Virus record (IMG/VR): IMGVR_UViG_3300019776_001117
Location: 1 to 36,356 of that record
Length of the DNA stretch: 36,356 bases
DNA from: a virus
Reading direction: 5' to 3' (one strand)
Part shown: positions 1 to 36,356 of the stretch, in pieces
Numbering within the stretch: the stretch's first letter is position 1
Layout of the letters: every line of letters starts with the position of its first letter
The notes under the pieces: generated by a model
The model's input: the letters and a program-made list of their open reading frames with translations, nothing else
Told to the model about the DNA's origin: nothing
The model's database searches: none
Program-made: the position numbers and the translations under genes

Positions 1-267
1 TTATATAAATATTGCATTCGCCACAATAAACCCGCTAGTCCACGCATTCTGAAAATTAAATCCTCCCGTAATGGTATCGATGTTTACAATTTCAACAACG
101 AAATATAGGCTTTCGTGTAATTTATTCTCCATCGTTTTGACGATGATTTCCTTTAAATCGATTCCGCCTGCGGTTCCGAATTCTTCCTTGAAAGTACTTT
201 TGTCATTGACCTGAAAAGTTCCATTCGTCAATTGATTCACCAAATTTTGTAGTTGGCTTTTGGACAA
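1..267 (-). CDS. Short unrecognised ORF, possibly the 3' remnant of a truncated gene
   Basis: An 88-residue frame read from a TTG at 267. The same frame stays open upstream to about 312 (stop TAA at 313-315) with no ATG anywhere, so this looks like the tail of a gene whose 5' part is missing, or a gene with a weak start. The product is soluble, with beta-rich C-terminal sequence (FVVEIVNIDTITGGF), and I see no recognisable domain. It begins about 50 bases after the stop of the lipoprotein gene on the same strand. It lies outside the proposed phage end and is probably host DNA. Confidence 0.4.
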   Translation of the reverse strand: MSKSQLQNLVNQLTNGTFQVNDKSTFKEEFGTAGGIDLKEIIVKTMENKLHESLYFVVEIVNIDTITGGFNFQNAWTSGFIVANAIFI

Positions 268-318
268 ATCAGCCCATTTGGTTTCGCCTTCAATATTTGA
301 TTTAAGAACTAATTATAT

Positions 319-1692
319 TTAAATAGAAATTTTTTGAATAGCCCACTCTTTATCTAATCCCGCACCTTTTGCTTTTGTAATAACAAATAAATTAGTCCCT
401 TCAGAATTACTAAAAACAAAATATGGTACAGCATCGTAAAAAACTCCTCCTCCATTATTATTAAGCACTAAGAATTTTTCTAATTCAAATTTACTTTTGA
501 AATTAAGATTAGTAGAATCATAAATAAAGATGTTCGAAATTCTTGTTGGCGGCCAATAATATCCACTAGAAAGTATTAAATACAAATTATTTTTCTTTGA
601 AGAATGATCCAGCCACTCAATATTTCCATATCCTTCTGGAACAGTTGCATTAATTGTACCATTATAAATCATATCTTGACTTTTGGTTTCTGAAATTCTT
701 ACTACTGTCCTACCTCTTGTAAAGATTCTATTTCCATCTTCAGAAAACCATAAATTTCCATTAAATGGGTAATCACCATGGTATGGAGAATCGTAAATTT
801 TAATGGCAGTTCCATTTTGAATATCAAATTTTTCTATATCAGCTGGTGACCCCCCATTTTCTGCACCATAAATGAATTTCCCTGACAAATCCAATCTTCC
901 TTTTGTTCCTGCATATATTTGATTTTCAATGTCATGAACTTCATTTTCATTAGACAAATTCATATTAATACATCTGATATATGTCCACTGATTTTCCTTA
1001 GGGAAGACATAAGCCCATTTATTATTTCCAAGTACAATATCGAGAGCAAAACAGGAAACATTGTATGTCTTAATTATGGTCTTAGTACTTAAATTTACAT
1101 AAGTGATATGCCCATCATGGCCAACAACAGCAGTTTCGCCATCTTGAGAAATCGAAATACAGGTGGGTATATATAGTAACGGAATTGTTTGAATAGTTTC
1201 GGATCCAGATTTTAAAATATTTACTTGCTTTGGGTGTTCTGAAACAAATACTAGTTGATCTTTACCCTTCGAATATTCGGCATCGATTACATCCGAATTT
1301 AAAATAACTTTTTGTTCTTTAAAATTATCTACGCCTATTACAATAGAATCTTTTTTATTGTTTAAAGTAAAAAATAATTTTGAATAGGACTTACCATTTG
1401 GCAAGTCATCTCTATTGATATTAACTATCAAATCATTTTGATCACCAATTGCAATATCTCCTGTGTTAGACAAAAGTTTTATATGCTTATTTGAATTGTT
1501 TATATTATAATGGATGGCAATCTTACCTTCATTTTTAATTAAAATTTTCAGATTGTTATCTAGCATAGAAAAATTCAATGAATCTGGAATCGAATATTGA
1601 GTATTTTCATTTATTTGAGCCTCATTCATTGAATCTTTTTCACAACCAGAAAAAGTAATAGTTAATATTACTAAGCATATAATTTTCTTCAT
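319..1692 (-). CDS. Lipoprotein with Ig/BACON-like domain and beta-propeller-like repeats
   Basis: A 457-residue predicted outer-membrane or periplasmic lipoprotein. The N-terminus is a lipoprotein signal (Lys-Lys, hydrophobic core, lipobox FSGC with Cys at about residue 17). Residues about 35-125 look like an Ig/BACON-type beta-sandwich. From about residue 130 onward there are repeated short strands typical of YncE/NHL-like beta-propellers (for example SISQDGETAVVGHDG and WFSEDGNRIF). Such proteins are common surface lipoproteins in Bacteroidota; ligand or partner is unknown. The gene is AT-rich and starts 67 bases from the proposed prophage end, so insertion may have replaced its normal upstream control region. 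It is probably host DNA; a phage cargo gene is the alternative if the true end lies further left. Confidence 0.75.
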   Translation of the reverse strand: MKKIICLVILTITFSGCEKDSMNEAQINENTQYSIPDSLNFSMLDNNLKILIKNEGKIAIHYNINNSNKHIKLLSNTGDIAIGDQNDLIVNINRDDLPNGKSYSKLFFTLNNKKDSIVIGVDNFKEQKVILNSDVIDAEYSKGKDQLVFVSEHPKQVNILKSGSETIQTIPLLYIPTCISISQDGETAVVGHDGHITYVNLSTKTIIKTYNVSCFALDIVLGNNKWAYVFPKENQWTYIRCINMNLSNENEVHDIENQIYAGTKGRLDLSGKFIYGAENGGSPADIEKFDIQNGTAIKIYDSPYHGDYPFNGNLWFSEDGNRIFTRGRTVVRISETKSQDMIYNGTINATVPEGYGNIEWLDHSSKKNNLYLILSSGYYWPPTRISNIFIYDSTNLNFKSKFELEKFLVLNNNGGGVFYDAVPYFVFSNSEGTNLFVITKAKGAGLDKEWAIQKISI

Positions 1693-1758
1693 TTTTAAAA
1701 AGTATAATTTGGCTTTTAAAATTTAATTTCTTTTAAAAATATAATCGCAAAATTAAAA

Positions 1759-1787
1759 TGTACACAAATCTAAATTGAAATGTACAC
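1759..1787. repeat. Candidate prophage right end: two TGTACAC boxes spaced 22 bp
   Basis: AAATGTACAC occurs twice as a direct repeat, with TG at 1759 and at 1781, exactly 22 bases apart. Mu-family ends start with 5'-TG and carry transposase-binding repeats of about 22 bp. Seen from the prophage interior, the minus strand would end with CA at 1759. Both repeats lie between the last phage gene and the host-like lipoprotein. Without the left end, the matching inverted TGTACAC and the target duplication cannot be verified. Confidence 0.5.
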
Positions 1788-1821
1788 TTTTCCAGCCAAA
1801 ACACTCACCCTACTACACAAC

Positions 1822-1865
1822 ATTTAAACCCGATTTAAACCCCATTTAACCCACATTTAAACAAA
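1822..1865. repeat. Four tandem 11-bp repeats (ATTTAAAC box)
   Basis: Four consecutive 11-mers each begin ATTTAA (starts at 1822, 1833, 1844, 1855); three read ATTTAAAC and one ATTTAACC. The array overlaps the last codons of the thymidylate-synthase-like gene and sits 35-100 bases inside the proposed phage end. An 11-bp period puts each box on nearly the same face of the helix, as expected for a cooperatively bound protein such as transposase or an architectural factor. The function is inferred. Confidence 0.55.
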
Positions 1866-2484
1866 ACTTCACGTCTTTGCCCTCCAACAGCTCCTTAGTG
1901 CCGGCTATATTATTCTCATACACATGAACATTGCCCAGGAACAACGTAATAGACTTCAACGGCAGGGCAATCTGTTTACTTATGAGGTACAAGTGATAAA
2001 TATCAGCGGGTAAGCCTAGATTGGCGTCAGAACTACGCTGATACGCCGTTACAACGAGCTTGCCTTTCTCTATTTGGAACTGGATAAGACTAAGGCATGG
2101 CTGTTGGTTGCTCTCGCTGTTGTTAGAACCAAGAAATAACACATAATTCTTAGACGGACGTTGCTCTCTATTGATTTTCTGAATGAGCTTTGGCAACTGC
2201 TCAAAATACGTAGGATAGCTATTGACAAGGATAGGACCGCAATAATCCCACCACGAAACACCAACGTTTCTATAAGCCTCCGTAGAGCGTTCGCCTGCCA
2301 TAAATAACCCTAATTCGTCTTTAAGCTTTTTTCGAGCTACAGAATGCCCCTCAAATAGCTCCAACAAGTCAATTGGCTTTAATTCTAGTGTTTGATTCAA
2401 TAAGTAACTGATTGAACCCTTTTTATTTTGTTGAGTTTTACCTTTTTCAAGGATTTTATTTAAAATTTGATGATACTTATTCAT
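1846..2484 (-). CDS. Thymidylate synthase / dCMP hydroxymethylase superfamily protein
   Basis: A 212-residue relative of thymidylate synthase (E. coli enzyme 264 aa). With the ATG at 2484: an N-terminal YHQILNKILEKG helix; a GVSWWD segment (cf. VTIWDEW); catalytic-site QPC (Cys130); then YQRSSD (Arg150, Asp153) and LGLPADI, and HVY (His187, Tyr189). Spacing from Cys to Arg and from Arg to the substrate-selecting residue equals E. coli TS, but that residue is Asp161 where TS has Asn177. Asn-to-Asp here is the known switch from dUMP to dCMP in T4 dCMP hydroxymethylase. The Arg-Arg phosphate clamp from the second subunit is not evident. An upstream start at 2541 is possible but lies inside a strong stem. 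As the last phage gene it occupies the place of Mu mom, so nucleotide modification for DNA protection is inferred. Confidence 0.72.
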   Translation of the reverse strand: MNKYHQILNKILEKGKTQQNKKGSISYLLNQTLELKPIDLLELFEGHSVARKKLKDELGLFMAGERSTEAYRNVGVSWWDYCGPILVNSYPTYFEQLPKLIQKINREQRPSKNYVLFLGSNNSESNQQPCLSLIQFQIEKGKLVVTAYQRSSDANLGLPADIYHLYLISKQIALPLKSITLFLGNVHVYENNIAGTKELLEGKDVKFCLNVG

Positions 2485-2526
2485 TTCGATTTTTGATTGA
2501 TGATTGATTATTTTATATTTGCAACT

Positions 2527-2641
2527 CTCACACCTTACCATACAGAAAAGCCCACAAGCAACTAGAAGACTTATGTCCTCCAGTAGCCTGTGGGCTCTGT
2601 GGTTAAAAAGGTGTGAGAAGCTTTTTTTAATGCTGGAGGAC
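2527..2641. other. Nested inverted repeats, possible pseudoknot, ahead of the TS-like gene
   Basis: Three layers of complementarity are visible. An outer perfect 10-bp stem pairs 2527-2536 with 2608-2617. An inner stem pairs 2549-2556 with 2589-2596 (8 bp), with short helices between (2538-2540 with 2600-2602, 2543-2545 with 2597-2599). A 9-bp perfect match joins the apical loop (2575-2583) to sequence outside the hairpin (2633-2641), which would form a pseudoknot. It fills the gap between the membrane-protein gene and the TS-like gene; the ATG at 2541 lies next to the outer stem. It may be an attenuator, translational switch or processed RNA. Confidence 0.5.
2543..2599 (-). terminator. Hairpin with U-run, minus-strand terminator or attenuator
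   Basis: On the minus strand AGCCCACA pairs with TGTGGGCT and is followed by TTTTCTGT, a plausible intrinsic terminator after the tail-fibre genes. It is the inner part of the larger structure at 2527-2641. Termination here would restrict readthrough into the TS-like gene. Confidence 0.45.
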
Positions 2642-2668
2642 TATTTTTTAATTCCCGCCTCCTGGGAA

Positions 2669-3073
2669 TTAACTCAACAACAAGAAACCCGCTATTTCCT
2701 CATCGTTCATGATAGAGGCAACACAATGGCCCCCTTTACGCCATTTGGAATAATCTACTCCAAACAGCAGGTAATAAAACAGCAAACCAAACCAACTTAG
2801 CGACTTTTCGAGCTTCTTTTTACCAAGGCAACTTGATAATGTTTCTCCAAAAACACCGAAACGATAACCGCCTGTAGAAAATACCAAATTCCAAAAGTCC
2901 GGAAACAAGAAGTTTGCAAAAACATCTACTTTGAAAGCCTTTTTAAACTTCCTTTTAGCTGTGATTTTAAACCATTTTCGACGACGCACATTGATGACTG
3001 TCATTGTAATTTCATCTAAGACATAAACAACAGCAAACAACAATAAGGCTATGATTGACAATACAAATCCCAT
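2669..3073 (-). CDS. Small membrane-associated phage protein, unrecognised
   Basis: 134 residues. An N-terminal transmembrane helix (about residues 3-20, GFVLSIIALLLFAVVYVL) is followed by a very basic segment (RRRKWFKITAKRKFKKAFK) that should stay in the cytoplasm. A second aromatic hydrophobic stretch, SWFGLLFYYLLFGV, lies around residue 92. The start overlaps by one base the stop of the preceding gene, so the two are translationally coupled at the end of the tail-fibre cluster. I recognise no family; a late membrane function or superinfection role is possible but unsupported. Confidence 0.6.
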   Translation of the reverse strand: MGFVLSIIALLLFAVVYVLDEITMTVINVRRRKWFKITAKRKFKKAFKVDVFANFLFPDFWNLVFSTGGYRFGVFGETLSSCLGKKKLEKSLSWFGLLFYYLLFGVDYSKWRKGGHCVASIMNDEEIAGFLLLS

Positions 3074-3561
3074 TACTCCACAAATTCAAATTGAACGCCT
3101 ATTTTTTCACCTTTCATCACCACAGCATCTTTAATGAATAATTGCGCTAAAGGATTTGTCAACGATATATTGCAATCATCAATGCTACCCCCATCAAAAT
3201 ACAACAATGAATCTTCTCGATTAGGATAGCCAATATCTTCAATTACATGAGTAGCTGGCAACTGCATATTATTTGCTGCCAAAACAGCCAACAATGGCAC
3301 GATTTCACCAGTAGCAATTTCTTTGGCGTAAGCAGTTCTATTGGTTGTTGGACTTTCTTCTGAATCGTTGTTATTGCCTTGAAACGGCAAGGTGCAACGG
3401 TCAAGAATTACCTTAACATTATCTTTCACGCAATACATTAAGAACTCAATGTAATACAATGAATTATCAATGATTTCTTTTTTACCATCTTCAATAAATA
3501 CGTTTACAAATGTGCCTTCTGTAAGTATCGGCGAGATATAATTTTGTGATTGTAGTTTCAT
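3073..3561 (-). CDS. Unrecognised virion-region protein downstream of the tail fibre
   Basis: 162 residues, soluble, acidic, no signal peptide or membrane segment. It follows the large fibre gene after 5 bases and is in the same operon, so it may be a fibre accessory, chaperone or distal tail component. The sequence shows alternating beta-type segments (VNVFIEDGKKEIIDN, KVILDRCTLPFQ) and a DDCNISLTNPLAQLFIKDAVVMKGEKIGVQFEF C-terminus region split by a Pro. I do not recognise the family. It lacks the GSRLCF-type motif of the DGR targets, so it is not a DGR target. Confidence 0.55.
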   Translation of the reverse strand: MKLQSQNYISPILTEGTFVNVFIEDGKKEIIDNSLYYIEFLMYCVKDNVKVILDRCTLPFQGNNNDSEESPTTNRTAYAKEIATGEIVPLLAVLAANNMQLPATHVIEDIGYPNREDSLLYFDGGSIDDCNISLTNPLAQLFIKDAVVMKGEKIGVQFEFVE

Positions 3562-3566
3562 TTTTC

Positions 3567-5843
3567 TTAGTATGTTGAATTATTGAAAATTGCTGGTAGA
3601 TTTGTCATTCCCACTTTATAAGTTCCAGAGGCATGGTATATAGAGCCTTCTTTTGTTACAAAATCAGAAGGAATATTAGTAGTTGTATCATTAGAAGATA
3701 CAAATAAAGCACCTGTACCGTTATCGATATATACACTTCCTTTAAACATAACTATACGAGAATAAAAACCTGTCGCATCCGCTGGAGCATTAACCCAATT
3801 AAACATCGGTCTATTATTAGGCATTATAATAGAAATATTTTGAAGTATTAGTTGCATACCATCTGTTGCTACTCTTATATCCATTAAAAAAAATCTTGCT
3901 GCTGATAAAAATGTCCCTGCATCTATAATATTAAGAGTCATATTTGAAAGCTTACAAGTTCTAGACCCCTCATAATTAGATGACCTTGTACCTCTCCCTA
4001 TATTAATAAGGTCATTTATAGTAACATTATAAGTAATATTTACTCTTTGACCAGTTCCGAGTATTTGAACAAAGCTAGTCCCAGAGTAATTATTATAAAA
4101 GACAATATTTGTATAGCTATATCCAGTTAATATCACTATACCAGTAAATCCGCATGTGATACCAGTTCCAGAACTACCTCCTAAAGTTAATACTGGAATT
4201 TTAGAAAAAGTATCATTATTACTAACTGTAATTCCGCTATAGTTATTTATTAAGTTTTTTATTGAAAAACTTCTACAACTAACAGACTGACTAAATAGTC
4301 CTGGTGTATAATTAACAGTTGCATCTCTTAGCTCTAATGTATTCACATCGAAATCAAATGAAACAGGTAAGTTTGAACCTAAAATTGAAATACCTTTATC
4401 TATTCTAAAGTAATTTACCTTCCAAGGAAGAACTGTAGTTCCAGATTGAATACTTCTTGTCCATCCTCTATCAAATCCATATCCAGTAGTGTTGTTAAAA
4501 CATAAAACATTTACATTGATTTCTAGGTAATAAGAACCTCCTGCAAAATCATTAAATGAGTAATTATAATACAAAGTAGTTGGTGTCCAATTAAAATTAA
4601 CTGTACCGTTTACTCGTAGAACAAAAGTTCTAGTTATCTGCAAGCCTTGATTAAAGTTGAACACGCAATTATTGTCAGAAATCAAATTAAAAGACTTCAT
4701 AGTGACTTGAGAATCCAAACTATAAGTTGCTGGTAAACCTGTTGTAATAATAAATAATCCATTACCATTATTGCTAGGCGTATGCGCATTAATAGCATTA
4801 ATACAGGCAATTAAGGTTTTAAAAGGTTTTACAGGATTATAAAATTCAGCAGTAGCGTCATTTCCGTTTGTATCATCAAGATAAACACTATTATATATCG
4901 ATACTTTTGGTACAATATTCCCCTCAACCGCCCACGTATCAGTAGCAACTTTTTTAAGGTAAAACGTATCGCCTTGTATAAAAGTCAAATTTCGTTGTAC
5001 AAATGTAATTCCAGCCCCTCCCACAGTAACAGCACCAGCACCCTCAACAGTACAGGTAATTGTTGTACCTATAGGAATAGCTACACTAGCATTAGTAGGT
5101 ACAGTAGCCGCTACAGCCGTTGCACTCGAAAAACGATTAGTTTTTTTATAATCATCAATAGCAAATGTATAGCTTACACCTGCAATCGAGTTATTGGTGA
5201 GTGCCCAGTCTTGTTTTCCTGAAACATCTGTCATCAGTGTCAAATCACCACTTCCTAAAATAGAATTACCGTTTATTGTTTTTATGTTGGTTCCTGAAAC
5301 CAAGGTCGCTTGTTTACCGTTAACAGCAGTTGTTAAAGTATCAATCAAACCTTTCAACGTTTTACCCATTTCAGCCGTCAAGGCCTTAGTGGTTCCGCCC
5401 GTGGTCAAGTCATTAACCAGTATTGTAGAAAGCGAAGTTTCAACCGTCTTGATCGCATCGACAAGCTCTTGAACGGTGTCAAGATTAACATCGTCAGAAG
5501 TCAACAGCGTGTTTATGGCCGTGATTTGCGTTTGCAATGCGGTAATTTGCGAAGCTGTCAACACATCGACTTCCTGCAAATCTTCCACTAAGCCGTTAAG
5601 TGTTTCGATGGCTGTGGATAATGTTTGGGCGGTTCCGGTGTAACCTCCGTGTGGTAATTTCGAATCCATTTCAGCCTGTCCAGGAATACCAGCCAACAAA
5701 CCATCCAGCCCCTCAATGTCGGCAACGGGAACTTTCTCACTCTTGTGGCGAAAAGAATCCAGCATTGCCCAAAATTGATCTTGCGTAGGCTTTAAATGGG
5801 TTTTAAACCAGTTTTTTATAGTATCTAAAGCAGTTACAGCCAT
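3567..5843 (-). CDS. Tail fibre / receptor-binding protein
   Basis: 758 residues. The N-terminus (DTIKNWFKTHLKPTQDQFW) resembles the baseplate-attachment segment of Bacteroidota phage fibres. Residues about 75-180 form a heptad-rich trimeric coiled coil (LTASQITALQTQITAINTLL and following). Then comes the recurrent fibre motif TNIKTINGNSILGSGDLTL around 185-205. From about 320 to the end the sequence is rich in short beta strands, Asn, Gly and Ser, consistent with a right-handed beta-helix adhesin. It lies between the baseplate/collar gene and two small genes, where Mu carries its fibre genes S and U. It probably determines host range. It carries no variable repeat, so the DGR in this phage does not act on it. 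Confidence 0.75.
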   Translation of the reverse strand: MAVTALDTIKNWFKTHLKPTQDQFWAMLDSFRHKSEKVPVADIEGLDGLLAGIPGQAEMDSKLPHGGYTGTAQTLSTAIETLNGLVEDLQEVDVLTASQITALQTQITAINTLLTSDDVNLDTVQELVDAIKTVETSLSTILVNDLTTGGTTKALTAEMGKTLKGLIDTLTTAVNGKQATLVSGTNIKTINGNSILGSGDLTLMTDVSGKQDWALTNNSIAGVSYTFAIDDYKKTNRFSSATAVAATVPTNASVAIPIGTTITCTVEGAGAVTVGGAGITFVQRNLTFIQGDTFYLKKVATDTWAVEGNIVPKVSIYNSVYLDDTNGNDATAEFYNPVKPFKTLIACINAINAHTPSNNGNGLFIITTGLPATYSLDSQVTMKSFNLISDNNCVFNFNQGLQITRTFVLRVNGTVNFNWTPTTLYYNYSFNDFAGGSYYLEINVNVLCFNNTTGYGFDRGWTRSIQSGTTVLPWKVNYFRIDKGISILGSNLPVSFDFDVNTLELRDATVNYTPGLFSQSVSCRSFSIKNLINNYSGITVSNNDTFSKIPVLTLGGSSGTGITCGFTGIVILTGYSYTNIVFYNNYSGTSFVQILGTGQRVNITYNVTINDLINIGRGTRSSNYEGSRTCKLSNMTLNIIDAGTFLSAARFFLMDIRVATDGMQLILQNISIIMPNNRPMFNWVNAPADATGFYSRIVMFKGSVYIDNGTGALFVSSNDTTTNIPSDFVTKEGSIYHASGTYKVGMTNLPAIFNNSTY

Positions 5844-5846
5844 TTT

Positions 5847-6659
5847 CTAAAGTGGAATTAAAATATATTCGTAGCTAATATCCTGTATTGGTGCTGCGGT
5901 CTCTCTAATAGTTAGTTTAAAAGAAGTATTCGTTTTTTCTCTAACTGCCACAATTACGTCGTTGTCATCGGCTGAGTTGCTCGAATTCGAAATGATAGTA
6001 CCAAGAACCATGTAACTACTAGTCCCAACATTTGGAAAAGTAACCGTACGATAAGCATCGGTCGTAACCACATCACCAATGTTATAAGACCCCTTATACA
6101 AAATAGTTGCAAATGTGGGTTTGTTCTTAATATAGCCGTCTTTTGTATTATCTGTCTCGTTCCAGTCAGGCTGTACGTTTTCTTCCGCATTGTAAGCAAT
6201 AGTATCCAGTTTAAACTTCATTGAATTGACTAAGGTCTGCAACGGAGTAAAATCGAATACATCGACTTTGTAGTCCAATGCGCCTGCAACCATATTCAAA
6301 GGAATACATTCAACAAAATCAGCCCACGGATAACTTGTTGTAGCCGTTCCAAAAGTGGCGTAACGTTTATAAAAAACAGTTCGAAGCTCTGTGTCTTCAA
6401 ACTCTCTTGTTTCGGTTTCTTCAATAATAACCACATTTGGCTGGACAAAACCGCCTACAAAAGGCAAAATCTCTCCATTTACATATATGAATCCATCACT
6501 TACCGTACTTCCTGTAGTCACACAGCCCGAAATAATAGAACGCTCACCTGCTAACTCTCCAATCTTATTCAGCAAAAGCGAATAAGTGGTCTGCATGAAA
6601 GCCAAAGTTTCCGTTTCAAGTGGAAATCCGCCCGGTTGGTCAAAATCTATTCTATTCAT
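5847..6659 (-). CDS. Baseplate/fibre-associated structural protein
   Basis: 270 residues in the tail operon, 3 bases upstream of the fibre gene. The N-terminus MNRIDFDQPGGFPLETETL and the segment SDGFIYVNGEILPF are typical of collar or fibre-network proteins that display a short positive beta-domain. The motif QPDWNETDNTKDGYIKNKP (about residues 163-181) is a widespread linker in Bacteroidota phage tail and fibre proteins, followed by a C-terminal beta-sandwich of about 85 residues. It probably joins the fibre to the baseplate or acts as a short fibre. Confident as a virion tail protein, less so on the exact role. Confidence 0.6.
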   Translation of the reverse strand: MNRIDFDQPGGFPLETETLAFMQTTYSLLLNKIGELAGERSIISGCVTTGSTVSDGFIYVNGEILPFVGGFVQPNVVIIEETETREFEDTELRTVFYKRYATFGTATTSYPWADFVECIPLNMVAGALDYKVDVFDFTPLQTLVNSMKFKLDTIAYNAEENVQPDWNETDNTKDGYIKNKPTFATILYKGSYNIGDVVTTDAYRTVTFPNVGTSSYMVLGTIISNSSNSADDNDVIVAVREKTNTSFKLTIRETAAPIQDISYEYILIPL

Positions 6660-6663
6660 ATCA

Positions 6664-7128
6664 TTATAGTATTGCTATTCTGTATCGTTTGCCTGCCATT
6701 TTATAAAAATCTGCAAAGGCTTTTACTTTGTCTAATTGGTTTTGTGTTAATCCGGCTGGAATATTCACCACAAAGTCAGACCCTGAGCCTGTATAATCTT
6801 CATTTGAGTAAATGAACAATTTGCCCAGGAACTTTGGTTTGTGTTCCGCTGGCGTATAAATATACTTTCGTGGGAACGAGTTCCCGTCAGTAATCGTTAT
6901 TCGCCTTAGTTCCGGGTCTACCTTATCATTGAGAACCTTTCGCAATCGGCACACTTGCCCCGTATGGTTCATCTTGTATAAGTTATCCTCTCGTTTCAAT
7001 CCCCACCAATAGTGAATCTGTGCAACGGGAATAATCATTGCTTGCAGAAAAACAACCAGTTTAACCTTTCTCAAAAAGGTGGGCAACATCATTATTACGA
7101 ACTTGCCCCAATCAACTTTATACCACAT
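6664..7128 (-). CDS. Baseplate-associated protein (Mu gp48 position)
   Basis: 154 residues from the ATG at 7128, whose codon overlaps the end of the baseplate J-like gene; the longer frame begins at 7152 inside that gene and is unlikely. The N-terminus has a hydrophobic run (VVFLQAMIIPVAQIHYWW), then a mixed alpha/beta body with TYTPAEHKP-like loops and a basic C-terminus. In Mu-like phages the gene after the gp47 baseplate wedge encodes gp48, a wedge-to-fibre connector; the assignment rests on position and size only. Confidence 0.5.
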   Translation of the reverse strand: MWYKVDWGKFVIMMLPTFLRKVKLVVFLQAMIIPVAQIHYWWGLKREDNLYKMNHTGQVCRLRKVLNDKVDPELRRITITDGNSFPRKYIYTPAEHKPKFLGKLFIYSNEDYTGSGSDFVVNIPAGLTQNQLDKVKAFADFYKMAGKRYRIAIL

Positions 7129-7960
7129 AATTGATGTTATCAAAAGTGTCAATCTTATAATATCCCGCTTCCGGTATTTTCTTTACCGAAAACCCCACAA
7201 AATCGGTGTAAGTCGAGGTCACAGGCTTATAACTCGCAGAACTGGCCGAAACCACTTGGACGTTTTCTACACCGTCAACAGCTCTCAAATACGCAATGAA
7301 GTCGTTAAGGATAAAAGCCCCGTCAAACGGTAATTCTTTCAAAAATTGTTTGATGGCATCCTCAACAGGCTTATTAGCATTGGCAATACTCACACCGCCG
7401 TTATCAATAACCAAAGGGTCACGGTACACATCCAAATACAACAGCAGTTTATCGGCTGGGTTATTTATCACCGATATTTTCACGCCAGCGTATTTAATAT
7501 CGTTCATGTAAGCGGTGAAGCTCGCAATCTGTCCGCTATCCAGTGGCGAAAGTTCCCCGCCCGTTTCACCCGCTATTTTTACAACAAGTCGGTTAGACTC
7601 TCCCGTTTCATTCACAGAGCAATACTTCACTATTTTAGAAGCTTCTATCTCTTCATCAGTAAACCCGGTATTATCAAACTGATCAGTATCAGTAATCAAT
7701 GAAAAACCGTACTGAAACGCCAAAGCTAAATTTCGGTACCAAGGCAAACGACCGCTTTTTTGTTGTGCGATTGTGTTGTCAATTTCGGCTTTGTGGGTAT
7801 CGAAGAGGGTTTCGAGAAACCAATTAGCAGAAGCCACGATAAACAACATTAATCTATAAATAGCCGTTTTACTTGTACTTGTAAGCACTGGAGACAATGC
7901 CTCGCTTTGTGCTACATAGTCAAGCATTGGTTTTTGTATTTCTTCAATCGTTCTTGCCAT
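7118..7960 (-). CDS. Baseplate J/gp47-like wedge protein
   Basis: 280 residues. It has a helical N-terminus and a central FTDEEIEASKIVKYC segment, then a beta-rich part with SPLDSGQIASFTAYMNDIKYAGV and an NKPVEDAIKQFLKELPFDGAF helix. The overall plan matches the shortened baseplate J-like (Mu gp47, P2 gpJ) proteins of Bacteroidota transposable phages, in which the wedge arm ends in DFIAYLRAVDGVENVQ. It sits between an X/LysM-like gene and the gp48-position gene, as expected of the wedge module. The terminal ATG of the next gene overlaps its stop. Family call is by pattern and context. Confidence 0.6.
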   Translation of the reverse strand: MARTIEEIQKPMLDYVAQSEALSPVLTSTSKTAIYRLMLFIVASANWFLETLFDTHKAEIDNTIAQQKSGRLPWYRNLALAFQYGFSLITDTDQFDNTGFTDEEIEASKIVKYCSVNETGESNRLVVKIAGETGGELSPLDSGQIASFTAYMNDIKYAGVKISVINNPADKLLLYLDVYRDPLVIDNGGVSIANANKPVEDAIKQFLKELPFDGAFILNDFIAYLRAVDGVENVQVVSASSASYKPVTSTYTDFVGFSVKKIPEAGYYKIDTFDNINYVV

Positions 7961-7961
7961 T

Positions 7962-8258
7962 TTAGCTTACAATAAATGTTTCTTCTATAATCATATAACC
8001 AATACCGTTTGCCTCCAATTCATCAATTTGACTTTGAGTGATAGCCGTTGCCGGCTTAACATCTTTCAAATTGTAATAATTAAGTATTACATCATCAGTT
8101 ATGACATTTGCAGGAATGCTTAATATTTCTCCCGCTTCCAAGCTATCAGTTATACTTTTCCCATTCTCGAAAGCATTGAGGAAAGCATTTTTAAAACTTC
8201 CTGTATGCTGTAAGGAAAAATCCATCAAACTTTGATTATGCAGTACTTGCTTTTGCAT
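7962..8258 (-). CDS. Tail protein X / LysM-like small baseplate protein
   Basis: 98 residues. The N-terminal 60 residues (VLHNQSLMDFSLQHTGSF, then FENGKSITDSLEAGEIL) match the plan of phage tail protein X and LysM-type modules: a short strand, two helices and a DSLEAG turn. In P2-like and Mu-like tails such proteins sit at the hub or tail-tube interface and may touch peptidoglycan. The start at 8258 overlaps the upstream gene by 23 bases, and this start is needed to keep the conserved VLHNQSL segment. Confidence 0.6.
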   Translation of the reverse strand: MQKQVLHNQSLMDFSLQHTGSFKNAFLNAFENGKSITDSLEAGEILSIPANVITDDVILNYYNLKDVKPATAITQSQIDELEANGIGYMIIEETFIVS

Positions 8259-8604
8259 TGGCTTTAAGTATTTTGTTCTCCTTTTTCAGCTCGTTGATTT
8301 CTTGTTGTTGCAGTTTAATTTTTCGGTCTTTAAGCCTGATTTCCTCTTCCAAAAGCTCTATTTTTCGATTCATTGAGTCCTCGAACTCCTTGTATTGACT
8401 TTCATATCTTGACTTCAAATCATCCAAAATCTCCTTATAATGCCCCGATAATTTTATGTCATTATCAATGGCGGTGGTTTCGGCATTTTCTTTCGCCTGT
8501 AGTACATCAACCTGGTATTTGCTTTTGGTAAACAAAAAAGTAAAGAAACCGGTACCACCTATAGCGGTTAAAAAAAGTGTGATGTTGTTTAGAATTACTT
8601 CCAT
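8236..8604 (-). CDS. Membrane-anchored coiled-coil protein
   Basis: 122 residues. One N-terminal transmembrane helix (about residues 4-25, ILNNITLFLTAIGGTGFFTFLF) is followed by a long charged coiled coil (about residues 60-115, KIELLEEEIRLKDRKIKLQQQEINELKKENKI). The shape resembles phage holin/spanin-like or tail-associated anchor proteins, but it lies among baseplate genes rather than with the lysis genes at 14977-15880. It starts one base beyond the stop of the spike gene. Function is not established. Confidence 0.55.
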   Translation of the reverse strand: MEVILNNITLFLTAIGGTGFFTFLFTKSKYQVDVLQAKENAETTAIDNDIKLSGHYKEILDDLKSRYESQYKEFEDSMNRKIELLEEEIRLKDRKIKLQQQEINELKKENKILKANAKASTA

Positions 8605-9126
8605 TTAATTTCCTTTTAAAAACTGTTTAAACCTATTTTCAACGGCCGTAAATTCAGCCAGATTATTCAATGTATTTGTTGATCCTGTTTGTGCCGCTGC
8701 CGTTCCGGTTGTGTTTACCAAAAAGCTCATGTTTTTTATTGCTCCAATCAAATCAACCATCAAAGCCTTTAATGTTTCGTTCTCTTTTTTAAGCAAAAAG
8801 CCATCTTTATCCACTTGAAACTGTACTTGCTCAATATTCAAATCAAAACTTTCAATTTTAGAATAAGCCTCAACATACAATCGGTGCAAATCTTCATTGA
8901 TTGGTGAAACGAGAACCGAGCTCTCAACAGCCGGAAACAAATAAAACTTCTGATCGCTTCCGTCAATAATTGCCGATAGCTGCACATTTGTATATTCTAT
9001 ATCACCATCACTAACGGTACAAGTTCCTTGCTCTTTATTAACCGAAACAACTGTCCCAGGGAATGTATCAACATCCCTTTGTTTTAATTTCCTAAATGCG
9101 ATAGCTAATGCTTCGTCTAAATCCAT
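8605..9126 (-). CDS. Baseplate spike-like protein (Mu gp45 / P2 gpV type)
   Basis: 173 residues. An N-terminal helix (DEALAIAFRKLKQRD) precedes an OB-like beta domain at about 20-85, with the V-V-N-x5-C-x-V-x-D-G pattern of gpV/gp45 spikes and a VLVSPIN strand. The C-terminal half has a stalk (IESFDLNIEQVQFQVDKDGFLL) and a helix. It would form the trimeric membrane-piercing tip. It sits directly after the hub gene with a one-base overlap, as in Mu. It lacks an obvious metal-binding HxH apex. Confidence 0.6.
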   Translation of the reverse strand: MDLDEALAIAFRKLKQRDVDTFPGTVVSVNKEQGTCTVSDGDIEYTNVQLSAIIDGSDQKFYLFPAVESSVLVSPINEDLHRLYVEAYSKIESFDLNIEQVQFQVDKDGFLLKKENETLKALMVDLIGAIKNMSFLVNTTGTAAAQTGSTNTLNNLAEFTAVENRFKQFLKGN

Positions 9127-10094
9127 TATAATTTTGTACCAATGGTTACTTTTCTACGTGCGCCACTTCGTCCATAAGAGGTGACTACTTTTTTTATAAA
9201 ATAATTACCCTCACGTTTGGGGTGTTCGCTGTCCAATAATTTAGCTTTCATTCCTCGGGTTGCATACGGAATTAAAAAACTCGTCACATCACCGTCAAAA
9301 CCATCATATTTTAATTTTTCAATTGCCGCATTAGCTAGTTTTTCTAATTGCTTGGTATCTGAGATAACAGAAGTGGTGAACTCACGCTGTTCACCATCAA
9401 TATCACCAACTTCAATACTTTCTTTTTTGTTCGTTTTAGGATTCATATAATTATACTTCACCTTAATTCGCCTATCGTCTTTACTCTTAAACTCCAAATC
9501 ATTTGACACTAAATTGTAGTTTAAATCATAAACCACCGTTTGTCCTATATTGGTAAGTTGCTGTAATCCGCAATAGAGTTCCCCCGCATCGTTAATAAAA
9601 ACAGTCATAGACAAGTCCTTTCTTAAACTTTCCAAAACTTGTGCACCATTGGCGTTTTTGATAATCCATTTATCAAGTTGCACGTCCGGTATGTTTTTTG
9701 CCAAAACAATTGGGGTATCTTTCACGACTTCCTGCAAAATTTGTTTCATGGTGCAAGACTGCCAGCTTTTAGTAATATTCTTTCGCCTTAACAACCACAT
9801 AGCGTCCTCGCAATGAATTTCCATCGGTATTTTAGGACTTATCTTTCGAACGTATCCCACAAACTCAACACCTGAATATTTACCTTCATACCCGAGCGTT
9901 ATAACAACTTTATCACCTACTTTTAAAGCCTCTTCGGTAAGTTTTTGAACACCGTTCTGTTTTACTTTAAAACGAGAGGGAAGCTTTATAATCGCAGTAT
10001 CGCTTAAATTGTCAACTGATTTTGTGATCTCAACTTCATTCAAGGAATTAAAAACAAAGTCACCTATTTCGGCTTTTCCCTCAAGTACAAACAT
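9126..10094 (-). CDS. Baseplate hub protein (Mu gp44 / P2 gpD-like)
   Basis: 322 residues. The start overlaps the upstream stop and the end overlaps the spike start by one base each. N-terminal beta barrel with VEITKSVDNLSDTAIIKLPS and GDKVVITLGYEGKYSGVEFVGYV, the signature of gpD/gp44/VgrG-like hub domains. This is followed by EDAMWLLRRKNITKSW and a second barrel with LSMTVFINDAGELYCG, then a YNYMNPKTNKKESIEVG segment. The hub joins the tail tube to the spike. Order tape measure, DUF6046-like, hub, spike supports the call. Confidence 0.7.
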   Translation of the reverse strand: MFVLEGKAEIGDFVFNSLNEVEITKSVDNLSDTAIIKLPSRFKVKQNGVQKLTEEALKVGDKVVITLGYEGKYSGVEFVGYVRKISPKIPMEIHCEDAMWLLRRKNITKSWQSCTMKQILQEVVKDTPIVLAKNIPDVQLDKWIIKNANGAQVLESLRKDLSMTVFINDAGELYCGLQQLTNIGQTVVYDLNYNLVSNDLEFKSKDDRRIKVKYNYMNPKTNKKESIEVGDIDGEQREFTTSVISDTKQLEKLANAAIEKLKYDGFDGDVTSFLIPYATRGMKAKLLDSEHPKREGNYFIKKVVTSYGRSGARRKVTIGTKL

Positions 10095-10693
10095 TAGCTT
10101 AAAAGATTGGTTTTTAATTTGTCTTTCTCGTTCAAATCGGCAAAGAAATCCTGATCGCTTACCGCCGTAATTGTATATTTCTGCATCCCCGATTCTCCGA
10201 TCATTTCATCAAATTGAATATCCTTAATTACAATATTTCGAATGCCAAACATTTCCAAAAAAACATTGCTTTCAACTTCCACAGAATCATTTATCTCCAG
10301 TAAATCATTCAATAAACTAACCTGTGCCGATGGGTAAATTTCAGGGTCATCCAAATCAATACACACGCCTTTAATTGTGATATTGTAATCTTCGGTACAG
10401 ATGTATTCTTTAACCGTTCCTTTTCTATATTTCCCAACCGTGGCAGTTTCAACGATTGTTTTTTGCAATCCCAATGAAATAAGCGGTTCGTTTGGTAGCT
10501 TAAAAGTTTGTCCTTTGTACGAAAATTTCAACGTCATGAAGTACTTGGCACCCAATAACTGCTTTGTATTGATTCCTTTCAAAGAAGGAAGACGATAACG
10601 GGTTTTGTTCTTTTTCCACCATTCAGGAAAATGAGGACCCACATAATCCAATCCCGCTCTTATAAGCACTTCTTTTATATTAAAATCAGCCAT
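10094..10693 (-). CDS. Tail/baseplate protein (DUF6046-like, Mu gp43 position)
   Basis: 199 residues between tape measure and hub, with one-base overlaps at both ends. The sequence has a basic PEWWKKNKTRYRLPSLKG segment and a central beta domain (TVGKYRKGTVKEYICTEDYNITIKGV). A second strand-rich part reads EVESNVFLEMFGIRNIVIKDIQF, ending in a KYTITAVSDQDF motif. Proteins with this plan occupy the same place in Bacteroidota contractile phages. Mu gp43 at this place is a hub-associated protein with a LysM-like domain. Likely a tube-to-hub adaptor; exact role unknown. Confidence 0.55.
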   Translation of the reverse strand: MADFNIKEVLIRAGLDYVGPHFPEWWKKNKTRYRLPSLKGINTKQLLGAKYFMTLKFSYKGQTFKLPNEPLISLGLQKTIVETATVGKYRKGTVKEYICTEDYNITIKGVCIDLDDPEIYPSAQVSLLNDLLEINDSVEVESNVFLEMFGIRNIVIKDIQFDEMIGESGMQKYTITAVSDQDFFADLNEKDKLKTNLLS

Positions 10694-12522
10694 TAGTCCG
10701 TTTGCATTTGGTTCACACTATTTACAGCCCTCAATAACATTTCTTGCGTTTTCTCACCCAAATTATTCAAGCCTTGCTCAACATTGCTCACAAATATTTT
10801 TGTATCATCCTGAAGCTTTTGAATATTGATGGTGATATGGGTAATTTTAGAACCTCCCGAAACAATGGAATCCGCTTTTGATTTATCTTTATCGGCTCCT
10901 TTACCGACAGGAAGTAATCCCTTTTGATTTTTTAAATAATCGTCGTAAGCCCCTGTACCTGTATCTTTTTTACCTCCTATGGCAAACTTATCTTTTAAGG
11001 ATTGAAAGTCTTTTTTAATGCCGTTCGTATCTACTTTAATACCAACTTGACTAAATTCGTTTTTAGCCTTCATGGCACTGTCAGCAATCTTTTTATACCC
11101 ATCAATAATTGATTTTTTGCGGGCTTCGACATCACCACTTATTTGGGCGATCATCTTTTGATTGTCTGTAGAATTTCCAAGTCCAACCGCCTCTTTGAAT
11201 TTGTACCAAGCAAGCTGTATTTTATCAATACCAATCATCAAAGCACTAATTACTGTGTTGAAATTGGCTTTTACATAATCCGTATAGGTTTGCCAAATGA
11301 GTTTTGCACCGCTAACGGTATGTTTCCAACTTTCGCCCCAACCACTTGTATATTTCATAACCATGCCAATGACCATAATCAATGCCATTACTCCTAATAC
11401 AACCCATGTAACCGGATTAACAAGCATCAAAGCATTGTAAATGACTAATGCGTTATTCCACAACCACCATGCGGCAGTTATTGCCGCTATTTCTCTCGCA
11501 AAGGGCTGCATCCATCCAAGCAATGTGGTTAATCCGGTAGTCAACCATCCAACACCCACCAAGACCCATGTCATTACATCGCCAAAGGTTTTCAAAGCCG
11601 TTCCTGCATCGGTAATTCCGAATATAGCTCTGATAAAATCAGAAAAGGCATAAACAACCGGCTCAACCATTACATAAAGAATATGAAACCATTCAGAAAT
11701 CACGGGCAAGTACTCCGTTAGGAACAATAAACCACCGCTTAAGATGGTTATTACCCCCGTGAAAATTTCCCCCGATTGACCGCCAACGGCCACAAGAAAA
11801 CTATTCCATTGATCGCCTAGATTTGATATTTTACCGCCCAATGTTTGTGATATTGATTCCATAGAACCCGCAACACCTGTCATTTGTCCATATTGGAGTA
11901 ATGCGTTTTTAATCGCTTCGGAATTATTGTTTACTTCTTTGGTAACATTTTTAAACGACAGCGTTACTTTATCACCATGCTTCGAGGCCTGAATACCAAA
12001 TTCTTTCAAACGTTCAAATTCGCCTGTTTGAGCATCAAGCATAGCCTCCGTAAGTTGGTCAAAACCTTTTCCCTGGGAGGATGCCAAATCACCTAAATTT
12101 GTCATTTCTGCCTTAGTTGGCAAAAGCCCCCTATTAACGAGCTTAACAAACGAACCTGTTAAATCATTTAATTGGAAAGGAGTTTTTGTCGCAAAATCGG
12201 TAAGCATATTAAGAGCTGCTGCGCCTACTTTATCCGATTGAAAAGTATTAGTCAATACAGCATTAAACTTTTCATATTCTGCCCTGGCATCAATAACTTT
12301 ATTTGTAAATGACCATATCGCAGTAACGGCGAAAACAGTTGCCAAAACACTTTTAAGTTTACCCATCGTACTAGTTAAGGAATTCGATGTTTTCTCAACA
12401 TGTTTCATGGAGTCATTCAGTCCGTCCACTTTTTTGTCAGTAATGCCTACACTAGCCGCTATCGAATGAAGCGTAGAGCTGGCGTAGTCTTTCATGTTGA
12501 TTAAAAATTCGTAGGCGTTCAT
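10693..12522 (-). CDS. Tail tape measure protein
   Basis: 609 residues. Features: an N-terminal helical region with the NSLTSTMGKLKSVLATVF segment; the classic tape-measure core (about residues 85-240, FATKTPFQLNDLTGSF, AMLDAQTGEFERLKEFGI, KISNLGDQWNSF); several hydrophobic helices between about 255 and 390; and a charged C-terminus (KKDTGTGAYDDYL and HITINIQKLQDDTKIF). It sets tail length and is ejected ahead of DNA. It follows the tail chaperone G/GT pair; its ATG overlaps the TGA that ends the -1 frame of GT. Moderately short for a tape measure, which predicts a fairly short tail. Confidence 0.85.
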   Translation of the reverse strand: MNAYEFLINMKDYASSTLHSIAASVGITDKKVDGLNDSMKHVEKTSNSLTSTMGKLKSVLATVFAVTAIWSFTNKVIDARAEYEKFNAVLTNTFQSDKVGAAALNMLTDFATKTPFQLNDLTGSFVKLVNRGLLPTKAEMTNLGDLASSQGKGFDQLTEAMLDAQTGEFERLKEFGIQASKHGDKVTLSFKNVTKEVNNNSEAIKNALLQYGQMTGVAGSMESISQTLGGKISNLGDQWNSFLVAVGGQSGEIFTGVITILSGGLLFLTEYLPVISEWFHILYVMVEPVVYAFSDFIRAIFGITDAGTALKTFGDVMTWVLVGVGWLTTGLTTLLGWMQPFAREIAAITAAWWLWNNALVIYNALMLVNPVTWVVLGVMALIMVIGMVMKYTSGWGESWKHTVSGAKLIWQTYTDYVKANFNTVISALMIGIDKIQLAWYKFKEAVGLGNSTDNQKMIAQISGDVEARKKSIIDGYKKIADSAMKAKNEFSQVGIKVDTNGIKKDFQSLKDKFAIGGKKDTGTGAYDDYLKNQKGLLPVGKGADKDKSKADSIVSGGSKITHITINIQKLQDDTKIFVSNVEQGLNNLGEKTQEMLLRAVNSVNQMQTD

Positions 12523-12749
12523 GTCGTATTTTGAGAGGATTCTTTTTCTTTAGTTCGGATATAATGCAAAGTTTGAATTTCTTCACACCAAGCCCTATCA
12601 CTTAATTTGTGTGGTTTCCTGATATGCATATAGTATTTTAAGTACGCATCCAGCAACCGTATATTGATATACATTTTTCCCTCTGGAGTTGTTTTAACAT
12701 ACTCAAAGGATGAGGCGTCATTAGTGTCAATGACTGCCTCATTTAAAGC
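12519..12749 (-). CDS. -1 frame extension (T part) of the tail assembly chaperone GT
   Basis: An open frame with no useful start of its own. It begins at the slippery site in the chaperone gene and runs 76 codons to a TGA that overlaps the tape-measure ATG. It starts ALNEAVIDTNDASSF, includes MYINIRLLDAYLKYYMH and ends TKEKESSQNTT. Reading through the site joins it to the 182-aa upstream protein, giving a fusion of about 256 aa (13291 to 12519). In lambda, Mu and most long-tailed phages the gene pair before the tape measure makes such G and GT products to coat the tape measure. The exact abutment with the next gene and the canonical heptamer make this persuasive. Confidence 0.8.
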   Translation of the reverse strand, partial: ALNEAVIDTNDASSFEYVKTTPEGKMYINIRLLDAYLKYYMHIRKPHKLSDRAWCEEIQTLHYIRTKEKESSQNTT

Positions 12750-13291
12750 TTTTTTAGCCTTGCAATTCTTTTGTTTTGCAGTTTCTCAATGGCTTGATAC
12801 AACGGGAACCGAATTGCGGCGTTATCCCTGTCGTTGAAAGCTTCGTTTTTTTCAAGGCAAACCGCTTCAAATAATTTTTCTTGGGTCACAAAAGGTTTGT
12901 CTCCTGGATTCTTCCTTTCGGCAATCGAAATATCACTACGGGTAATTACCCTCACTTTACACACAGCTTCCCCAATTGTAATTGTGGAAACATTTCCATC
13001 CGTAGTAATTTCAGCCTCTTCAAAATCAAAGAAATCTTTCATCTCTTTACGAGCTGGTAAGAAGTACTCATCTACCGTTTTAATTTCTTGATCCCCTCCG
13101 ATGAATAAGATGTTAATCATTTCCTCCCCAAAAGCAGAATTACCACCTTTTTGCATGGCAACAAATCCTCGTTTAAAATCTTTCATTTTTGGTTCACGTA
13201 GATAAGCTATTTTGTCATCTACCGGAAGTTCGTAAACGCCTCCATACTGTAATTTCCATTCTGCTATTTGCTTTTCAATATTTTTGCTCAT
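12743..13291 (-). CDS. Tail assembly chaperone, G-type (Mu gp41-like)
   Basis: 182 residues from the ATG at 13291 (MSKNIEKQIAEWKLQYG). A longer frame begins at 13333 but would start inside a terminator stem. The sequence has a beta-rich N-terminus (VYELPVDDKIAYLREPKM) and a central acidic body. It ends LQNKRIARLKKL. The codons CTA AAA AAG close to the stop contain the slippery heptamer A AAA AAG, allowing a -1 shift into the 76-codon T extension. It lies between the tube and the tape measure, the canonical site for this chaperone. Confidence 0.8.
   Translation of the reverse strand: MSKNIEKQIAEWKLQYGGVYELPVDDKIAYLREPKMKDFKRGFVAMQKGGNSAFGEEMINILFIGGDQEIKTVDEYFLPARKEMKDFFDFEEAEITTDGNVSTITIGEAVCKVRVITRSDISIAERKNPGDKPFVTQEKLFEAVCLEKNEAFNDRDNAAIRFPLYQAIEKLQNKRIARLKKL
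12749..12755 (-). promoter_or_regulatory. A AAA AAG slippery site for programmed -1 frameshift
   Basis: The minus strand reads A AAA AAG with zero-frame codons CTA AAA AAG, the most efficient bacterial -1 slip sequence. It lies two codons before the zero-frame stop, and the -1 frame is open to the tape-measure start. Confidence 0.8.
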
Positions 13292-13320
13292 TTGTTTGTT
13301 TTTTGATTGTTGTTTTAAAA

Positions 13321-13348
13321 AAAAGCCACCCATCAGCTGGATGGCTTT
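13321..13348 (-). terminator. Hairpin with U-run between tail tube and tail chaperone
   Basis: On the minus strand AAAGCC pairs with GGCTTT around an inner CATC/GATG helix, followed by a T run. The plus strand also ends in T-rich sequence, so it may act both ways. Partial termination here would make tube and sheath more abundant than chaperone and tape measure, matching their stoichiometry in the virion. Confidence 0.6.
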
Positions 13349-13362
13349 ACATTCTTTTTTTC

Positions 13363-13388
13363 GTCACCCTGAGCGAAGTCGAAGGGTT
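13363..13388. repeat. REP-like interspersed repeat
   Basis: GTCACCCTGAGCGAAGTCGA followed by AGGGTT abuts the stop of the tube gene; ACCCT (13366-13370) and AGGGT (13383-13387) can pair. This sequence type recurs in many Bacteroidota genomes at gene ends. A second copy is not seen in this window, so its repeat status is from general knowledge. Confidence 0.45.
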
Positions 13389-13803
13389 ATTGTTGATGTT
13401 TTACCTCCAAAAATAGAATTGGCAATTCCACAAGCATATTACTGTCGCCTTGTTTCATACCTTTTTTATACTCTTTAATCTCACAAGTAGAAAGCACATC
13501 GGTAACTGTAGCACCGCCATCATTTGGGGCAAAACTCCAAATAATATCAAAGCTTAAAGCCAAAATATCTTTATTGGGAGCGTCGGCGATCATTGCCTCA
13601 ACTTCGCTTTGCCACAAGACTATTTTACCCTCAAAATCTTTGTTTCCTCGGGTAATTTTATGACCAATAGCACCACGCCCTCTCAGCACTTTTTTTTCTT
13701 GTTTTCCAGAATATTCAACCTCGTCGATTCCTTCTATAATTCGACCGCCAATAGCGATTGAAATGTCGTTCCAGGAATAATTTTTACTACTATAGTCCGG
13801 CAT
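13387..13803 (-). CDS. Tail tube protein (Mu gpM-like)
   Basis: 138 residues directly after the sheath gene (1-base gap). The sequence is beta-rich, with NYSWNDISIAIGGRIIEGIDEVEYS, then VLRGRGAIGHKITRGNKDFEGKIVLW and an ELPILFLEV C-terminal strand, the usual plan of contractile tail tubes and Hcp-like folds. In contractile phages the tube gene nearly always follows the sheath, and the tail chaperones come next, as here. It polymerises as hexameric rings through which DNA is ejected. Family match is by plan and context. Confidence 0.75.
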   Translation of the reverse strand: MPDYSSKNYSWNDISIAIGGRIIEGIDEVEYSGKQEKKVLRGRGAIGHKITRGNKDFEGKIVLWQSEVEAMIADAPNKDILALSFDIIWSFAPNDGGATVTDVLSTCEIKEYKKGMKQGDSNMLVELPILFLEVKHQQ

Positions 13804-13804
13804 A

Positions 13805-14980
13805 TTACTCTAGTGTTGTGGTAAATCCAATGTTTACCGTTATGAAATCAGAATAGCCTACAGGAAGCAATTGAAGGGCTACGTTAACATTGTTCGTTTG
13901 CGAAACATTTTGATTTTCATCAATGAAAGCTTTTACACCTGAAAGCTTGCCAGCCTCAACCATGTTGGATTTAATTTGGCTTTCAATTCCGTTTTGCCAT
14001 GCTTTAATGATTGCCGGATGAATGGTTCCCGCTTCGGTTACTGGAATTTCGTCCGACAGTTCTTGAACCAATGTGGTGTAAGCTGTTATAACAGCTTCAT
14101 CCATTACCAAACCCCTTGCAAGGCTATTAAAGTCGTCTGTAGGCAAAGTCAAAGTTTTATCACCTGTAAAGTAAAAACCGGATAAATTGGCAAAGCTTCG
14201 CATAAAGATGTAATTCTTAGCGTCTATCGCATTCCAGGCAGTGTCCAAAGTGGAAACCGCTTCACCATTGGTAAAATAAGCGGCAAAAGGTTCAATTGCA
14301 CCGTCTTTCACACGGCTTAACTTTCGTTGCGTTGGAATATTAGCCATACGCCCAAGAGCCAAACCAATTGAAGCTTCTTTCGAACCGTCAGTATTGGCAA
14401 TAAGAATCGAAACTTTATTGTAGTTTGTTGTAGCGTAATCTTTTAAATTAGCTACCGTACCGTCAAATTTATTGCCTGATATAATCACTCTCACTGGAAA
14501 ATACCTGTCGGCAAAGTCCTGAGCCAAAGCCTGGGCTTTTACAACTGCCGTATGCACGTCAGCATCCAAACCTTCGGTAATTGTTTCGCCAGTTCCCGAC
14601 TTTTTTAAAAGTCCTAAAATTCTAATTTTACCTTGGGCATCGCTCAACAACTTTTTAGCGTATGCTTTAGTTATGTCAGCCTGATCGGTTAACGTGATTG
14701 TCGAAGCAACCAGCATGAACCACAATTCAGCTCCTTTTTTTGCTTCCGCATAAAAAGCCGCAATCTGTTTGTAGGCGAAATCGTTGGTACCACCTTCGGT
14801 AATTCCTAAATTAATCGCTTCATCCAATGAAAAGATTTGGTAAGAAGTACCTACAGTTACTTTATTAGCTCCCGCAACGGTTACACCTGTCAATACAAAT
14901 CCGGGTATCTTTTGGATGTCTGCCTGTGACAACTCTAGACCATTGCTAGAGATGTTAAATTGTACATTTGGTAAACTCAT
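13805..14980 (-). CDS. Contractile tail sheath protein (DUF2586-like, Mu gpL-like)
   Basis: 391 residues. The N-terminus has LPNVQFNISSNGLELSQADI. The alpha/beta body (QIFSLDEAINLGITEGG, KGAELWFMLVAST, KIRILGLLKK) and a C-terminal PAIIKAWQNGIESQIKSNM helix, ending VALQLLPVGYSDFITVNIGF, are typical of the DUF2586 sheath family found in Bacteroidota Mu-like phages. Contraction drives the tube through the envelope. Its ATG overlaps the stop of the spanin gene (ATGA), tying tail and lysis genes in one transcript. Confidence 0.8.
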   Translation of the reverse strand: MSLPNVQFNISSNGLELSQADIQKIPGFVLTGVTVAGANKVTVGTSYQIFSLDEAINLGITEGGTNDFAYKQIAAFYAEAKKGAELWFMLVASTITLTDQADITKAYAKKLLSDAQGKIRILGLLKKSGTGETITEGLDADVHTAVVKAQALAQDFADRYFPVRVIISGNKFDGTVANLKDYATTNYNKVSILIANTDGSKEASIGLALGRMANIPTQRKLSRVKDGAIEPFAAYFTNGEAVSTLDTAWNAIDAKNYIFMRSFANLSGFYFTGDKTLTLPTDDFNSLARGLVMDEAVITAYTTLVQELSDEIPVTEAGTIHPAIIKAWQNGIESQIKSNMVEAGKLSGVKAFIDENQNVSQTNNVNVALQLLPVGYSDFITVNIGFTTTLE

Positions 14981-15477
14981 ATTACTTTAAATGTTTTAAG
15001 AATAAATGTTGTCACACCCCCCAGGAATAACCCGACTAAAAAAGCGATTAGAATATTAAATAGGGTGTAACCTGTTTTCTTACTTTGGTTACCTACATCG
15101 CTCCGGGCGGTGGCTCGGATTTCTTTCTGTAATTCTTTCTTTATTTTGGCAACTATAGCGAGACTGTCGCAGGTTGCCGTTACCGTTACCGTGTCGTGTT
15201 TAATTATAAGTTTAGCGGTAGCGTTCCCGTTTTTCTGGGTAAATGTTTTGGGCTTTGAAATACTGTTTAAACCCTTTTTAAACACCAGTTCCGAGACGGG
15301 AATTTTTAGGCTTGTTTCAGCCTTTGGGGCAAAAAGAGTTGTATCCCTGTAGGTTTCTTTTTGCTGAATAATTGTTTCGGCTGTCGAAGTGCTTTTTTGA
15401 GTTTCCTGCCGTGATGTTCGGCAGGAAGTCAAAAAACAACATAAACAAACCAATACAAGCACAATTGTTTTATACAT
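14977..15477 (-). CDS. Unimolecular spanin (u-spanin) candidate
   Basis: 166 residues from the ATG at 15477. It has a lipoprotein signal with lipobox LTSC (Cys19), a soluble charged linker (about 20-135), and a C-terminal transmembrane helix (about 138-160, LFNILIAFLVGLFLGGVTTF). An outer-membrane lipid anchor plus an inner-membrane helix in one chain is the defining plan of u-spanins such as T1 gp11, which fuse inner and outer membranes at lysis. The next gene upstream is the endolysin, overlapping by 8 bases. No separate Rz/Rz1 pair is visible. Confidence 0.75.
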   Translation of the reverse strand: MYKTIVLVLVCLCCFLTSCRTSRQETQKSTSTAETIIQQKETYRDTTLFAPKAETSLKIPVSELVFKKGLNSISKPKTFTQKNGNATAKLIIKHDTVTVTATCDSLAIVAKIKKELQKEIRATARSDVGNQSKKTGYTLFNILIAFLVGLFLGGVTTFILKTFKVI

Positions 15478-15880
15478 CTTTATACTCTTTTTTGGCGTCA
15501 AAACTCGGACATGCTTTTTTTACATTCGGGAAATCCCTGTGTCCTTGAATAACGGCGGTTGGAAATTTTTGTTTTAAGGCTGCGAGCAGCTTTAAAAGTG
15601 ATGCCTTTTGCTGTGGCGTTCGGGTGTCTTTTGGAACATTTGAAGCGTCAACACCTCCTATGTAGGAAATATTGATTATTTGACTGTTAAACCCTTTTAC
15701 ACCGTTAGAAACTTGCTCAATCGGTAATAAGTTTACGACCTCGCCATCTGGCTTAACAATAAAGTGGTAGCCGGGCATTTTCCAACCTAAATGATCTTTC
15801 CAATAGCTTTGAATTGCGCTAATGCTCGTGTTTTGAGAAGTGGCGGTACAATGAACGGCTAAATACTTTATTGGTCTCAT
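15470..15880 (-). CDS. N-acetylmuramoyl-L-alanine amidase endolysin (Amidase_2 type)
   Basis: 136 residues, a compact T7-lysozyme-like amidase that cuts the bond between muramic acid and the stem peptide. The VHCTAT segment gives His10, GHRDF gives His114 and the later ACPSF gives Cys124, the expected zinc ligands; Tyr38 (GYHF) and Lys122 fit the catalytic pair of T7 lysozyme. There is no signal peptide, so export depends on a holin, which is not identified here. It sits between a small head gene and the u-spanin, forming a lysis pair inside the structural operon. Confidence 0.85.
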   Translation of the reverse strand: MRPIKYLAVHCTATSQNTSISAIQSYWKDHLGWKMPGYHFIVKPDGEVVNLLPIEQVSNGVKGFNSQIINISYIGGVDASNVPKDTRTPQQKASLLKLLAALKQKFPTAVIQGHRDFPNVKKACPSFDAKKEYKDV

Positions 15881-16099
15881 CTATTCCTCTTCTTTAGTTT
15901 CCTCAACAACTTCAATAAGCTTTGGATTTTTGTGCGTTGTAGCTACATCATCATCACTTAAAGACTTTGCGTGGTCGGTTGCATATTTCTTTGTTTCAAA
16001 TAGAAACTCATCAGAAGTGCTATACACTACCTTTTTTTTAGGATTGGCGGTAAAGTAGACTTCTACTTTACCGTCAAGTGTTATTTTCTTTCCTGCCAT
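15881..16099 (-). CDS. Small head-region protein, unrecognised
   Basis: 72 residues, 3 bases after the capsid gene and abutting the endolysin. N-terminal beta part (KITLDGKVEVYFTANPKKKV) and an acidic C-terminus (EVVEETKEEE). Small proteins of this type often follow the capsid gene in Bacteroidota phages and may be head decoration or head-tail adaptors; no defined family is seen. Confidence 0.55.
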   Translation of the reverse strand: MAGKKITLDGKVEVYFTANPKKKVVYSTSDEFLFETKKYATDHAKSLSDDDVATTHKNPKLIEVVEETKEEE

Positions 16100-16102
16100 T
16101 TT

Positions 16103-16945
16103 TTAAAGAATTACACCTAAATATTTAGGATTGTTAGCACGAATTTTTCCAACTAAGGCTCTTTGAGCAAATGAAATTTCATCAGCTTGAGTTGCAGCAG
16201 CTCCAAGAGTTGAAAACATCTCAGTATCTCCAAAACTTCTGAAAACTTCAGTAGAACACCAAGTGAATGTTGAACGCTTGTCTGTTGCTTCTTTTACAGC
16301 TCCGTAAGGCTTTTTAACATTGGCACTTGTGTAAAGAGGGTTTTGGCTGTATCTAAACACTTTGAAACCGTACATTTTTCCTTCATCAAGGATTTGTTTG
16401 TAAAGTTTTTTGTCTTCTTTCTTAATACGCGCCATGTGTTCAACTGAAATACAGATGTTCAAGTCTTCGATGACATCAAGGCCGTTATAAAAAGCCTCCA
16501 TATCTATAATTGCATCGATTACCGAAGCATCATCAGCAATAGCCATAATTTTATTAAATTCATTATCGGCTGATGGCGTCCAGGCATAGGCTGCTCTTTT
16601 ACCCATATTTTTTGCCAATGACGTTTTGTGCCTGTTAATGATGGATGCTCTTCTGTTATATTGCAATTCAACTTCTTGCAATTTTCTATGACGTGTTCTG
16701 TCAGTCGAGTACGTTTTTAGGACAACCTCATTCGGTATGTCACTAATATCTGCCAAAGGCAAATCATCCTCATTACCTGAGAAATAATCCTCATGTACAT
16801 CTGGTTCGATTCCTGCCTCAGCAAGGTGTAATTTATTGTTTTCTACATACTCAGACATATCTACTGATGCAAAAACAAAACTTGTATTAGGGATTGGGTT
16901 TTCTTGAATACCTGCAACCCACACTTCTTTTTGTAAATCTGCCAT
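16103..16945 (-). CDS. Major capsid protein
   Basis: 280 residues, immediately downstream of the protease/scaffold gene, which is the normal head-gene order. The sequence has an N-terminal arm, a LPLADISDIPNEV segment and ELQYNRRASIINRHKTSLAKNM helix around 90-115. Then DLNICISVEHMARIKKEDKKLY (spine/P-domain-like) and a FRSFGDTEMFSTLGAAATQADE C-terminal part. It would form the HK97-fold shell. The long acidic N-terminus is probably trimmed or acts with the scaffold. Call rests on position and overall plan. Confidence 0.75.
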   Translation of the reverse strand: MADLQKEVWVAGIQENPIPNTSFVFASVDMSEYVENNKLHLAEAGIEPDVHEDYFSGNEDDLPLADISDIPNEVVLKTYSTDRTRHRKLQEVELQYNRRASIINRHKTSLAKNMGKRAAYAWTPSADNEFNKIMAIADDASVIDAIIDMEAFYNGLDVIEDLNICISVEHMARIKKEDKKLYKQILDEGKMYGFKVFRYSQNPLYTSANVKKPYGAVKEATDKRSTFTWCSTEVFRSFGDTEMFSTLGAAATQADEISFAQRALVGKIRANNPKYLGVIL

Positions 16946-16974
16946 ATCTATTTTTTATAAATGGGATTAATTAA

Positions 16975-17976
16975 TTATTTACCGGATTTGTATCTCACAC
17001 CAGCTTGATAATCTTTTGCCAATTGAGCATACTTTGCGGGTTCGTCATCTCTGATTTTTGCGAGCTTCACGGCATCGAATCTTTGCAAATAATCAAAAGA
17101 TTCTTTAGTGTCAGCCTCAAAGGCTCCAGTTCCATTTTTACCTGCCAAAACAACCTCCTTAACTTTCGTTTGATTTCCTCCCTGACCGTTAGCCGCTTCT
17201 TTGTCCTCAATCAATTTGGTCAGAACAACAGTTTGCCCGTCATGATCGTTTTCAAATGCTAAAATTTGGGAAGCTTTCAAAGCCTCAGGAATTAACCCTA
17301 ATGACACCGCTTTTTCTACCAAAGCAGTTGCAGACGACAAACGGATTCCTTTGATTTCCGTTTCAAGATCAGTCGCTTTTTTATCGGATTGCTCTTTGGC
17401 TAATTTTAATTGTTGTACTTCTTTAAGTACTGCATCCTCACCGCTGTCTGCCGACATGGCTAAGGCTAATGCAATTGTTTTTAATGACATATCGTTTTTA
17501 TTTTCTAGGTTAATTTTTTGAAGTTTTAACTGACCACCGTTTCTTGAGAGCCTAATTGCGCCATCATTCCCGCCTATATCAACAATTGATATTTCAACCA
17601 GTTTACATTTTGTAACCGTCTCATATAATTGCCCAGGCAATACTAGATCAGGGTCGGTGGTAGTTGCTTTGACGTCGGCAAACATAGATGCCATACGGAT
17701 GTAACCACGTTCAACTTTACCGGCTATAGCAGCAGCAAATTCATCCTCCATATCAAACTCAATGGTAGCAACTAAATCAGTTCCTTTTTTCCAAAGCTTG
17801 ATACAACGTCCAATTACGGCAGTACCTTTTTTTTCGTCTTTTTTCTGAAACTCCCTTTCGTGCATAAACAGCACTACTGGGTTACGCATATATTGTGTAT
17901 AATCGATTCCATCGGTTAAAACACGGTAGTAGAATTCGTTTACATTTTCGGTGTTGATTATAAAATCGTAAGTCAT
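16975..17976 (-). CDS. Prohead protease with C-terminal scaffold domain (Mu gpI/Z-like)
   Basis: 333 residues from the ATG at 17976 (MTYDFIINTENVNEFYYRVL); the frame is open to 18093 but that start lies inside repeat DNA. Residues about 1-150 resemble HK97/Mu-type serine prohead proteases, with NPVVLFMHERE around 32-42 (candidate catalytic His) and KLVEISIVDIGGN around 140-152 (candidate Ser). The C-terminal half is helical and charged, as in scaffolds. A second Met at 17490 (MSLKTIALALAMS, residue 163) with an A-rich leader could start a separate 171-aa scaffold, as with Mu I and Z. It heads the minus-strand late operon. Confidence 0.75.
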   Translation of the reverse strand: MTYDFIINTENVNEFYYRVLTDGIDYTQYMRNPVVLFMHEREFQKKDEKKGTAVIGRCIKLWKKGTDLVATIEFDMEDEFAAAIAGKVERGYIRMASMFADVKATTTDPDLVLPGQLYETVTKCKLVEISIVDIGGNDGAIRLSRNGGQLKLQKINLENKNDMSLKTIALALAMSADSGEDAVLKEVQQLKLAKEQSDKKATDLETEIKGIRLSSATALVEKAVSLGLIPEALKASQILAFENDHDGQTVVLTKLIEDKEAANGQGGNQTKVKEVVLAGKNGTGAFEADTKESFDYLQRFDAVKLAKIRDDEPAKYAQLAKDYQAGVRYKSGK

Positions 17977-18046
17977 TTTACAATGGATTCGTTTGATTTG
18001 TGATGACAAAATTGTGACGGTTTCCAAGCAAAAAAAAACACTTCTC

Positions 18047-18099
18047 CAAGGCTTGTATTGTTTTCGTACAAGCTTTGTATCAAATTCATACAAGGCTTG
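18047..18099. promoter_or_regulatory. Three 22-bp-spaced CAAGGCTTG repeats between divergent late operons
   Basis: CAAGGCTTG (18047), CAAGCTTTG (18069) and CAAGGCTTG (18091) lie exactly 22 bases apart in direct orientation. Box 1 and box 2 also form a near-perfect inverted repeat because CAAG and CTTG are complementary. They occupy the only gap between the minus-strand head operon and the plus-strand packaging operon. Two helical turns of spacing fits a cooperative activator or repressor. No late-activator gene is recognised in the window. Confidence 0.6.
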
Positions 18100-18143
18100 A
18101 AACCCTTTTTTTTCAAGGGGTATTATATGTAGAAATTTGCCTC

Positions 18144-18431
18144 ATGACTGATATACTTTTAGACGACACAGGCGATTTAACCATTGAAAATGGCGACTTC
18201 ATTTTAGGATTTTCTGACAACCAGCATCAGGAACACATTTTAATTGCCACAAAGGGAGAATTCAAGGAGTTTCCCGAGTTGGGTGTTGGGCTTAACAGGA
18301 TGTTGAGCGACGACGATTATATGTCGTTTTTGATTGACGCCAAGAAAAACCTTGAGTACGACGGTATGAAAATTAATAACATAAAGTTTGAGGAAAACGG
18401 AAACCTAAACATCGATGGCCAATACCAATAA
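18144..18431 (+). CDS. Baseplate wedge protein, gp25/gpW/Mu gp46-like
   Basis: 95 residues from the ATG at 18144 (MTDILLDDTGDLTIENGDFI); the frame extends back to 18075 through repeat DNA. The sequence has the DxLLDDxGDLxxENGDFxxG opening, QHQEHILIATKGEFKEFPELGVGLN core and a DGMKINNIKF end, the hallmark of the Mu gp46/W/gp25 family. It is separated from the other baseplate genes (7118-10094) and instead leads the plus-strand packaging operon, an unusual place. It overlaps the terminase small subunit start by 17 bases. Confidence 0.8.
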   Translation: MTDILLDDTGDLTIENGDFILGFSDNQHQEHILIATKGEFKEFPELGVGLNRMLSDDDYMSFLIDAKKNLEYDGMKINNIKFEENGNLNIDGQYQ

Positions 18432-18903
18432 AACCAAAGGCAGAATGACTGCCGCAGAAAGTGACTATAAAAAAAGCCAGGGAAAAGATTTGTTTGTAAA
18501 AGGCTTTTCGATAACCAATATATCCGAAATTATTGGTGTTGGGATCAAAACAGTATCCAATTGGCGTGATCTATATGAGTGGGAGAAAGAAAAAGAGCTA
18601 CACAGCCTTCGACCAAGTGAAATTAAAAAACTGCTTTTACAATATGTGCTAGACCTCCGTGACGGTAAAAAACCAACTCATAAAGCTGATGATTTAGCCA
18701 AAATTTCCGCCGCTTGGGATCGTATGGACGACGACCGTAAAAAAGCCGTTCATACAATGGAAAGCTTTGACGGTTTCAGTCAGTTTATGATAGTTCTGGC
18801 AGGTAATAATACAGGTAAAAAGCGTGACGACATTATAGAATTATTACAGGCTATCCGAGTGTTTTTTGATAAGTATGTAAACGAACTGGTAAGCAATGAC
18901 TAA
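18415..18903 (+). CDS. Terminase small subunit
   Basis: 162 residues. A helix-turn-helix at about 27-55 (GFSITNISEIIGVGIKTVSNWRD) is followed by an oligomerisation helix region. This is the standard small terminase plan: DNA recognition plus ring assembly that recruits the large subunit. The start lies in the last codons of the wedge gene and the end overlaps the large terminase by 8 bases. In Mu-like phages the small subunit helps to cut host-flanked phage DNA at pac sites. Confidence 0.75.
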   Translation: MANTNKTKGRMTAAESDYKKSQGKDLFVKGFSITNISEIIGVGIKTVSNWRDLYEWEKEKELHSLRPSEIKKLLLQYVLDLRDGKKPTHKADDLAKISAAWDRMDDDRKKAVHTMESFDGFSQFMIVLAGNNTGKKRDDIIELLQAIRVFFDKYVNELVSND

Positions 18904-20452
18904 AACAGAATTAAAAGAGGCTCTTGAAAAGTACAACAGGCAATCTAAAATGATTCAGGTGCTTTCTAGTGCATCATTATTTAAAGAGACCAGCACACAA
19001 CAAGAAGAGCGCATCAAACGCCTTTTGAAGCCTGAAAACTATCTCGAGTTTTTTGAGTATTACTATGGTGTAAATTCAGGTTTGGCTTTGGCTGATGCTC
19101 CTTGTGCAAAATTTCATTTAACCAGTTATTTAGAACTGTTTAAAAACCCTTTAATCAAACAGCAACGCCGTTGGTTTCGTGGTGCTGCTAAGTCTATTCA
19201 CACCAATGTGGGAAACCTTACTCACCTTAAGGAAAATAACGAGGTAAATTTTGCCTTAATCATAGGTCGTACACTCGATGCGGGTAAACTTTTACTTTCT
19301 GATGTTCAAATGCATTTGGAAAGCAACGAGCGATATATAAAAGATTTTGGTTTACAAATGCAATACGGTTCTTGGGCAGACGGACAGTTTGAAACCAATG
19401 ACAAAAAAATGTTTAAAGCACTAGGATTAAACCAGCCTTTCAGGGGTTTGCGTAATAATGCCAACCGCCCCGACTTTGCCTCAATGGACGATTTGGAAGA
19501 CCGTAAACAAGCCAAGAACATTGATATTACAAAAGAGAACGTTCAAAAGCTCACAGGCGATTTAGGTAAAGCAGGTCAAAAAGGGCGCTTTCGTCAAGTC
19601 ATGGCAAACAACTATATCGTTAAAAACGGTATCGTTGACGGGTACGCCGAAAAAAACAAAAAATCGCCGAACTTTAAAATTAGCACGGTCAACCTTTGCG
19701 GTCATAATTTTAAACCAAGTTGGCCGGAACGTTACACGGTACAGGAATGTAAAGACATTGTAAATGACACCGATTATCACACCAGTCAAAGGGAAGACTT
19801 TAATAATCCGGTTGAGGAGGGAAAGCGAATTAAAGAAGAGTGGATCCACTTCAAAAAAACTCATGGTAATCAAATTTTTGAAGGTCTAATAGAATTTTGG
19901 GATTTATCATATAAAGATACGGGCGATTTTAAAGCGGGTGGTATTGTGTCAATTGAGAAAGGAAGAGCACATGTTCTCGAAATATTTAATCGTCAAGTTA
20001 GCCTTTCTGATGCAATGAATATGCACTATGAATGGCAACAGAAATATAACGCAAAAGGAATGTCAATCATTTCTTTTTATGATGCCACGGCAGCACAAGA
20101 AACGGTTTACGAACCCGAATGGCTAGTAGCTTGTGAAGAAAATAATGCGGTGAGTATTCCTATTGCAGATCATGCTTCAGGCGATAAACACGACAAGATT
20201 GATGCTACATTAACCAATACATTTAAACGTGGTTTAATCACTTTTGACGAAAAGTTGAAAGACACTCCTGACATGGATAAAGCTCTTGAGCATATTCTTG
20301 CTTTTGAAAAAGGATGTAAAACACCCGATGACATTTTGGATGTTTTAGAACAATGTGTTCGAAAAGGTAGGCTATTATTTGGCTACTCTCAAAAAGAAGA
20401 CAGCAACCAAAAACCCATTATCGGAAAACGCAAAACAGCCAGAAGAGTATGA
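18896..20452 (+). CDS. Terminase large subunit (Mu gp28-like)
   Basis: 518 residues. The ATPase P-loop is the deviant RWFRGAAKS (about residues 92-100). A Walker-B-like segment is ASMDDLED (about 195-202). The RNase-H-fold nuclease domain starts at FWDLSYKDTGDF (Asp336) and includes SFYDATAAQE and a GDKHDKIDATL segment for later metal ligands. It cleaves and packages DNA at the portal. Neighbours on both sides are packaging and connector genes with overlapping stops and starts. Confidence 0.85.
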   Translation: MTKTELKEALEKYNRQSKMIQVLSSASLFKETSTQQEERIKRLLKPENYLEFFEYYYGVNSGLALADAPCAKFHLTSYLELFKNPLIKQQRRWFRGAAKSIHTNVGNLTHLKENNEVNFALIIGRTLDAGKLLLSDVQMHLESNERYIKDFGLQMQYGSWADGQFETNDKKMFKALGLNQPFRGLRNNANRPDFASMDDLEDRKQAKNIDITKENVQKLTGDLGKAGQKGRFRQVMANNYIVKNGIVDGYAEKNKKSPNFKISTVNLCGHNFKPSWPERYTVQECKDIVNDTDYHTSQREDFNNPVEEGKRIKEEWIHFKKTHGNQIFEGLIEFWDLSYKDTGDFKAGGIVSIEKGRAHVLEIFNRQVSLSDAMNMHYEWQQKYNAKGMSIISFYDATAAQETVYEPEWLVACEENNAVSIPIADHASGDKHDKIDATLTNTFKRGLITFDEKLKDTPDMDKALEHILAFEKGCKTPDDILDVLEQCVRKGRLLFGYSQKEDSNQKPIIGKRKTARRV

Positions 20453-20934
20453 CACCACGTAAAGAACTATTCATAAAAGTTAAAGAGGCGCTGGCACAAT
20501 TGCCGGCTTTGGAACTTGTCGATTTACAGCGCAAACAATTCAGTCAGCCAAAGGACAGCTATCCCAGCTATTTTACAGCCGCTTTAATCGAAATTAAAAC
20601 GATAAACTGGCAAACGATGGTAGAGCAACGGCAGGAAGGAAAAGCGACTGTCGATGTGACTTTTTATTGTAAAGATGGCTGGATGGATCAGTATAACGGA
20701 ACTGCCGACCCCGAACACGGCTTAATCGAAATTGATGTCATTGACACCATTGTCGAACAGCTTCAAGGGTTACAGGGAGACTATTTCAAACCTCTTGATT
20801 TATCCAATGAGGAAACCGTTGAGGAAGCTGAGGAAATTATGAGTTACCGGCTTTCATTTTCGACAGTCATTTATCGAAAAATCAATCCAAAATTTAGCAG
20901 TAAAAAATTAACTGTTCAACCAATAACAGCATAA
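20449..20934 (+). CDS. Tail terminator-like protein (Mu gp37 position)
   Basis: 161 residues. The alternating helix and strand pattern (KVKEALAQLPALELVDLQRKQ, then SYPSYFTAALIEIKTINWQT, then QEGKATVDVTFYCKD) matches small tail-terminator proteins that cap the tube and join it to the head. It overlaps the large terminase stop by 4 bases (ATGA). The assignment is by secondary-structure pattern and position next to a gp36-like gene. Confidence 0.55.
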   Translation: MTPRKELFIKVKEALAQLPALELVDLQRKQFSQPKDSYPSYFTAALIEIKTINWQTMVEQRQEGKATVDVTFYCKDGWMDQYNGTADPEHGLIEIDVIDTIVEQLQGLQGDYFKPLDLSNEETVEEAEEIMSYRLSFSTVIYRKINPKFSSKKLTVQPITA

Positions 20935-20936
20935 TC

Positions 20937-21368
20937 ATGTTTTTAGAAAAATCAGAATTAAAGACCGTAGGGGTTGACGAAATAATCAACAGGATTATTA
21001 ATGATGATGATACTATTGTTGAGGAAATTATTGCCGAGAGTATCGACACTATGAGCGGGTATCTTTTTCAATATTATGATACCGAAGCTATTTTTTCAGC
21101 CACAGGAAATGACCGCAATCTTACTGTTGTAAAACACCTGAAAGGGATTGTATTGTTTGAAATTTATACCCGCAGAACCAAACAGCTTAATGAGGTTGCC
21201 AAACTTCGCTATGATGAAGCCATGTTATGGCTTGAAAAGGTTTCAACTGGAAAAATAAAGCCCGATTTACCGCAAAAGCTCACAGACACAGACGGAGACG
21301 GGACACCGGACAGCCCTTCTACATTTATGAAGCTCGGAAGCCGTAAAAATTACCAAAATGGCTGGTAG
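20937..21368 (+). CDS. Head-tail connector, Mu gp36-like (DUF1320)
   Basis: 143 residues. The helical N-terminus (DEIINRIINDDDTIVEEIIAE) and the segment VVKHLKGIVLFEIYTRRT followed by DEAMLWLEKVSTGKIKPDLP match the DUF1320/gp36 family, which sits at the neck. The C-terminal 25 residues are flexible. It overlaps the following morphogenesis gene by 11 bases. Confidence 0.75.
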   Translation: MFLEKSELKTVGVDEIINRIINDDDTIVEEIIAESIDTMSGYLFQYYDTEAIFSATGNDRNLTVVKHLKGIVLFEIYTRRTKQLNEVAKLRYDEAMLWLEKVSTGKIKPDLPQKLTDTDGDGTPDSPSTFMKLGSRKNYQNGW

Positions 21369-21855
21369 TTTAAAAGACTTGGAAAACCTGCTTTTGAAAG
21401 CTTCCAAAGAGATACCGGACAAAGCTTTGCGCATCATTGGCGTGGAGGGAATAAAGTTTATAAATAAAAACTTCAGGGATCAAGGTTTTACCGACACCAC
21501 GACAAAAAAATGGGAAGCCCGAAAAACAGTTGACGGCTTCGGGCGGGACATAACCCGATACAGAACCAATCGTGTAGGACGTGTTGGAAACTTGAACCGT
21601 TACGGAAGCAAAAAGGCAGACCGAGCGATATTGGTAGGATATAACACAGGAGGTGACAAGCTAAAAAACTCCTTTAAATACCATATAAACAAAAACAATA
21701 AGACCGTAGCTTTTAGAACCTACAAGCCTTATTCAGCCCGTCACAATGAAGGATTGGACGGAATGCCAAAACGCCAGTTTATGGGTAAATCAACGTATTT
21801 AAACCGTCAGATTTTTGATAAACTAAAACGAGAATTAGACAAAACTTTAAAGTAA
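21358..21855 (+). CDS. Virion morphogenesis protein G-like (tail completion)
   Basis: 165 residues, basic. N-terminal helices, then FINKNFRDQGFTDTTTKKWEARK (about 34-56) and the Pfam tail-completion (P2 gpS / Mu gpG) pattern, including a C-terminal SARHNEGLDGMPKRQFMGKS motif. These proteins assist tail attachment or act as neck components. The gene lies between the gp36-like connector and the portal. Confidence 0.75.
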   Translation: MAGSLKDLENLLLKASKEIPDKALRIIGVEGIKFINKNFRDQGFTDTTTKKWEARKTVDGFGRDITRYRTNRVGRVGNLNRYGSKKADRAILVGYNTGGDKLKNSFKYHINKNNKTVAFRTYKPYSARHNEGLDGMPKRQFMGKSTYLNRQIFDKLKRELDKTLK

Positions 21856-21856
21856 A

Positions 21857-23119
21857 ATGAGTTCAAAAAACAGAAATATAGCCAGTATAAAAAAGCGTGT
21901 CAATCAGGTGAGCCTTTCAGGAAACGCCATTGGTAAAAAGATAGATTTATCAAAAGTGGACACCAACGATATAACCAAAATAACCAATTTGATGGTGGAT
22001 GTTATCCGTCGTCAACGCCGATTGTGGCGAAAAGAGATCAACGATTGGCAGGCGGCACGATATGCCTATTATCAATCTGACATCCCTCGTTTTTTTCCAA
22101 TGCAGGAAGTCTATGACGACGTTATGCTGGACGGCCATTTGACAGCAGTAACAGAAGATCGTACTTTAAGGACTACCAACGAAGATTATATTTTTTCTAT
22201 CGATGGAATTAAAGACGATAAATTGACAACTTTTATCGAAGATCAGGAATGGTTTGATTATACACTGGACGAAGCTCACAAAACGACTTATAAAGGTGAA
22301 GCTTTTCTTTGGATTAAAGAGTTTGAAAAAGGCAATATCAAAGAAGTTGAAATCATTGACCGTGGCTTGCTCGTTCCAGGACAAAAAATATTGTTGTACG
22401 ACATCAACGGCAATAAAGGACTTGACGTGTCTGAGGTGGACGATGTTTTGTTGTATGCCAAATTTTACAGCAACATTGGAATATTAGAAAAGGCAGCCGT
22501 TTACACGATTCTCAAACGTCACTCTTGGGGGTCATGGGATGAGTTTGAAGAATTGTTTGGTGTTCCTATCCGTATCGCCAAAGTTGCCAGTCAAAGCGAA
22601 ACCGTAAAAAACGAAGTAGCAGGATGGTTGGAAGAAATGGGGAGTGCGCCTTATGGAGTTTTTCCGCTAGGTACCGAAATCGACATTAAAGAAAATAGCA
22701 AATCAGATGCCTTTAACGTTTTCTATCAAAAAATACAAGCCTTAGACAAAGAGCTTTCCAAATTGGTTTTACATCAAACTATGACTACCGAAAACGGAGC
22801 AAGCAAGGCGCAAGGAACCGTACACGAAAACACTCTGGAAGAGGTTATCAAATCGGATAAAAAGAAAATGCTTTCATTCCTGAATAAGCGTTTGGTTCCG
22901 GCTATGCGCAAACTGGGTTACGCTATTCCTGACAATGCCAAAATCACGATTGAAAAAACCAAAGACCCCGAAAAGCAAATTAAGATTGACAGCCAGTTAT
23001 TGTCTAACGGCTACGTGCTAAAACAGCAGTATATTGAATCAATCTACGGTGTGGAAATTGAGCGTATGCCCTCATCTCAAACACCACCATCGAAACCCGA
23101 CAATGCAAAAAAGCGTTAA
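21857..23119 (+). CDS. Portal protein (Mu gp29-like, DUF935)
   Basis: 420 residues. The plan fits DUF935 portals: helical wing (RRQRRLWRKEINDWQAARYAYY), then SWGSWDEFEELFGVPIRIAKV (about 219-239, the most diagnostic stretch). A stem/crown region follows with LSKLVLHQTMTTENGASKAQG and HENTLEEVIKSDKK. It forms the dodecameric vertex to which the terminase docks. The end overlaps the MuF gene region by 17 bases. Confidence 0.85.
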   Translation: MSSKNRNIASIKKRVNQVSLSGNAIGKKIDLSKVDTNDITKITNLMVDVIRRQRRLWRKEINDWQAARYAYYQSDIPRFFPMQEVYDDVMLDGHLTAVTEDRTLRTTNEDYIFSIDGIKDDKLTTFIEDQEWFDYTLDEAHKTTYKGEAFLWIKEFEKGNIKEVEIIDRGLLVPGQKILLYDINGNKGLDVSEVDDVLLYAKFYSNIGILEKAAVYTILKRHSWGSWDEFEELFGVPIRIAKVASQSETVKNEVAGWLEEMGSAPYGVFPLGTEIDIKENSKSDAFNVFYQKIQALDKELSKLVLHQTMTTENGASKAQGTVHENTLEEVIKSDKKKMLSFLNKRLVPAMRKLGYAIPDNAKITIEKTKDPEKQIKIDSQLLSNGYVLKQQYIESIYGVEIERMPSSQTPPSKPDNAKKR

Positions 23120-24414
23120 GCCTGCTTAAACTATACTATCGTTCCAATTGTTGTGATGACGATCATTCAACCATCCAATTAAACAAACAGGAAGACGACA
23201 TTTTAAGCAGGCTTATCGAAAGTTATTTTAGACAGCTATTTGATGACAGAAACGTATCTAAGGAAAACAAACAGGCTCTTTGGGATTACTACAACACACA
23301 TTTAAGTAAGGCGTTTGATTTGGGCTATAATGCCAATTCAGAATATTATGATGAAGATTTGGCTTCCAATTTAAAAAACAATATTGCCAAATTTTCGGCA
23401 TTCAAAGAAACAAGCTTCAGGTCACAACTTGAGGCGGCACTTACCGAAGACGACAAAGTGATACCGTGGTCGGAATTTAAAAAGAGAGCCACCGAATTAC
23501 ACGTTGAATACAATCAGCGTTGGTTAAAAACCGAATATCATCACACTATAGCAACAGCTAACAGCGTGGAAAATTGGAAACGTTTTGAAGCCGATGCGGA
23601 TTTGTACCCAAACCTGAAATACAACGCCGTAAACGATGCCAGGACTCGCGAAAAACACCGGGCATTAGATGGGTTAATTTTACCTATTAATCACCCATTT
23701 TGGAAAACCCACAACGTGCCATTAGACTGGGGTTGTCGTTGTATTTTAGAACAGACAGACGAGCAACCAAGCAAAGTAATTCCTGAATTGGACATCAAAG
23801 GAGCTTTTAAAAACAATGCAGCTTTGAGCGGTGAAATCTTTGGAGAAATGCCGTATGAGAATGGTATGGGCAAAGAACTTGTAAAGGAATCAAAATCTAA
23901 TGCGATTAGGTTCTCTAACAACAAAGTATTGCAATCGGAAAGAAAAGACCAATTTAAAAAGGTATTTGAAAGCAAAAAAGGAGCTGTTTTAGAACACCAA
24001 CTAATTACTAAAAGTGATGATTATAAGGACATTTTAGGAGTGGCCAAAGCCTATGCTAAAAAAGGTAAAATTGCCGAAATGCTACCCGAAATTTCAGAAC
24101 GGGAAAAAACAATTAGAAGTGTTGTTTTTCCAAATTTGCAATCCAAAACATCAAATCCCGATTTGAAAATAGGAAATCAATATTTTGATGTCAAAAGACC
24201 GTCAGTCATTAAAAACATTTTAGGGAACGCCAACAAAGCATCAAAACAGGGAGCAATTGCAATTATTAGTGACAGCAGATTAGACAAACCTTTGACGGAT
24301 GCTATTATTCAGGAGCGTGCAAAAGACATTTTTAAGAATAAAAATTACAATTACGATTCAGTTGTATTTTATAAGGATGGAAAGCTAATTGTATTAAATC
24401 GAACAGGCGTTTAG
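23103..24414 (+). CDS. MuF-type minor head protein with nuclease-toxin-like C-terminus; frame break at start
   Basis: About 436 residues. The MuF core lies around NDARTREKHRALDGLI, HPFWKTHNVPLDWGCRC. The last about 160 residues resemble CdiA-type toxins, with AKAYAKKGKIAEMLPEI, then a PD-(D/E)xK-like NPDLKIGNQYFDVK, then SKQGAIAIISD. MuF proteins are ejected with DNA and are known carriers of effector domains. The body frame has no ATG before 23320 (TTG). Its homologous N-terminus (ALSLLKLYYRSNCC) begins just after ATG 23103, but in another frame, separated by a run of six A. Removing one A joins them. This could be slippage, mutation or sequencing error. Confidence 0.75.
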
Positions 24415-24433
24415 TATTGCTACCAAACGCCTG
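24404..24433 (+). terminator. Hairpin at the end of the packaging operon
   Basis: CAGGCGTTT (24404-24412) pairs perfectly with AAACGCCTG (24425-24433), spanning the MuF stop codon, with a 12-base loop. It lacks a long U run, so it may be an mRNA 3' stabiliser or a weak terminator. Confidence 0.5.
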
Positions 24434-24474
24434 AGCTTTGCCCGACCCGCAAGCCTGACTATGCAAATATACAA

Positions 24475-24499
24475 ACTTTTTAAATCCCATTTAAAAAGT
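24475..24499. terminator. AT-rich 11-bp hairpin between convergent operons
   Basis: ACTTTTTAAAT (24475-24485) pairs perfectly with ATTTAAAAAGT (24489-24499) around CCC. It lies between the plus-strand MuF gene and the minus-strand HTH gene, a natural place for a bidirectional transcription stop. Confidence 0.5.
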
Positions 24500-24501
24500 C
24501 T

Positions 24502-24720
24502 TTAAAATAATTGTAATTGAGCTTTTTGAGATGGTTGGGAATCGCCGTAAATACCCTCGTATTTGATGATAGCTTCCACGGTACGACTTGCTAAAAACAT
24601 TTTGCTGGCAACTTCATCAATCACCGCATCGATGCGCCACTTTTTATTTTTGGCGTGCAGCTCGTAAAACAGTTTACGTACTTGTGCGTTTCTTTCGTTT
24701 AGTCTTTCCTTACGTGTCAT
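24502..24720 (-). CDS. Small helix-turn-helix-like protein
   Basis: 72 residues from the ATG at 24720 (MTRKERLNERN); an upstream Met at 24750 would put the start inside the terminator. Strongly basic N-terminus with a helical RIDAVIDEVASKMFLASRTVEAII segment (about 28-52) that reads as a helix-turn-helix. Proteins of this plan are common in Bacteroidota phages and may be regulators. It is the last minus-strand gene before the convergent junction and could control late expression; that is inference. Confidence 0.6.
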   Translation of the reverse strand: MTRKERLNERNAQVRKLFYELHAKNKKWRIDAVIDEVASKMFLASRTVEAIIKYEGIYGDSQPSQKAQLQLF

Positions 24721-24750
24721 TAGACAAAAATAGAAAACTTTTTCACACAA

Positions 24751-24780
24751 AAAAAGCCCACTTTTTAGGTGGGCTCTTTT
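24751..24780 (-). terminator. Strong intrinsic terminator (bidirectional)
   Basis: AGCCCAC (24755-24761) pairs with GTGGGCT (24769-24775); minus-strand reading ends in a run of seven T, plus-strand in TTTT. It follows the 133-aa exported protein gene and insulates it from the HTH gene. Confidence 0.8.
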
Positions 24781-24803
24781 ATATGGTATTGGGATTTAAT
24801 TTG

Positions 24804-25205
24804 CTATTCTGTTGATTGGTTTACTATATCAAGATTATCCTTTTTAAAACTATAAATAGCGTCAACACGTGATATTGTTTTCCCTCCAAAAGAATTATCT
24901 CCTCTAAACTTAATATACATTTTAACTGTATCCAAAGTATCTTTACGATCATAATCATGAGCTATCTCATCATAGCTGTCAGGATTTTTCATGTTTTTTT
25001 TGACAATATCCTTCAGGTGAGTCAAAGCAAAATTTATTTTCTTTTCTCTCATTTGCTGAATGCTGTCTTTTTGTTCTTGAGCAATTTCAGCCTTAGTTTT
25101 GGACTTTTCTTCTGAACTACATGTTCCTATTATCAATACAAACATTAACATTCCTATTAAGGTAACTGTTATTTTTATTAATTTTTTCTTGTTTTCAATT
25201 TCCAT
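24804..25205 (-). CDS. Small exported or membrane-anchored protein, moron-like
   Basis: 133 residues. An N-terminal hydrophobic segment (about 10-29, IKITVTLIGMLMFVLIIGTC) ends at a Cys in a lipobox-like IGTC, though Thr before Cys is unusual. A charged helix follows (KAEIAQEQKDSIQQMREKK), then a small domain with KKNMKNPDSYDEIAHDY and YIKFRGDNSFGGKT, a pattern found in short exported proteins of many bacteria. It has its own TAnnTTTG box and its own terminator, the layout of a moron gene expressed from the prophage. An envelope-altering, exclusion or toxin-neutralising role is possible but not shown. Confidence 0.6.
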   Translation of the reverse strand: MEIENKKKLIKITVTLIGMLMFVLIIGTCSSEEKSKTKAEIAQEQKDSIQQMREKKINFALTHLKDIVKKNMKNPDSYDEIAHDYDRKDTLDTVKMYIKFRGDNSFGGKTISRVDAIYSFKKDNLDIVNQSTE

Positions 25206-25228
25206 TTTTTTATATTTTAGTTAACATT

Positions 25229-25236
25229 CAAATGTA
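25229..25236 (-). promoter_or_regulatory. Bacteroidota -7 box (TACATTTG)
   Basis: TACATTTG on the minus strand matches the Bacteroidota sigma-A -7 consensus TAnnTTTG exactly and ends 24 bases before the start of the moron-like gene. A clear -33 TTTG is not seen. Confidence 0.45.
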
Positions 25237-25246
25237 AGATTTTCTC

Positions 25247-25765
25247 TTAATATCTCTTATGCGTCCAGTGAATTATTTTACCCGTGAAATCTTCATTGAA
25301 GTAAGCAAAGAAACCTTCTATAGTGTCGAAACCATCGTTTTGGGCTAAGTGAAGCATTTTATATTTAGTTTCTAAAGAAATGCCCGGAACATAGAAGTAT
25401 TTACCGTCAATGGTAACTATTGGTAGCCCTTTTAAGTTGTAAGCAATCTCAATTTTTTGAACGCTTACCACAGGCAGAACCGGAGCAAAACGAAACATAG
25501 TTGGTTGACGGCAATTGATAAAGAAATCAATTTTTGTTCCTGGCTTCCAACGGTTGGTTTTGTCTTCGCGGATGGTAGTTGTTTTTGGTTTCACCTTTTT
25601 GGAGTAATCAAACAAGGTTTTTCCGAAACACTCAAAATACCTTCTGTCGATTGCCTCTAATGAAACGCCTGGAAACAACAAATCATTTTCTTTTAATCCT
25701 TGCCAAATCTTTTCCACAAAATAGGTGGGTTTTCCGTTGAGTTGTGTGCTAAATGGTAGTATCAT
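25247..25765 (-). CDS. ASCH/PUA-like domain protein
   Basis: 172 residues. The N-terminal part FSTQLNGKPTYFVEKIW precedes a segment TTTIREDKTNRWKPGTKIDFF (about 63-83), followed by RFAPVLPVVSVQKIEI. The K-x-x-TIR ... W-x-x-G-x-x-I ... S-x-Q-x-I arrangement is typical of ASCH-family (PUA-fold) proteins, which bind RNA or nucleobases. It overlaps the gene upstream by 4 bases (ATGA). A role in reading modified bases or RNA is conceivable given the TS-like gene, but this is speculation. Family call is tentative. Confidence 0.5.
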   Translation of the reverse strand: MILPFSTQLNGKPTYFVEKIWQGLKENDLLFPGVSLEAIDRRYFECFGKTLFDYSKKVKPKTTTIREDKTNRWKPGTKIDFFINCRQPTMFRFAPVLPVVSVQKIEIAYNLKGLPIVTIDGKYFYVPGISLETKYKMLHLAQNDGFDTIEGFFAYFNEDFTGKIIHWTHKRY

Positions 25766-26046
25766 GATAAATCATTTTTAACATTATAAATTGAAATACT
25801 AATCACATCATCTACGTAATAATGAGTGTCGTTTTTGTTTCCATCAAAGGTTTTGAGTGGTGGAACTGCTGCATTACCTTTATATTCTGATAATGCAATA
25901 TCATAAAGCTGCTTGATATAATTTGAAGCTTCTTGCTTATTAGCAAATAGGGTAAAATCGGCTATCATTAAGCGATCGTGTATTAATCGCTGTAATTTGT
26001 TTTTTGTCGAATAGGTCTTAGTGACCTTGGTGAATTGTTTTGGCAT
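25762..26046 (-). CDS. Small unrecognised phage protein downstream of the DGR
   Basis: 94 residues, basic N-terminus (MPKQFTKVTKTYSTKNKLQRLI) and a helical middle (FANKQEASNYIKQLYDIAL), beta C-terminus. No recognisable family. It lies 11 bases after the 98-aa gene that follows the reverse transcriptase, and its stop overlaps the ASCH-like gene, so all are probably on one transcript. Confidence 0.5.
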   Translation of the reverse strand: MPKQFTKVTKTYSTKNKLQRLIHDRLMIADFTLFANKQEASNYIKQLYDIALSEYKGNAAVPPLKTFDGNKNDTHYYVDDVISISIYNVKNDLS

Positions 26047-26057
26047 AGTTGTTATTT

Positions 26058-26354
26058 TTAAGTAAATTCTAAATGTTCTGATTCTTTTATTATTGTTGTT
26101 TTGAATGGGAATTTGTCTTCAGGTACTTGTTTTATCATTTGCATTAAAATTGTTGAACCAGTAAATAAAATGTGTTTAGTTCCGTTTTTTTCGAGTTGAA
26201 GTACTAAACACTTTGTGCCTTGTTTAACCTTTGAATCTTCAATTTTATAGGCTAGTATTGTTATTTCGGCGTTTAATATTCTATCTACTTTTATTTTGTC
26301 ACCTGTAAAAGTGGATAGTTCTGCTTTGATTTTGAAATCTTTAAAGTTGTTCAT
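26058..26354 (-). CDS. Unrecognised 98-aa protein coupled to the DGR reverse transcriptase
   Basis: 98 residues with a five-strand-like beta pattern (DFKIKAELSTFTGDKIKV, EITILAYKIED, GTKCLVLQLEKNGTKHIL) and KFPFKTTIIKE near the end, suggestive of an OB-like nucleic-acid-binding fold. Its start overlaps the RT stop by 14 bases, so translation is coupled. It is not Avd (a basic four-helix protein) and contains no HRDC motif that I can see. It might be a DGR accessory factor, or simply an early gene captured next to it. Confidence 0.5.
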   Translation of the reverse strand: MNNFKDFKIKAELSTFTGDKIKVDRILNAEITILAYKIEDSKVKQGTKCLVLQLEKNGTKHILFTGSTILMQMIKQVPEDKFPFKTTIIKESEHLEFT

Positions 26355-27303
26355 TGGGTAATAGTTTCTTTAATAAATGTTTGGAGTTACAATGTTTTGC
26401 CCATCCATTGTAAGCGGCTATTGTAGCCTTGTTTTTTGTTTTGGATATTGCCTTTGCAAATCGTTTTTTGATGGATTTTCGAAGCAGTGTATGCGTGTGG
26501 TAGAACTTATAACCTACAAAATCAATCCCGCGAGCTTCAACAGGGAATACTTGGTAATTATCTTTTACCTGTAGTTTTAAATTATCGTTTAAATACTGTT
26601 TAATGGCTGATAAAATCTCGTGTAAGTGGGGTTTGTTGTTCGAAAGAATTACGATGTCATCGGCATATCTGAAGTAATATTTTATTTCCTTTTGTTCCTT
26701 GATCCAATGGTCAAAATAAGTGAGGTAGAAGTTGGCCAAGTATTGGCTTAAATAATTCCCAATTGGTAAACCGCTTGCACTATCTATGATTTCATCGAGT
26801 AACCAAAGCAGGTCATTGTCCTTGAACTTTTTTCGAAGTAACGCTTTTAGTATATCGTGATTTACATTAGGGTAGAACTTGACAATATCCAACTTCAAAC
26901 AGTATTTTGTGTTCTCCTGGTCCTGCAATGCCGTTTTGATATTATTGGCAGCGGCATGTATGCCTTTTCCTTTAATACACGCATAACTGTCATTTGCAAA
27001 AACCTTTACAAATATGGGTTCTAGGATATTCATTACGGCGTGATGGGTGATACGGTCAGGAAAGTAAGGAAGGCGAAAAACCAGCCTTTCTTTTGGTTCA
27101 AATACGGTGAATGTAGTGTACTCCGATGTTTTGTAGTGTTTGTTCAAAAGCATTTCGTGGAGTTTGAAAATATTGCTTTCCGGTTCTTTGTCGAAAATTT
27201 TGACACCGTATTGATTGGATTTGCCTTTTCTAGCTTTGGATTCGGCAATCTTTAAATTATCAATTGAAATGATTTGTTGATAGATATTATTTAATCTTTT
27301 CAT
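26341..27303 (-). CDS. DGR reverse transcriptase (bRT type)
   Basis: 320 residues, a compact group-II-like reverse transcriptase. Motifs: LDIVKFYPNV with Asp139; the DGR-type turn GLPIGNYLSQYLANFYL around 178-194 (the xGxxxSQ motif of bRTs); the catalytic FRYADDIVIL with Asp215 and Asp216; and GIDFVGYKFY around 259-268. No maturase or endonuclease domain is present, as in DGR RTs. It reads adenine-rich TR RNA and copies it with adenine mutation into VR. The TR lies 116 bases upstream and two target genes lie beyond that. The 98-aa gene follows by overlap. Confidence 0.92.
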   Translation of the reverse strand: MKRLNNIYQQIISIDNLKIAESKARKGKSNQYGVKIFDKEPESNIFKLHEMLLNKHYKTSEYTTFTVFEPKERLVFRLPYFPDRITHHAVMNILEPIFVKVFANDSYACIKGKGIHAAANNIKTALQDQENTKYCLKLDIVKFYPNVNHDILKALLRKKFKDNDLLWLLDEIIDSASGLPIGNYLSQYLANFYLTYFDHWIKEQKEIKYYFRYADDIVILSNNKPHLHEILSAIKQYLNDNLKLQVKDNYQVFPVEARGIDFVGYKFYHTHTLLRKSIKKRFAKAISKTKNKATIAAYNGWAKHCNSKHLLKKLLPNEQL

Positions 27304-27329
27304 GGCTTTGCTTAGATTGGCTCGCTTTC

Positions 27330-27349
27330 GTCCCGATAGCTATCGGGAC
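27330..27349. repeat. 20-bp perfect palindrome between TR and RT
   Basis: GTCCCGATAGCTATCGGGAC is identical to its reverse complement. It would form a strong hairpin in TR-RT RNA or a cruciform in DNA. The same sequence type is a common interspersed palindrome in Bacteroidota, but hairpins near DGR cassettes can also affect homing. Confidence 0.6.
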
Positions 27350-27418
27350 TACTAACGAACCTATTAAGAATGTGATTTTTTGCCGTGTTGGCAAGGTCTG
27401 TGGTGTTTAATATTTTAA

Positions 27419-27498
27419 GCTCAGGTGCGAGCTGACATTCGAATTCGTGTTCCAGTTATCGTAGTCGTTGTACGAAAAACTGCCACCTGAAGGAGAAC
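27419..27498 (-). repeat. DGR template repeat (TR)
   Basis: 80 bases on the minus strand containing 20 adenines. Read in the target frame they form codons such as TAC, AAC, GAC, GAT, AAC and AAT that give high diversity when A is mutated. It matches both VRs at all but one of its 60 non-adenine positions. Only the single G near its 3' end differs (T in both VRs), consistent with the IMH/IMH* difference. TR itself has no long ORF. Confidence 0.93.
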
Positions 27499-27528
27499 TA
27501 CAGCAACGACACCACACAACCTGTATTA

Positions 27529-27906
27529 TTATGCTTTTACAAAATAGGCTCTATACAAGTCTTCAAATTGCTTTCCTGCATATTTTGCCATTTCTCTAGT
27601 TTCGAAGCAAAGGCGCGAGCCGACAGTCGAAGACGCGATCCAGCGAACGCAGACGAAGAACGAAAAACCGCCACCCGAAGGAGAACCCATCTTAAACCAA
27701 GGATAGTATTTGTACTGATCCCAGTCCGTCCAGTCTGGGACCCAATCACCGTTTATGGCTTTGGCGATAATTACTAATTTGGCGTGAGCGATCATTGCTT
27801 CTTTATCCGATTCAGGAAACAATGAAAAATCTGGAATAATAGTTGCTGAATCCAAGTTTAATACTTGACAAGCGTCTTCAAATGTTTTAATGTTGGTGTA
27901 ATTCAT
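27529..27906 (-). CDS. DGR target protein 1, CLec-type variable protein
   Basis: 125 residues. The N-terminus is helical (FEDACQVLNLDSATIIPDF). The C-terminal half has the WTDWDQYKYYPWFKMGSPSGG lead-in and a CLec-like core with GSRLCFETREMAKYAGKQF. The region from SPSGG to RLC is the variable repeat. Variable residues, Phe-Phe-Val-Cys-Val-Arg and Ile-Ala-Ser-Ser-Thr, replace the Tyr-Asn-Asp-Tyr-Asp-Asn and Asn-Thr-Asn-Ser-Asn of TR. The gene is 30 bases before TR. It would encode a binding protein diversified by the RT. Targets of this kind in Bacteroidota phages are small and not fused to the fibre. Confidence 0.88.
   Translation of the reverse strand: MNYTNIKTFEDACQVLNLDSATIIPDFSLFPESDKEAMIAHAKLVIIAKAINGDWVPDWTDWDQYKYYPWFKMGSPSGGGFSFFVCVRWIASSTVGSRLCFETREMAKYAGKQFEDLYRAYFVKA
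27607..27686 (-). repeat. Variable repeat VR1
   Basis: Aligned to TR without gaps over 80 bases. It differs at 19 positions; 18 are template adenines, only the one near the 3' end is not. The gene lead-in is also nearly identical to that of VR2. Confidence 0.93.
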
Positions 27907-27915
27907 TTTATGTAA

Positions 27916-28374
27916 TTAAGCGGTTAAAAAATCTTTGTAAATACTCTCAAATAATTTTCCTGCATATTCGGCTAAATCAGAAGATTTGTAGCAAAGGTGC
28001 GAGCCGACACACGAACCCGCGCGCCAGTAAACGTAGTCGCTGAACGAAAAACCGCCACCCGAAGGAGAACCCATCTTAAACCAAGGATAGTATTTGTCCC
28101 ATTTACCGTTAGTCCAGTCAGGTGTCCAACCTTCATTAAATGCCTGAACGATTAATTTTAGCTGTTTATAAGCCAATTCGTCAGTAGAAAGACCTTTGCA
28201 TTGTTCTGCGAATTCTTTACCGTCAATGTTTAGGACGATAAGGACATCGACAAAGTTTGTGATACGTTCTTTAATGTCTTTTGGTATTTCTACCAAATTA
28301 ATTGCTCCCGACGTTTGGTCTATTGATCCAAACTTGTATCCTTTTGGAGGATTGATTTTCATTGTTTCACTCAT
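27916..28374 (-). CDS. DGR target protein 2, CLec-type variable protein
   Basis: 152 residues. The N-terminus MSETMKINPPKGYKFGS is a common lead in Bacteroidota phage proteins of this class, followed by a helical DVLIVLNIDGKEFAEQCKG region. The C-terminal half has WTPDWTNGKWDKYYPWFK and the core GSHLCYKSSDLAEYAGKLF. Variable residues are Phe-Ser-Asp-Tyr-Val-Tyr and Arg-Ala-Gly-Ser-Cys. It is paralogous to target 1 and lies 9 bases upstream of it, so one TR serves two genes. Not part of the tail operon, so it is unclear whether the product is a virion protein. Confidence 0.88.
   Translation of the reverse strand: MSETMKINPPKGYKFGSIDQTSGAINLVEIPKDIKERITNFVDVLIVLNIDGKEFAEQCKGLSTDELAYKQLKLIVQAFNEGWTPDWTNGKWDKYYPWFKMGSPSGGGFSFSDYVYWRAGSCVGSHLCYKSSDLAEYAGKLFESIYKDFLTA
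27991..28070 (-). repeat. Variable repeat VR2
   Basis: Ungapped 80-base alignment to TR has 16 differences, 15 at template adenines. It shares the single non-adenine difference with VR1. Confidence 0.93.
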
Positions 28375-28401
28375 TTTATTGTTGTTTTAAAATTATACTT
28401 G

Positions 28402-28854
28402 TTATGCAGCAGCTCTGTACCAATCATCTTCGAAATAGCGTTGATTAATGAATGTTGCGAGCAATGCTTTTGAGGTTCCTTTTTTGGCTAGATAGAAGTC
28501 GTAACCTCTTAATGCCATGAAGCATTTTATTACATCGGCTTCTTTTAACTTGTTGAAAGCTTTTTGAGCTTCGAACTTTTTTGCTTTATGGTTGTAAAGG
28601 TTCCAAAGGTTTTCGAAACTAAAATCAGGCTCTCCAATTTCTACAGTAATAGTTTTATAAGCTTTTGACCATCCTTTTATATGATCTTCTTTCCATGGAA
28701 ACAAACCTTTTAAGTAGAGAAACTGTATTTGTTTTTCTGAAAGATCACCTTCAAGAACATTAAAGTAGATTAGCACACCGTTTAAATTGTATTTAAACTG
28801 CCAAATGTCCCCACGTTGCATCTTTACTGTGTATGTTGTGGTTAGTTGTTCCAT
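28402..28854 (-). CDS. Unrecognised early protein
   Basis: 150 residues, mixed alpha/beta, no membrane segment. The N-terminus (VKMQRGDIWQFKYNLNGVLIYF) looks like a small beta domain; the C-terminal half is helical and basic with KAFNKLKEADVIKCFMALRGYDFYLAKKG. It starts one base after the stop of the 46-aa gene (TAAAATG). Family not known. It lies 27 bases upstream of DGR target 2 and is in the same operon. Confidence 0.55.
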   Translation of the reverse strand: MEQLTTTYTVKMQRGDIWQFKYNLNGVLIYFNVLEGDLSEKQIQFLYLKGLFPWKEDHIKGWSKAYKTITVEIGEPDFSFENLWNLYNHKAKKFEAQKAFNKLKEADVIKCFMALRGYDFYLAKKGTSKALLATFINQRYFEDDWYRAAA

Positions 28855-28855
28855 T

Positions 28856-28996
28856 TTACTTCAAAAGGTATTTGGCTGGTTTAATGTGTTTGAATTTCTT
28901 GGCTATTTCAATGGCTTCTTTTTTTAACCGTGCCTCGGTTTCCCATATCGTTTCTGACTTATTAAGCGGGCGGTTTCGTATTGTTTTGGTTTGCAT
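28856..28996 (-). CDS. 46-aa basic protein
   Basis: A short gene in the gap between two longer ones. ATG at 28996 shares its A with the stop of the upstream gene (TAATG), and TAA at 28856 precedes the next ATG by one base. Product MQTKTIRNRPLNKSETIWE..., with a basic helix (ARLKKEAIEIAKKFKHIK). The tight coupling on both sides is the support; no known family. Confidence 0.6.
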   Translation of the reverse strand: MQTKTIRNRPLNKSETIWETEARLKKEAIEIAKKFKHIKPAKYLLK

Positions 28997-29343
28997 TAGG
29001 CTAGTTTTCCGTCTAAATAAATTGATACTATTCTTAAATCGTTTGTTGATTTTGCATCATTCACAGTGTCGATTAATGATGAAATGATTTTAAGCAAAGT
29101 CAATTCTTCGTGATATTTTAGCTTTATTTTGTGCAACTTATCCAATTCGAAAAGGTTGTTTGATTTTATGAGCTGTTTTCGTTTAGCACTGAATTTCTCT
29201 TCTAAATCATACGCTATGGAGCGGACGGACTTTTGATCTTGTGTGGTTGCTGGATATAGATTGAACACTTGTTCTAATAATTTGGCTATCGCAAATACTT
29301 GATCGGCGGTGTAGATTGGGATTTTATTGGTCTTTTTTTTCAT
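28996..29343 (-). CDS. All-helical early protein
   Basis: 115 residues, predominantly helical, with two long basic helices (VRSIAYDLEEKFSAKRKQLIKS and ELDKLHKIKLKYHEELTLLKIISSLI). Size and charge are near those of DGR Avd, a basic helical protein that binds TR RNA, but I see no sequence signature of Avd. It starts over the stop of the 58-aa gene (TCATGA). It is therefore only a weak accessory candidate. Confidence 0.5.
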   Translation of the reverse strand: MKKKTNKIPIYTADQVFAIAKLLEQVFNLYPATTQDQKSVRSIAYDLEEKFSAKRKQLIKSNNLFELDKLHKIKLKYHEELTLLKIISSLIDTVNDAKSTNDLRIVSIYLDGKLA

Positions 29344-29516
29344 GATCTTAGTTCTAGTGCTCTATACTGTTCTTTCAGGCGTTGAAACTTCAATTTTTCT
29401 TCATATTGGTCCAACAGAACAAAAGCAATGTTGGATGGTAATATCCAATTTGGGTCCTGTGAAAACACTTCAAAGCCCAAGTACAGTTGTGCGAAGTATT
29501 GTAACTCATATTTCAT
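29340..29516 (-). CDS. 58-aa early protein
   Basis: ATG at 29516 overlaps the preceding stop (GTATGA), and its own TGA overlaps the next ATG. Product begins MKYELQYFAQLYLGFEVF and ends with LKFQRLKEQYRALELRS, a short amphipathic helix. Overlap at both ends and intact frame support a real gene. Family unknown. Confidence 0.6.
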   Translation of the reverse strand: MKYELQYFAQLYLGFEVFSQDPNWILPSNIAFVLLDQYEEKLKFQRLKEQYRALELRS

Positions 29517-29872
29517 ACTAATTTTTCGCCTAAGTTTTTCAAATAATCTAGTTTATCAATACAGTACTGATATGTGTCGATGTCATAAGTACCTTTTTTA
29601 ACTTTAAAAAAGAATTGATTTCGAGTTTTGTCAAAGAAAATATCTACACCATTATGATTCCCTACTGGTTTCCTAAGCTTCCATTCCGTTTCAAACCAAC
29701 TTGCATTCCCTGTCGTTTTTTCTAGTACTCGTTCATTTATTAATTTAACAACTAAGGCTCTTCCGCATTTTGTTTTATGGAAGTCTGTTAAATAATAAAT
29801 CTGTCCATTGCTCAATATGTTTTCCTTCTTAAGCTTTTTTAGAAGAACTTCTTTACTTGTAATTGATTTCAT
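29513..29872 (-). CDS. Unrecognised early protein with winged-helix-like N-terminus
   Basis: 119 residues. The N-terminal half (SKEVLLKKLKKENILSNGQIYYLTDFHKTKCGRALVVKLINERVL) resembles a winged-helix DNA-binding layout by alternation of helices and a short hairpin; the C-terminal half is beta and basic. It follows the 47-aa Cys-rich gene by one base. A role in DNA binding is a guess. Confidence 0.5.
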   Translation of the reverse strand: MKSITSKEVLLKKLKKENILSNGQIYYLTDFHKTKCGRALVVKLINERVLEKTTGNASWFETEWKLRKPVGNHNGVDIFFDKTRNQFFFKVKKGTYDIDTYQYCIDKLDYLKNLGEKLV

Positions 29873-29873
29873 C

Positions 29874-30017
29874 TTAACATTCGGTTTTAGGTTTTTCTAA
29901 TTGTTCACCACACTCGGTGCAAATGAGTACTGTTGTTTCACACCCGCACACGGCGGTTAATACTCTTTTTTCGGCTATGTCGTGGGGACATACTTCGGTG
30001 ATGCTATATTTTTCCAT
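29874..30017 (-). CDS. 47-aa Cys-rich (zinc-ribbon-like) protein
   Basis: ATG at 30017, TAA at 29874. Cys and His positions are V-C-P-H, A-V-C-G-C, I-C-T-E-C and final C, which could form a small zinc ribbon with the two C-x(1-2)-C pairs. It lies one base from the next gene and one base after the stop of the GemA-like gene, so the gap holds nothing else. Possible regulatory or nucleic-acid-binding protein. Confidence 0.6.
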   Translation of the reverse strand: MEKYSITEVCPHDIAEKRVLTAVCGCETTVLICTECGEQLEKPKTEC

Positions 30018-30018
30018 T

Positions 30019-30547
30019 TTAAATTGAATTTTTCCAAAGTACCACACCGTCCAAAGCTTTGATTATTTTTGAAACTTCCTGCGGTGTCATTTGCATTAAA
30101 GGCTTTTTAACTGGTGATTTATCACTCTTTAAAAACCTATCAAACCAGCCTTTCATATCGGCAACTTCGCCGTGTCGATCGTTTTTAACAACAATATCGA
30201 CCTGTCTTAAATTGGATTGAATGCGCTTGTGTTGGCTATTGTCTTTGTCGAATGATCCCCAATTGCTTTTACCACAGCTTCGACCTCCTTCAACAATTTT
30301 TTGAAGTTGTTGTTTTGGTTGGTTCACTGGTGTTAACCCTTCCTGTTGCATGATGATTTTTTTTGGCCTGAGCTTGGGTTATTGACTTTAAACTCGTGCG
30401 TTTTACATCTGCCGTAACCCATTGTACCCATTCGGCTTTAGTGTCTTCATTATACTGGCAGTTTTTCATTATTCGGTTAGTTTGCCATTTTAGTATTGGC
30501 AGATCGTCGCCGATGGTCTCGTTTGGTTTTACCTTGGTTTTAGTCAT
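30019..30547 (-). pseudogene. GemA-like early protein split by an A8 tract
   Basis: Two frames, 30290-30547 and 30019-30351, together encode one protein with a break at eight A (30357-30364 on the minus strand). Removing one A joins SLKSITQAQAKK to IIMQQEGLTPVNQPKQQL, which fits the family pattern. The C-terminal half has GWFDRFLKSDKSPVKKPL and TPQEVSKIIKALDGV, similar in plan to the Mu gp16/GemA regulators. The intact product would be about 175 aa. The gene could be mutated, affected by a homopolymer sequencing error, or expressed by transcriptional slippage on the A tract. Confidence 0.55.
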
Positions 30548-30777
30548 TTTTCAGTTTCCTTTATTAATTCTAAATCTTCAGGATTAATACCGTTAATAAT
30601 AATTTTCCCGAATTGTACATCTAAAAATGTCTTTTGACGATAGTTCTTCCCAATTATGGTTACAGGCATTCCTTTTGTTATTTTTTCACCTCCTGCGTTA
30701 GATATTTCATTTAAAACAGTAGCTTTTTTATTTTCAAAAAAGGAGTTTGATGATTTTTGTACAAAACTTACTCTCAT
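30544..30777 (-). CDS. Unrecognised small early protein
   Basis: 77 residues from the ATG at 30777 (MRVSFVQKSSNSFFENKK); a longer frame to 30831 overlaps the upstream gene and is unlikely. A beta-rich middle (TKGMPVTIIGKNYRQKTFLDVQFGKIII) suggests an SH3/KOW-like mini-barrel. Overlaps the GemA-like gene start (ATGA). No family assigned. Confidence 0.55.
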   Translation of the reverse strand: MRVSFVQKSSNSFFENKKATVLNEISNAGGEKITKGMPVTIIGKNYRQKTFLDVQFGKIIINGINPEDLELIKETEK

Positions 30778-30778
30778 G

Positions 30779-30982
30779 TTACTTTGTTTTATAGGTTGCT
30801 TTGGTGTGGGTTTTGAATCTTGGATTGTCAATCACGGTTGTTTTATATCGGTGAAAGGCTTGTTTTTCTCGTGGTGACAATTCGGTTCGTGATATATAAC
30901 GGTTATTGCTATCTAGGTAAACCGTATGTCCATTTACATTATATTGCCGATGATCTTCCAGAGGTATTATTGTTACGGTCAT
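30779..30982 (-). CDS. Small early protein, 67 aa
   Basis: 67 residues, basic and beta-then-helix: VTIIPLEDHRQYNVNGHTVYLDSN followed by SPREKQAFHRYKTTVI. Its start lies within the 57-aa membrane gene (44-base overlap) and its stop is one base before the next ATG. No recognised family. Confidence 0.55.
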   Translation of the reverse strand: MTVTIIPLEDHRQYNVNGHTVYLDSNNRYISRTELSPREKQAFHRYKTTVIDNPRFKTHTKATYKTK

Positions 30983-31112
30983 TTTGTTCCATTTGTTTAA
31001 AGTGAGTTTTGATCTTGAATCGTAGCCACTCGACGTAAGTAGCTATGTCTTTACCGTTTAGTACTACTAGCGCAATGGCTAGTAGTACCGTGATTGTGTT
31101 GGAGCCGGTCAT
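30939..31112 (-). CDS. 57-aa single-pass membrane protein
   Basis: ATG at 31112 lies one base after the stop of the DUF3164 gene. The N-terminal helix (about 5-20, NTITVLLAIALVVLNG) is hydrophobic and is followed by a basic tail (RFKIKTHFKQMEQN). It overlaps the 67-aa gene by 44 bases, more than usual, which lowers confidence in its lower end. A host-exclusion or lysis-control role is possible. Confidence 0.5.
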   Translation of the reverse strand: MTGSNTITVLLAIALVVLNGKDIATYVEWLRFKIKTHFKQMEQNDRNNNTSGRSSAI

Positions 31113-31113
31113 T

Positions 31114-31764
31114 TTAAAGGCTTGAAAAGTTTAGATAAAGGTTTTGCCACTTTCCGTCTTCGCCTTTTACTTTGAATTCATAACCGTATCCTTTGAGGTG
31201 GTTTGAGAACGATTCTTTTATCAATCTTAAACCTTCTTTCCAACGTGGATCATCAAACTTGTCTTCGTGTTTGTACAAATCCATTACACGACCGTATTCA
31301 AGATCACCATTGGCGTTGCGCTCCAAGAAACTCATTAGTATGTCGTACATTTTAATGTCTCTTTTTTTGATGGCATCGCCCAAAAAGTCTTTTATGAGTT
31401 CTACAGCCTTAGTGCTTCGTTCGTCCCAAACTGGTTCTGTGTCACGACGGCGGGTGATTCTCATTGTGTCCTCGGTGTCGGTTACTGAAAAACCGCCTTT
31501 GGAGTTACTTCTTAATTTGCCATATTCTGACAACTTCACGGCTTGGTTGTCCATTTCGATGTGACAAAACTGCTTGAACTCTCCTAATTCTCTAAAGAGC
31601 GTTTTGGCGGTTGTAATGACTTTCATTATCATTTCGTCACGCCCTTGCTCATAGGCTTCTTTTTCTTTTTCGGCTTTGGCTTTTTCTGCTTTTTTACGAT
31701 TGGCGAGTATTTGCTCTAATTCGGCTGTAGTGTATTGTCTTTCTTGTGTTTCTGTTGTATTCAT
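31114..31764 (-). CDS. DUF3164 family protein
   Basis: 216 residues. Charged helical N-terminus (RKKAEKAKAEKEKEAYEQGRD), then the family core with FSVTDTEDTMRITRRR, VWDERSTKAVELIKDFL, KKRDIKMYDILMSFLERN and DDPRWKEGLRLIKESF. DUF3164 proteins are standard early genes of Mu-like phages; the biochemical function is not established. The gene is followed without a gap by the small membrane protein. Confidence 0.8.
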   Translation of the reverse strand: MNTTETQERQYTTAELEQILANRKKAEKAKAEKEKEAYEQGRDEMIMKVITTAKTLFRELGEFKQFCHIEMDNQAVKLSEYGKLRSNSKGGFSVTDTEDTMRITRRRDTEPVWDERSTKAVELIKDFLGDAIKKRDIKMYDILMSFLERNANGDLEYGRVMDLYKHEDKFDDPRWKEGLRLIKESFSNHLKGYGYEFKVKGEDGKWQNLYLNFSSL

Positions 31765-31777
31765 AATTATGGGTTTA

Positions 31778-32050
31778 TTAATTTTCTAATTGGTCTTTAA
31801 AAGGGTCTTGATTAAATGGCTGATAATTGTATACTCCAATGAGCCTAACGACATCTTTTATTTTGGCTTCAATATTGTATGATACTGGTCGAGGTTGAGC
31901 TTTTGAATACTCTTTTATGTACATCCATTGAGCGCGTTCCTGATTAATCATTATTCGTTCGCCTGGGGTAAACATTCTCAATTGCTCCGTGCAGAACTGT
32001 AGCGACAAGAAAAGCAGTGCAATACGTTCGTTTATTTCTTCTTGATTCAT
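31778..32050 (-). CDS. Unrecognised early protein, 90 aa
   Basis: 90 residues. Two helices (INERIALLFLSLQFCTEQLRMF and ERAQWMYIKEYSK) and a C-terminal tail; overlaps the 60-aa gene by 4 bases. No recognised family. Position between two early helical proteins suggests an accessory early role. Confidence 0.5.
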   Translation of the reverse strand: MNQEEINERIALLFLSLQFCTEQLRMFTPGERIMINQERAQWMYIKEYSKAQPRPVSYNIEAKIKDVVRLIGVYNYQPFNQDPFKDQLEN

Positions 32051-32229
32051 ACGTTGTAAAAATTATGTTCTCTCATATCGAATGTGTCCCGTTCTATTGG
32101 TCGGCTAACTTGCTTTTCTTTTAGCTTTCTTAAATCAGTTTGAATCGTGGGGCGGTTCTCATGGTTTGGGTTGTCACGCAGCCATTTCTCCAGTATGGCT
32201 ATTTTGTTGGTGATTTGTCTTGGTGTCAT
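32047..32229 (-). CDS. Unrecognised early protein, 60 aa
   Basis: 60 residues, basic. An N-terminal helix (RQITNKIAILEKWLRDNP) and a second helical stretch (IQTDLRKLKEKQV) with a polar tail. It lies 3 bases after the 135-aa gene and overlaps the next. It is a plausible small DNA- or RNA-associated protein; no family assigned. Confidence 0.5.
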   Translation of the reverse strand: MTPRQITNKIAILEKWLRDNPNHENRPTIQTDLRKLKEKQVSRPIERDTFDMREHNFYNV

Positions 32230-32232
32230 GGG

Positions 32233-32640
32233 CTAGTTTTGGTTTATGATTGAAAACTCTATTGGTATTCCGGCTACTTTGGCGATTTTTGGTTTTTCGG
32301 TTCTCTTTTTGGCCGCTTCCAAAAGTGCTTGTGGAAACCTTGACATCAATTTGCTTACACATTTCACGTAGAGCAAATCAATTTCTTTTCCTTGTCCTGC
32401 CAGTTCGGAGTAATTGGAGGACAACAACCTAAATTCTATTTCTTCTTTGGCTAGTTCCCTAATGAACCATTTGTTTACCGATGCATTGGCTACTACTTGC
32501 TGAAATTCACGGCTTGTTATCGTCACGGACTCGACCCAGTACGTCCAAAATGCTAGTAGAAAATCTTCTTTGGTTTTGCTCGATTGTAGTTCATTCATTA
32601 AATGATCTACGAATGATTCTTTTGTAGTGGTTGTTTTCAT
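32233..32640 (-). CDS. Unrecognised helical early protein, 135 aa
   Basis: 135 residues, helical throughout: ESFVDHLMNELQSSKTKEDF, REFQQVVANASVNKWFIREL and LYVKCVSKLMSRFPQAL. It follows the RecA-like ATPase with a 4-base overlap (ATGA). It may be a partner of the ATPase by context only. Confidence 0.5.
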   Translation of the reverse strand: MKTTTTKESFVDHLMNELQSSKTKEDFLLAFWTYWVESVTITSREFQQVVANASVNKWFIRELAKEEIEFRLLSSNYSELAGQGKEIDLLYVKCVSKLMSRFPQALLEAAKKRTEKPKIAKVAGIPIEFSIINQN

Positions 32641-33287
32641 GATGCTTGTTTTTCTTGATGTCCATGTAAATCTTCATATCCTTTTTGCCAAACCACAAAT
32701 TGAGTTGCATGTGGTCCAAATTTTCTTCCTTTGTTTGTGGCTAAATAACCACTTACAACTACTTTTTGTGTTGCATCAAACTTTATCCTATCCTCAAAAT
32801 CGGTTTTAGGATTTTGTCCTTTTGCATGGCCTATAAAAATCAATGTTTTATGTTTAAATCTTTTTCTAAAATTCAAATAATCCTCAAATGTGTAGCCCAT
32901 AAAAAAGTATGGTACTGAATCTATAACTACCACCTGTGCGCTGTTTCTTCGTTCAAGCCGTTCAATAAGCTGTTCTAAATTATCGTCAACCATGCTGAAA
33001 TTATTTGCAACATCCTGCATCTGAAAAAGCTTTAATCTGTCCTGAAGGTTTTCATCGTCCAAATCCTCCTCTTTTGATACTAATATTGTCTTTTCAGTCT
33101 TAGCAAACTCCTTAATTAACTGCATGATAAAAGAACTTTTTCCGCTGGAACTTTCACCCCATATAAACCAACGTCCTTTTTTTTGTGGGTTTCCGAAAAC
33201 ATCAAAAAAGCGTCCTGTAAACTTGATGCACGATATAATTACAGATAGTACATTTGATACGGTTAGAGCTCTTTTTAATTTATCCAT
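32637..33287 (-). CDS. RecA-like P-loop ATPase
   Basis: 216 residues from the ATG at 33287 (one base after the MuB-like stop). Walker A is GESSSGKSSF (about 44-53) and the Walker B-like strand is QVVVIDSVPYF (about 118-128). The layout (strand, P-loop, sensor, and a GHAKG loop) is that of small RecA/KaiC/DnaB-type ATPases. It probably acts in early DNA transposition or replication beside MuB; having two ATPases in tandem is notable. No helicase-loading partner is recognised. Confidence 0.7.
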   Translation of the reverse strand: MDKLKRALTVSNVLSVIISCIKFTGRFFDVFGNPQKKGRWFIWGESSSGKSSFIMQLIKEFAKTEKTILVSKEEDLDDENLQDRLKLFQMQDVANNFSMVDDNLEQLIERLERRNSAQVVVIDSVPYFFMGYTFEDYLNFRKRFKHKTLIFIGHAKGQNPKTDFEDRIKFDATQKVVVSGYLATNKGRKFGPHATQFVVWQKGYEDLHGHQEKQAS

Positions 33288-33288
33288 A

Positions 33289-34227
33289 TTATGCACTCAA
33301 TAATTTTGGCATTCCTAATATGGTTCTAATAAAATCCTCTGTAAGTGGCTGACCGGTTCTATCGGCTTCTTTCATTGCTGGTACTAAGACATCGTGTAAT
33401 TCGCCGTAGTTATCACAATTTTGCTTTAAGAAGCTGATTAGTGATTTATCTTCTATTTGATCTAAGAACATTGAAAAACTTCTGTCTATGCTTGGTAATT
33501 CTCTTATTCCAAATTTGATTCTACGGTAATACTGTGGAATCCCTGAACGGTTCTTTTTGCGAAGCTTGTCAAGATTATCGGTTAACTGACTAGTTCCAAT
33601 AAGAGTGATTCCGCAAATTTTTATAAGAGCATCGTAAAGCTCTTTCATAGAACAGAGAGCGGGTTGTTTCATGTACTCGCACTCATCAAATATCAGGTGT
33701 GGTTTTTGACCTTCTAGTTTTAACTGTTTTAGTCGCCTAGCTATTTCACCAATTTTTTTACTTTTGGTTTTTGGTGTTGCAATTTTTAATGCATCGATAA
33801 TCTTGTCAAGTAAATCGCCGATAGTATCGAGAGAACCAACAACAATTTTAAAAGTGTCAACCGGATTGGCTTTTAAAAACATATCAGAAATATAGGTTTT
33901 GCCTGAACCGGTTTCGCCTATGATTATATTTGACGATCCGTTTTCTTTGGCATCTTCAAGAGTTGAAAGCATTCGGTACAACTGTGGTGTTTCTTTTAAC
34001 TCCCAATATTCTTTTTTTAGAGACAATCCAATAAATTCTGAAACCATCAGGTACCACTTATCTTTAATTTTTGATTTGCCTACAGTGGTTTCACCATTTC
34101 TTATGCTTGAAATATAACTTTCGTTGACCCCTGAACGCTTCACAATTTCGTTAGCAGAAATATTATGAGTTTTTATAAATTCGTTAAGCGCTTCGGTAAT
34201 CTGCTGTTTTTGAATCGTTGTAATCAT
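33289..34227 (-). CDS. MuB-like transposition ATPase
   Basis: 312 residues. An N-terminal helix-turn-helix (about 10-45, NEFIKTHNISANEIVKRSGV) joins an AAA+ core: Walker A GETGSGKT (104-111), Walker B LIFDECEYM (178-186), then GTSQL and arginine-rich RKKNRSG. The C-terminus is helical. As in Mu, it would coat target DNA, deliver it to the transposase and stimulate strand transfer. It overlaps the transposase stop by 4 bases (ATGA). Confidence 0.85.
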   Translation of the reverse strand: MITTIQKQQITEALNEFIKTHNISANEIVKRSGVNESYISSIRNGETTVGKSKIKDKWYLMVSEFIGLSLKKEYWELKETPQLYRMLSTLEDAKENGSSNIIIGETGSGKTYISDMFLKANPVDTFKIVVGSLDTIGDLLDKIIDALKIATPKTKSKKIGEIARRLKQLKLEGQKPHLIFDECEYMKQPALCSMKELYDALIKICGITLIGTSQLTDNLDKLRKKNRSGIPQYYRRIKFGIRELPSIDRSFSMFLDQIEDKSLISFLKQNCDNYGELHDVLVPAMKEADRTGQPLTEDFIRTILGMPKLLSA

Positions 34228-36356
34228 AGGTTAGTGTATTTGTTTAGGTTAACTTTCTCTTTTAAATAATTTGTCTGGGTTTCCTGCCAGTTTGATTCTT
34301 CTAATACTTTTTCTCGTTTTTCCTGCTTAATTGCGATGCGTTCTGTTGATTTTTTCAGTCTTTCAGTTGCTTTTTGATCTTTATGCTGTCCGAGGCTGTC
34401 GGGAATCATTAATTTTTTAAGTGTGTCTAATTTTGGATTGTTATCGAATAAATCTTCTAAAACTCCCCGTTGCTGTGTACCTCTTAAAATGATTTCATCA
34501 TTCATGCGACGGTTATAATCATAAACCAATTGCCTTTGCTGTGCATCGCCTTTCTCCTGATCGTATAAAGCCATTGGCTGTATGTATTTTTCTGTCAGGA
34601 TAAATTCCATTGTTCCGATTTCTTCTATCAACCTACCGTCTCTACTTTTAGCATTACTAACCAAAATCTGACTTAAATCGTCCGAATCATAAAAAACCAT
34701 CCAATCCTCATGCATATACTTTCTAAAACTCAAATCAAATGAATCGTAGAATCTTTTTATCCCTTCAATCGTTGGTGTCAATCCGTTATCTTCCATTTTA
34801 TTGGTATATCCGGTTATCAAACCATACGTGCGTAGGAACTGGTTAAGAGTCATTTCCGTTTTATCTTCAAAAGCAAGGAAACTGTTAACAAAAGCTTCTA
34901 CTTTTTCGGATCGTTCATTTGCTATTGCATTTTCTATTTGTGCGATACAACCAGCTTTGTCAGGGAACAAATGGCGGTGTTTAGCTAAATAATCCCCGTT
35001 TACTTGGTTGTCATTATTTGCCGTAACGTTGTGTCCTGACCAGTTTAATACAAGTTTTTCCTGAAAATGTTTCTCATTGAACTTGTCAAAGAACTGTTCT
35101 ACCGGTTTACTCTTTGCATTCTTTACTTTTGCAGGAGTAAAATGTTTTGCTGTAGCCTCATAAGTAGGTTGCAGGTTTTTTAGCTGATAGTGATCTGTTT
35201 GCAACTGATATGGCTTGTACTTTGCTCCAAATAATTCTTCAGTATGTTTAAGAGCGTTTTTTAACGCTGATCTTATCAGTGTAGGACTTTCTTTTTCACC
35301 AATTGCATAACCAACGATGTAATTGTTAAAAGGGTCAAGTATCATTACAGCAGTCAGTCTATTATGATAGGTCGTAACTGTATTCCCATTTTTGTCAACC
35401 GATGTTTTTTGATAAAGAAGCTCAGCGTCCCATCCGTCCATTGACCAAAACAGCATTGATGCACTCGGTTTACTACGTTTAATCTGCATGTGTTTTTGAT
35501 GCATTAGATTTGTTTCTCCGTGCTGTCCTGCGAAAACATATAAGTCAAGTTTTTCACGATAATTTGCAATTACACCCGCATCTATTGTTTTCCAACCAAT
35601 GGCACCCGCAACATCGTTATAATGCCTTACAATTTGCTCGTTGTTTAAGTTCTGATGTTTCCCAAGCAACACCTCAATAAGAGCTAATTGCTCATTATCT
35701 TTAACTTTTGCCGCGTTTCTTGAACCGTATTTTTTGCTAATAATTGAGGAATAACTCTCTTTTATGTAGCGGTTTACCTTGTGCCTCAAACTGTCCTTTG
35801 TAGTCGGTAAATCGTGATTAACCTGCTGAAAAGCGTTTACATCATTACTCAAACTTTGCCATATATCAAACTGTCCCGTTAGCCCTAATGATTTGGCGTA
35901 TAATTTTCGTTTTTGCCTTACTTCAAGAATGGTGTTTAATACCGATGCATTATAAGTATAGAGCTCAATAGCTTCCGGTGGGAGTTTTTTATTATTATCG
36001 TCACCGTACCGGTGCGCTGCAAAAAAATCAAAGGCGTTGCGGTCACTTATGTAATGTTTTTCAAAGAACGATGCCCTTGTTTTTTCGGTGGGCTTTCCGA
36101 ATTCGAATACTAATGCATCACGCCATTCTTGTACTAAAGAGTCGAACTCCACAAGAGCATCAAAACCTAATGATGCACGCCTTAACTCTCGTTCAGGTTG
36201 GGTTTTACTTTTCATTCTTCCATAAAGTGCCCTGTAAGAAATCAATTTTAAACTTTTCTCGTGTGAGCTTACAAGTTTATCGCTCTTGATAAGGAACTTT
36301 ATTTTTGCACCTAGTTTGTCGTTATGGTATTCAAATGGAGATTCTTTCTTTTCCAT
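34224..36356 (-). CDS. MuA-type DDE transposase
   Basis: 710 residues; the ATG is at the last base of the window, so anything upstream (repressor, left end) is not visible. The DDE catalytic triad is in SMDGWDAELLY (Asp307), LQTDHYQL (Asp388) and KPVEQFFDKF (Glu420). The N-terminal part (about 1-300) contains DNA-binding helices, and the C-terminal 150 residues are charged and helical, with the MuB/ClpX-contact type of tail. It acts in cut-and-paste integration and replicative transposition. Length is close to Mu A (663 aa). Confidence 0.85.
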   Translation of the reverse strand: MEKKESPFEYHNDKLGAKIKFLIKSDKLVSSHEKSLKLISYRALYGRMKSKTQPERELRRASLGFDALVEFDSLVQEWRDALVFEFGKPTEKTRASFFEKHYISDRNAFDFFAAHRYGDDNNKKLPPEAIELYTYNASVLNTILEVRQKRKLYAKSLGLTGQFDIWQSLSNDVNAFQQVNHDLPTTKDSLRHKVNRYIKESYSSIISKKYGSRNAAKVKDNEQLALIEVLLGKHQNLNNEQIVRHYNDVAGAIGWKTIDAGVIANYREKLDLYVFAGQHGETNLMHQKHMQIKRSKPSASMLFWSMDGWDAELLYQKTSVDKNGNTVTTYHNRLTAVMILDPFNNYIVGYAIGEKESPTLIRSALKNALKHTEELFGAKYKPYQLQTDHYQLKNLQPTYEATAKHFTPAKVKNAKSKPVEQFFDKFNEKHFQEKLVLNWSGHNVTANNDNQVNGDYLAKHRHLFPDKAGCIAQIENAIANERSEKVEAFVNSFLAFEDKTEMTLNQFLRTYGLITGYTNKMEDNGLTPTIEGIKRFYDSFDLSFRKYMHEDWMVFYDSDDLSQILVSNAKSRDGRLIEEIGTMEFILTEKYIQPMALYDQEKGDAQQRQLVYDYNRRMNDEIILRGTQQRGVLEDLFDNNPKLDTLKKLMIPDSLGQHKDQKATERLKKSTERIAIKQEKREKVLEESNWQETQTNYLKEKVNLNKYTNL

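Follow-up and report, generated by a model that had tools for sequence, protein, structure and literature searches.

The final gene at the right end of the transposable phage Mu belongs to com-mom, whose product Mom acts on adenine in DNA and is presumed to protect that DNA from restriction. Enzymes of the thymidylate synthase (TS) superfamily use, to our knowledge, free nucleotides in every characterised case. In a survey of modified-cytosine phages, positions 177 and 147 (E. coli TS numbering throughout, unless stated) best separate modification-type enzymes from ordinary TS, Asp177 marking those TS homologues that lie on contigs of phages with modified DNA and shifting specificity to dCMP (PMC8670742); Asp at this position in an otherwise TS-like enzyme leads to dCMP methylation (Liu and Santi 1992, as cited in PMC8670742). 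In the T4 dCMP hydroxymethylase gp42, Asp145, which precedes the catalytic Cys by three residues, is essential for hydroxymethylation and has been proposed as a signature together with Ser94 and Tyr96; the D145N mutant yields no product, and the enzyme binds folate even though it has no C-terminal lid (PMC6400193). The CMP hydroxymethylase MilA functions with Lys replacing Arg126 (PMC5175136).

Here we describe a TS-like phage gene that is catalogued as an ordinary thymidine-making enzyme and that we read as a misannotated cytosine-type offshoot. Homologues are carried by the Bacteroides hankyphages in GenBank, where they are annotated as thymidylate synthase; that of hankyphage p00 (DAC76694.1) is a direct homologue, 70% identical, which occupies the right end with a D12 methyltransferase gene after it. 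Our literature search found no description of the function of this family or of any hankyphage DNA modification.

The TS-like gene is the last gene of a Mu-like phage

The window, i.e., the whole 36,356-base virus record analysed here, holds a Mu-like, contractile-tailed phage of Bacteroidota that also encodes terminase, portal and MuF-like genes. The features relevant to its organisation are:

34224-36356, minus strand: MuA-like transposase, reaching the window edge; its homologues lie opposite the TS-like end in related contigs
33289-34227, minus strand: MuB-like DNA transposition protein (PHROG 296, 5.8e-32)
13805-14980, minus strand: tail sheath of the contractile tail (PHROG 907, 6.5e-41)
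3567-5843, minus strand: tail-fibre-like gene, so assigned from its position, in the late region leading to the TS-like gene
2669-3073, minus strand: small gene upstream of the TS-like gene, no family match
1846-2484, minus strand: TS-superfamily gene, the final gene of the phage (PF00303, E=3.9e-20; TS fold, Z about 19)
1740-1786, minus strand: right end of the phage, two direct TGTACATTTYAATTT copies followed by GCGATTATA, host DNA beyond

Genes share one direction from the transposase to the TS-like gene, except for a head cluster at about 18075-24414. The terminal sequence at 1740-1786, whose repeats are putative transposase binding sites, is also where the related contigs L018 and L091 end, and a third contig (L162) contains it too. 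Between this right end and the TS-like stop codon (1846-1848) the DNA is free of genes, and a host-like lipoprotein gene (319-1692) lies outside the phage. The Mu mom-like location proposed in a first-pass annotation of this DNA is thus confirmed, and the TS-like gene is likewise the final right-end gene in L018, L091 and L162. This position is not universal in the family, the gene being internal in many Bacteroidales relatives, where it still lies beside a methyltransferase.

Two further elements of this genome deserve mention. A diversity-generating retroelement occupies 26341-28374 (minus strand), with a reverse transcriptase (PHROG 1423, 7.7e-125) and a template-like repeat at 27409-27498, copies of which (73-79%; 27597-27686 and 27981-28070) lie inside two tandem paralogous target genes and differ from it mainly at template T on the plus strand (A on the coding strand). 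The MuF-like head protein (23320-24414, plus strand) has a C-terminus resembling the CdiA C-terminal domain PF18451 (9.7e-07), of the MuF-toxin type.

A TS fold with a cytosine-type residue

The gene (complement of 1846-2484, stop codon included) encodes a protein of 212 residues (P0001) whose match to PF00303 scores 72.6 bits against a Pfam gathering cut-off of 24.3, and which also matches PHROG 160 (6.6e-28). Its AlphaFold model has a mean pLDDT of 78, with two loops under 50, and superposes about 200 residues on TS entries with Z about 19 and an rmsd of 2.5; TS entries fill the top of the fold list, so the missing T4 gp42 and MilA structures there carry no information. Both family score and fold place the protein in the TS superfamily. 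It stays well below all ThyA equivalog cut-offs of NCBIfam, TIGR03284 giving 53.4 bits against 108.35 and the other models scoring far below theirs.

The residues that bear on its chemistry are encoded as follows:

2146-2154, minus strand: Ser111-Lys112-Asn113, replacing the Arg126/Arg127 phosphate clamp; invariant
2104-2106, minus strand: Gln127, three residues before the Cys, where T4 dCMP hydroxymethylase has its essential Asp145 and TS has Leu; invariant
2095-2097, minus strand: Cys130, the catalytic nucleophile (E. coli Cys146); invariant
2026-2037, minus strand: Arg150-Ser151-Ser152-Asp153 (E. coli Arg166, Ser167, Cys168, Asp169)
2002-2004, minus strand: Asp161, at the position of E. coli TS Asn177 and T4 gp42 Asp179; invariant in 147/147
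1918-1926, minus strand: His187-x-Tyr189 (E. coli His207, Tyr209)

Within the segment YQRSSDANLGLPADI (residues 148-162), Asp161 pairs with E. coli TS Asn177 without gaps by both MAFFT and hhalign. The protein keeps the equivalents of Glu58, Trp80, Cys146, Arg166, Ser167, Asp169, His207 and Tyr209, and is changed at Arg21 (to Lys), Asn177 (to Asp), His147 (to Leu) and Leu143 (to Gln), so that both survey marker positions are of non-ThyA type. Arg126-Arg127 have given way to part of a Ser-Lys-Asn stretch, in which the alignments put Lys112 at either Arg126 or Arg127, one place apart, and the alignment to E. coli TS gives no clear counterpart of Tyr94. A near-invariant Ser89 and invariant Tyr90 and Tyr93, in the region to be compared with the Ser-x-Tyr pair of gp42 (Ser94, Tyr96), are located within or next to a loop whose pLDDT is below 50 and where the alignment is ambiguous. 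About 50 C-terminal residues are missing, the folate lid is absent, and the chain stops some 25 residues past the HxY motif.

A discrete and strongly conserved family in Bacteroidota prophages

Homologues 70-91% identical to the TS-like protein were found on 80 IMG/VR contigs and at 80 loci in bacterial genomes, the latter almost all labelled Bacteroidota. In the phage collection identity falls from 70% directly to 27%; these proteins therefore form a discrete family. Judged by neighbouring gene families, the same kind of prophage accounts for 69 or more of the 79 genomic loci. A single Flavobacterium MAG chromosome (CP051546.1) holds three prophages with the gene (L083, L085 and L088). Among contigs sampled by transposase, 17 of 33 have the gene, a lower bound that is not used as evidence, several of the contigs without it stopping short of the slot; PF09299 was rejected as a transposase marker for being too insensitive in these contigs.

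Cys130, Asp161, Glu57, Arg150, Ser151, Asp153, His187 and Tyr189 are invariant in all 147 distinct homologues, as are Gln127, Lys22, Trp78, Trp79, Tyr90, Tyr93 and Ser111-Lys112-Asn113. Retrieval by conserved peptides biases this sample toward conserved members; the genome scan, however, was run with the peptides WWDYCG and LVNSYPTY alone and thus did not select for the catalytic positions. The first-pass annotation had placed an Asp at the Asn177 position and noted the missing Arg-Arg clamp. Both observations hold, the former beyond what chance would give, and the catalytic Cys, whose loss in close homologues had been named as evidence against its reading, is kept in 147/147.

The gene is under strong purifying selection (median dN/dS 0.047), and its products share a median identity of 76% across loci at which tail proteins share about 34%. 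Given this selection and the invariant residues, a pseudogene or drift is rejected for the family as a whole. Individual broken copies do occur (a frame break at residue 84-85 in L321/L322, G055; an early stop in L111), and the gene can therefore be lost.

A TS fold that is conserved but catalytically dead, binding a host protein or nucleic acid, e.g., as a restriction inhibitor or mRNA regulator, would agree with the replacement of several general TS residues and with the basic character of the proteins (median pI 8.9, against 4.9-6.8 in 19 ThyA, gp42-type and SPO1 gp29 proteins). However, the residues of base chemistry are all invariant, including the nucleophile and Asp161, and such retention would be unexpected in a dead protein; we consider this explanation unlikely.

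The family stands apart from ordinary ThyA and from gp42

In a tree of 29 proteins the family falls outside the gp42 group, with 100/98 on the separating branch, and adjoins ThyA on a long stem, to which long-branch warnings apply. Profile comparison agrees, with hhalign E-values of 1.7e-19 against ThyA and 1.7e-8 against gp42 relatives. Since both tree and profile scores favour ThyA, Asp177 was probably gained independently of gp42, i.e., by apparent convergence.

This proximity, along with the GenBank annotation of the hankyphage genes, is what would favour a thymidylate synthase that has diverged yet still functions, increasing dTTP for the replicating phage. With ThyA the family shares the fold, the equivalents of Cys146, Glu58, Asp169, Arg166, His207 and Tyr209, and the LGLP segment; ThyA differs in having Asn177, His147, Leu143, the Arg pair and the C-terminal lid, whereas the TS-like protein is short (212 residues), basic and lidless. 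Added to these losses and to a TIGR03284 score of half the cut-off (53 bits against 108) is the shift toward dCMP associated with Asp177 (PMC8670742). A full ThyA (E<1e-120) was also present in each of the six hosts checked, so the TS-like protein would be unneeded for dTMP. A dTTP-raising role is thus very improbable, and ordinary ThyA is rejected on the model cut-offs, the lost residues and the host enzyme.

With T4 gp42 the family has in common the base-selecting Asp (position 177/179, in 147/147), Lys at the Arg21 position, the missing C-terminal tail and the setting of phage DNA modification. However, gp42 has Asp145, Thr147 and Arg123/124, all missing from the TS-like family, which shows an invariant Gln127 rather than an acidic residue three positions before the Cys and forms a separate clade. 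Membership of the gp42 family is rejected on Gln127, the tree and the profile scores. MilA shares an Asp for cytosine (Asp186) and has Lys133 at TS Arg126, but differs in Ala176 (ribose), where the TS-like family retains Ser151 (TS Ser167), in an extra helical C-terminal domain and in serving secondary metabolism; its pairing of a Lys at Arg126 with an Ala at Ser167 is not found in the TS-like family. Mu com-mom shares the final position at the right end of a transposable phage and the presumed protection of DNA from restriction, and shows no sequence or fold kinship with the TS-like protein. The initial interpretation is supported as to the cytosine-type residue, clamp loss, position and role, but the kinship with T4 dCMP hydroxymethylase that it implies is not: the signature Asp is an invariant Gln, Thr147 is missing and the family groups with ThyA.

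The TS-like gene shares its slot with DNA methyltransferases

A D12-class DNA-adenine methyltransferase (PF02086; PADLOC type II methyltransferase, E 6e-54) adjoins the TS-like gene in 96 of 157 loci, being downstream of it in 54 and upstream in 42. Each of two D12 subtypes is found on both sides, and the two genes mostly overlap or lie within 30 bp of each other. The pair faces the early genes from inside the genome in many Bacteroidales relatives and sits at the right end in hankyphage; the pairing therefore outlasts genome rearrangement. In the window itself the TS-like gene stands alone, without a methyltransferase neighbour. In Bacteroidales phages, the gene immediately upstream (L066:5689-5931 and 36 other loci) encodes an 80-residue protein that has no family match and looks helix-turn-helix-like by eye; it is a possible regulator.

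Used as a query, the D12 protein retrieved 80 loci, of which 36 have an adjoining TS-like gene and 31 have none despite room on both sides. In L401, L404, L405, L409 and L410 the upstream neighbours are kept and followed directly by the D12 gene, an arrangement that looks like a clean gain or loss of the TS-like gene. At five D12 loci the partner, on either side, is instead a DNA cytosine-5 methyltransferase (PF00145, E down to 4e-45). Contig L420, with a transposase at one end and no D12 gene, has the C5-methyltransferase as last gene at the other, in the slot equivalent to that of the TS-like gene in the window. No TS gene was found in any of the six C5-methyltransferase contigs, and this C5-methyltransferase is absent from every TS-like locus (Fisher p=0.019 for the two genes in D12 loci, relatedness ignored). 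As relatedness is uncorrected, replacement of one gene by the other is suggestive only; the sample is six loci, a wider C5-methyltransferase scan having given mostly unrelated phages. These C5-methyltransferases form a clade about 75-80% identical (L348, L355, L357 and L373, about 2412-3465; L340, 404-1432; L420, 6001-7047), found either at the right end or next to D12 in transposable Bacteroidota phages. In a relative with a related transposase (G051) and no TS-like gene, the final gene (L324:7071-8090) encodes an Mrr-type restriction endonuclease (PF04471, 1.2e-11), whose phage or host origin is ambiguous.

The D12 adjacency and the C5-methyltransferase replacement together indicate that the slot serves DNA modification, and they lend support to the base-modification or counter-restriction role suggested at first reading. 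These neighbours might instead be coincidental, the right end gathering accessory genes to which the role of the TS-like gene is unrelated: TS-like and D12 genes are each found without the other, and the C5-methyltransferase replacements are few (six loci). Against this, the tight coupling (overlap or at most 30 bp) survives rearrangement of genome and gene order, and the identified occupants of the slot are all modification-type enzymes, which makes coincidence improbable.

A proposed role in cytosine modification

The cytosine-type residue, the kept catalytic set, the redundancy for dTMP and the slot shared with methyltransferases make cytosine C5 modification a likely function. With moderate confidence, we propose that the TS-like gene encodes an active folate-dependent pyrimidine-C5 enzyme that takes cytosine as substrate and gives C5-modified phage DNA as a defence against restriction. 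Cys130 would attack C6, as in the mechanism shared by TS enzymes, Asp161 would contact N3 and the 4-amino group of cytosine, and Glu57 would activate folate, so that cytosine C5 receives a one-carbon unit from methylene-tetrahydrofolate and 5-hydroxymethyl- or 5-methylcytosine is formed; in a family that lacks Asp145, hydroxymethylation is less certain. The modified base would then block host restriction enzymes, a protection equivalent to that of Mu Mom, from the same genome position and by other chemistry. Against this proposal stand changes at residues on which both ThyA and gp42 rely (the lost Arg126/127 pair, the unclear Tyr94, with Tyr90 and Tyr93 invariant but in a poorly modelled loop, and Leu in place of His/Thr147) and the Gln found instead of Asp145, whose mutation to Asn leaves the T4 enzyme without product (PMC6400193).

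The evidence is divided as to whether the substrate would be free dCMP or cytosine in DNA. Within the proposed function, action on the nucleotide pool is a possible form: like T4 gp42 or the dCMP-methylating N229D TS mutant, the enzyme would convert dCMP to 5-hydroxymethyl- or 5-methyl-dCMP, to be phosphorylated and partly incorporated. This would agree with the free-nucleotide substrates of the characterised superfamily members, with the retained Arg150, Ser151 and basic Lys21/22, and with the tolerance of MilA for Lys in place of Arg126 (PMC5175136). On the other side, the Arg pair is gone, and the window proteins scanned include no dNMP kinase, dCTPase or glucosyltransferase, enzymes that a T4-like pool route would call for. 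The gene is also the last of the late half and would presumably be expressed late, whereas in Mu replication precedes late expression, and Mu-type replication within host DNA would leave little selectivity to a change in the pool.

Several of the same features underlie a second form, which we regard as rather doubtful, namely a folate-dependent DNA cytosine C5-(hydroxy)methylase acting within DNA and not on free dCMP. It is suggested by the lost phosphate clamp, the basic protein, the placement after late (tail) genes, the lack of a nucleotide kinase among the window proteins scanned, and the fact that both the partner and the substitute of the gene act on DNA. Methylene-tetrahydrofolate would here serve as S-adenosylmethionine does for C5-methyltransferases.

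Implications

The TS-like family is a widespread, misannotated variant within the known TS superfamily, and its gene occurs, under the name thymidylate synthase, in hundreds of Bacteroidota prophages, among them the hankyphages abundant in the gut. If the proposed function is correct, the DNA of these prophages would be cytosine-modified by an unstudied enzyme class. Such modification could have consequences for how these phages are restricted, targeted by CRISPR, sequenced and engineered, and current annotation may miss it. Within the TS superfamily, the cytosine-selecting Asp would then have arisen a second time and independently, and folate and S-adenosylmethionine chemistry would appear interchangeable in one genomic slot.

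Follow-up and report, generated by a model that had tools for sequence, protein, structure and literature searches.

The virus record IMGVR_UViG_3300019776_001117 (36,356 bp, analysed in full and referred to here as the window) contains a short sequence in three related copies, which raises the question of whether these form a complete and working diversity-generating retroelement (DGR), which proteins serve it and what it diversifies. An initial annotation had read them as a template repeat (TR, 27419-27498) and two variable repeats (VR1, 27607-27686; VR2, 27991-28070) of a complete DGR, working or recently active, in a Mu-like phage. That reading held, and to it we add a candidate 98-aa partner gene, targets encoded in an early operon, the absence of Avd and a structured spacer RNA.

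Template and variable repeats

The positions of all three repeats were reproduced, and all lie on the minus strand, which the annotation had left unnamed (Table 1). VR1 differs from TR at 19 positions, 18 of them template adenines, and VR2 at 16 positions, 15 of them adenines, out of 20 adenines in the template. The sole exception, near the 3′ end, is a G to T change shared by both copies; counted once, it gives the annotated total of 34 mismatches with 33 at template adenines, and counting it separately for VR1 and VR2 gives 35. The adenine bias was highly significant in both comparisons (hypergeometric P = 1e-14 for VR1 and 3e-11 for VR2). A blind scan for adenine-biased pairs between 25 and 31 kb, which served as an independent check of the alignment, returned exactly TR/VR1 and TR/VR2 and no others, and a repeat finder recovered the same copies together with a longer repeat (206 nt, 75%) that joins the two target genes as paralogues. 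The IMH*-like segment of TR differs from the VRs by the non-A G to T change plus an A to T; in the comparison of IMH with IMH* the non-A change was the same in both VRs, and no common IMH consensus was obtained across the family. As expected of a DGR, both VRs lie inside protein-coding targets. The TR core has 14 adenine-containing codons; mutation can alter the encoded residue at 13 of them and can produce a stop codon at none, corresponding to a coding capacity of approximately 5e10 protein variants per target.

Table 1. Features of the DGR locus in the window
Feature	Position	Strand	Evidence or remark
Candidate accessory gene, 98 aa, phrog_19665	26058..26354	-	overlaps RT end by 14 nt
DGR reverse transcriptase (RT), 320 aa	26341..27303	-	GNYLSQ and YADD motifs; RVT_1; phrog_1423
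TR-to-RT spacer RNA, 105 nt	27304..27408	-	two conserved, covarying hairpins: 27381-27393, 27319-27361
Perfect palindrome, 20 nt, GTCCCGATAGCTATCGGGAC	27330..27349	-	inserted in apical loop of hairpin 2
IMH*-like 3′ end of TR	27409..27421	-	CCTGAG in TR, CCTTTG in both VRs
TR, 77-nt core	27422..27498	-	mismatch count, A-bias scan, codon analysis
Target B, 125 aa	27529..27906	-	phrog_11581; VR followed by ~26 aa predicted as two helices
VR1 in target B	27610..27686	-	18/18 core mismatches at template A
Target A, 152 aa	27916..28374	-	phrog_11581; paralogue of B with longer N-terminus
VR2 in target A	27994..28070	-	15/15 core mismatches at template A

Genome context

Profile matches to MuA/MuB-type genes (transposase phrog_310 and MuB-like phrog_296) and to a Mu-type portal (Portal_Mu) confirmed that the window represents a Mu-like phage. 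The transposase and MuB-like genes occupy the right end of the record, the Mu portal and terminase its middle, and a tail fibre gene lies at 3.6-5.8 kb, some 22 kb from the DGR and its targets; this layout places the DGR in a leftward early operon. The order of transcription is target A, target B, TR, spacer RNA, RT and the 98-aa gene, with TR about 30 bp beyond the stop codon of target B. Immediately upstream of target A is a conserved 150-aa gene (28402-28854) whose product weakly resembles replication initiation proteins. The nearest prophage found was in Flavobacterium sp. AED, and its RT is 89% identical to that of the window, which makes a Flavobacterium-like host likely; the phage is probably one of Flavobacterium.

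Activity of the lineage

When viral contigs and bacterial genomes were scanned, approximately 150 loci with a related RT emerged, most of which share the arrangement and spacings of the window, with two targets and a TR that precedes the RT by about 100 nt. The A-specific TR/VR pattern recurs in more than 100 loci. Comparison of the window with one relative (L015) revealed an identical TR (0/77 differences) within surrounding DNA that differed at 288 of 1779 positions (16%). The VR sites that are not adenine in the template were also identical in both targets (0/58), and the adenine sites differed at 10/19 positions in target A and 14/19 in target B. Identity of the non-A sites to TR despite 16% divergence of the neighbourhood is what repeated overwriting from TR predicts. 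Two near-identical relatives (L084 and L087) had no differences in 2124 flanking bases, whereas one of their VRs was altered at 11 of 20 adenine sites and the second VR at no site, indicating that retrohoming has been recent in the family and can strike one target at a time. VR diversity with a constant TR, which the annotation had proposed to look for, was therefore found among relatives, with the changes confined to template adenines, and the annotation's description of the element as working or recently active holds at the level of the lineage. With TR, two VRs in coding targets, a DGR-type RT and a structured spacer all present, these comparisons indicate that the DGR is complete and active in its lineage.

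Reverse transcriptase and spacer RNA

The RT annotated downstream of TR on the basis of its SQ motif could be read with both the GNYLSQ and YADD motifs, and matched the RVT_1 (E=2e-22) and phrog_1423 (E=2e-125) profiles; dN/dS analysis of the RT and the 98-aa gene showed the RT to be under purifying selection. Between TR and the RT, alignment of 58 sequences shows two conserved, covarying hairpins in the RNA: 96.9% of cells were paired, compared with 33-41% when the partners were slid, and 149 cells were changed on both sides, compared with 38 in shuffles. The corresponding TR-RT spacer of BPP-1 folds and recruits RT-Avd (PMC12875486). A search of Rfam at gathering thresholds gave no match. 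The palindrome listed in Table 1 extends the tip of hairpin 2 in the window alone and is absent from all aligned relatives.

A candidate accessory gene

The 98-aa protein matched the phrog_19665 profile (E=3e-10), as did 55/56 members of its family, and had no Pfam match above cut-off and no relative in the PDB. In a neighbourhood survey, the one gene directly 3′ of the RT in 78 loci was phrog_19665, and the family was found downstream of the RT in 135/155 RT loci, a count that includes some duplicates of one contig and that in mini-target loci (those with small targets like the ones described here) arises partly by construction, since downstream copies were used to train the family HMM. This does not affect the fused, upstream, hankyphage, archaeal and whole-genome cases. 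In eight loci with tail-fibre-type targets phrog_19665 lies upstream of TR, between the target and TR, which is the place of avd in BPP-1, and in L118, L068 and BT-TP2, as in hankyphage, it is fused to the C-terminus of the RT. It occurs with both target types, mini targets and tail-fibre targets. Among 397 Flavobacteriaceae genomes we found three copies, all abutting a DGR RT (3/3), and in six whole genomes with such prophages, two of them common to the set of 397, 7/7 copies mapped to DGR loci. The gene is under purifying selection (dN/dS 0.05-0.18).

No profile match to Avd (bAvd, PF22296) was found in the window or its relatives, against 2e-37 for the BPP-1 control. In a first panel of 27 records Avd was found only in BPP-1 (2e-37), and phrog_19665 was found in 24/26 of the others and was absent from BPP-1. 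In a second panel of 13 phages, again including BPP-1, Avd was found in BPP-1, phiARM81mr, ZX4290 and BalMu-1 and phrog_19665 in Versailles, vir525 and BT-TP2, never together. Perkons, LBR48, Arawn, cr115, cr52 and LMMB, from the wider RT clade within this panel, had neither Avd nor detectable phrog_19665, indicating that the phrog_19665 module is not universal; the RT of cr55_1, tested for a fused domain, gave a weak match (E=0.0016, probability 16%). We rejected a diverged Avd as the identity of the 98-aa gene (hhalign to BPP-1 Avd only 0.15%). Confinement of phrog_19665 to Bacteroidota was also rejected, because vir525, a virus of Methanosarcinales, has a phrog_19665-like gene directly 3′ of its DGR RT (L186 3492-3779).

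The family alignment suggests a beta-beta-beta-alpha-beta-beta order that may be OB-fold-like. Position, fusion and exclusion of Avd link phrog_19665 to the RT, and the gene probably encodes an accessory component of the DGR that had gone unrecognised, with a biochemical role that we infer. It was not named as a DGR partner in the literature searched, although an earlier mention in the survey by Wu et al. is possible; that survey, from 2018, is said to catalogue DGR accessory genes.

Target genes

Targets A and B had no Pfam match above cut-off, phrog_11581 being the only family matched, and Pfam and phrog profile searches found no fibre or trimerisation domain in either; inspection by eye gave no signal peptide. 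Foldseek searches with models of both targets gave no PDB match, and a search of BFVD returned only uncharacterised phage proteins; weak helical matches to cryptophyte phycobiliproteins were discarded as chance. On whether the VR domain has a C-type lectin fold, the models fell below pLDDT 50 exactly at the VR; the mini-target VR core could be aligned to that of tail-fibre targets (hhalign 85%, E=6e-6).

De-duplicated viral contigs contained 70 target-A and 70 target-B genes, with further ones in prophages of Bacteroidota genomes. The deepest split of the target tree placed 79/89 A and 83/89 B sequences on opposite sides, indicating that the pair is old and has been kept together; some related loci have three or four target copies. 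In a Dyadobacter prophage (L123 5020-17161) one TR is accompanied by four VRs, two of them 5-7 kb from the cassette, and a single 286-aa ORF with two VRs (L139 8928-9788) appears to join targets A and B in frame. In a 45.7-kb record (L008) that has no related RT, two paired targets whose VR segments are DGR-like (2866-3700) lie between SSB and primase genes named by eye; these targets may be orphans or diversified in trans.

Conserved same-strand neighbours of the targets encode a MuB-like AAA protein, DUF3164, DnaG and a DNA methylase, all early or replication genes, and this location holds throughout the family; Mu F and other head genes are on the opposite strand. The early position of the targets alone would be compatible with a virion protein. 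One Mu F-like head protein (L030 8235-9419) has a C-terminal PBECR2 nuclease-toxin domain.

Proposed mechanism and alternative explanations

The explanation that we consider probable as a whole is a DGR active in its lineage and located within the early operon that a Mu-like phage carries, with phrog_19665 machinery and early paralogous targets. The RT would copy TR RNA and misread adenines, a mechanism taken from the DGR family and matched by the mutation pattern observed here, and the resulting cDNA would overwrite the VR of either target gene. The phrog_19665 protein would be the partner of the RT, probably binding nucleic acid, and would do the job that Avd does in BPP-1, and the targets would be two ancient paralogues made with the early genes. 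That the repeats are instead ordinary paralogous repeats with a chance adenine bias could draw on the paralogy of the two target genes, but given the P values of ~1e-14 and 3e-11 and the recurrence of the pattern across the related loci this is vanishingly improbable. An intact element that is silent in this one genome is a rather unlikely alternative: the genome is known from one consensus sequence and the unusual palindrome in its spacer hairpin was not found in relatives, but both the RT and the accessory gene are under purifying selection, and the match of VR non-A sites to TR against the background divergence requires recurrent copying. We likewise doubt that the 98-aa gene merely hitch-hikes among the early phage genes and plays no part in the DGR; although it sits in a compact operon and phrog_19665 has no assigned biochemical function, its fusion to the RT in several lineages, its relocation upstream of TR, its occurrence beside either type of target and in the archaeal virus vir525, its mutual exclusion with Avd and the finding of 0 copies away from an RT in the 397 genomes all argue against this.

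As to the targets, we tentatively favour early soluble binding proteins, in which diversification of a surface loop would keep pace with host factors that change, defence proteins for example. Close behind, and a serious contender, is the possibility that A and B are virion receptor-binding or decoration proteins merely encoded far from the late genes, since viral DGR targets are mostly tail proteins (PMC8144416; PMC12629997), the mini targets have a VR core that can be aligned with that of tail fibres, and close RTs elsewhere diversify fibre-like proteins of 430-570 aa. Against a virion role, the targets are small, lack a fibre or trimerisation domain and belong to an early/replication operon throughout the family, and LoVEphage has a fibre-side VR beside its TR as well as a mini target among DNA-modification genes. 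Returning to early soluble binders, a broader reading, offered with some hesitation, is that there may be an Avd-free branch of DGRs that uses phrog_19665, free or at the RT C-terminus, in Bacteroidota phages as well as in one or more archaeal viruses. In Mu-like phages of Flavobacteriia and relatives, this machinery may hypermutate paired early soluble non-virion binders, which would amount to a repertoire carried by the phage and aimed inside the host cell.

Relation to known systems

The hankyphage p00 DGR belongs to a Mu-like phage of Bacteroides (PMC6199706) and its activity has been measured (PMC12135933). It shares with the window a Mu-like Bacteroidota phage, the TR-RT order, an A-specific VR and the phrog_19665 domain. 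In contrast to the free-standing 98-aa gene and two small early proteins of the window, it has phrog_19665 fused to its RT, which is only 33% identical to ours, and a single target, a 2225-aa tail fibre with a C-terminal VR. The crAss-like phage DGRs (RT lineage 3, PMC7290462) have the closest RTs among named phages (60%), the same target-TR-RT order and no avd, but their target is a tail-collar fibre and phrog_19665 is undetected in them, or weakly suggested in cr55_1. BPP-1 shares the TR/VR/RT logic, A-specific mutagenesis and structured TR-RT spacer, and differs in having Avd in place of phrog_19665 and the tail protein Mtd as target. In LoVEphage the RT is downstream of a tail collar fibre (PMC8525569), and distal second VRs near DNA methyltransferases have already been noted, with a suggested arms-race role (PMC12629997). 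We found that its second target belongs to the same family over its full length, as a homologue of target A (hhalign 99.5%, E=2e-22), in an early-type neighbourhood of methyltransferase and resolvase genes, and that phrog_19665 follows the RT. Between the VR of this second target and the LoVE TR there are 19 mismatches, 19/19 at template adenines. Unlike the window, LoVEphage has a single mini target, 15 kb from the cassette, besides the VR next to TR. The LoVEphage RT matched in three separate pieces in OY731433 (L171 788-1799), suggesting that it is broken or mis-assembled in that record.

Avd is found near 62% of DGR RTs (PMC8934634), and about a quarter of DGRs, including lineage 3, have no known accessory gene (PMC7290462). 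The DGR described here is itself of a known kind; what is new is the pair of early targets and, most of all, the partner phrog_19665. Since this partner, which seems to take the place of Avd, is fused to the RT of the laboratory-active hankyphage DGR, the working of Avd-free DGRs becomes directly testable, and paired early targets would extend phage DGRs beyond tail fibres.
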